Positions 1-37,387 of a DNA stretch of 37,387 nucleotides are shown here, piece by piece; position 1 is the stretch's first letter, and the number at the start of each line of letters is the position of its first letter. Location: contig CAJTIT010000023.1 in NCBI GenBank assembly GCA_910576345.1, positions 1 to 37,387 of the forward strand, read 5' to 3'. The notes under the pieces were generated by a model. The model was given only the letters and a program-made list of their open reading frames with translations, made no database searches and was not told the DNA's origin. Origin of the DNA: Erysipelotrichales bacterium. Lineage in GTDB: Bacteria > Bacillota_I > Bacilli_A > Erysipelotrichales > Erysipelotrichaceae. The position numbers were made by a program, and so were the translations under genes.

Positions 1-285
1 CTCCAATCTTGCCAGAAAGGAAGCCTAGAAAACAATCACATTGAATTGCGTTATATATGTCCGAGCGGCACGGATCTGCGTAAACTTGGTTTATTGGATC
101 AGAGTGACCTGAATACTGTGATTTCACATGTCAATTCTTCACCAAAAGAAAAACTCAACGGAAAATCGCCCATTGAGTATCTTGAATTTCTGAACCCATT
201 ACTAAATAAGAAATTCTATGATTTTGGTGTAACCAAAATTGACAAAGATAAGGTTATATTAAAACCCTATCTCATTAAGAAATAG
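1..285 (+). CDS. IS30-like transposase, C-terminal part (cut by window edge)
   Basis: The reading frame is open from the first base and ends at a stop at 283-285, so this is the 3' end of a gene that begins outside the window. The visible residues include a QKGSLENN...RYICPSGTDL stretch and a SPKEKLNGKSPIEYL stretch. These resemble the end of the DDE catalytic domain and the C-terminal tail of IS30-family transposases, where the glutamate of the DDE triad lies in the (W/C)QKGS.EN segment. The protein would cut and join the ends of its own insertion sequence. I could not delimit its right-end inverted repeat in the following 280 bases. Whether the gene is intact upstream cannot be judged. Confidence 0.7.
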   Translation, partial: LQSCQKGSLENNHIELRYICPSGTDLRKLGLLDQSDLNTVISHVNSSPKEKLNGKSPIEYLEFLNPLLNKKFYDFGVTKIDKDKVILKPYLIKK

Positions 286-569
286 ATAAGCAAAATTGGC
301 TGTCAGCCTACTTAGTCTATTCACTTCAACAAGGTGGAATTAAGTCTTTCATAAATTTTTGAACTGCTTTTTCTACCTGTTTTCGTTATGCCCTTTTTTG
401 ACTTATCTACATATACATTATAACTGAAAAACTAAAATCCACAAGACTTTTTTTTGATATATCCTAATCCTGTCTATCTGCTTTCTTTTTGTAACAGTAA
501 ATTCTACTTATTTTATGTGCTTTTTGTAGTGGAATTTAACTTTTCACTTCAGGGAAAGTTATGAAATAT

Positions 570-595
570 TGTTGGTTTACAATAGATGTGTTACA
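570..595 (+). repeat. IS481 left terminal inverted repeat
   Basis: Twenty-six bases that pair with 1581-1606 in inverted orientation, 20 of 26 identical, with the inner 11 bases perfect. Confidence 0.8.
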
Positions 596-664
596 AAAGG
601 GGTAAACAAAAAGCAAGAGGTACGCTATACTTAAGTTACTACACCAAGAAAGGAAACCTCTTGC

Positions 665-1585
665 ATGAATAGTATAACTCAAGACATGCGCTTTCGTCTA
701 TCTATTGTAAAATCTTTTCATCGTATCGGTGCTACTAAAACTGCCATTCGCTATAAAACAACTAGACAATTCGTCTATTTCTGGGTTCGCCGTTATGACG
801 GTGATATCCATTCTCTCGCTGATCGCTCTCATAAACCCCATCATCATCCCAATCAGCATTCTGATTTGGAATTCAAATGTATCCGTGATCTTCGTAAACG
901 CAATCCTGATATGGGCTTGATTGACTTTTGGCTAAGATTAAAGCAACTTCGCGCTTATTCCAGAAGCGTTTCTTCCCTCTATCGTGTTATGCGCTCTTTA
1001 CATATGTTCCCTGATAAAAAGTCTCCTAAGAAGCGTAAAAACAAGCCTTATCATACTCCTAAAGTTCCCGGTGAGAAAATACAGATCGATGTCAAATATG
1101 TTCACACAACTTGTCTTGTAGGAGAATTGAAGGGAAAGAAACTTTATCAATATACAGCCATTGATGAAGCCTCTAGATTACGTTATCTGGCTTACTTAGA
1201 AGAACAGTCTACTTATTCTTCTACTCGCTTTCTAGAGGACTGCATTCGATTCTTTCCTTTCAAGATACAATGCGTCCAGACTGATAACGGTACTGAATTT
1301 ACGAATCGTTTAAGGAGTGATAAACCTACCCTATTTGAAGCAAAACTAGAATCTATGAACATAAAGTACCATCCCATTCGTCCAGCCACTCCAAGACATA
1401 ATGGAAAGGTTGAAAGAAGTCATAGAGAAGATCAGAAAAGACTGTATAACAAGACAACGTTTTATTCTCTTGATGATGCTCATAAACAACTCAAACAATA
1501 TCTTAAAAAATCGAATCTTCGTCCTATGCGTCCTCTTGGTTATTTATCTCCCATTCAAGTTGTTTCCAACTTACTTAATGTGTAA
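665..1585 (+). CDS. IS481-family DDE transposase
   Basis: A 306-residue protein of typical length for IS481 transposases. The N-terminal ~60 residues form a helix-turn-helix (GATKTAIRYKTTRQFVYFW). An RNase H-like rve domain covers about residues 135-290 with the probable DDE triad D142 (QIDVKYV), D207 (QTDNGTEF) and E250 (NGKVERSH). The start at ATG 665 has an AAAGGAAA ribosome-binding site about nine bases upstream. The gene fills the element between the two inverted repeats and shows no frameshift or internal stop, so transposase function is likely retained. Its role is excision and integration of the element. It has no apparent link to the surface genes downstream beyond possible local mobilisation. 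Confidence 0.9.
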   Translation: MNSITQDMRFRLSIVKSFHRIGATKTAIRYKTTRQFVYFWVRRYDGDIHSLADRSHKPHHHPNQHSDLEFKCIRDLRKRNPDMGLIDFWLRLKQLRAYSRSVSSLYRVMRSLHMFPDKKSPKKRKNKPYHTPKVPGEKIQIDVKYVHTTCLVGELKGKKLYQYTAIDEASRLRYLAYLEEQSTYSSTRFLEDCIRFFPFKIQCVQTDNGTEFTNRLRSDKPTLFEAKLESMNIKYHPIRPATPRHNGKVERSHREDQKRLYNKTTFYSLDDAHKQLKQYLKKSNLRPMRPLGYLSPIQVVSNLLNV

Positions 1586-1606
1586 CACATCATTGACAAA
1601 CCTACA
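1581..1606 (-). repeat. IS481 right terminal inverted repeat
   Basis: Inverted partner of 570-595. It overlaps the last bases of the transposase gene, which is common in compact insertion sequences. Confidence 0.8.
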
Positions 1607-1829
1607 AGTTCATATGGAAAGTTATGAAATATGTATGCCCATACAGTGCATTTATATATGATTTTTCGTTATTAAACGTATCAGTGCGATGAGAGAATTT
1701 TATATCATTAATATGATATTTATGGTAGAATAATAAAGAAAGAAGGTGTGATTTAGTTAAATCAAGCATGAAAGCATTTCGTGGGAATGTCGTCTGCATT
1801 TTATCAAACAAATAGAAAAGGAGTCTAAA

Positions 1830-4061
1830 ATGAAAAAATTATTTATAATAGTGCTATTGTTAGCGTATTTAGCCACAATACCAACGCATGCTGCTCAAGA
1901 TTTTACAAAATCAAATGATTTTAAAGAAACTGCTGTTACGAATGTAAAAGCTGTTTCAACCGGAACCACATCAATTAAATTGACTTGGAATAAGTCAGAT
2001 GGTGCAGAAGGATATTTGATTTATAGACAAATCGGTAAGGGTTCTTATAAGTATCGTGGAATGGTAAGGGGAAATGCTACAACATCGTATACCGATACAT
2101 CAGCACAAACAGGAGAATATAACTTTTACTGGGTATTTCCTTATCGTTATGAAAATGATAAGATGGTAGTCGGAAAAGCGGCTCCATATAAGTACGCAAT
2201 GCCAATACCAGCATCTGTAACTGGTTTAAAAGCTGTAAGCAATGGTGTAAAATCTGTGAAACTTAGCTGGAATGCCGTATCTAATGTTGATGGTTATATT
2301 ATTTATCGTCAAATCGAAAATGGAAAGTTTGAATATCGATATAGTGTTTCCAATACAGGCTTTATTGATAACACTGCACAAACTGGTGTGTACAATTACT
2401 ACCGTATTTATCCTTATAAAATGGTAAATGGAAAACGTATAGTTGGTAAATCAAATCAATATGTTTACAGTAAACCAGTTCCGAAGCCTGTTACAAACTT
2501 AAAAATTGCAAGGAATACCAATAGAGGTTTAACGCTAAGTTGGACAAAAAGTGATGATGTGGATGGTTATATTATTTATCATCAAAATGAATTCGAAGGC
2601 AAATTTTCCTATTTGGGTATGACGTCTAATCTTTATTATAATCATAATAATATTTATGATGCAGATTATCATTTTTATCGTGTTTATGCTTATAAGAATG
2701 TTAGCGGAAAACGTTTGGTAAGTGGATCAACTACTTATGTATATGGAAAAGCAAATAATGCTTCTAATTATAATTCTTCCGTTCCTACAATAAGCATTTC
2801 GCTGAATAAGTCAACCCTAACAATGGAAACGGATACGACAGAAGCGCTACTGGTAAATTTTCATCCTAGCAATACTTCACAGAATAAGCATGTGTATTGG
2901 GGTTCAAGTGACTATAAAATAGTTTCGGTTGACAATAAAGGTGTTCTAACAGCACGTCGCAAAGGAACCGCTACAATTACAGTACAGTCTGTTACAGGAT
3001 TTAAAGCGCAATGTAAAGTAACTGTTGTTGAATATCCAAAAGCAGGTACTTCTAATGGATTTAAGCTATATACCTACAGTAGTGCCGATACCGTAAAGAA
3101 ATTGACGGACAACAGTCGTAACAGTGATGGAACCAATACCTATAATATTGAGTTCTTAACGAACGGCAATGAAACTTGGATCAATGAATCTGTTACGTTT
3201 GAAATTACGGACGTAACGCCCAATGCATACAGAAACATGTATGCACAGATGGGTTATCCATCAGAAGCAATCACATATGAAATAAATTCTGCGGCAGACC
3301 ATTTAGATTATTATCATTCAACTGTTCTGGAGAGTTTTACGAACGCAGGTCCTGGCCAAAGTAATGTAGAAGCAAAAAGTGGTAAAATAATCACAGTAAA
3401 AGCAGGAATGAGTACGCGTGCATTAAAAGTTGTCGCAAAAGCAAATGGAAAGATTTTAGATACTGTATATGTTGGCAGCACTGGAAAAGATGAAAATGGG
3501 GAATACTCTAAACAGGATGAAGCGCTCTACAAAAAGGTAAGACAAAAAGTGGAAAGTAAATTATGGACATCAAGTATGAGCAATCACGATAAATTGTCTA
3601 TACTTGCTGCTTATATAAATAAAACAACACATTACCCTAATACAGCAGCTTTGGAAAAAGAAAACAATCCAACATTTTGGTCAAATTGGGCAGTAGATGA
3701 TACATTATTATTTTATGATCTTTGCAATGATGTTGTATTAAATCATACGATGGATCTTCAAGGGGGAATCACAACGTGTTACGCTGCACAAATTTTGCTG
3801 AAAGCGGCAGAAGAAGATTTGGGATTAAAGAATTTATATGATTCACAAGAAGATGTGGTGAATAAAGGAGAAGGTGTGTGGTTGGCATTAGGGTCATACA
3901 GTACAAACCCTACCAATCCTTATCATATGACCCTTTGGTATAAAGATGCAAATGAGCGTCAGTATGGTTTAGATGCTCAAGGATTATCATTTAGTGAATC
4001 TTCCAGTAATCTTCCATGTGAAATGCATCATTGTTTGGAACAACTGATTTCATTAAAATAA
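1830..4061 (+). CDS. Secreted surface protein: three FN3-like repeats, Ig-like (Big_2) domain, transglutaminase-like domain
   Basis: 743 residues. A signal peptide (MKKLFIIVLLLAYLATIPTHA) is followed by three ~92-residue FN3-like repeats at about 34-127, 128-219 and 220-308, each with the core W...V.GYIIYRQ and ending in YVY-K. A bacterial Ig-like group 2 domain follows at about 320-400 (LTMETDTTEALLV, GVLTARRKGTATITV). The C-terminal ~150 residues look like a transglutaminase/papain-fold domain with a plausible triad of C650 (GGITTCYAA), H699 (NPYHMTLWY) and D715 (YGLDAQG). Such domains act as surface peptidases or protein cross-linkers. The start has an AAAAGGAG ribosome-binding site. No LPXTG sorting signal is seen, so attachment is probably non-covalent, perhaps through the repeats. 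The exact catalytic activity is not determined. Confidence 0.85.
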   Translation: MKKLFIIVLLLAYLATIPTHAAQDFTKSNDFKETAVTNVKAVSTGTTSIKLTWNKSDGAEGYLIYRQIGKGSYKYRGMVRGNATTSYTDTSAQTGEYNFYWVFPYRYENDKMVVGKAAPYKYAMPIPASVTGLKAVSNGVKSVKLSWNAVSNVDGYIIYRQIENGKFEYRYSVSNTGFIDNTAQTGVYNYYRIYPYKMVNGKRIVGKSNQYVYSKPVPKPVTNLKIARNTNRGLTLSWTKSDDVDGYIIYHQNEFEGKFSYLGMTSNLYYNHNNIYDADYHFYRVYAYKNVSGKRLVSGSTTYVYGKANNASNYNSSVPTISISLNKSTLTMETDTTEALLVNFHPSNTSQNKHVYWGSSDYKIVSVDNKGVLTARRKGTATITVQSVTGFKAQCKVTVVEYPKAGTSNGFKLYTYSSADTVKKLTDNSRNSDGTNTYNIEFLTNGNETWINESVTFEITDVTPNAYRNMYAQMGYPSEAITYEINSAADHLDYYHSTVLESFTNAGPGQSNVEAKSGKIITVKAGMSTRALKVVAKANGKILDTVYVGSTGKDENGEYSKQDEALYKKVRQKVESKLWTSSMSNHDKLSILAAYINKTTHYPNTAALEKENNPTFWSNWAVDDTLLFYDLCNDVVLNHTMDLQGGITTCYAAQILLKAAEEDLGLKNLYDSQEDVVNKGEGVWLALGSYSTNPTNPYHMTLWYKDANERQYGLDAQGLSFSESSSNLPCEMHHCLEQLISLK

Positions 4062-4076
4062 TTTTGTAATTAAAGA

Positions 4077-4214
4077 ATGCGAATTGAAATGTATCCAAAA
4101 GATTTTGATAAATCTAAGGGTACATTTTTTCTACGTCAACAAGATTTCGTAAAACATCTCAGAGAAGAAGAACAAAAGAAGATTATAATTCATTTAAACA
4201 AGGTAATAGGATAA
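4077..4214 (+). CDS. Small ORF of unknown function (45 aa), possibly a gene remnant
   Basis: The ORF encodes MRIEMYPKDFDKSKGTFF... with a lysine/glutamate-rich C-terminal helix (HLREEEQKK). I do not recognise it. It starts 16 bases after the upstream stop with only a weak purine stretch (TAAAG) ahead of it, so translation is doubtful. It may be the edge of a decayed gene in this degenerate intergenic region. Confidence 0.2.
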   Translation: MRIEMYPKDFDKSKGTFFLRQQDFVKHLREEEQKKIIIHLNKVIG

Positions 4215-4906
4215 AGAATGTTAATAAATACAGTAAAAACCACCAGTTGATTCGATGGTTTTATAATTAAGGTGGTATTGTTAGATTAATTATGAATAAA
4301 GCAAATCATCCATATGTCTATAAAAGTACACTATCTGAGATATAAGTATTCTAACATAGTTTTAGAGGAAAATCTAGGAAAAAATTATGTTTTTGAACTG
4401 AAAAAGCAAATGTAGAAATGTGTACCTTTGTATACAAGAAATTACAAATATGCTTGCTTATCAGTTTTCTATATTGAGAGTATTTACATACACGCATACA
4501 AGAACACGAATGATGGCAAAAGAAAGGAGTTGAATAGATGATGCGATCATCAAATATTATGGAAATATACTGTTAAGCAATAAGAAAGAATAAATGATGG
4601 TGATACTATTGAACTGCTATGGTATTTTTTTCATTTCAATCTTTGTTTAGGATGAGCTAGTGTATTTGAAGAATGGAAATAAGATATGCCTGAAGATGAA
4701 ATTGTTTCAGCAATTAGATAGTAGAAATACGTTTTCATATCAACCAATGTATAAGTTAAATCGTTTTGAGCTTTAAATAAGATAGCCATTATCATTTTCA
4801 ATGAACTTATTACAGAGTATTACAACTTTTATGCTAATAAGGACAGGCATGTATTTTAATGTACCGTAGTGTGGTAATCTCAATCAAAGAAAAGAAGGTA
4901 GGTAGC
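4215..4906. other. Long non-coding or decayed stretch between surface protein genes
   Basis: About 690 bases with no convincing gene. It holds only very short open frames, for example a 41-codon frame ending at about 4776 with no recognised similarity. A small hairpin potential (AAAACCA...TGGTTTT) lies near 4236-4263. High AT content and scattered stops suggest decayed accessory DNA plus the promoter of the downstream gene. Confidence 0.4.
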
Positions 4907-7255
4907 ATGAGGAAAAAGATATTGTGTGGATTTATAGTATTGCTTATTGGAAGTATGCCCTTTTCAGAATTTTATGCTGTTTATGCAAAGGAGCAAAAAC
5001 AATTCAGTGACTTAAAAGATAGCATCAGCATGAATAATACAAATGAATTACAGACGCAAGTTCCATTATGGGACAATGAAACTCCTAAGACTGGTGATGG
5101 ATTTACGTTTCAAAATTATGAAAATGGTATTGAGATAACAGGCTATCAAGGGAATGAAACGCATGTGGTGATCCCATCAACAATTAATGGTAAGAAAGTA
5201 ATTAGCATTGGTGTCAGTGCATTTGGTGGAGCATTTTTAGGTATGAAAAGCATTACTTTACCATCTAGTTTGGTATCGATTAAAAAATGGGCATTTCAAT
5301 CATCTGAACTTACAAGTATACATATTCCTTCAGGGGTTAAAGAAATTGAACCAGGAGCATTTGCTAATTGTGCTAATTTGAAAACAATTACGGTTGATGA
5401 AAAAAATCTTCACTTCATAGCAACTGACAATGTTTTGTATAGTAAAAATATGAAGCAATTATATTATCATCCAGTTATGGAAAAGATTCAAGTATTACAA
5501 GGAGTAGAAGAAATAATAGGTGGAGCTTTTACCAACAGAGAAATTTATAGTATTACGCTGCCATCGAGCTTAAAAGTGATAGGAAATGACGCTTTTCATG
5601 GTTGTTTTGATTTATCGACTATTCAAATTCCAGAAGGCGTTGTTTCAATAGGAGAAAATGCGTTCTTTTCTAGCCCTAATTTAAATACGATCCAATTACC
5701 AGAAAGTTTAATGAGTATTGGTGAAGATGCATTTATGGGAACAGCCCTTACAGAAATCTATATACCAAGAAATGTTAAAACGATAGGTCATAGTGTATTT
5801 CGAGGATGCAGTGAATTAAAAACAATTACCGTGCATAAAGATAATTCTTTCTTTACGTCATTGAATAATGTTTTATATAGTAAAGATAAACAAATTTTAT
5901 ATTATCACCCTGCAAAAGAGAATATCAAAGTCATTCCAGGTGTTAAAGAAATATATGGTGGGGCTTTTAGTAATACCGGAATTATAAGTGTTTCTCTTCC
6001 TGAAGGATTACAGACGATCGGTGATTATGCATTTGATCGGTGCAGTTCTTTAGAAAGTATCGATATTCCAGATAGTGTAACCTTTATTGGCTATGATGCA
6101 TTTTTGTGGAATGATAGTCTTGTAAGTTTAAAACTGCCTGAAAATTTAAAAGAAATAGGGTCTTCAGCATTTGAGGGTTGTTTTCGATTGAAAAGTATAG
6201 TAATACCCAAAAATGTAACAAGAATCGGAGGATTGGCATTTAAGGATTGCTTTCGATTGGAAAGTGTTATTATTTCAGAACAAGTAGAGTTTATAGGAAA
6301 TCAAGCATTTGATCATTGTTTAGAGTTTCAACAATGCTCAAATCTTGTGATTTCTGTTTATAAAGGTTCATATGCTTATGATTATGTAATAGATAATGGT
6401 TTAAATCATAAAGTAATTGGTGTTATTACTATGCGTCCTGTTTCAAATCTTGAAGCATATTCTGTTGGAACGCAATCTGTTCAATTACAATGGGAGGATG
6501 TAAAAAATGCGGATGGATACTTAATTTATCGACAGAATAGTCAAAAAAAATATAGTTATTGTGGTATGAGCAAAACCTCTATTTTTACAGATTCAACGGC
6601 ATTAACTGGTGAGCATAATTTTTATTGGGTTTATCCCTATAAAGAAATCGATGGAAAAAAGGTTGTTGGTAACCCAGGGAAGTATGTTTACGCAACACCG
6701 ATTCCTGCAAGTACAAATAATCTGAAAGCAGTTGCGGATGGAGCAACGGTCAGATTGACATGGGATAAGGTAAATGATGTAGATGGGTATATTATCTATC
6801 GACAGTTGCCTGGTGAAAAAAATATGCGTTATCGTTATACTGTCACAGGAACAGGTTTCATAGATTCTAATGCACAATTGGATGGGTTTAATTTTTATCG
6901 AATATACCCATATAAAAAAGTAAACGGAAAGAACGTAACCGCAATATCCAATCAGTATGTATATGCGAAACCAACATTAACCAATGTAACAAAACTAAAA
7001 GCAGTAGGAAAAGCAAATAAACAAATACAAATTAGCTGGAATAAGTATAGTGGAGCAGATGGATATATTGTATACCGTCAAGATTCCAATACCAAACAAT
7101 TTAAATATAGATTAATGACAAGTTCAACAGGTTTCAACGATACAGTGGAAAAAGCAAATACATATTATTATTACAGAGTATATCCCTATAAGAATGTCAA
7201 TGGAAAACGAGTGATAGGTACTTCCAATACATATGTATATGCGAAATCAAAATAA
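4907..7255 (+). CDS. Secreted BspA-like leucine-rich-repeat protein with three C-terminal FN3-like repeats
   Basis: I choose ATG 4907, which starts MRKKILCGFIVLL and has AGAAGGTAGG just upstream, rather than an upstream in-frame ATG at 4859 that would put 16 polar residues before the signal peptide. The 782-residue protein has a signal peptide. About 420 residues (~65-485) are BspA/LRR_5-type repeats with the pattern L..I.IP..V..IG..AF..C. Three FN3-like repeats run from about 509 to the end, finishing in YVYAKSK. BspA-like proteins commonly mediate adhesion to host or bacterial partners. The FN3 triplet is homologous to that in the neighbouring surface proteins, including the PIPAS linker between repeats one and two. 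No LPXTG motif is present. Confidence 0.87.
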   Translation: MRKKILCGFIVLLIGSMPFSEFYAVYAKEQKQFSDLKDSISMNNTNELQTQVPLWDNETPKTGDGFTFQNYENGIEITGYQGNETHVVIPSTINGKKVISIGVSAFGGAFLGMKSITLPSSLVSIKKWAFQSSELTSIHIPSGVKEIEPGAFANCANLKTITVDEKNLHFIATDNVLYSKNMKQLYYHPVMEKIQVLQGVEEIIGGAFTNREIYSITLPSSLKVIGNDAFHGCFDLSTIQIPEGVVSIGENAFFSSPNLNTIQLPESLMSIGEDAFMGTALTEIYIPRNVKTIGHSVFRGCSELKTITVHKDNSFFTSLNNVLYSKDKQILYYHPAKENIKVIPGVKEIYGGAFSNTGIISVSLPEGLQTIGDYAFDRCSSLESIDIPDSVTFIGYDAFLWNDSLVSLKLPENLKEIGSSAFEGCFRLKSIVIPKNVTRIGGLAFKDCFRLESVIISEQVEFIGNQAFDHCLEFQQCSNLVISVYKGSYAYDYVIDNGLNHKVIGVITMRPVSNLEAYSVGTQSVQLQWEDVKNADGYLIYRQNSQKKYSYCGMSKTSIFTDSTALTGEHNFYWVYPYKEIDGKKVVGNPGKYVYATPIPASTNNLKAVADGATVRLTWDKVNDVDGYIIYRQLPGEKNMRYRYTVTGTGFIDSNAQLDGFNFYRIYPYKKVNGKNVTAISNQYVYAKPTLTNVTKLKAVGKANKQIQISWNKYSGADGYIVYRQDSNTKQFKYRLMTSSTGFNDTVEKANTYYYYRVYPYKNVNGKRVIGTSNTYVYAKSK

Positions 7256-7268
7256 TCAAAAATGCCGT

Positions 7269-7298
7269 AAACAAAGAGAGCAAATTCTCTTTGTTTTT
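7269..7298 (+). terminator. Rho-independent terminator after the LRR surface gene
   Basis: An 11-bp perfect stem, AAACAAAGAGA (7269-7279) with TCTCTTTGTTT (7286-7296), followed by a short T run. It separates the surface gene from the glycan operon. Confidence 0.8.
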
Positions 7299-7364
7299 CT
7301 GTTTATAAATTTAGAAAAAAGTAATGAAAATGCTGAATAATTGCGCTAGAAATGGCGCTGAACA

Positions 7365-7392
7365 TTGACTTTTGTGGTCAATATGATAAAAT
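7365..7392 (+). promoter_or_regulatory. Promoter of the glycan-modification operon
   Basis: TTGACT (7365-7370), 16-base spacer, TAAAAT (7387-7392). It lies 28 bases before the first gene and after a terminator, the right place to drive 7420-13529. Confidence 0.6.
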
Positions 7393-7419
7393 TAAGAAGG
7401 CAGTTGAAAGAGGGTTTTT

Positions 7420-8094
7420 ATGGAGAAAGTTGTAATCTTCGGAATAAGTAATTTTTCAGCCTTAATGAGAAGATATTTAAATAAATATTCAAAATCAGAG
7501 ATAGTTGGTTATACTGTAGATAAAAAGTATATAGATACTCCCTATTTTGACGGTCTGACCGTATACCCATTTGAAGATATAGAGCAAGTATTTTCTCCAG
7601 ATGAGCATAGAATACTCTTGACGATTGGTTATAATAATATGAATGACACTCGGGAAATGATTTATCATGCTTGTAAAGCAAAAGGATATACATTCATCAA
7701 TTTTATCCATCCCACAGCAATTATTGATTGTGATGAAATGGGAGATGCAAATATTTTATTAGAGAACGTTATATTAGCTCCAGGTTCTAAAATTGGTTCA
7801 GGCAATATATGTTTTGGCAATGTTCATATTGCGCATGGGGCTCAATTAGGAAACTATAATTTTTTAAGTTGCAATGTTTTGCTTGGCGGAGAAGCGATCG
7901 TCAGTGATCATTGTTTTCTTGGATTGGGTGCAATAGTTGGTAGTGCAAGGGTTTTGGCTCCATATACATTTTTAGGTATGGAAACTTCTATCAATAACAA
8001 TACTAAACCAAATGAAGTTTATGTTAAAGAAAGAGCTGTTAAACTGGATAAAGATAGCAAGCAGATGATGAAATATTTAGGAAGGTTATCATAA
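7420..8094 (+). CDS. PglD/NeuD-family sugar acyltransferase
   Basis: 224 residues, the usual length of PglD/NeuD-type transferases. An N-terminal Rossmann-like part (KVVIFGISNF, residues 3-12) is followed by a left-handed beta-helix (~95-200) of hexapeptide repeats (HPTAIID, LAPGSKIGSGN, HIAHGAQLGNYNFL). H139 is the likely catalytic base. These enzymes move an acetyl or other acyl group from acyl-CoA to the amino or hydroxyl group of a nucleotide-linked sugar in the cytoplasm. It is the first gene of the operon, with GAAAGAGGG upstream. It ends one base before the ATP-grasp gene, and this pairing suggests both act on the same sugar. The exact substrate is unknown. A 4-amino sugar from the RffA-like transaminase at 15852 is one candidate. 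Confidence 0.8.
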   Translation: MEKVVIFGISNFSALMRRYLNKYSKSEIVGYTVDKKYIDTPYFDGLTVYPFEDIEQVFSPDEHRILLTIGYNNMNDTREMIYHACKAKGYTFINFIHPTAIIDCDEMGDANILLENVILAPGSKIGSGNICFGNVHIAHGAQLGNYNFLSCNVLLGGEAIVSDHCFLGLGAIVGSARVLAPYTFLGMETSINNNTKPNEVYVKERAVKLDKDSKQMMKYLGRLS

Positions 8095-8095
8095 T

Positions 8096-9301
8096 ATGAA
8101 AAGAGTCATGGTCATCGCCGGAGGAAAATGGCAAGTCCCTCTGTTAAAAAAATTAAAATGTATGGGTTTTGAAATTGTTTGCAGCAATTTATATCCAGAT
8201 TCTGTTGGATTTCAATATGCGGATTATTGTGAAGTCGCAGATGTGCGCGATTGGGATAAGAACTTAGATATTGCGAAAAAGTATAAGGTTGATGCGGTAT
8301 TCACTGATCAAAGTGATATTGCTGTTCCTACAGCTGCATATGTATCAGAGCAACTTGGATTACGAACAATTGGAATAAAACTGGCTGAGCTTTTTACAAA
8401 TAAATATTGTATGCGCGAATATTTAAAAGAAAATACTTTTCCATATCCTGAATTTAAGATTTGTAAAGAATTGAATGAAGCGAAACAGTTTTTCATTGAT
8501 TTAAAGCATGATGCAATAATCAAGCCGTTAGATTCGCAATCCAGTAGAGGTATTTATGAAATTCATGTGCTTGAAGATTTAGATAGGTACTTTGATAACA
8601 CAAAAAGCAATTCTAAGGATCAAAGTAGTGTTTTGATTGAACGTTATGTACAAGGAACAGAATTTACTGTAGATGGAATTGTAGTAGATGGTAAGCATCA
8701 TACTTTGGCAATTTCTGAGAAATCTCATTATGATTTTAATCAGAATGTAGCAGATGCGTTATATTTTTCTTATTCAAATGATACTTATGATTATAATGCA
8801 TTGCGTAAACTAAATGATGAAATAATACAATCAACAGGTTTACCTTTTGGATTGACGCATGCAGAATATAAACTAGAAAATGGAACATTCTATCTTATAG
8901 AAATGGCCGCAAGAGGTGGAGGAACAAAAATATCTTCAGATATTGTACCATATATGACAGGAATCGATAATTATGCTTTATGGATCCACTCAGTTTTAGA
9001 TGATAAAATAGAATATCCTATTATTGATTTAGAAGAAATGAAAAAACGTTATATGGTGTTGCAGTTTTTAGATTATCCGGTAGAAGGAAGGAAAATAAAA
9101 GAAATTTGTGGTGTAGAAGATATTAAAGCGCTTGAACAAATCTATGATTTTGGATTAAATATTCAAGCAGGCGATGTGTTAAAAAAGGCGACGGATGATA
9201 GTAACCGCATTGGCTATTATATTGCAAAGGGAAGCTCTGTGGAAGATCTTAAAGAAATCAAAACAAAGGTTATGGAGCGTTTATCCATACGTTTTGAATA
9301 G
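8096..9301 (+). CDS. ATP-grasp ligase
   Basis: 401 residues with an N-terminal pre-ATP-grasp fold (MVIAGGKWQ) and an ATP-grasp domain at about 100-300. Visible features are the lysine in DAIIKPLDSQSSRG (K143), ERYVQGTEFTVDG (E182, E189), and the metal-binding THAEYKL...YLIEMAARGGG segment (E257, E269, R273). ATP-grasp enzymes activate a carboxylate as an acyl-phosphate and join it to an amine, thiol or hydroxyl. It resembles carbamoyl-phosphate-synthase-like ligases found in surface polysaccharide clusters. It sits one base after the acyltransferase and 12 bases before the RraA-like gene, so it is probably translationally coupled. I infer that it joins an amino acid or other carboxylate to a sugar. 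The substrate cannot be read from the sequence. Confidence 0.82.
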   Translation: MKRVMVIAGGKWQVPLLKKLKCMGFEIVCSNLYPDSVGFQYADYCEVADVRDWDKNLDIAKKYKVDAVFTDQSDIAVPTAAYVSEQLGLRTIGIKLAELFTNKYCMREYLKENTFPYPEFKICKELNEAKQFFIDLKHDAIIKPLDSQSSRGIYEIHVLEDLDRYFDNTKSNSKDQSSVLIERYVQGTEFTVDGIVVDGKHHTLAISEKSHYDFNQNVADALYFSYSNDTYDYNALRKLNDEIIQSTGLPFGLTHAEYKLENGTFYLIEMAARGGGTKISSDIVPYMTGIDNYALWIHSVLDDKIEYPIIDLEEMKKRYMVLQFLDYPVEGRKIKEICGVEDIKALEQIYDFGLNIQAGDVLKKATDDSNRIGYYIAKGSSVEDLKEIKTKVMERLSIRFE

Positions 9302-9313
9302 AAAAGAGGATTT

Positions 9314-9964
9314 ATGGAAAATATTAGAGATGAAATTATCAAGACCATTAAAAGGAATCGTATTTCAACAACAGAAGTTGCGGACTGTCTTGGAAAAACA
9401 GGTGTCTTAAAAGGTGCAGATGCAATCAATCGCGGTCATTTTTGTGTCGGACCAATTAAATGGATCTATGCTTACCAAAATTCTAATTGGACGGTTCATG
9501 AACAAGCAAGAGATATCCATGAAGGAGATGTTGTGTTTATTGAAGCATTTGATTGTGAAGACCGTGCAATTATTGGTGAACTCGTTTCAAAATTTATGGT
9601 TTTGTATCAAGGAGCTGTAGCGATAATCTCCAATGCAAGACAAAGAGATGGTAATGATTTAATCAAAGACAATTATCCAATATGGTGCCCTGGCTTTAGC
9701 CCGGTGGGATGCTTTAATATAAAGCCAGAACAGCCGCTTGATGAAACGATTGAAAAAACACATAGAGAGCTGTATGATGGTGCAATTGCGGTATGTGATG
9801 ATTCGGGTGTCGTCATTATTCCTAAAAATCAGTTTCATAAAGAATTCTTAAAAAAATTAGAAGATATTGAACGACAAGAAGATATTTGGTTTGATTGCCT
9901 TGATCGTTTAAAGTGGGATACGTATGATATTGTTTGTTTGAAAAAGTATAAAAATAACAAATAG
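9314..9964 (+). CDS. RraA-family protein (HMG/CHA aldolase-like fold)
   Basis: 216 residues. Family hallmarks are STTEVADCLGKTG near the N-terminus, GELVSKF (88-94), NARQRD with the Arg-Asp pair R111-D112 that binds substrate and metal in RraA-like aldolases, and CDDSGVVIIP (161-170). Known members are 4-hydroxy-4-methyl-2-oxoglutarate or oxaloacetate-type aldolases/decarboxylases, and the RNase E inhibitor RraA. The usual DGxxRD appears here as SNARQRD, a variant at the active site. Being inside a glycan operon argues for a small-molecule lyase that makes or tailors a keto-acid precursor, possibly the carboxylate used by the ATP-grasp enzyme. That role is inference. It has AAAAGAGGA upstream. 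Confidence 0.75.
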   Translation: MENIRDEIIKTIKRNRISTTEVADCLGKTGVLKGADAINRGHFCVGPIKWIYAYQNSNWTVHEQARDIHEGDVVFIEAFDCEDRAIIGELVSKFMVLYQGAVAIISNARQRDGNDLIKDNYPIWCPGFSPVGCFNIKPEQPLDETIEKTHRELYDGAIAVCDDSGVVIIPKNQFHKEFLKKLEDIERQEDIWFDCLDRLKWDTYDIVCLKKYKNNK

Positions 9965-9979
9965 GAATGAGGGATACAT

Positions 9980-10936
9980 ATGGATATATCGTTTGTTATT
10001 CCTTGTTATTGTTCATCGAAGACGATTCATTCCGTTATCAATGAAATTAATGAAACGATGCATAACAAGGAACAATATCGGTATGAAATCATTCTTGTCA
10101 ATGATAATTCTAAAGATGATACTTGGAATATCATCAAGGATTTGGCAGTGCATGATGAGCATATAACAGCGATTGATTTTGCAAAGAATTTTGGTCAGCC
10201 AAGTGCTCTTTTGGCAGGTTTTTCTGTCGCAAAAGGTGATTATATTATGACCTCTGATGATGATGGACAGACACCTGTTGGTATGGTTTGGGATTTCATG
10301 CAAAAGATGGAAGAAGGAAATGATGTTGTATGTGTGAAATATACAGAGCGACATCGCAAGTCTTTATTTCGTTCAATCGGAACCGGATTGAATGCAATGA
10401 TGAGTAATTATATTCTGGAAAAGCCAAAAGATGTTTATTTATCATCCTTTTTTATGGCAAAGCGTTTTGTAATTGATGAAATGGTAAAATATGATAATCC
10501 TTATCCGTATATTGCTGGCCTCTTATTAAGAACAACATCCAAAATAGGTTATATTGAGACTGTACAAAGAGAGCGATTGTCTGGAAGTAGCGGATATAAT
10601 TTTAAGAAACTATTTCATTTATGGGTAAATGGATTTACTGCTTTCTCTATCAAGCCACTGCGTATCTCTATTGTTTTGGGTTTTTTTAGTGTCCTCTGTT
10701 CTATTTTATTTTTGATGTATGTGTTAATAAGAAAATTATTGGTGCCTACGACGCAAATGGGCTATAGTTCTATTATGATAACCATTTTGTTTTTTTCTGG
10801 AATAATATTATGTGTACTAGGAATGATTGGAGAATATGTTGGTAGAATTTATATGTGTATCAATAATGAGCCACAATATGTAATACGTGAAAAATACAAT
10901 AAAAAGGGGATTAAAAATGCTGAAGATAGGAACTAA
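9980..10936 (+). CDS. GT2 polyprenyl-phosphate glycosyltransferase (GtrB/DPM1-like)
   Basis: 318 residues. A GT-A catalytic domain begins SFVIPCYCSS, with LVNDNSKDDTW (39-49), the phosphate-contacting FAKNFGQPSALLAG, and the metal-binding SDDDG (92-96). Two C-terminal membrane segments (~225-254 and ~263-290) hold it on the membrane, as in GtrB/dolichol-phosphate-mannose-synthase-like enzymes. It should transfer a sugar from a nucleotide donor to undecaprenyl phosphate on the inner face. The EmrE-like pair and the GT-C-like protein that follow are the expected flippase and outer-face transferase. Its last 20 bases overlap the next gene. Confidence 0.85.
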   Translation: MDISFVIPCYCSSKTIHSVINEINETMHNKEQYRYEIILVNDNSKDDTWNIIKDLAVHDEHITAIDFAKNFGQPSALLAGFSVAKGDYIMTSDDDGQTPVGMVWDFMQKMEEGNDVVCVKYTERHRKSLFRSIGTGLNAMMSNYILEKPKDVYLSSFFMAKRFVIDEMVKYDNPYPYIAGLLLRTTSKIGYIETVQRERLSGSSGYNFKKLFHLWVNGFTAFSIKPLRISIVLGFFSVLCSILFLMYVLIRKLLVPTTQMGYSSIMITILFFSGIILCVLGMIGEYVGRIYMCINNEPQYVIREKYNKKGIKNAEDRN

Positions 10937-12815
10937 TCGTAAGAATGCATCAGTTATATTGCAGTACGTATTGATGGCTTTGATATTTTTATGGCCATTT
11001 GTCAATAGTTTTTTTGGTATTGATATGGGAGATACGGGGCTGCATACATTTATGTTCCAAAATTTATATGAAATGCCGGACTTTATTTCTTTTACCTCAT
11101 GGTTTACAACATTTGTTGGACATGTTTGGTTGAAAACATTCCCTTTTTTGGGCTTGTGGGGATTAAACCTATTGGAAATCCTATTAGAAATGTCTATTGT
11201 GATCATCGTATATCAAACATTTAAGCATCATATAAACAAAAACTGTTTGTTAATTGGTTTATTTATTGCAATTTTGACAAGCAATACATATCTAAATGTA
11301 TTCAATTATCATCAGTTTAACGTATTGCTGCTGGTTATACTTATGTGTTTGCAATTTAAGGCAATTACAAAAAATAATGTTAGATTAAGTATATGTGCCG
11401 GATTTGCATTAGGTGTGTTGATCTTTTCCAGAACAGGAAGTGTTACAGCATTTGTAACGTTTGCGTTCTATTTGTTTTGGTTCCTTTTACATGAAAAATA
11501 TCCATTAAAGAAAATGCTGCGGCATATGCTTGGAATGCTAGTAGGTTTCGTGCTTAGTACAATTGTCATGTGCTCGATTTTGATTGGGACAGGGCAAATG
11601 CAATATTTTATTAACAATATTTTTCGTTTAAAAGGACTGGCTACTGCTTCTGAAGGGGGGTATAGTTTATCAATACTGCTTGACTCTTTCTTCAGAGGGA
11701 ATTTGGATGCTATTGAAGCAGGACTTGTGTTTTTTGCAGGTATCGTTGTTGTATTTCTAGCTTCTTTATTCTTTTATCAGTACAATTGGAAAAAGCAAGA
11801 GGTTCGTAAACATTTTATTTTAAATGCGCTTATTGCTCTTGTGTTCTTTATCGTTGGAATTTATACAATGGTATACTCATTCGATGTGAACCCTGCGCCA
11901 GCATGGCCGCAAATGACGACTGGCCCCAGTTTTCTAATTGGTGTCATGTATGTCGCTGCTCTCTTCCGATTTTGTGAATATGTACAAGCAGATAAAGAAA
12001 AAAGTCTAATGGTATTAATTTCTATTTTCTTGCCGATGCTGACAATCGCCGGATCTAATACTGGGACAAAGCATGTGATTATGGGGATGTGGATTATTGC
12101 ACCTGTATTATGTGAGCTTGCTTATGATGCATTCTTAAAGAATTCTTATACCAATGTTTTGAAGATTTATAAAGACCACTGGAAGACAGTTTCTTTAAAA
12201 AAACCATTATTCATAACTTTTTGTATCGCATTGACGATGTTTGCTTTGAAATTGGGTAGTACTGTATATTATACAAATAACTTTGACAGCATCCATCGCT
12301 GGGATATTAAATATGCAATTCATAGTGATAATGCCAAACTGTTGCGAACAACGCAACGACAAGCAATCAATGTGAATGGAGTATTGGATACGGTGCAAAA
12401 AGTAAAGCAGGAATATGGAGAAGATGTTCCCATGTTGGTATATGGAGGTAGTGTATTATTTTATTATTTATCAGATTCTAAATCATATGTACAACCTTGG
12501 ATTACATTGAATACATATCCTCTTGAAAAATTTGAAGAGGATTTGGACAGCGGCAAACATAGATATAATAAGTTACCAGTTATTATATATGGTCGTACTA
12601 ATAATTATTATGGATTTTATGAGCATAATTTTCAAAGCCTTTTGGCAACGCAAATGAGTCAGCGTGATGATGGAAAAAAGGAAGTGTTCTCTCAATTCTT
12701 AATTGATCATGATTATGGATGTGTATTTGAAAGTGAATATTATGTTGTGTTCTATGCGGGTGTTGGAGGAAATGAAGAATCTGAAAGTTATATACAATCA
12801 ATTTTGGGTTTATAA
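10917..12815 (+). CDS. Polytopic membrane protein, probable GT-C-fold glycosyltransferase
   Basis: 632 residues from ATG 10917, which has AAAAAGGGGA just upstream; an in-frame ATG at 10887 lacks such a site. About 11-12 hydrophobic segments run through residues ~12-460, followed by a ~170-residue soluble C-terminal part predicted outside. The first loop has an acidic DMGD (36-39), consistent with the catalytic first-loop Asp of GT-C enzymes, which use lipid-phosphate sugars on the outer face. No specific family was recognised, so the assignment rests on topology, the acidic loop and context next to a GtrB-like enzyme and a flippase pair. A Wzy-like polymerase is an alternative. It overlaps the GT2 gene by 20 bases. 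Confidence 0.6.
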   Translation: MLKIGTNRKNASVILQYVLMALIFLWPFVNSFFGIDMGDTGLHTFMFQNLYEMPDFISFTSWFTTFVGHVWLKTFPFLGLWGLNLLEILLEMSIVIIVYQTFKHHINKNCLLIGLFIAILTSNTYLNVFNYHQFNVLLLVILMCLQFKAITKNNVRLSICAGFALGVLIFSRTGSVTAFVTFAFYLFWFLLHEKYPLKKMLRHMLGMLVGFVLSTIVMCSILIGTGQMQYFINNIFRLKGLATASEGGYSLSILLDSFFRGNLDAIEAGLVFFAGIVVVFLASLFFYQYNWKKQEVRKHFILNALIALVFFIVGIYTMVYSFDVNPAPAWPQMTTGPSFLIGVMYVAALFRFCEYVQADKEKSLMVLISIFLPMLTIAGSNTGTKHVIMGMWIIAPVLCELAYDAFLKNSYTNVLKIYKDHWKTVSLKKPLFITFCIALTMFALKLGSTVYYTNNFDSIHRWDIKYAIHSDNAKLLRTTQRQAINVNGVLDTVQKVKQEYGEDVPMLVYGGSVLFYYLSDSKSYVQPWITLNTYPLEKFEEDLDSGKHRYNKLPVIIYGRTNNYYGFYEHNFQSLLATQMSQRDDGKKEVFSQFLIDHDYGCVFESEYYVVFYAGVGGNEESESYIQSILGL

Positions 12816-12838
12816 CATTGGGAAAAGAGGAATGAACA

Positions 12839-13198
12839 GTGAAGCATAAAATTGATATAAAAAAAATCATAATGCTACAAGTAATCGTATTTATTTATTC
12901 TATCGGCAGTGTGTTATCTAAAGTAGCATCTAGTCAAATGAAAGAGAGCGGTATTTTCTCCTTTCAGTTTATTGGATTGTTATTTTGTATGATTATGATA
13001 TTGGCTTTTTATGCTCTTTTTTGGCAGAAACTGTTGAAAACCACGGATCTTACCATCGCATATGCCAATAAAGGTATGGTTTTGTTTTGGTCGTTGTTAT
13101 GGTCTGTTCTTTTATTTCACGAAGCAGTAACAATATTCAATGTATTAGGAATTGTGCTTATTATTATAGGAATACTGGTGGTGACTGGAAATGATTAA
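12839..13198 (+). CDS. EmrE/ArnE-like small membrane protein (half flippase)
   Basis: 119 residues with four membrane segments and a GTG start preceded by AAAAGAGG. The pattern (SIGSVLSKVAS in helix 1, FHEAVTIFNVLGIVLIIIGILVV at the end) fits the EamA/SMR superfamily. Members such as ArnE/ArnF work as pairs to flip undecaprenyl-phosphate sugars. It overlaps the following related gene by eight bases, so the two are surely co-translated. Proposed role: one half of a heterodimer moving the GT2 product across the membrane. Drug efflux is the alternative, but the context favours lipid-sugar flipping. Confidence 0.75.
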   Translation: MKHKIDIKKIIMLQVIVFIYSIGSVLSKVASSQMKESGIFSFQFIGLLFCMIMILAFYALFWQKLLKTTDLTIAYANKGMVLFWSLLWSVLLFHEAVTIFNVLGIVLIIIGILVVTGND

Positions 13199-13529
13199 TA
13201 TATATGCATTTCTAATGGTCTTTAATGCGTTTTTAACCGCAGTTTCTCAGTTATTATTAAAGAAAAGTGCTAATCAAACACATAATAATAAGCTGCAGGA
13301 ATTTTTAAATATACGTGTAATATTGGGATATGGTATCCTATTTTCAACGTTCTTGTTAAATATAGTGGCATATCGTGGTATTGAATATAAATATGGGCCA
13401 ATTTTAAACTCTACTAGTTATGCATTTGTATTGCTTCTTGGAGGCTTGATTTTGAAAGAAAAAATTACCCTCAAGAAAATCACGGGAATGATGCTGATTA
13501 TTAGTGGCATTATTATATTTAGTCTTTGA
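13191..13529 (+). CDS. EmrE/ArnF-like small membrane protein (partner half flippase)
   Basis: 112 residues and four membrane segments. Helix 1 has AFLTAVSQLLLKKSA and the C-terminal helices have GGLILKEKITLKKITGMMLIISGIIIF, a typical SMR/EamA ending. It starts inside the end of the previous gene (ATG 13191, with GGTGGTGACTGG upstream). Two unequal, tandem SMR-like genes usually make a heterodimer of opposite topology. In this operon the likely cargo is undecaprenyl-phosphate-linked sugar. It is the last gene before the third surface protein, only 28 bases away. Confidence 0.76.
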   Translation: MINIYAFLMVFNAFLTAVSQLLLKKSANQTHNNKLQEFLNIRVILGYGILFSTFLLNIVAYRGIEYKYGPILNSTSYAFVLLLGGLILKEKITLKKITGMMLIISGIIIFSL

Positions 13530-13557
13530 TATTCATTACGAAAAGGAGAAATTGAGT

Positions 13558-15657
13558 ATGAAAGTATTAAAAAAAGTTGGCGTTTGCGCATTATGTTTTT
13601 CCATGTTATTGCCATACACTGTTCAAGCTAGTGGGCAAAGAACTAGTGTAAATAAAGAAACAAATGCAGCGAAGGCAAGTTCTACAGGATGGATAGACCA
13701 AAACGGCTTTCGGTTTTACATTGATTCGAAAACCGGAAAAAAATTAACTGGTTTTCAAACCATTGAGAATAAGAAATATTATTTTTATCCGAGTTCTGGC
13801 GCAGCATTAAAGGGCTATCAAAAAATTGATGGTAAAGAGTATTATTTTGATGAAACTACGTATGCGCAAAAAACAGGAATTATCGAAATCACATATGGAA
13901 GTAAAAAACAGAAGCACTACTTCCTTCCACAAGGTGGTTTAGGTACAGGATGGCAGAAGGTTGGAAATGACAAATACTACTTTTCTTCTCCTGAGAGTGG
14001 ATACGTAATGTTAACAGGAGCACAGAAGATTGATGGTATTATTTATTATTTTGATGCCAATGGGAAACTATCTGAAGGTGTTTATAAAAACAATAAAGGA
14101 CAAGCATATTATTATACAAAAGCTGGCGGTGTAAAAATGGGTTTGCAAGAATGGAAAGGTGACTTATATTTTTGCAAAGAATCAAAATCAGGTGAAATAC
14201 AATATGGATTACAATCAATAGGCAAGAATCTGTATTATTTTGATCCTGTTACTGGGGCAGCAAGGAAAAATCAAGATATTAACTTCTCTCATATGATTTT
14301 TACAATTGGCAAAAATGGTGTTATAACAAGTGTAAAAGCTGAGGAAGGTTATGAAAATAGTATTCGATCACAGTTGATATTAAATGGAATGGAATTATTA
14401 GGAGAACCATATTCTTTTGATAGAAATGAGGGTTATGCCTGCGGTTATTTCGTTGATATCGTATATCATAGTGTCGGTATTACATCGATTAAGGGTTCAT
14501 CTGATCAACAGGCGAAGGCTATTGTAGAAGATGGCGCTGGAACGTTGATTAAGAAAGAAGAACTTCGACCAGGTGATTTGGTATTTTGGATTTTAAAGAA
14601 TTGTGATGATCCAGATTGCACGCATTGGAATGAAGTACATCATGTTGGCATCTATCTGGGAAATGATAAGATGTTAGAGGCTAGTGAGCCAAGAGGCGGC
14701 GTTGTAATTCAAGATATACATTCTTTTGACATGTTCGAAATTTCTCATTATGCAAGAGTGATTGATGATGATGGTACTTTATATCCTGATGAAAAGGATT
14801 ATATTGAAATACCTCATCATCTAAAGGCTATATCAAATGGAGCAGCTTCTGTTACAGTTACATGGGATTCCACAGAGAATGTAGATGGCTTTGTTGTATA
14901 TCGTATGGGGCCTGGAGAAACAAAGTTTTCTTATAGAACCATGTTTGCTGATTCTAAAAAACGAAGCTTTACAGATACAAATCTTCAGTTTGGAGGATTT
15001 TATTATTATCGTATATATGGATTTAAATACGATGAAAATGGAAAAATGGTATTTAGCAAAAGTGGTGGCAGTAAAAACTATGTATGGGTAAAAACGCAAA
15101 TCCCAGGAGTGAAAAATTTAAAAGCAACAGCAAAAACTTATAACAGCGTTCAGTTGGATTGGGACAGTGTTGCAGGAGTCGATGGATATATTATTTATCG
15201 TAAAGTTGGTAAAGGTGACTTTGCATATCGATATCTTGTAAAAGGAACTTCATTCTTAGATACTACTGCATTAACTGGAGAGATTAATTATTATCGAGTA
15301 TATCCATACAAAGAAATCAACGGTAAAAAAGAAACAGGCGCTTCTTTGAGTTATGTATATCAAAAACCACTTCCTGAAGCAGTAACAGGCTTGAAGGCAC
15401 AGACCAATTCATCAGGAAGAGGTATTCGTGTAACGTGGAATGCTACTAAAACTTCATATGATGGATATGCAATTTATTGTCAAATACCTGGAGAAACAAA
15501 AATGTCATTTATGACAGTTACAAAAAACACTTCTTTTGTTGATGGTAAAGCAAACACAAGGGCTCATTATTTCTATCGTATCTATGCGTATAAAACGGTG
15601 AATGGAAAACAAATTTTTGGCCCATCATTAAATTATGTATATGCAACAGGAAAATAA
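13558..15657 (+). CDS. Secreted NlpC/P60 wall hydrolase with choline-binding-like repeats and three FN3-like repeats
   Basis: Start chosen at ATG 13558 (AAAAGGAGAA upstream, then signal peptide MKVLKKVGVCALCFSMLLPY); an upstream TTG would add 18 odd residues. 699 residues. At ~44-240 there are glucan/choline-binding-type repeats (GWI..NGFRFY, KLTGFQTI..KKYYF, GYQKIDGKEYYFD). At ~270-403 is an NlpC/P60 domain with C295 (YACGYFVDIV) and H362 (HHVGIYLG), the expected endopeptidase residues that cut peptidoglycan stem peptides. At ~420-699 are three FN3-like repeats ending YVYATGK. The wall-binding repeats suggest non-covalent attachment to wall polymer. Lying 28 bases after the flippase pair, it may be read from the glycan operon promoter. 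Confidence 0.87.
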   Translation: MKVLKKVGVCALCFSMLLPYTVQASGQRTSVNKETNAAKASSTGWIDQNGFRFYIDSKTGKKLTGFQTIENKKYYFYPSSGAALKGYQKIDGKEYYFDETTYAQKTGIIEITYGSKKQKHYFLPQGGLGTGWQKVGNDKYYFSSPESGYVMLTGAQKIDGIIYYFDANGKLSEGVYKNNKGQAYYYTKAGGVKMGLQEWKGDLYFCKESKSGEIQYGLQSIGKNLYYFDPVTGAARKNQDINFSHMIFTIGKNGVITSVKAEEGYENSIRSQLILNGMELLGEPYSFDRNEGYACGYFVDIVYHSVGITSIKGSSDQQAKAIVEDGAGTLIKKEELRPGDLVFWILKNCDDPDCTHWNEVHHVGIYLGNDKMLEASEPRGGVVIQDIHSFDMFEISHYARVIDDDGTLYPDEKDYIEIPHHLKAISNGAASVTVTWDSTENVDGFVVYRMGPGETKFSYRTMFADSKKRSFTDTNLQFGGFYYYRIYGFKYDENGKMVFSKSGGSKNYVWVKTQIPGVKNLKATAKTYNSVQLDWDSVAGVDGYIIYRKVGKGDFAYRYLVKGTSFLDTTALTGEINYYRVYPYKEINGKKETGASLSYVYQKPLPEAVTGLKAQTNSSGRGIRVTWNATKTSYDGYAIYCQIPGETKMSFMTVTKNTSFVDGKANTRAHYFYRIYAYKTVNGKQIFGPSLNYVYATGK

Positions 15658-15665
15658 TAATTTAG

Positions 15666-15697
15666 ACTGGATATAATAATTGTATTCAGTTTTTTTA
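15666..15697 (+). terminator. Rho-independent terminator after the NlpC/P60 gene
   Basis: ACTGGATA (15666-15673) pairs with TATTCAGT (15683-15690) with one G-T wobble, followed by seven T. Confidence 0.65.
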
Positions 15698-15791
15698 TTC
15701 GCTGCGTGAGCAGGACATTTTATCGCATAAGTGCTTTATTAAAACTCTTCAGTATGATTTATAAGTGTTGCTTAGGAATAGGAAACTGCTA

Positions 15792-15820
15792 TTGTGAAAT
15801 AATAAGTTCAGTGTTATAAT
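15792..15820 (+). promoter_or_regulatory. Promoter of the sugar aminotransferase gene
   Basis: TTGTGA (15792-15797), 17-base spacer, TATAAT (15815-15820), 31 bases before the GTG start. With the terminator upstream this makes the gene its own transcription unit. Confidence 0.7.
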
Positions 15821-15851
15821 TACAACGTATTTTTTGAATGGAGGATTCCTT

Positions 15852-16979
15852 GTGATAAATTTTAATATTCCGCCGTTTCTAGGTACAGAGATGGAACATA
15901 TAGGTAAAGCAATCAGAAACCATAAGATTTGTGGGGATGGAGAATATACAAAAAAATGCAATCAATGGATGGAAGAAAAGTTTCATGCAAAGAAAGCTCT
16001 GCTTACTACTTCTTGTACGCATGCATTAGAAATGGCCGCAATCTTGTCAGATATTCAACAGGGTGATGAAGTGATAATGCCTTCTTATACATTTGTATCC
16101 ACTGCAGATGCATTTGTTATGCGTGGAGCGAAGATCATCTTTGTTGACATCCGACCGGAAACGATGAATTTAAATGAAGATTTAATTGCATCCGCAATTA
16201 CAGAAAAAACAAAAGCTATTGTTCCGGTTCATTATGCGGGTGTTTCTTGCGATATGGATAAGATCAATGCAATTGCACAAAAGCATCAATTGATGGTTGT
16301 GGAAGATGCTGCACAAGGTGTTATGTCAAAATATAAAGGTCAGTATTTAGGAACATTGAGCGATTATGGGTGCTATAGCTTTCATGAAACAAAAAATTAT
16401 AGTATGGGTGAAGGCGGAGCATTGCTAATTAAAGATGCAAATGATATTGAAAAAGCAGAAATTATACGAGAAAAAGGAACCAATCGAAGCAAATTCTTTC
16501 GAGGTCAAATTGACAAGTACACTTGGGTGGATTATGGTTCGTCTTATTTGCCAAGTGATATGAATGCTGCATATTTATATGCGCAACTGTTGGAAGCGGA
16601 TAAGATTTTTGATGATCGTATGAATTCATGGAATTATTATTATGAGCATTTAGAGGATCTTCAAAATCATATAGATTTACCTTATATACCAGAATATTGT
16701 GAACATAATGCACACATGTTCTATATAAAAGCAAAAGACTTAAATGAGCGTTCTGAGTTGATCGCATTTTTGAAAGAAAAAGAAATTGGAGCAGTATTTC
16801 ATTATATTCCTTTACATAGTTCTCCTGCTGGCAAAAAATTTGGCATTTTCCACGGAGAGGATATTTATACTACAAAAGAAAGTGAGCGGCTTGTGCGTTT
16901 ACCGATGTATTATGGATTACGACAGGATGAGCAAGACATCGTAATTGATGCATTACATCAATTCTATTATAATAAGTAA
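15852..16979 (+). CDS. wecE: dTDP-4-amino-4,6-dideoxygalactose transaminase (RffA/WecE type)
   Basis: Start chosen at GTG 15852 with a perfect GGAGG seven bases upstream (15840-15844). 375 residues, normal for the DegT/DnrJ/EryC1/StrS family. Close matches to the RffA signature are SCTHALEMAA, GDEVIMPSYTFVSTADAF, VHYAGVSCDMD, VVEDAAQGV (D152 contacts the PLP ring nitrogen) and SFHETKNYSMGEGGAL, where K181 forms the PLP aldimine. The enzyme converts a dTDP-4-keto-6-deoxyhexose plus glutamate to the 4-amino sugar (dTDP-Fuc4N). No dTDP-glucose pathway genes are in the window. The acyltransferase and ATP-grasp genes upstream could modify the amino group it installs. Confidence 0.85.
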   Translation: MINFNIPPFLGTEMEHIGKAIRNHKICGDGEYTKKCNQWMEEKFHAKKALLTTSCTHALEMAAILSDIQQGDEVIMPSYTFVSTADAFVMRGAKIIFVDIRPETMNLNEDLIASAITEKTKAIVPVHYAGVSCDMDKINAIAQKHQLMVVEDAAQGVMSKYKGQYLGTLSDYGCYSFHETKNYSMGEGGALLIKDANDIEKAEIIREKGTNRSKFFRGQIDKYTWVDYGSSYLPSDMNAAYLYAQLLEADKIFDDRMNSWNYYYEHLEDLQNHIDLPYIPEYCEHNAHMFYIKAKDLNERSELIAFLKEKEIGAVFHYIPLHSSPAGKKFGIFHGEDIYTTKESERLVRLPMYYGLRQDEQDIVIDALHQFYYNK

Positions 16980-16982
16980 GAA

Positions 16983-17030
16983 AAAGGTGTAATCTTTATC
17001 TGAAACAGTATCAGATATGATTACACCTTT
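16983..17030. terminator. Bidirectional terminator between wecE-like gene and the tail cluster
   Basis: A long perfect inverted repeat, AAAGGTGTAATC (16983-16994) with GATTACACCTTT (17019-17030). An inner stem, TATCTGA (16997-17003) with TCAGATA (17011-17017), lies within it. It serves the + strand aminotransferase and the - strand endolysin, which ends six bases away. Confidence 0.8.
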
Positions 17031-17035
17031 ATGTT

Positions 17036-17755
17036 TTACTTCAATTTTTGATTAACTCTGATTTGAATGGTACTTGGGCTATATCCGGCTTTCTTCAATC
17101 GACTGATACGATTTTTTCCATTTCCCCATTTGCCTAAAATCACTTCATCCGCTAATTGATCAATAGTTTTTGATAGTTTCGATACATTATCATTAATTTT
17201 CTGATTCACAATGGCTTGTATCGCATCATAATCATAGCCTGCTGAAATCAACCTGCTTTTTCGCTCACTCCCATTTCCCCATAATCCTTCTATGACTTCT
17301 TGTGCTAGTTCTTCATTCGTTTTTCGTGTACTTTGGATACTCCATGCTTTGAAATGCAAGACTCCAATAATTCCATGGGTTGATATACTGCCTTCATTCC
17401 CATATGCTTTTCCAAATTGATTTTGTCCAAATGCCATGACTCTATTCACACCATCCATACGGATAAACATGGCTACATGACTATCTGGGCAATCATGAGA
17501 GCCTTTGCTCCATACGATCCAATCTCCATATTGTGCATTGCTTAAAGACACCAACGTAAAATATGCATTAAGTCCCAATGGCTGATAACGTTTCACGATC
17601 TCTTCCGCATAACCAGAACCACCCAGTGCGAATGGTTTCATGCCTGCCAAATAACATACCTGCTTAAACAAATCAACGCATTGTGCGCCATAGGCACCAT
17701 CGACATCAATTGCTTTTCCTAAATATTGGTTTCTGAATTCTTGTGCTGTAATCAT
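17036..17755 (-). CDS. Phage-type endolysin: CHAP domain plus two Cpl-7 wall-binding repeats
   Basis: 239 residues. A CHAP amidase/endopeptidase domain occupies about 1-140 with C26 (GAYGAQCVDLF) and H93 (PDSHVAMFI). Two Cpl-7 (CW_7) repeats follow at about 147-187 and 199-237 (LAQEVIEGLWGNG, LADEVILGKWGNG). It cleaves peptidoglycan from within after holin action, releasing the particles. Its start overlaps the stop of the preceding gene (ATGA). It is the last gene of the tail and lysis operon. It has no signal peptide, so it depends on the holin. It looks fully intact. Confidence 0.92.
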   Translation of the reverse strand: MITAQEFRNQYLGKAIDVDGAYGAQCVDLFKQVCYLAGMKPFALGGSGYAEEIVKRYQPLGLNAYFTLVSLSNAQYGDWIVWSKGSHDCPDSHVAMFIRMDGVNRVMAFGQNQFGKAYGNEGSISTHGIIGVLHFKAWSIQSTRKTNEELAQEVIEGLWGNGSERKSRLISAGYDYDAIQAIVNQKINDNVSKLSKTIDQLADEVILGKWGNGKNRISRLKKAGYSPSTIQIRVNQKLK

Positions 17756-18069
17756 CCTTCACCATCTCCTTTCTCGACATCACGAATGGGCAAAAGATGA
17801 ACTTCTTTGTCCATACCATCAATCATTCCATTTCCGCCAAGACCTTTGTAAGCTTGAAACATCTCAACCCAGTTTTGAAGAGCATAAGATGGTATGATTT
17901 GAAGTTTCATATACAAATCATGGTATTCCATCAATTTCACACGCAACAAACACTTCGTCCCTTCACTGTTTGCATTTCTGGCATGTGCTTGTTCTTTCAA
18001 CAAGCAGATGATATAACCAAGAATGACAGGAAGAGCAATCGTATAAGTGGTCATGAGAAACGTATTCAT
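17752..18069 (-). CDS. Phage lysis-module membrane protein (holin-like or small structural)
   Basis: 105 residues: one N-terminal membrane segment (TTYTIALPVILGYIICLL), then a charged soluble part ending in LGGNGMIDGMDKEVH. This type of small protein is frequent between tail-fibre and lysin genes of Firmicute siphophages. A second holin or a spanin-like accessory is possible, but no function is established. Four-base ATGA overlaps on both sides place it in the lysis cassette. Confidence 0.65.
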   Translation of the reverse strand: MNTFLMTTYTIALPVILGYIICLLKEQAHARNANSEGTKCLLRVKLMEYHDLYMKLQIIPSYALQNWVEMFQAYKGLGGNGMIDGMDKEVHLLPIRDVEKGDGEG

Positions 18070-18284
18070 AATTCGTACTCCTGTTCTTCACATTCTGGAA
18101 GACCAGCAAAAGATGTCAATAGAGACGCAATGCCAGCGGTTGTTGAAATAGAAAGAATTGCGAGCCAATCAAAATCTGTCAACATATTTCCTATGGTAAT
18201 CAGAGAAACGGCAGTTTGTGCCATGGTTTTGATTGCACGAATACTGGCGCTCTTGACCCAATCTTTTAAATTATGCTTTATCAT
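18066..18284 (-). CDS. Phage holin, r1t-type
   Basis: 72 residues from ATG 18284 (AATAAGAG upstream; an upstream in-frame ATG would overlap the preceding gene by 62 bases). The sequence KDWVKSASIRAIKTMAQTAV, then a membrane segment, then DWLAILSISTTAGIASLLTSFAGLPE is the pattern of r1t-like holins, which have two membrane helices. It forms membrane lesions that let the CHAP endolysin reach the wall at a set time. It directly precedes the lysis-module membrane protein and the endolysin. Confidence 0.8.
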   Translation of the reverse strand: MIKHNLKDWVKSASIRAIKTMAQTAVSLITIGNMLTDFDWLAILSISTTAGIASLLTSFAGLPECEEQEYEL

Positions 18285-18297
18285 TTTTCTCTTATTT

Positions 18298-18672
18298 CTA
18301 ACTTTTAAAAAACAAAAAGTTAAGCACAAAATTATGCGCTGCGACAAAGCCTTTCCCATAAAATTCTACCTCGATAATTCCATCTGTATTCACTCCTGAC
18401 ACCGTAATATTATTTATTATATTGTATGGTGTATCTGGAATTAGAACGCTTGTAGCGATAACGTTCATATTAGCATATTGCTGTCCTACTTTGTATCGTA
18501 CATAAGCAACAGTTGAATCTGCTGATAATGCATAAGGGTTTGCACTCCTATTTGCTAAAAAACTGAACTTTTGTAATTTGTTTGAAATTTCTTTCATCTT
18601 TACTTCGGCGCTTGTTTCATCTTGCATCATGACGTTTGATGCGTCTATTTGATTATTAATTTTTAGAGCCAT
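18298..18672 (-). CDS. Phage tail-region protein of unknown function
   Basis: 124 residues from ATG 18672, which has GGAGGA eight bases upstream. Begins MALKINNQIDASNVMMQDE, then mostly short beta-prone segments (STVAYVRYKV, NVIATSVLIPDTP, GIIEVEFYGKGF). I do not recognise the family. Its position, between the collar-domain fibre and the holin, suggests a small structural accessory such as a distal fibre, fibre chaperone or base-plate decoration protein. Confidence 0.6.
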   Translation of the reverse strand: MALKINNQIDASNVMMQDETSAEVKMKEISNKLQKFSFLANRSANPYALSADSTVAYVRYKVGQQYANMNVIATSVLIPDTPYNIINNITVSGVNTDGIIEVEFYGKGFVAAHNFVLNFLFFKS

Positions 18673-18686
18673 CAATGATCTCCTCC

Positions 18687-19931
18687 TTACCTGATTCCAC
18701 AGATTTTCACATACATATCTGGATAGTTGCCATTACCATCCGCAGTTTGCGCTCTCAATGTTGTAGAATTCAAAAACCCAACTTGTGAATAAGAATAGGA
18801 AGTTTCAGTAATTCTACAATGTAAATTGAATTGATTGGATGCAGATGTACCTTTGCTAATAAGACCTACAGGCACAAGCATCGTGTTCATACAGCTAAGA
18901 CTAGGCAGGGCTGAGTAAATGATGAGTAGATATCGGAATTGATCAATCGACTTATTTAATGTATAAGTTTGGCTTTTCTCCATTTTTGTTGTATTCATGA
19001 GTATTTCTGGTACTCCTGCTGCCACTTTATTGATCGCCTGATTAACCGCTTTGATACTTGGCGCATCTTTTTCGCTATTGCTTGTCAAATCATTTTGGAC
19101 ACTACCAACAAGCGGAATAGCTTGTTTTGCTTTAATGATCATAGAAAGTTCTGGATTACTCTCGATGAACTGAATCGCATCAGTACTTTTTGTGTATGCC
19201 AATGGATTTAATATATTCGGCAGCGCAAACGTAGTTACACCATCGCCAGCACCATAAGACTCTCCAATAACATCAAATAACTCAGGATAATCTCTCCGCA
19301 TGATGGAAGAGCCATCACATAACAACCAGCCATCAGGAACGGAATTTGTAGTGCAGGGAAGGATCGCCCCAATGGGAACGGTATCGCCACCCATGGAACC
19401 ATCATTTCCAATTAAGTTTCTTCCAGTATCTGTCCATCCTGAATGATCACGATGATAAATACACCAATATTTACTAGAGCGATCAATATACCAGTCGTTC
19501 ATTTTACCAATGTCATCGTTAGGAACTCCATTTCCATAAAGCCAAAAAGAGCCGTGAAATTCTCCACGATCTTTCTGATCATTCCATTCTGCAATTGCAT
19601 TTTCTAGAAATGCTTGTTGACTTATGATTTGATTATGCTGAAACTGTGTTTCTCTATCCAATGCCTGAAACCGAAGATTTCTTTCTGTTTCTTCTGAAAT
19701 TCGTTCATTTTCATGAATGCTTCTCTCACTCTCATTCATAATTCTTGTTTGCTCTGCTTCCTCTAGCGTTTGCTTTAGGTGATTCATTTCTTCGACTTTA
19801 TCATTTGAAAATGACTCCGTCTGTTCACATTGCGAATTCATCGACTCTAGAGTGGATGCGATTGACTCACGTACATCTTTTCCATAGATCGATGAACGAA
19901 TTTTTTCAATTTGTTTGTTTATATTCGCCAT
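18687..19931 (-). CDS. Tail fibre / receptor-binding protein with phage tail collar domain
   Basis: 414 residues. The N-terminal start (MANINKQIEKIRSSIYGKDV RES) is typical of tail fibres that dock on the tail tip. Residues ~35-120 are a coiled coil. A PPxxW-like DWYIDRSSKYWCIYH stretch (~146-160) follows. A tail collar domain at ~183-242 (VPIGAILPC, PDGWLLCDGSSIMRRDYPELF, TFALPNI) leads to a C-terminal ~170-residue beta-rich tip that likely binds the receptor. It overlaps the previous gene by 26 bases. In a tailocin this protein would define the killing range. Confidence 0.82.
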   Translation of the reverse strand: MANINKQIEKIRSSIYGKDVRESIASTLESMNSQCEQTESFSNDKVEEMNHLKQTLEEAEQTRIMNESERSIHENERISEETERNLRFQALDRETQFQHNQIISQQAFLENAIAEWNDQKDRGEFHGSFWLYGNGVPNDDIGKMNDWYIDRSSKYWCIYHRDHSGWTDTGRNLIGNDGSMGGDTVPIGAILPCTTNSVPDGWLLCDGSSIMRRDYPELFDVIGESYGAGDGVTTFALPNILNPLAYTKSTDAIQFIESNPELSMIIKAKQAIPLVGSVQNDLTSNSEKDAPSIKAVNQAINKVAAGVPEILMNTTKMEKSQTYTLNKSIDQFRYLLIIYSALPSLSCMNTMLVPVGLISKGTSASNQFNLHCRITETSYSYSQVGFLNSTTLRAQTADGNGNYPDMYVKICGIR

Positions 19932-21960
19932 ACTTCTCCTCCAATTTATCTATTCTTTGCTTTAGCTGTTGACAATACTTCAATAACGCATTCCATAGAT
20001 TTCCATAACGAATGCGATAGTAACCATCCGCATCTTTGTCAAGAAAATAAGCTTGATAAGGATGATCCATATAATCCTGTGCAATCAAGCCAATCTCTTT
20101 TCTTTCCACCTCTAGGAATTCAAACTGCTTGATATGCAAATCATCAATCCATGAAACATCCAATTCATCAATGTTGCATTTTTTTCTTATATCCGATGTG
20201 ATCGCTGGCTGTTGATTCATTTGAATTGCTTGTGATTGAATATCTACCCATTTGGAAGATGTAATATTGACCTCATCATGAAAGACGGTGACACTTGCAT
20301 ATCGATCCGTTGGACCTTGCACTGGCGCACTCATCATGGTTACACGATCCAACGCCTGCATAACGAGATGCCAGTATCCTGCTTCATTTTTTGAGCCAAG
20401 CAGGCGCACATCATCACTGAAATTGATGGACTTGTAATTGATTAACCCATTATCTTTTTGATCACCGATGATCAAACGATTGCCAACAATTAGATCCTTA
20501 TTTGTTTCAATCGTTGACCCACGAATATCGCCCTGAAATACAAAACGATGTGTATCCTCATCCACAAATAAAATCAAATTTTGGTTTTCATCCTTAATTT
20601 TCAATCCTCCTTCTTCAATGGTCAATCCTTCTTGATCAATCAATACTTTTGTCGTATCCAATTTACTGCCTTCTTTGATTGCCTTAGCAACTTCAACGAT
20701 CCATTGACTTGGCTGTATTCTTTGCGTGATCGATTCCACTTGATCAGAGAGCTCCTTCGCTTCCAAGATGATTTCATCCTGTATTTCCAACTTTGTTTGA
20801 ATTTGCTTTGCATGCGCCTTCACCTGATCGACCTGTTTTGCGACACTGATCTGATTGCGATTGACGGAGTTCGTAAAACTATCCACAACACCTCCCAATG
20901 AGATCGCAGAGCTTCCGGGATCATTCAAAGAAATCGATAATTTCGACAATAAAAACAAATCATCTAAGCCATGTGGTTTAGAAATACAGCGAATCCAATC
21001 TCCGATTTGAAACGATTCCAGTTCCATATTCAAATGGTGAAGATCAAGAGCTGATAATTCAATCGTAAAGGAAAGATTACACTTTTGTTTTAAATAAGCT
21101 TCTGCCAGCTGCTTTAATTCTGTCGGATCTTCAACCTCACTGAATTCAACAACTCCATAGATTTTGCCAAAATCCTTGACAGCTTCCTCATCTTCGAGAT
21201 AATCTTTTCCCTGATTGACAGAAGCGATTGTTAGCTGTGATGTTGTTTCCGTTTCTGTTTCAGTTTTGCACGCAGCGCCTAATGGAATAATGGCTGTAAT
21301 GAGTTCATCAGACTTGATATATTTTGTCAAATCCAGAATATTCGTCGCAAAGCGAATTTCTTGGGGATGCCATGCGCTTTCCTGCGATGGTTTTTCCAGT
21401 GAAACATAATCCAAATAGCGTTTTTCACCCACATGGCGAACACAAAGATATCCACCATAAGCATCAATCAATTGCTTGTTCAATGTTTCCAGCGTGTTGG
21501 CATAGGCACTTTCCTCACATTGTATTTGTTTGTCTGCTTGATAAACATGTGCTTTATCCACCTCGAAATGTTTCTTTGTTTCCATCAACGCATTGTGATT
21601 TTGAACGAGTCTCATCAAAAACGCATAAATGCTTCCTTGAAAAGAATATGGTTTCTGCATACTGTCCAATAAATATGCCATTTCACCTTCACATGAAATC
21701 TGGGATGTGCCATAAAAATCAATCGTTTCCGACAACGGCCGTCCTAAGAAAATCAATTTCTCATCTTGATAAATGAGAATCTCAGAACGCATTTTTTGGA
21801 TTTTGGAGATATGGGGATGTCGATCAGAGATAGAAAACGTAAAGGTTCCGGTCTTATTTAGTTCCAATGTCAATGTGCCATCCAACAAGATGCATGTATT
21901 GTCCATCGGATGATGTAAATAAAATTCTTCTTGATCATTTCTTAGTTTTACTGTGTACAT
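19906..21960 (-). CDS. Tal-like tail tip protein (prophage endopeptidase tail family) with C-terminal S74 chaperone domain
   Basis: 684 residues. The N-terminal ~370 residues match the prophage tail endopeptidase/Tal hub family (LNKTGTFTFSISDRHPHISKI, GAYGGYLCVRHV-like and YIKSDELITAIIPLGA segments). A coiled region (~375-415) and beta-rich spike follow. At the C-terminus an intramolecular chaperone, peptidase S74, begins at about S589 (SDIRKKCNIDEL, EIGLIAQDYMDH) and ends with a coiled-coil tail. S74 domains assist trimer folding and then self-cleave just before the serine, so the mature spike would be about 588 residues. It overlaps the Dit stop and the fibre start. Confidence 0.85.
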   Translation of the reverse strand: MYTVKLRNDQEEFYLHHPMDNTCILLDGTLTLELNKTGTFTFSISDRHPHISKIQKMRSEILIYQDEKLIFLGRPLSETIDFYGTSQISCEGEMAYLLDSMQKPYSFQGSIYAFLMRLVQNHNALMETKKHFEVDKAHVYQADKQIQCEESAYANTLETLNKQLIDAYGGYLCVRHVGEKRYLDYVSLEKPSQESAWHPQEIRFATNILDLTKYIKSDELITAIIPLGAACKTETETETTSQLTIASVNQGKDYLEDEEAVKDFGKIYGVVEFSEVEDPTELKQLAEAYLKQKCNLSFTIELSALDLHHLNMELESFQIGDWIRCISKPHGLDDLFLLSKLSISLNDPGSSAISLGGVVDSFTNSVNRNQISVAKQVDQVKAHAKQIQTKLEIQDEIILEAKELSDQVESITQRIQPSQWIVEVAKAIKEGSKLDTTKVLIDQEGLTIEEGGLKIKDENQNLILFVDEDTHRFVFQGDIRGSTIETNKDLIVGNRLIIGDQKDNGLINYKSINFSDDVRLLGSKNEAGYWHLVMQALDRVTMMSAPVQGPTDRYASVTVFHDEVNITSSKWVDIQSQAIQMNQQPAITSDIRKKCNIDELDVSWIDDLHIKQFEFLEVERKEIGLIAQDYMDHPYQAYFLDKDADGYYRIRYGNLWNALLKYCQQLKQRIDKLEEKYGEYKQTN

Positions 21961-22658
21961 TACAATTCACCTGCCAAAAATTCAATACTGACAATTCCAT
22001 TTCCAATGAATGTAAGATCATAACTTTGATGATATTGAATGATGAAGTCGTAACATTTATTGATTCCTTTTTTCAGCTGATATTGTTTGCCGTTGTATTC
22101 CAAAAGGATCGATGAAGAACAATGAAATATAGGAATTTCACTTTCTTCTCCGGCTATGATAGTAACATGTGCAGAATCCTGCACATTGATATATCCATAA
22201 TCGCGTATAATATCTGTATCAAAACAGAAGGGATCCCATAACCAATCTTCGATTGTAGATGCAAGAGGTTTGCGAAATGGCTGTGCATCTACTTTGATTG
22301 TCAAAGACGCATGAAGCGCATCTTCTTTCTTGCTTGACACATTGATCCTTCCTTCATAGTAATAAAATGGATCACTATCCAAGACGATACGATGTTTTTT
22401 CCCATGACAGTGATTTAAGATTTCACTGTACAGATCTTTCCATCTTCTCATATCGCAGCGATAGAAAAAAGAGAAGGAAAGAGTACGATTGGCATATCGT
22501 ACTCCTGTGTGTTCACTTTCGGTGAGATCCAGCAATCCGTTTCGATAAGGTACGCTCACAAAGTTAGACTGAATATCCGGTGCGCCGATATCCACATCCT
22601 GCCATATGAGATTCCAGTCTTTTTCCGTATGCTTGTTTCCAATTTGTATACCACTCAT
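21960..22658 (-). CDS. Distal tail protein (Dit-like)
   Basis: 232 residues. Signature WNLIWQDVDIGAPDIQSNFVSVP at the start and RTLSFSFFYRCDMRRWKDLYSEILNHCHGKKHRIVLDSDPFYYYEGRI in the middle match the phage tail family/Dit fold that forms the hexameric ring joining tube and tip. GGGAGG lies eight bases upstream. It overlaps the tape measure stop by four bases and the Tal start by one. Position between tape measure and Tal is the canonical siphophage order. Confidence 0.87.
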   Translation of the reverse strand: MSGIQIGNKHTEKDWNLIWQDVDIGAPDIQSNFVSVPYRNGLLDLTESEHTGVRYANRTLSFSFFYRCDMRRWKDLYSEILNHCHGKKHRIVLDSDPFYYYEGRINVSSKKEDALHASLTIKVDAQPFRKPLASTIEDWLWDPFCFDTDIIRDYGYINVQDSAHVTIIAGEESEIPIFHCSSSILLEYNGKQYQLKKGINKCYDFIIQYHQSYDLTFIGNGIVSIEFLAGEL

Positions 22659-24691
22659 TGTGCATACCTCCCTTTCAAAATTGCTGTGTGGTTCATATTG
22701 CGATCCACATGTGGTGTGGTCGTCTCTGCCAGTTTTCTGCCGTCGACATTGACATCAATAATATTCGGACGATTCAAAATCACATCCGAAAGACCATGAA
22801 TCAATCGATCATAGTCAATCACAAAACTGCTTGTGGCATTTGCTTTTGCGGCTTCCTTTGTATAACGCAAAGAAAGATCGTGCGGAATGACTTGTGCACC
22901 ATTGGGTAGATATGTCAATTCACCACGCCCGCCTTCATTCATGACCGCAAAACCACCATACCAGTGATCCGTGCCATGAAGCAGATAAGGAATGTAGTCA
23001 ACGTCAACACCCGGAATACAGTTGATCAAATCGATTGCGCCATTGATACCTTTTATGACGATATTGATTACTTTTTTTACATTGGCGACAAGATCATCGA
23101 AAGTAGAGCGAATACCATCAAAGATACCGCCAATAAAACCTTTCAAATCTTCCCATGCGCCATTGATGCCATCGAATACATCCGATATGATGCCGCCAAT
23201 GGTTCCCATAATGTCGCTGATGATGTCAAAAACAACGCCAAATACACCACTTACCACACCAACGATTGTAGAAATTACGCCAATGATGGTTTCAATCACA
23301 CCACCGATAAATCCAAAAATATTTGTCCATACATTGCAAACGATACCAAAGATGGTCATAAATATATCTGTGACAATTTGAATGATGGGAGTGATGGTAT
23401 CAATGATCATCGTCACGATACCGATGATAAATTCAATAATCGGTGTGACAATTTCCATAATGCCGGAGATAATGGTAATCGTAATGTCGATAATGGACAT
23501 AATGATAGGCATCAAAAAATTAAAGACATCAATGAGTCCTTCGATAAAGCCAATCAGCACCGGTAATAGGAAATCGACTGCTTGCATGATGAATTCCATA
23601 ATGGTTTGAATGATAGGAGCCAAAAACGTGACCAACTGTGAAATAATGGAGGTGATCACCGGAATCATACCTTGTATATATTCCATGAGATTAGATAACA
23701 CATCCCCCAGTATTTCTCCAAGTACGGCTGCCAGATCATTGATGAGATTGCGGAAGTCTTCACTTTGTGTGTATAAATAGATAAACGCTGCGGCCAATAC
23801 CGCAATCAATGCGACAATCATACCAATTGGTGAACTCAGAAAGGTAAAGACGCCGCTCAATGAGGAAAAGCCTTTTACAAACGAACCAACGACAGATAAA
23901 ACCGGTCCTGCGGATACTGCCAACAAACCAAGCACGGCGACAATTTTCTGAATAAACGGATGCGCTGTACTTAATTTATTAATGAATTTTGAGAATCCTT
24001 CAATAATCGGTGTGATGAATGGCAATAACTGCGTACCAAGGGATGTTTTTAAATTATCAACGGCACCTTGAAAACGCTTCATACTGTCAGCGGTTCCTGT
24101 CGCTGAATTCGCATAGTCTCCGTGTGCTGATTTTGTCTGTGCCATCACGAAGTTATAGCGAAGCTGCGCTTTTTCCGCTTCACTCATCTCTGCGGTTGTT
24201 TTTTGAATGCCTTGTTGTAATGCGAATGCATTTAAACTGGCATCAGTCATGGAAATACCCAATGCGCTTAGTGCACCTGCTTCACCACTGAATACACCTT
24301 GTAAGGCAAGCATCGCTTCATCTACACCGATGTTTTTGTAGGAAGCCATATCGCTGGCAAGACCGCTGAGACCTACTGACATTTCCGCAATGGATTGTTG
24401 CGGAAGAGAAAGTGAAGAAGCCATTGTGCCAAATGTGTTCGCCATGGAAAGCGCTTCGTTTTTGGATAAACCGAATTGCGATAAAGCAGTATCACTGAAC
24501 GCTTCTATGGATGCGGCACTACTTCCAAACAGTGTTTCAACACGTTTCATGTTTTGTTCAAACATCGCCGCAGCTTCAATCGAAGAAGCTCCAAATTCTT
24601 TTACGGGCTTGGTTGCTTTGGTAATGGTATTTCCAAGCTGATCCATTGTTTCACCGGCTTTTTCTATTTGTGCACTACTTATTTTCGCCAT
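22655..24691 (-). CDS. Tail tape measure protein
   Basis: 678 residues from ATG 24691 (GAGGTG upstream; a GTG at 24700 would overlap that site). Residues ~30-210 carry the typical conserved tape measure core (FEQNMKRVETLFGSSAASIEAFS, GLASDMASYKNIGVDEAMLALQGVFSGE). Several hydrophobic helices follow, then a long Ile/Val-rich low-complexity repeat (~300-560) and a soluble C-terminus (NEGGRGELTYLPNGAQVIPHD). It sets tail length and helps traverse the envelope. At roughly 0.15 nm per residue the tail would be about 100 nm. It is intact, with no stop or frameshift. Confidence 0.92.
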   Translation of the reverse strand: MAKISSAQIEKAGETMDQLGNTITKATKPVKEFGASSIEAAAMFEQNMKRVETLFGSSAASIEAFSDTALSQFGLSKNEALSMANTFGTMASSLSLPQQSIAEMSVGLSGLASDMASYKNIGVDEAMLALQGVFSGEAGALSALGISMTDASLNAFALQQGIQKTTAEMSEAEKAQLRYNFVMAQTKSAHGDYANSATGTADSMKRFQGAVDNLKTSLGTQLLPFITPIIEGFSKFINKLSTAHPFIQKIVAVLGLLAVSAGPVLSVVGSFVKGFSSLSGVFTFLSSPIGMIVALIAVLAAAFIYLYTQSEDFRNLINDLAAVLGEILGDVLSNLMEYIQGMIPVITSIISQLVTFLAPIIQTIMEFIMQAVDFLLPVLIGFIEGLIDVFNFLMPIIMSIIDITITIISGIMEIVTPIIEFIIGIVTMIIDTITPIIQIVTDIFMTIFGIVCNVWTNIFGFIGGVIETIIGVISTIVGVVSGVFGVVFDIISDIMGTIGGIISDVFDGINGAWEDLKGFIGGIFDGIRSTFDDLVANVKKVINIVIKGINGAIDLINCIPGVDVDYIPYLLHGTDHWYGGFAVMNEGGRGELTYLPNGAQVIPHDLSLRYTKEAAKANATSSFVIDYDRLIHGLSDVILNRPNIIDVNVDGRKLAETTTPHVDRNMNHTAILKGRYAQ

Positions 24692-24696
24692 AAATA

Positions 24697-25107
24697 TCAC
24701 CTCTTTTCTTTTGGATGTTTCCAGCCGTTAGCTTGATAAATTTTTCTAATCCAGTCAGATCCTTCCTGTTGTTCTACAGTTTGTATCGTGGAAAGCTGTT
24801 CTTTTGCATTTTCCATGTTTAAGCGCTGTTGTTTCTTTTTCCATAACGGAATGAAACGCTTTCCTTTTTTGCGGTAGAAATTTGCCATGGCATTGAGAAC
24901 CGCATTTCTGATACCGGTGGAATCTTGCACGGTCTTATTTTCATACGCCTTCATGATAAACAGTTTTTCTTTTGGTGTTAATGCATGGTAATCCGCTTTG
25001 GAATAGCCAAAATTGACTACGAAAAAAGCGAAGTCTATCACATCTTGATAGTTCTTCGCTGTTTCATCCGGATCACTTGCTTGTTCAAAATATTCAAAGT
25101 CTATCAA
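24697..25107 (-). CDS. Tail assembly chaperone, downstream part (gpT-like / Gp15), probably made by -1 frameshift
   Basis: The open frame of ~136 codons (IDFEYFEQASDPDETAKNYQDV..., ending GWKHPKEKR) resembles phage Gp15/tail chaperone second-frame products. The only local start is TTG at 25105-25107, with no ribosome-binding site in the pyrimidine-rich sequence before it. Its frame is -1 relative to the upstream gene and stays open across the slippery site at 25119-25125. Expression as a 241-residue fusion (101 + 140 residues) is therefore more likely than independent initiation. The fusion would bind the tape measure protein during tube assembly. It ends five bases before the tape measure start. 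Confidence 0.82.
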   Translation of the reverse strand: MIDFEYFEQASDPDETAKNYQDVIDFAFFVVNFGYSKADYHALTPKEKLFIMKAYENKTVQDSTGIRNAVLNAMANFYRKKGKRFIPLWKKKQQRLNMENAKEQLSTIQTVEQQEGSDWIRKIYQANGWKHPKEKR

Positions 25108-25421
25108 TCGGCTCGGAAGAAAAAAGGACAGTCCCGCTGCATCGCCAACAAGACAATTTGTGTTGCTTTTGCATATCCTTCCTTTTCTAGCAGCTGCTCT
25201 GCCAAATCCAATCCTTTTTGAGGTGGTACATAAGCATTGGCATCCTCTTCTTTTAGCGCCATACCCAAAGCAATCTTCAAATCCTGAATGGATAATAGAC
25301 CGCCTGCTTGTAAAGCAGCGGCAATGGGGCGTTTCATCGCTTGTTCGATGCGCTCCATGCGTCCCAAACTGTATTTCAATTCGTATGTTTTATCTCCCAG
25401 TTCGATTGTTAAATTTTCCAT
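25104..25421 (-). CDS. Tail assembly chaperone, upstream part (gpG-like)
   Basis: 105 residues (MENLTIELGDKTYELKYSLG...). AAGGAG is nine bases before the ATG. Small acidic-to-neutral protein located between tube and tape measure genes, the standard place for gpG-like chaperones. The last codons run ...CCT TTT TTC TTC CGA GCC GAT TGA, and T_TTT_TTC lies exactly in frame. Most ribosomes would give this 105-residue product and a fraction the longer fusion. Confidence 0.83.
   Translation of the reverse strand: MENLTIELGDKTYELKYSLGRMERIEQAMKRPIAAALQAGGLLSIQDLKIALGMALKEEDANAYVPPQKGLDLAEQLLEKEGYAKATQIVLLAMQRDCPFFFRAD
25119..25125 (-). promoter_or_regulatory. Programmed -1 frameshift slippery site T_TTT_TTC
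   Basis: On the - strand the heptamer TTTTTTC is phased as X_XXY_YYZ (last base of the Pro codon at 25125, TTT 25124-25122, TTC 25121-25119). The zero frame stops 13 bases later. The -1 frame continues for 140 codons through the downstream chaperone. Conserved tail-assembly frameshifts of this kind are known in lambda and many siphophages (G/GT). Confidence 0.8.
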
Positions 25422-25437
25422 AACTGATTACTCCTTG

Positions 25438-25953
25438 TTATGCTTCCGGCATAGTTTCTGTGTCTGTCGCTTGAAACAGATCGACCAATGCGCCGTTTCC
25501 TTCCAAAGAAATACTGTACGTCATGGCATCGTCAAACGGTGCTTCTACATTATAGCTGGTAATGATCGCCAAACCACCAAATAAGGATTTTTTCTGTTTG
25601 TTGTCAACGACTTTGATGCATACCGGCTCATTGTTTTCAAACGCATTTCCTAATAACGTATGTGTTTCATCACTTGGCACATATAAACCATCATTATCGA
25701 TGGACCATTCTTTCATACCTGCGATTTTTGCTTTCCATCCGCCTTTGATGTCTTTGCTGGTAACTTCAATACTGTCCGCTGATCGGTTGATGGTCAATCC
25801 TTTTTGTCCGGATACAGCTAGTAATTTTGTGCCGTCCGCATTGAAAATAGCCAATAGAATATCTTTTCCGGCAATTGCTTTTGCGGCTGTGCCGTTAAAA
25901 TCGCAGTAGCTTCCTCCATCAAATGCATTTTCTTGTACAATTTCTGTTGTCAT
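25438..25953 (-). CDS. Major tail (tube) protein, TP901-1/phi13-like
   Basis: 171 residues from the second ATG (25953); an in-frame ATG at 25965 abuts the AAAGGA site directly, so it would be poorly placed. The sequence contains KDILLAIFNADGTKLLAVSGQKGLTINRSADSIEVTSKD and GWKAKIAGMKEWSIDNDGLY, a recognisable tail tube pattern of Gram-positive siphophages. Hexamers stack to make the tube. It precedes the chaperones and tape measure in canonical order. The absence of any sheath gene shows that the tail is non-contractile. Confidence 0.85.
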   Translation of the reverse strand: MTTEIVQENAFDGGSYCDFNGTAAKAIAGKDILLAIFNADGTKLLAVSGQKGLTINRSADSIEVTSKDIKGGWKAKIAGMKEWSIDNDGLYVPSDETHTLLGNAFENNEPVCIKVVDNKQKKSLFGGLAIITSYNVEAPFDDAMTYSISLEGNGALVDLFQATDTETMPEA

Positions 25954-25971
25954 AATTGCTTTCATCCTTTC

Positions 25972-26370
25972 TCATGTTGTTTCGCATATGGTGTATGCAT
26001 ATGCTTGAATTGCATGTCGTGCTTGTGTGTCTTCTGTGTTATTGGATATCAGTCCCAAATGATTTGCATTGATGCAGGTTAGATTTGGAAATGATACATT
26101 GTTCATTGCTTGTTCACTGTTATCCAGCCATTCATAGATGTTATCGTCATATTGTGCTGTTGTTATTTGTGGAAATATGGTATGAATGTGGATGGTCACA
26201 ACCGCAATGTCAAAGGTTTTTGTTGGCTCACACGTTACTTTCGCAATTTCCACGTAGCGATAAGGCTGTGCTTGATCTTGCTTGTCGCTATAACATGTGA
26301 TTCCGGTCGTTTTTGTGATCGCTGTAATACATGTGTCGATTATGGATTTGAGATATTGCATATGTCCCAT
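25972..26370 (-). CDS. Probable tail terminator / completion protein
   Basis: 132 residues from ATG 26370 (AAAGGGTG nine bases upstream; the GTG at 26379 is too close to it). An N-terminal helix (YLKSIIDTCITAITKTTG) leads into a mixed alpha/beta body (YRYVEIAKVTCEPTKTFDIAVVTIHIHTIFPQ) that fits the gpU/DUF3168-type tail terminator pattern, immediately before the tube gene. Terminators cap the finished tube. In a phage they allow head joining. In a tailocin they simply close the tail. Family assignment is by pattern and position. Confidence 0.6.
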   Translation of the reverse strand: MGHMQYLKSIIDTCITAITKTTGITCYSDKQDQAQPYRYVEIAKVTCEPTKTFDIAVVTIHIHTIFPQITTAQYDDNIYEWLDNSEQAMNNVSFPNLTCINANHLGLISNNTEDTQARHAIQAYAYTICETT

Positions 26371-26481
26371 ATTGTTCACCCTTTCTTTTGATATTGTATC
26401 TGGTTTGCCTTCTATTGATTGGCAAGTATTGGTATGGGTTTTTCTTTTGGTTTCTACATGCTTTCTCTTTTGTGTGAAACG

Positions 26482-26514
26482 CTAACCGTAATCTAAGATA
26501 TAGATGTATGTCAT
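26482..26514 (-). pseudogene. Ten-codon ORF with a strong ribosome-binding site (gene stub)
   Basis: AAGGAGGA (26521-26528) precedes ATG 26514 by six bases, followed by MTYIYILDYG and a TAG. The peptide looks like the first residues of small phage neck or tail proteins, so it may be the 5' end of a gene lost by deletion. No coding continuation follows. A translated leader peptide is the alternative. Confidence 0.35.
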
Positions 26515-26562
26515 ATCCGTTCCTCCTTACAAGCAGTTTTCTGCCATGCTTAGGGCAATGTT

Positions 26563-26775
26563 TTATGGAAAGATAGATTGAAATCCTTTGTCATTGTGAT
26601 ATTCTTTGATGGCGATAATTTGGTTGTCTTTTTCATAAACCAAAAAGGATCTGGTTGTAATAAATCTGAGAACGACGCAATATCTTTTTCCTTGTTCCCA
26701 GTTTTGCATAGGCACAATATCCTTGATCGTGCCTAGCATGTGTTGCTTGAAATAATCTTTGATTGTCTGTTCCAT
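26563..26775 (-). CDS. Small phage-derived protein of unknown function (70 aa)
   Basis: Starts at ATG 26775 with GGGAGGA five bases upstream. The sequence MEQTIKDYFKQHMLGTIKDI... is followed by a beta-rich KRYCVVLRFITTRSFLVYE. I do not recognise it. It is the first gene of the probable late operon, directly behind a promoter-like box and a terminator-like hairpin, so a late regulator (for example an antiterminator) or a small structural protein are both possible. Confidence 0.5.
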   Translation of the reverse strand: MEQTIKDYFKQHMLGTIKDIVPMQNWEQGKRYCVVLRFITTRSFLVYEKDNQIIAIKEYHNDKGFQSIFP

Positions 26776-26789
26776 ACATGTCCTCCCAT

Positions 26790-26817
26790 AAAAAAACACC
26801 GCTTATAAGACGGTGTT
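26790..26817 (-). terminator. Terminator hairpin at the head of the tail operon
   Basis: On the - strand AACACCG (26817-26811) and CGGTGTT (26801-26795) form a seven-pair stem followed by seven T. It lies between the sigma-like regulator gene and the first tail-operon gene, so it stops early transcription or attenuates late transcription. Confidence 0.75.
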
Positions 26818-26842
26818 GTTTCGTACGCTTTTTCACGATATC

Positions 26843-26851
26843 ATTATAGCA
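26843..26851 (-). promoter_or_regulatory. Candidate late promoter (extended -10)
   Basis: TGC-TATAAT on the - strand (an extended -10 motif), with no good -35 box 17 bases upstream. Location just downstream of the regulator gene, before the first late gene, fits an activator-dependent late promoter. Transcripts would begin about 20 bases before the terminator hairpin. Confidence 0.45.
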
Positions 26852-26879
26852 TGTCAAGCAGATACGTTCCCGGTACATT

Positions 26880-27371
26880 TTAAAGAAAAAGGCGGACGAT
26901 TTTGATGATTGCACGATCCGCAGCTTTCTGGATTGCTTCTGCGCTTCTGCTTAATTGATGTGCGGCTTGTTCGAGTTGTGAGCATTGTCTTTCAATGATA
27001 TAAGCGATCACAGCTTCCTGTTGTGTTTGTGATAATACAGAAAGCCACATGTCTATATTGGCAAGTTGTTGTTCATAAAGCTGTAAACGTTCTTGTAGCT
27101 GAATGATTTCGCTTGTCTTTTCAATTTGCCAAGGCGTATGTGTGTTGGAATTTAAAGATACAGAAATGGCTGTACAGCTTTTAAGCGGATCGTTAAGACG
27201 TGCTTCATAATTTTCTTTTCGCTCCTGTATCTTCTTGTGAAGTTGGCTCCAACATTCTTTATAATAATGATAATTCATGAATTCTGCTTTCACATATTGT
27301 TTTTTTAGCGCCTCTACGCCTTTTTTTCTTATGGTGTTTCTTGTTTTCCATGTCTCTTGTTTAGGATTCAT
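26880..27371 (-). CDS. Phage transcription activator, sigma region 4-like (ArpU/DUF1492-like)
   Basis: 163 residues from ATG 27371 (AAAGGA nine bases upstream). The N-terminal half is basic and helical (WKTRNTIRKKGVEALKKQY) with a coiled coil (~85-115). The C-terminal ~55 residues (LSQTQQEAVIAYIIERQCSQLEQAAHQLSRSAEAIQKAADRAIIKIVRLF) read like sigma-70 region 4: L(T/S)..Q..V...Y...C....A..L..S...I......A...I. Such ArpU-like proteins switch on late genes of Firmicute phages. It overlaps the Cro-like gene by 11 bases. Likely role: activating the tail operon downstream. Confidence 0.65.
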   Translation of the reverse strand: MNPKQETWKTRNTIRKKGVEALKKQYVKAEFMNYHYYKECWSQLHKKIQERKENYEARLNDPLKSCTAISVSLNSNTHTPWQIEKTSEIIQLQERLQLYEQQLANIDMWLSVLSQTQQEAVIAYIIERQCSQLEQAAHQLSRSAEAIQKAADRAIIKIVRLFL

Positions 27372-27597
27372 CGTCTTGTATCCTTTCTGTTTCATATGGA
27401 TGAAATAGTTCATTTGCGCTGACGTTTAGAATTTTCATGAGCTTTACGATATCACATGCTTTAATGGAATTGCGGTTATTTAGCATATCGCTGAATTTTT
27501 GTTCACGCATACCCATTTGTTTGGCAATGCTTTTTTGTTTTAATCCTTTGCTTTTGATAATGCGCTTGATATTATCGGCAACAACCAAGTTTTTCAT
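27361..27597 (-). CDS. Cro-like HTH regulator
   Basis: 78 residues from ATG 27597, with AAAGGA nine bases upstream; an upstream alternative lacks a site. XRE-type helix-turn-helix at ~20-45 (LKQKSIAKQMGMREQKFSDMLNNR), then a short tail (LNVSANELFHPYE). It is the first leftward gene of a divergent switch and is followed with an 11-base overlap by the sigma-like activator. Likely represses the opposing promoter and commits the cluster to expression, as Cro does. Confidence 0.75.
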   Translation of the reverse strand: MKNLVVADNIKRIIKSKGLKQKSIAKQMGMREQKFSDMLNNRNSIKACDIVKLMKILNVSANELFHPYETERIQDDES

Positions 27598-27638
27598 GAT
27601 TTTTATTCCTTTCAACCAAGTTTCTTGTAGCATAAAAC

Positions 27639-27667
27639 AGTATAGTATAAAAATCTTGTTATGTCAA
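27639..27667 (-). promoter_or_regulatory. Leftward (Cro-side) promoter
   Basis: TTGACA (27667-27662), 17-base spacer, TATACT (27644-27639) on the - strand: near-perfect sigma-A consensus. Confidence 0.85.
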
Positions 27668-27698
27668 TCATAAAGTATATTATTTTTGTTCTTATGGC

Positions 27699-27727
27699 TT
27701 GACATTCTTTGTAAATCGTCTTAATAT
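27699..27727 (+). promoter_or_regulatory. Rightward repressor promoter
   Basis: TTGACA (27699-27704), 17-base spacer, TAATAT (27722-27727). Back-to-back with the leftward promoter, the two -35 boxes 31 bases apart, an arrangement suited to shared operators between them. Confidence 0.85.
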
Positions 27728-27761
27728 TACAGTGGAAAATAGAAAGAGGTGTCGATTACAC

Positions 27762-28238
27762 ATGTCTCTTGGTAAGAGGTTAAAAGACAGACGCGAGCAA
27801 TTGCGTATGACTCAAAGTCAGCTTGCGGATCTGTTGGGCATCACAAAAGGTGCCGTAGGGAACTACGAAAATGGTGTCAGTTCTCCAAAAGAGGAAGTAT
27901 TGTTAAAGATTTTTGATGTATTGAAAGTAGAACCGAATTATTTGTTTCAGGATAGTTTCACGCAACAATCATTTGAGTGCAGCTTACAGGAAATGGATTT
28001 AGTGCAAATGTATCGGAAATTGGATGTTTATGGGAAGAAAGCGGTACAGACATCGCTGCAAAATGAATATGAGCGTTATCATGACGATGTGTTTTTTTGT
28101 GAATATGAGGATGCTTTATCTTATATCAAAAAAACATGCGCAGAGATTCCGTTTCAGGAAATGGATCAAGATGTATTGATCAAATGGGCGAATAAGTTAC
28201 GTTTGTTGTGTAATGAGCAGTTGGAAATTGTGAATTAA
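27762..28238 (+). CDS. cI-like HTH repressor without a self-cleavage domain
   Basis: 158 residues from ATG 27762 (AGAGGTG ten bases upstream). XRE HTH at ~6-60 (LRMTQSQLADLLGITKGAVGNYENG). The C-terminal ~95 residues are helical with MYRKLDVYGKKAVQTSLQNEYERY. No LexA/S24 peptidase residues are seen, so it should not be inactivated by RecA-promoted self-cleavage; another inducer or an anti-repressor would be needed. Transcribed away from the tail cluster. It is the boundary gene of the phage-derived block; no integrase lies beside it. Confidence 0.83.
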   Translation: MSLGKRLKDRREQLRMTQSQLADLLGITKGAVGNYENGVSSPKEEVLLKIFDVLKVEPNYLFQDSFTQQSFECSLQEMDLVQMYRKLDVYGKKAVQTSLQNEYERYHDDVFFCEYEDALSYIKKTCAEIPFQEMDQDVLIKWANKLRLLCNEQLEIVN

Positions 28239-28383
28239 GAATCAATTTGATGAGAATTGTATACATTCATGTAGACGGTGCTTATTTTTATAAAGAGAAA
28301 TTTCATAGATAGGAAGAAAGGTATTGTTAATTCATGTTTATTGGTTGCGTTGAAATTTATTATTAAAACGATGGGAAATAGTG

Positions 28384-28389
28384 TATAAT
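28384..28389 (+). promoter_or_regulatory. Possible -10 box for the sugar phosphotransferase operon
   Basis: A TATAAT 15 bases upstream of the chosen ATG (28405). The -35 region is poor. If used, the leader would be only about 10 bases long, with GGTGA (28396-28400) near its 5' end. Confidence 0.4.
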
Positions 28390-28404
28390 ATAGATGGTGA
28401 TACC

Positions 28405-29763
28405 ATGCGCAACGTATTGATGAATTTTAAACGTACCATATTGATGCTGATTCGATTCACCAATCTAGCAGTTTTGACTGCTATTTTTGCGTATGTTTGG
28501 TATACGCATTATTCCCAACCCATCTTGCCGGGTGCGGCAACGGAGTTCTTTCGAAAAGGCCATTGGCTGGTCGTGATTATTTATGCGGTTTTGCTTATGG
28601 CATTTACACAGTTAAACGGCGGTTATCGTGTAGGGGATTTTCGCATATCAGAAATGATTTATTCTAATTTTATTTCGATATTTTTTATCAATGTCATCTA
28701 TTATTTTCTGATTGCGCTGATGTGGCGTGCGTTTCCTCAGTTGGATGTTATGATCTATATGAGTATCATTCAGTTCGTATATGTGTTTTTATGGTGTTAT
28801 GTATCCAATAAGTTGTATTTTAAATTGTTTAAGGCAAGGCGAGTGATTTTTTTGTATGAAGAAGATCAGCCAAGTCTTGTGTTGGATAAGATGAATCGCC
28901 GTTACGACAAATACAATATTACGGAAGTGGTGCGTATTGCTTATGGCGTTCGTTTTTCGGAAGTGATTCGTGGATTTGATGCGGTCGCTTTGGATCGTGT
29001 CAATCCTGCATTACGAGAACAATGCATTCGCGAGTGCTATGCGCAAAACAAGCGACTGTATTTGGTGCCTTCTTTCAATGATGTGATTTTGGAAAGTAGT
29101 ATGATGATCAATCTTTTGGATACGCCATTATATTTGATGAAGAATCGTGGATTATCATTTGAACAAGAATTAATTAAGCGTGCCTTTGATTTAGTGATCA
29201 GCGTCCCGGTTTTGATCGTTTTATCGCCGATCATGTTGCTTGTGTCATGTATGATTAAGTTAGATGACGGTGGTTCTGTTTTCTATAAGCAGGACCGGCT
29301 GACTATTGGCGGTAAAGTATTTCAAATCTATAAATTTCGAAGTATGCGTGAAGATGCGGAAAAGGATGGAAAAGCGGTGCTGATGCAGAAAAAAGATGAC
29401 CGTATCACACGTGTTGGAAAGATCATTCGCAAACTTCGCTTGGATGAAATTCCACAACTGATCAATGTTATCAAAGGTGATATGAGTTTGATAGGGCCTA
29501 GACCGGAGCGTCCGGAAATTGCGGAAGCGTATTATAAGAGAATGCCGGAATTTCGTTTTCGATTAACGGGAAAAGCAGGCATTACCGGTTATGCGCAGGT
29601 AATGGGAAAATACAATACAACACCTTATGATAAGCTCGTGTTTGATTTGATGTATTTGGAAAATTATTCATTTTTATTTGATTTGAAAATTTTATTGATG
29701 ACGGTAAAGACCGTTTTTGATGTGGATGCGACAGAAGGGATCGGCGAAGAAGAGAAAACGTAA
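28405..29763 (+). CDS. Polyprenyl-phosphate sugar-1-phosphate transferase (WbaP/CapM-type)
   Basis: 452 residues from ATG 28405; a GTG at 28381 overlaps the -10 box. Four N-terminal membrane segments (~12-135) and a nucleotide-binding-like middle part precede the bacterial sugar transferase domain (~258-445) with KRAFDL, a re-entrant helix with ...LSPIM, KFRSM (310-314), the catalytic Asp-Glu pair in LDEIPQL (D347-E348) and GPRPERPE. It transfers a sugar-1-phosphate from a nucleotide sugar to undecaprenyl phosphate, the first step of a surface polysaccharide or glycoconjugate. It continues into the C39-like gene 22 bases downstream. Confidence 0.9.
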   Translation: MRNVLMNFKRTILMLIRFTNLAVLTAIFAYVWYTHYSQPILPGAATEFFRKGHWLVVIIYAVLLMAFTQLNGGYRVGDFRISEMIYSNFISIFFINVIYYFLIALMWRAFPQLDVMIYMSIIQFVYVFLWCYVSNKLYFKLFKARRVIFLYEEDQPSLVLDKMNRRYDKYNITEVVRIAYGVRFSEVIRGFDAVALDRVNPALREQCIRECYAQNKRLYLVPSFNDVILESSMMINLLDTPLYLMKNRGLSFEQELIKRAFDLVISVPVLIVLSPIMLLVSCMIKLDDGGSVFYKQDRLTIGGKVFQIYKFRSMREDAEKDGKAVLMQKKDDRITRVGKIIRKLRLDEIPQLINVIKGDMSLIGPRPERPEIAEAYYKRMPEFRFRLTGKAGITGYAQVMGKYNTTPYDKLVFDLMYLENYSFLFDLKILLMTVKTVFDVDATEGIGEEEKT

Positions 29764-29785
29764 AAACAAGGATTGGTGGTGTAGA

Positions 29786-30592
29786 ATGGAAAGTATAAAA
29801 AAAATAACAATTTCATTTCTTTTGTTTTTCAGCATCACTGTTTTTATTGGTATATGTTCTTATATAAATCTTAAGACCATAGAAACGTTTACACCGCTAT
29901 CTATCAAGCAAGTGACATTGAAATTTTATCCTTGCACAAAGCGTCTGCACGATATCGCTACAATCTATCAGAATCCGGATATGTATCCTGAAGAATTGAG
30001 GATCTTATTGTCAGGAAATGCGGATACATTTGATTTTGTCTACGCTTATCCAAAGAAAAAAGGGAAACTCTTTTCAGATACGCTTGGTAATATCACGAAA
30101 GGAGAATTCCCGTATTTATTGCAATGGGATGAACGATGGGGCTATGCGTCGTATGGCGATAACATGATTGCCATAAACGGCTGCGCGCCTACTACATTGT
30201 CAATGGTGATCGCAGGGCTTACGGGGCGATCGGATGTCACACCTTATACAGTTGCCAAATATTCTGAATCAAAAGGTTATTATGTAGCTGGTGTCGGCAC
30301 AAGCTGGAATCTCTTGGATGATGTGGGATCATTTGGAATCACAAATGTGCCGGTGATCAACACCTATGAATCTATCAGCGCTTCACTGACTTCTCATCAT
30401 CCGATTATTTGTAGTATGCTTCCGGGAGATTTTACAAAAACGGGACATTTCATTCTGCTTTATGGTATGCAGGATGGAGATATCAAAGTCTATGATCCCA
30501 ATAGCATATCACGCAGTGAAAAGCTGTGGTCGTATGATGCGATCAAAAATCAGATTGCGGAATTATGGTGTTATCAGGAAATTGGTTTCTGA
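29786..30592 (+). CDS. Membrane-anchored C39-like cysteine protease
   Basis: 268 residues from ATG 29786 (GGTGGTGT upstream). One N-terminal membrane segment (~7-27), then a linker, then a C39_2-like papain-fold domain (~105-260) with Q113 (LLQWDERWG), C133 (NGCAPTTLSM), H221 (TGHFILL) and D237 (YDPNS), the full set for catalysis. The domain faces outside. Members of this group are common in Firmicutes and poorly characterised; wall-protein processing is plausible. Its 3' end overlaps the convergent oxidoreductase gene by 19 bases. Confidence 0.82.
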   Translation: MESIKKITISFLLFFSITVFIGICSYINLKTIETFTPLSIKQVTLKFYPCTKRLHDIATIYQNPDMYPEELRILLSGNADTFDFVYAYPKKKGKLFSDTLGNITKGEFPYLLQWDERWGYASYGDNMIAINGCAPTTLSMVIAGLTGRSDVTPYTVAKYSESKGYYVAGVGTSWNLLDDVGSFGITNVPVINTYESISASLTSHHPIICSMLPGDFTKTGHFILLYGMQDGDIKVYDPNSISRSEKLWSYDAIKNQIAELWCYQEIGF

Positions 30593-31563
30593 TCGGCAGG
30601 GAAACGAATGCCTGCTTTTTTTCTAGCTGTTTCATAAACTTCCATCACACTTTTGGAATATTCCAAAAGTGACATACATGCCTGCATATCATTGGATTCG
30701 ATGATTTTGACGAAGTCCTTTAATTCATAATATAGAGCAATGTCATTTTGTTTTACGGCTGGCAATTGTGTCCCATCACTAGTGGTAATGGAGTAATTGG
30801 CGCAGCGGCTTGTTTCTGAATTCAAAGTAATATAGCCTTTTTCTCCTTGTATCTGTGAAATATTGTGTGATTTTGTATCTTTGCATCCAACGCACACAGC
30901 TTTAAACGTGTCGTATTCTAGAATCAGTATGCCAGAGGTATCAATTCCTCTTTGCATGTTGGGAAAGTATTCTACGTTATAAGGCTTGCCAAACATATTC
31001 ATCACAAAGTGCAGATTATAGATATTGATATCGGACAAGGCGCCGCCGGAAAATTCCGGATTGAATACGTTTGGTGTTTCACCGTTTAGGAATTTGTCAT
31101 AACGTGAGGAGTATTGGGAAAAGTTGCATTGTACAGCACGTATGGCTCCCAGTTTTGGTAAGTTCTCTTTCATACTGATGTAATTAGGCATATGAATCGT
31201 TACAATGGCTTCAAATAGCATCTTCTTTTTTTTCTGTGCCAGATCGATAAGTGATGTGAGTTGTGCAACTGTGGAAGTGAAGGGTTTTTCACAGATCACA
31301 TGTTTATTGTGCTGAAGAGCCATTTTTGCGTGTTCATAATGAAGGGAATTAGGGGAAGCAATATAGATACAGTCAATATCATCATTTTGCATCATTTCTT
31401 CTAAGTCTGTGTAGACGTTTTTGATTTGAAAAGCGTCTGCCAGTTTTTTTCCGCTTTCTTCTTTACGGGAATATACCGCTGTCGCATGTAGATTTTCTAT
31501 TTGTGAGGCAGCTTCTAAAAACCATTCTACAATAAATCCGGTTCCGATTGTCGCAACGTTCAT
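30574..31563 (-). CDS. Gfo/Idh/MocA-family oxidoreductase
   Basis: 329 residues. N-terminal Rossmann fold (ATIGTGFIVEWFLEAA, residues 4-19), YIASPNSLHYEHA and the conserved HVICEKPFT (K93 region), then the C-terminal substrate domain with GGALSDINIYNLHFV. NAD(P)-dependent oxidation or reduction of a sugar or cyclitol in the cytoplasm. AGGAGG lies ahead of the start. A standalone gene between two + strand units; the substrate is unknown. Confidence 0.88.
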   Translation of the reverse strand: MNVATIGTGFIVEWFLEAASQIENLHATAVYSRKEESGKKLADAFQIKNVYTDLEEMMQNDDIDCIYIASPNSLHYEHAKMALQHNKHVICEKPFTSTVAQLTSLIDLAQKKKKMLFEAIVTIHMPNYISMKENLPKLGAIRAVQCNFSQYSSRYDKFLNGETPNVFNPEFSGGALSDINIYNLHFVMNMFGKPYNVEYFPNMQRGIDTSGILILEYDTFKAVCVGCKDTKSHNISQIQGEKGYITLNSETSRCANYSITTSDGTQLPAVKQNDIALYYELKDFVKIIESNDMQACMSLLEYSKSVMEVYETARKKAGIRFPADQKPIS

Positions 31564-31736
31564 GATGTTGTTCCTCCTGTATGTTATTTACTTATAATAT
31601 AACATAAAAAAAGCGAATGGGATAGTTCCATTTTTGTCTTTTCTTAAGTTTGTTTGGCATTTATCCAATGGATGATGAATTTCTATTTATAGATGAGCTG
31701 TTTTTCATGGATTGTTGTGTTTGAATGTCTTAGGTG

Positions 31737-31745
31737 TGATATAAT
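31737..31745 (+). promoter_or_regulatory. Extended -10 promoter of the HD phosphohydrolase gene
   Basis: TGA-TATAAT (TGnTATAAT) 34 bases before the start codon. No clear -35 box, as is usual for extended -10 promoters. Confidence 0.6.
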
Positions 31746-31778
31746 GATGAGCAGATAGGATATGGCAGGTGAGTGTTT

Positions 31779-32999
31779 ATGATGCGGACAAATGAACATA
31801 AAGTTATGCGTGATCCTATACATGGATATATTCATGTGGATCTTCAAGTTGTTTGGGATTGTATCAATGCGGCGGAAATGCAGCGGCTGAGAAGAATTCA
31901 TCAGTTGGGTGGAGATTTCCAAATTTATCATACGGCAGAGCATTCCCGTTTTGGACATTCTCTTGGTGTATATGAGATTGTGCGAAGGATGGTGAATGAA
32001 GTTGTAGAGCTGCATGCACAGTTGAGTGAATATGAAAAAACACTGGCGATGTTGGCAGGTCTTTTGCATGATATTGGACATGGTCCTTTTTCCCATGCGT
32101 TTGAATCCATTGGTATTTGGAAACATGAACGCTATACACTGGAAATCATTTTGCAAGATAGCGAGGTTCATCGTATTTTAAAAAAGGCACATCCTGATTT
32201 ACCAAAAGATGTCGCAGATGTGATTGCCAATACATATGCGAATCCTTTGATCAACCAGCTGATATCCGGACAATTGGATGCAGATCGTATGGATTATTTA
32301 CTGCGTGATGCGTATTTTACAGGTACGAGCTATGGTAAATTTGATTTGGAGCGTATTATTCGAACGATGCGCATTGTAAATCAGAAAATTACTGTAAAAG
32401 AAAGCGGAATCCATAGTGTAGAAGATTACATTATGGCGCGCTATCATATGTATTGGCAGGTGTATCTTCATCCGGTTGCCAGAAGTTATGAAGGATTATT
32501 GACCATGGCTTTTCAGCGTATGAAGGATTTATACCGTATAGGTGATGAAACGCTGTCAAAGCTGGAAATGTTTCATCCGTTCTTAAAAGATGAACCGGCG
32601 GATATCGACGCATTGTATCGCTTAGATGAAGCGGCGGCTTTGTATGGGTTTTCGTTAGCGAGTAGGGGTGGTGATCCCATATTGCGTGATTTGACCAGAA
32701 GAATATTGCATCGCGATTTATTTGAATATGCAAGCGTACATGATCAAAATGAAGTTGAGCAGATTCGTGAAAAAGTGAAAGCACTGTCTTTGCATCCCGA
32801 TTACTATGTATTTTGTGATTCGGCGATGCAGCGGCCTTATTCTCCTTACAAGCGGAATGAAGCAGGGCATAATATTTGGATCTGTACCGCACAAAAAGAA
32901 TTGCGTGAACTTTCTGAAGTCAGTGATATTGTACATGCGGTTTGCCAGGAAAAAATGAAAGAAGATAAAAAAGTTTATTTTCCTAAAGAGGTTTTATAA
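31779..32999 (+). CDS. HD-domain phosphohydrolase, YwfO/SAMHD1-like
   Basis: 406 residues from ATG 31779 (AGGTGAG five bases upstream). The start VMRDPIHGYIHVD, AEMQRLRRIHQLG, HSRFGHSLGVYEI (H60), LLHDIGHGPFSHAFE (H97-D98) and GQLDADRMDYLLRD give the metal-binding H...HD...D set of the SAMHD1-like HD family. It closely resembles B. subtilis YwfO. These enzymes hydrolyse nucleotides, for example dNTPs to nucleoside and triphosphate. This is a housekeeping-type gene of the flanking chromosome. Confidence 0.88.
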   Translation: MMRTNEHKVMRDPIHGYIHVDLQVVWDCINAAEMQRLRRIHQLGGDFQIYHTAEHSRFGHSLGVYEIVRRMVNEVVELHAQLSEYEKTLAMLAGLLHDIGHGPFSHAFESIGIWKHERYTLEIILQDSEVHRILKKAHPDLPKDVADVIANTYANPLINQLISGQLDADRMDYLLRDAYFTGTSYGKFDLERIIRTMRIVNQKITVKESGIHSVEDYIMARYHMYWQVYLHPVARSYEGLLTMAFQRMKDLYRIGDETLSKLEMFHPFLKDEPADIDALYRLDEAAALYGFSLASRGGDPILRDLTRRILHRDLFEYASVHDQNEVEQIREKVKALSLHPDYYVFCDSAMQRPYSPYKRNEAGHNIWICTAQKELRELSEVSDIVHAVCQEKMKEDKKVYFPKEVL

Positions 33000-33271
33000 A
33001 CGACTGTTGAGAAATTATCGGAGTATAGAGAAAATGATCAATAGGAAGATAAAAATGAAACCGAGGTTTGCCAAATGGTATTTGAGAATTGTATTCTTCA
33101 TTTGTGAATACAAGGCGGTTTAAAACGACAATGATTTCAGCTCTGTAGAAAGAAAGCGGTGGTTGATACAAGTCGAACATCATGATATCTTCTACATGAA
33201 CGATCTGTTTGTGATTATCCGCTTTAAGGTATTGTTTCGTTTTGAATGATTTCCTATCGTTATATCCATAT

Positions 33272-33304
33272 AAAAATAGCTGATGTTTTTTCTCAGCTAT
33301 TTTT
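33272..33304. terminator. Bidirectional terminator between HD and histidine kinase genes
   Basis: A 12-bp perfect stem, AAAAATAGCTGA (33272-33283) with TCAGCTATTTTT (33293-33304), with A/T tracts on both sides. On the - strand it begins at the kinase stop codon itself. The 270 bases from the HD stop to this hairpin hold no convincing gene. Confidence 0.8.
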
Positions 33305-34762
33305 ATTTTTACGTTTTGAGCGTGTTTCATTTTTTTTCGTTGTTTCACTTAATAACGTCTGTCGCTCTTTTTTTGGATTCAATGATAGCTTTAAGAAGAT
33401 ACTGAACACATTCTGCGGATATTCTGTGTCAATGGAACCTTGATATTTATCAACAACTGCTTTCACTGTTTTTAAACCGACACCACCGAATTTCTTTCTG
33501 GATTTTAATTGATTGTTGACTTTATTGATGAATCCGTCAAAAGCGTTATCAATAATAATCATAAGATATCCATTTTGAATTTTGCAGTCCACATTGATAA
33601 AACGCTCTTTTACATTTTTAACAAAACGGCATGCTTCAATGGCATTTTCCATACAATGTCCAAAGAGAATACAAAGATCTAAATCTGATATTGGCAAAGC
33701 ACCAGGCAAATTGATATGTGTTTCCAAGTAAATACTGTCTTTTTTTACAGTATAGTAATAATAGGAAAACAATAAATTAACGGAATGATTGTTACATACC
33801 GGAATGACGTCATGATCATGGAATGCTTGTGATATGCGGTCAATGAATGCAGTTGCGCCTGCGACATTGTCATTCAATAATAATGAGTTCATCGTTTGTA
33901 AATTATCATCCAGCATTTGTGTACGGCTGTTCATATCCATATAATGATTTAACAACATTTCATAATAATGCCGACCACTGGTCAATAAATCATTTGAATC
34001 CGCTGTCGCCTCTTTTTTTACAATGACAGGCTTAGTGACAACCGGAACCGGTTTTTCAACTTTTGGTTTTGCTTCTACGACGATTGTGGAAGGCTGTGCC
34101 ATTTGTTTTGTGAATGACTGATATAATACGATATAGATACAGATGATGAGTGTCATCAGTAAAAGAAACGATATGACATTGCCATTCAAATTTGTTAAAT
34201 CATTGAGCAAAACATAATCGCATAATAATGTGATAAAGGAAAATATGGGAAGAATACAAGCTGCGGTTATCACACTGTTTGGCGCAGTTTTTAACATTTT
34301 TTTCATCATTTTACGTAAAATGGATACAACAAGCAGTATGTAAACGCCCATCAGTGATAATGTGATGATGCGAAACAGACGATCCGGTGTCAGATCTTCA
34401 ATGATGTTCGCATTGGATACGGTTTGAAATACATGATTGGTCAAAATGTTGCTGCTTAAATGTATCATCACACTAAATACGAGAGAAGAAAAATAAGTGA
34501 ATACGATTTTGGCAATGCTGTCCTTGTATAGCAGCGGAATGACGATAAACGGTAAAAATCCGATGATATATGCAATAAAGGCCAGGGATGAAAATCCGGT
34601 CATGAAGTAGAGGGCACCGATACCGATATAAAGGATCATGGTGATCATATAGATCCATCCTTTTGCGATTGCTTTTTTTAAACTGAGATCACATAAAAGA
34701 AAAGAAGCCCAGAATATAAAGCTGCCATATACGAACTCATACACCTGTGCATTGTCCAGCAT
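33293..34762 (-). CDS. GHKL-type sensor kinase (AgrC-like) lacking the phosphoacceptor histidine
   Basis: 489 residues. Six or so N-terminal membrane segments (~10-215), a proline/valine/lysine-rich linker (~230-251), a dimerisation helix pair (~262-310), and a GHKL ATPase domain (~325-462) with HCMENAIEAC (N-box, N373) and FGGVGLKTVKAVVDKY (G-box). In AgrC-like kinases the dimerisation helix carries HD(Y/L)xxHL. Here the aligned stretch reads QMLDDNLQTMNSLL, with Q282 and N287 in place of both histidines. No response regulator is adjacent. It may act as a peptide-sensing pseudokinase or as a partner in a heterodimer. Confidence 0.82.
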   Translation of the reverse strand: MLDNAQVYEFVYGSFIFWASFLLCDLSLKKAIAKGWIYMITMILYIGIGALYFMTGFSSLAFIAYIIGFLPFIVIPLLYKDSIAKIVFTYFSSLVFSVMIHLSSNILTNHVFQTVSNANIIEDLTPDRLFRIITLSLMGVYILLVVSILRKMMKKMLKTAPNSVITAACILPIFSFITLLCDYVLLNDLTNLNGNVISFLLLMTLIICIYIVLYQSFTKQMAQPSTIVVEAKPKVEKPVPVVTKPVIVKKEATADSNDLLTSGRHYYEMLLNHYMDMNSRTQMLDDNLQTMNSLLLNDNVAGATAFIDRISQAFHDHDVIPVCNNHSVNLLFSYYYYTVKKDSIYLETHINLPGALPISDLDLCILFGHCMENAIEACRFVKNVKERFINVDCKIQNGYLMIIIDNAFDGFINKVNNQLKSRKKFGGVGLKTVKAVVDKYQGSIDTEYPQNVFSIFLKLSLNPKKERQTLLSETTKKNETRSKRKNKNS

Positions 34763-34923
34763 CCACTCACCTACTTTCCGTGTAATCTTTTACGCACCAT
34801 ATTATATAATGAAAAACAGTTTTAGGAAAGAACAGATTGTTATTTCTATAGGTGTTTATTTGTATTTTGTGAAGATTTTTTGATTTCTATACAATGAATG
34901 GAAATGGCTTTCACTTCGTGTAT

Positions 34924-34952
34924 AAAAAAACTTTCCCTGTATTGGAAAGTTT
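34924..34952 (-). terminator. Terminator after the ABC exporter gene
   Basis: On the - strand AAACTTTCC and GGAAAGTTT (34952-34944 / 34936-34928) form a nine-pair stem followed by a T run. Confidence 0.8.
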
Positions 34953-34961
34953 TGGAAAATA

Positions 34962-36740
34962 CTAGTTTTTTGTATGTAGCAAGGATTCGGTTTGTTTATC
35001 AAAATCCAGACCTTCAAACTGCAGTCGATAATAATTCGCATAGACGCCATTTTGTTTCATCAAAGTGTTGTGTGTGCCGCGCTCCTCCAAACCATGTTCG
35101 CTGATGACAATAATTTCATCCGCATTTTGTATGGTGGAAAGACGATGTGCAATCGTAATTGTGGTGCGGTTTTTCGCAAGTTCTTCCAATGAGTGCTGTA
35201 TATGCCGTTCGCTTTCATTGTCCAGTGCGGAAGTTGCTTCATCCAATATCAAGATTTTCGGATCTTTCAAGAAAACACGGGCAATACTGATGCGCTGTTT
35301 TTGACCGCCGGATAATCGTGTACCGCGTTCACCGACATATGTATCATAACCATTTGGCAAAGAAATAATAAATTCATGAATGTTTGCTTTTTTTGCGGCT
35401 TCCATGATTTCATCATCCGTAGCGTTTGGACGACCGTATGCAATATTATCTTTAATGGTTCCGGTAAACAGATAAACATCTTGTTGGACGATGCCGATTG
35501 CTTTGCGTAAGGAATGCAACGTTAAAGAGCGTACATCTTGGCCATCGATTTTTACACTACCGTCGCTGACATCGTAAAATCTTGGCAGTAAAGAACAAAT
35601 CGTTGTTTTACCGCCGCCACTGGGTCCTACCAGGGCGATACTTTTGCCGGCTTCGATATGGATGTTGATATCCGATAAAACGTGTTCCTCATTTGGATCA
35701 TAGGCAAATGAAACATGTTCATAATCAATGACGCCGTGTACATCGATGAGTGCTTTCGCATGGGGTGCGTCTACGATTTCAGGTTCTGTTTCTATGACTT
35801 CCAAAAAACGTTTGAAACCAGAAAATCCTTTTTGGAACATTTCGGTAAATTCCACGAGTATTTCTATTGGCGCAACGAAGATATTGATATAGAGGGCATA
35901 TGTCGCAAGAGAAATTGGATCTAAAGTACCCATGGCCACATAATAAGCGCCGGCAACCAAAATCACAATATATAACAATCCTTGAAAGAAATTATTGCCG
36001 CCATAAAACATCCCCATGATTTTATAATTGTTTTCTTTGGATTTTAGAAAACGATCGTTGGATTGGTAGAATTTTTCACGCTCCAGATCTTCATTCGCAA
36101 AGCTTTTCACGACACGAATACCTGCCAGTGAATCTTGAAGACTTGCATTTACACCGGCAATCTTTTTTCGATTATCAGAAAAAGTTTCCTGCATTTTTTT
36201 GTTTTGTCTGTAAGAGAACACAAGCATGATCAAAGTGACAATCAATAAAATCATCGTTAATTGTGCATGTATGGTAAACAATAAAACAAAGGATCCGCCG
36301 ATTTTTAAAAGCGATATGAATAAGTTTTCAGGACCATGGTGCGCAAATTCAGAAATGTCAAATAAATCGGAAACCAACTTGCTCATCATTTCTCCGGTAT
36401 TGTTTTGGTCATAGTAAGAAAAAGAAAGCTTTTCATAGTGATTGAACAAGTCTTGGCGCATATCGCTTTCCATGCGGGCCCCCATGATATGTCCTTGCCC
36501 GCTGACATAGAAACGTGCCAATGCGCGTATGGCATACATGAGAATCAATCCTGCCGCAAGGATGCCAATGGATTCTAAAATTGCTTCTTTTGTATCCAGA
36601 TATAATGTTTGATTCAACCAGTTCAATATTTGTGGAAATGATAGATCAATGACACTGATGATAAGCGCACAGATCATATCAATGATAAAGATAGTTTTAT
36701 ATGGTTTGTAATAGCTGATAAATTTTTTCATTACGTGCAT
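34962..36740 (-). CDS. ABC exporter, fused permease and ATPase (MsbA/multidrug type)
   Basis: 592 residues. Six membrane helices (~15-300) and an ATPase domain (~335-580) with Walker A GPSGGGKTT (372-380), Q-loop VQQDVY, signature LSGGQ (476-480), Walker B ILILDE (496-501), and the switch histidine in IAHRLS. Half-transporter that works as a dimer. GGAGTG is seven bases before the start. The substrate is not readable; lipid, drug or peptide export are all possible. It has its own terminator and is monocistronic. Confidence 0.9.
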   Translation of the reverse strand: MHVMKKFISYYKPYKTIFIIDMICALIISVIDLSFPQILNWLNQTLYLDTKEAILESIGILAAGLILMYAIRALARFYVSGQGHIMGARMESDMRQDLFNHYEKLSFSYYDQNNTGEMMSKLVSDLFDISEFAHHGPENLFISLLKIGGSFVLLFTIHAQLTMILLIVTLIMLVFSYRQNKKMQETFSDNRKKIAGVNASLQDSLAGIRVVKSFANEDLEREKFYQSNDRFLKSKENNYKIMGMFYGGNNFFQGLLYIVILVAGAYYVAMGTLDPISLATYALYINIFVAPIEILVEFTEMFQKGFSGFKRFLEVIETEPEIVDAPHAKALIDVHGVIDYEHVSFAYDPNEEHVLSDINIHIEAGKSIALVGPSGGGKTTICSLLPRFYDVSDGSVKIDGQDVRSLTLHSLRKAIGIVQQDVYLFTGTIKDNIAYGRPNATDDEIMEAAKKANIHEFIISLPNGYDTYVGERGTRLSGGQKQRISIARVFLKDPKILILDEATSALDNESERHIQHSLEELAKNRTTITIAHRLSTIQNADEIIVISEHGLEERGTHNTLMKQNGVYANYYRLQFEGLDFDKQTESLLHTKN

Positions 36741-36875
36741 GTTATCACTCCAAATCGTTGTTTATTATAGCGTAAATATAGAAAAAAGGCCAGAATGGTT
36801 TATAGAAATCGATGCTAAATGATAAAGAAATATCTTATACATTTATGAATGCGTTTTCACTTGATTCTTACATAA

Positions 36876-36903
36876 AATAAAAAAGAAGCGTTTTGCTTCT
36901 TTT
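36876..36903 (-). terminator. Terminator after rpmE
   Basis: AAAAGAAGC and GCTTCTTTT (36903-36895 / 36889-36881 on the - strand) form a nine-pair stem with a T-rich tail. Confidence 0.8.
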
Positions 36904-36909
36904 GCATTC

Positions 36910-37113
36910 CTACTTCAAACCGTATTTCTTGTTAAACTTCTCAATTCTACCTTGTGCTGCCGCAAAGCGCTGACGACCGGTGTAGAAAGGATGACAGTTG
37001 GAACAAGTATCCACACGCAGTTGTGTAGATGTAGATCCTGTTTCAAATTCATTACCACAGGATGTACACTTTACCATAATACGATGATATTCTGGATGTA
37101 TTCCTTTTTTCAT
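36910..37113 (-). CDS. rpmE: Ribosomal protein bL31 (zinc-binding form)
   Basis: 67 residues from ATG 37113 (GGAAGGAG upstream). Starts [10 protein letters not shown]; contains KCTSCGNEF and [15 protein letters not shown], with C16, C19, C37 and C40, the zinc-site cysteines of the C+ form, and ends FNKKYGLK. Part of the large ribosomal subunit; the zinc form also acts as a metal store. Monocistronic, with its own promoter and terminator, and a hairpin in the short leader. Confidence 0.96.
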
Positions 37114-37132
37114 AGTTTTATCTCCTTCCGCC

Positions 37133-37153
37133 TTAGATTTCATGCGAATCTAA
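37133..37153 (-). promoter_or_regulatory. Hairpin in the rpmE leader (candidate L31 leader)
   Basis: TTAGATT and AATCTAA form a seven-pair stem with a seven-base loop, four bases upstream of the Shine-Dalgarno. The leader is only about 49 bases. L31 leaders that bind the protein product are known in Firmicutes; a match to that motif is a guess. Confidence 0.5.
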
Positions 37154-37168
37154 AGTAAGTGCTTAAAT

Positions 37169-37196
37169 ATTATACCACAGGAAATTCTATTATCAA
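37169..37196 (-). promoter_or_regulatory. rpmE promoter
   Basis: TTGATA (37196-37191), 16-base spacer, TATAAT (37174-37169) on the - strand. Confidence 0.75.
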
Positions 37197-37250
37197 GAAA
37201 AAATTTAAGAAAAAATTGATTTCTATGAATCGATGAAGTGCAAAAGTAAC

Positions 37251-37302
37251 TTCCACTTCAATGTGATGCAAGTGGAAATCAGTCTTACATCAATTTCCAC
37301 TT
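37251..37302 (+). repeat. Three-copy TTCCACTT motif able to form two exclusive hairpins
   Basis: TTCCACTT occurs at 37251-37258 and 37295-37302, and its inverse AAGTGGAA at 37270-37277. The middle copy can pair with the first (8 bp) or with the third (10 bp, 37270-37279 with 37293-37302). It lies upstream of the gene that begins at 37380, so it may be an operator or an RNA switch. Confidence 0.5.
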
Positions 37303-37379
37303 CTGTTTTAGTTGACTTTACTCTTACATTATGGTTCTCTTTTTGTATCTCCTGTCATGGCGGCGAAAGGAGAATTCTT

Positions 37380-37387
37380 ATGTCTGC
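37380..37387 (+). CDS. Start of a gene cut by the window edge
   Basis: An ATG at 37380 follows AAAGGAG with seven bases spacing. Only the first codons (Met-Ser) are visible; no function can be given. An in-frame ATG at 37356 exists but lacks a ribosome-binding site. Confidence 0.5.

Follow-up and report, generated by a model that had tools for sequence, protein, structure and literature searches.

A predicted operon for the assembly and export of a decorated amino sugar in an Erysipelotrichales bacterium, and the RraA-like subfamily that it encodes

A gene cluster in the 37,387-nucleotide stretch of Erysipelotrichales DNA analysed here (the window) is proposed to build and export one decorated amino sugar, a reading that is favoured with somewhat better than even confidence. 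In the proposed pathway, dTDP-4-keto-6-deoxyglucose, supplied by rmlA/rmlB, would be converted to dTDP-Fuc4N or a close isomer by WecE, a step suggested by strong homology, and an RraA-like enzyme would make or trim a small 2-oxo or hydroxy carboxylic acid. Family memberships and precedents suggest that an ATP-grasp ligase would activate this acid with ATP and attach it as an amide to the sugar amine, and that a PglD-like acyltransferase would cap a remaining amine or act on the same sugar. Following the logic of the Arn and Pgf systems, a GT2 enzyme would then place the decorated sugar on undecaprenyl phosphate, a pair of SMR proteins would flip it, and a GT-C enzyme would transfer it outside the cell, with a surface protein or a wall polymer as the acceptor.

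All seven ORFs of the original prediction are present in tandem on the + strand at 7420..13529 and are tightly spaced (−20 to +23 bp between genes), with a Shine–Dalgarno-like purine-rich stretch before most of them. The seven-gene operon thus stands, and the family names given to its products agree with Pfam and NCBIfam. The first gene begins 28 bp downstream of a promoter-like site (TTGACT-16-TG-TAAAAT, 7365..7392, + strand), called, like the terminators, by consensus scan only, with promoter matches overall no commoner than in shuffled sequence; a terminator-like hairpin at 7269-7296 belongs to the preceding BspA-type gene. Past the second SMR gene lies a gene on the + strand (13558..15657) whose secreted product combines an NlpC/P60 domain with repeats of the choline-binding and fn3 types (Pfam). 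Its ATG at 13558 is only 28 bp past the SMR gene and is preceded by AAGGAG, a good ribosome site, and the consensus scan showed no terminator-like site in the gap, for which reasons the transcription unit probably comprises eight genes. The original extent of the unit therefore holds for the seven genes but missed this probable eighth gene as well as the amino-sugar transaminase gene wecE. In sampled scans of the same family and phylum, no close relative of the ATP-grasp ligase was found (best 34% identity), suggesting that the operon is no standard feature of the lineage.

The wecE gene (15834..16979, + strand) encodes a dTDP-4-keto-6-deoxyglucose transaminase of the dTDP-Fuc4N type. The protein scores 628.5 bits against PRK11706 (cut-off 375) and 624 bits against TIGR02379 (cut-off 434.85), vs. 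188 bits against the ArnB model, and its closest PDB entry is the WecE-type structure 4piw (531 bits). The presence of this homologue behind the operon suggests that the likely substrate is a 4-amino-4,6-dideoxy sugar. A full rmlB (480 bits), adjoined by rmlA, occurs elsewhere in the genome, so dTDP-4-keto-6-deoxyglucose should be available. In another genome of the same genus (G500, locus L073), a GT-C relative (249 bits) directly adjoins a WecE homologue (380 bits), and the remaining genus members searched have distant transaminases only, which ties WecE to the GT-C protein. In the window, wecE is preceded by a promoter-like site of its own (15792), and the surface-protein gene lies between it and the seven genes, an arrangement that was counted against the pathway.

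The first gene of the operon (7420..8094, + strand) encodes a PglD/NeuD-like N-acyltransferase with a left-handed beta-helix. It matches the NeuD/PglD-like hexapeptide model TIGR03570 at 1.3e-30, under the cut-off, and the PglD structures 2npo, 2vhe and 3bss at ~1e-8, with a histidine aligned within the PglD catalytic region. The second gene (8096..9301, + strand) encodes a carboxylate-amine ligase with ATP-grasp_4 (PF13535) and LAL_C2 (PF18603) domains, i.e., the domain set of L-amino-acid ligases, and L-amino-acid ligases are also its best solved relatives (3vot, 4e-13; BacD, 1.6e-5). The neighbouring genes point to a sugar amine as the predicted substrate. The solved relatives of the ligase and its LAL_C2 domain would also suit a route in which the ligase links a common amino acid to the sugar amine, this amino acid is N-acetylated by the PglD-like enzyme, and the RraA-like protein comes in at a later step, e.g., by decarboxylating the attached group or by processing a side product. 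The Clostridioides difficile type B flagellin cap is likewise amino-acid based, and one related cluster (G201, L015) contains an ATP-grasp ligase, an acyltransferase and a transaminase without RraA. However, the RraA-like protein is conserved much more strongly than the ligases with which it is paired, an acyltransferase is missing from many RraA clusters, and the amino-acid route is considered rather unlikely.

The third gene (9314..9964, + strand) encodes the RraA-like protein, which matches Pfam RraA-like (PF03737) at 9.4e-19 and has the tail motif QEDIWFDCxDR. It reaches only 48 bits against the LigK equivalog TIGR02798 (cut-off 304.5), and no curated NCBIfam family covers it, all matches lying far under the cut-offs. 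Its AlphaFold2 model (pLDDT 90.6) is closest to the HMG/CHA aldolase 3NOJ (Z 20.5 over 200 residues, 19% identity). Mutagenesis of that aldolase probed Arg40, Asn71, Arg123 and Gly144, and His75 was named in docking (PMC5065237). In a sequence alignment, Arg40, Asn71, His75, Arg123 and Gly144 of 3NOJ correspond to K28, N58, H62, R111 and G132 of the RraA-like protein, all invariant or nearly so in the subfamily, and C133 and N135 take the places of Thr145 and Lys147. The catalytic Arg123 of the aldolase and the Asp beside it are represented by R111-D112. This mapping suggests that the pyruvate-enolate pocket is kept and its far side changed, so that the protein may be inferred to be a class II pyruvate-enolate aldolase or decarboxylase. 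The fold is also that of RraA, and the protein could instead be a non-enzymatic regulator like RraA of E. coli. This is highly improbable, given that the aldolase pocket positions R111, D112 and N58/H62 are invariant or nearly so, and that the RraA regulators match the model with a Z of about 15 only.

Eight-residue patterns, run in a single scan over ~85,000 species genomes, brought up 25 loci of this subfamily with 45-71% identity. Their hosts belong to Bacillota, Bacteroidota, Cloacimonadota and Pseudomonadota (a Sphingomonadales bin), with one Melainabacteria bin and one archaeal Methanospirillum bin; several are metagenome bins, in which single-contig assignments may be wrong. The alignment of the window protein with 24 of the loci (25 rows) has 40 invariant columns, including R111-D112 and the tail E-x-Q-E-D-I-W-F-D-C-x-D. 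The subfamily is discrete and apparently undescribed. In random samples, ~370 Clostridia yielded one new match and ~364 Bacteroidota yielded none apart from the centre genomes, showing that the subfamily is rare. Scans found neither the RraA-like protein nor the ligase in viral contigs, nor the RraA-like protein in plasmids. The open-licence papers searched contain no description of RraA (or its old name, demethylmenaquinone methyltransferase) paired with ATP-grasp in glycans and no experiment on any subfamily member.

The pairing of RraA with ATP-grasp is strong but not absolute. A relative of the window ligase lies within ~6.5 kb of the RraA gene in 23 of the 25 loci; in a 24th (L025/L070), the two genes share a contig at a distance of ~10 kb. 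This gives a linkage of 24/25 in a sample selected by similarity. The remaining locus (L040) is on a short contig (4.2 kb) from a bin in which a search for a comparable ligase found none. The one new match of the random samples, G552 (locus L078), has a subfamily member beside an FGGY-type kinase and an SDR-like gene, and no comparable ATP-grasp ligase was found in that genome; this case was also counted against the pathway.

The conserved neighbourhood backs three parts of the original prediction, namely that a lipid-linked sugar is made, flipped and transferred, that an amide-forming ATP-grasp ligase and a PglD-like transferase act on an amino sugar, and that the RraA-family enzyme is linked to these genes. 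One relative (L022) holds RraA, GT2, GT-C, ATP-grasp, acyltransferase and WecE genes. Two others (L023 and L024) carry ATP-grasp, acyltransferase, RraA, GT2, GT-C and RmlB in a row, another (L026) has ATP-grasp, RraA, GT-C, acyltransferase, GT2 and both SMR genes, and L025/L070 combines ATP-grasp, WecE, GT2, RraA and both SMR genes. The expected co-occurrence with GT2 and flippase genes holds in part. An ArnC-like GT2 is on the contig in all ten closest RraA loci (L022-L031), often with acyltransferase and GT-C genes, whereas in distant loci RraA and ATP-grasp are mostly apart from GT2/flippase genes, yet within glycan clusters. One of the ten, L027, comes from the culturable Bacterium 0.1xD8-71. 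In seven loci (L032-L036, L038 and L045), the pair is found with a methyltransferase, an amidohydrolase-like protein and DegT-type transaminases, often with NeuB; in L028-L031, it is found with Wzx-type exporters. The cluster of L032, from Paenibacillus montaniterrae, has the order RmlA, WecE, ATP-grasp, amidohydrolase-like, RraA, methyltransferase. These contexts bear on a further alternative, in which the product of the seven genes, or of the first three, is a soluble metabolite, for instance a free dipeptide-like compound, as the resemblance of the ligase to bacilysin-type ligases would allow, and the sugar genes are mere neighbours. In essentially every relative with both genes and readable context, however, ligase and RraA lie in glycan clusters containing transaminases, RmlA/B, NeuB, Wzx or GT genes, and a soluble product is thus improbable.

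The decorated-sugar pathway may also be part of a broader pattern. The Bacteroidota/Cloacimonadota ligases group apart from the Bacillota ligases in a maximum-likelihood tree of 35 ATP-grasp rows, on which the RraA label must change at least twice even if only well supported branches are counted (shuffled mean 8.9). One Bacteroidota ligase that was measured has 25% identity to the window ligase, and the RraA proteins are >50% identical between Bacteroidota/Cloacimonadota and Bacillota, with 53-58% in Bacteroidota. At least two ligase lineages accompanying a conserved RraA suggest, as the simplest reading of these sequences, that RraA would make a constant acid that different ligases attach to different sugars. 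This leads us to propose, tentatively and with less than even confidence, that the subfamily consists of biosynthetic pyruvate aldolases dedicated to glycan assembly, whose constant hydroxy-oxo acid would be amide-linked by different ATP-grasp ligases to a variety of amino sugars, of the Fuc4N/Qui4N types as well as nonulosonic acids, across several bacterial phyla. In a Treponema flagellar glycan, a nonulosonic acid may carry methylated trihydroxyhexanoic acid. An acid of this kind would suit a pyruvate aldolase product, but this is only a lead.

The remaining four genes are assigned to delivery and would resemble the Arn or Pgf genes in how they work. The fourth gene (9980..10936, + strand) encodes a polyprenyl-phosphate sugar transferase of the GtrB/ArnC/PgfS type, with a Pfam Glycos_transf_2 domain and, by hydropathy, two C-terminal hydrophobic segments. 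Its best NCBIfam model is PgfS (NF047588, 1.3e-53, 182 bits, below the cut-off of 500), followed among the models compared by ArnC (2.9e-40, under the equivalog cut-off), and it matches the solved structures of the GtrB-like sll0501 (6.6e-35) and ArnC (4.7e-30). The two small membrane proteins (12839..13198 and 13191..13529, both + strand), presumed subunits 1 and 2 of an ArnE/F-like flippase, each have four hydrophobic segments by hydropathy and match only EamA in Pfam; their matches to the ArnE/ArnF models are weak (~1e-5, under the equivalog cut-offs). No GtrA-family (PF04138) flippase was found by Pfam among the operon genes.

The fifth gene (10917..12815 from ATG, within a longer ORF from GTG 10887, + strand) encodes the putative GT-C membrane glycosyltransferase, with a weak PMT_2 match (PF13231, 2e-6) and no match to solved structures by profile search. 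Its AlphaFold2 model, for which five sequences were used, is of low quality (mean pLDDT 56), which was likewise counted against the pathway. The 15 best PDB matches to this model by Foldseek are all GT-C enzymes (oligosaccharyltransferases, PglB, AglB and ArnT), separated by a gap in probability from the unrelated rows beneath, with one PMT further down. Oligosaccharyltransferase and PglB entries lead this set and ArnT ranks 13th, an order drawn from a model whose quality is too low to separate the ArnT, PMT and oligosaccharyltransferase branches. In GT-C enzymes, the catalytic acid is located in the first outer loop region, and D36, D39 and H43 of the window protein, near the first predicted outer loop, are kept in five relatives. 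An ORF from L027 considered for the GT-C set was dropped after alignment.

As for the acceptor, the original prediction of Gtr-type glycosylation of a wall polymer named only one of two possible targets, since the window and three relatives (L023, L024 and L025) have genes for secreted proteins within the cluster or immediately next to it, which makes protein glycosylation a fair possibility. One relative (L022) carries a YfhO-like protein, a type known from teichoic-acid glycosylation. By analogy, the acceptor could possibly be either a surface protein, such as the NlpC/P60 protein of the operon, or a wall polymer.

Surface antigens and phage receptors of bacteria are defined by the N-acyl groups of amino sugars, and for many of these groups the responsible enzyme is unknown. 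A discrete aldolase-like family, paired with amide ligases in hosts that range from Bacteroidota to Bacillota, points to a single acyl building block common to them. If true, this unrecognised building block would characterise a class of sugar modifications of wide occurrence, and genes that now bear only the label RraA family, which alludes to the control of RNA decay, would gain a function.

Among known systems, Gtr (GtrA/GtrB/GtrC) shares the GtrB-type GT2 with C-terminal membrane segments. The originally proposed logic of a lipid-linked sugar that is made, flipped and transferred is retained, but the window system is not Gtr proper, because its flippase is an EamA, ArnE/F-like pair rather than GtrA. 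The Arn system, which adds L-Ara4N to lipid A (ArnB, ArnC, ArnE/F, ArnT), shares a DegT-type transaminase, a GT2 acting onto undecaprenyl phosphate, a two-subunit EamA/SMR flippase and a GT-C transferase, the last three as relatives rather than equivalogs. However, Arn uses UDP-Ara4N, whereas the window cluster would use a dTDP-linked 6-deoxy sugar (WecE) and adds the ATP-grasp, RraA and PglD-like genes in a low-GC Bacillota host presumably without lipid A. Because the sugar differs and ArnA and ArnD are absent among the operon genes and WecE, the cluster is not considered a member of Arn.

In Streptococcus mutans, pgfS, pgfM1, pgfE and pgfM2 are co-transcribed with the adhesin gene cnm, and PgfS together with the PMT_2 protein PgfM1 modifies the adhesin Cnm of the same transcript (PMC5856776). 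The window cluster is similar in its PgfS-like GT2, its PMT_2-type protein and a surface-protein gene in what is probably the same transcription unit, whereas Pgf has an epimerase and lacks the ATP-grasp, RraA and acyltransferase genes and the SMR pair. In C. difficile type B, a mutant of the ATP-grasp_4 gene CDR20291_0245, which is clustered with an FdtB-like transaminase gene, loses the terminal sulfonated peptidyl-amido sugar of flagellin (PMC5207246), and this sugar is Fuc3N acylated by taurinyl-Ala-Gly (PMC5207245). The likeness lies in an ATP-grasp_4 gene near a dTDP-sugar transaminase and an amide-capped amino-dideoxyhexose product; the differences are the flagellin acceptor, Fuc3N, the taurine-Ala-Gly cap and the absence of RraA and a lipid carrier from the genes described. 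The Shewanella SfmA-E operon has an ATP-grasp_4 protein, SfmE, in flagellin glycan synthesis, within an amino-sugar (NeuB-type) operon with a methyltransferase (PMC3765264), but, unlike the window, lacks RraA and lipid-carrier delivery genes. Finally, the HMG/CHA aldolase (LigK/GalC family, 3NOJ, PMC5065237) has its fold and pyruvate-pocket residues in common with the RraA-like protein, whereas its role is catabolic, the two are only ~19% identical, and the RraA subfamily is distinguished by its QEDIWFDC tail.

Three secreted proteins around the operon, at window positions 1830-4061, 4859-7255 and 13558-15657, have in common fn3-like repeats of the YIIYRQ..YRVYPYK type; one of them also carries BspA leucine-rich repeats and another an NlpC/P60 domain. 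These three proteins are possible common acceptors of the glycan. Elsewhere in the window, reading of the translations revealed an IS-type, DDE transposase-like ORF at the left end of the contig (665-1585) and, at 28381-30592, a gene resembling polyprenyl glycosylphosphotransferases with a secreted C39-like peptidase next after it. The minus-strand block at 17036-27633 resembles part of a prophage, with apparent tail, holin/lysin and regulator genes, but has no near match among 50,697 phage records.

Clusters akin to the operon, but lacking RraA, were found in the window's order or family at two loci, L016 (6639-17893) and L018 (3928-11363), which contain a WecE-type transaminase, one to three ATP-grasps, an SMR pair and an ArnC-like GT2. 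Export of an amide-decorated amino sugar may be commoner than the version with RraA. An orphan member of the RraA subfamily adjoins an FGGY-kinase-like and an SDR-like gene in another genome, G552 (locus L078, 4662-5390).

RraA-like proteins have also been given the old name demethylmenaquinone methyltransferase. According to a review (PMC9614988), the giant virus CroV encodes a fusion, crov266, in which a CMP-sugar synthetase is joined to a domain bearing the annotation demethylmenaquinone methyltransferase.

In Paenibacillus montaniterrae, RmlA, WecE, ATP-grasp, amidohydrolase-like (PF04909), RraA and methyltransferase genes are consecutive (L032, 6030-11346). In 4,5-cleavage pathways, LigI/LigJ are paired with LigK, and by analogy the amidohydrolase and RraA of this locus would resemble that pairing.
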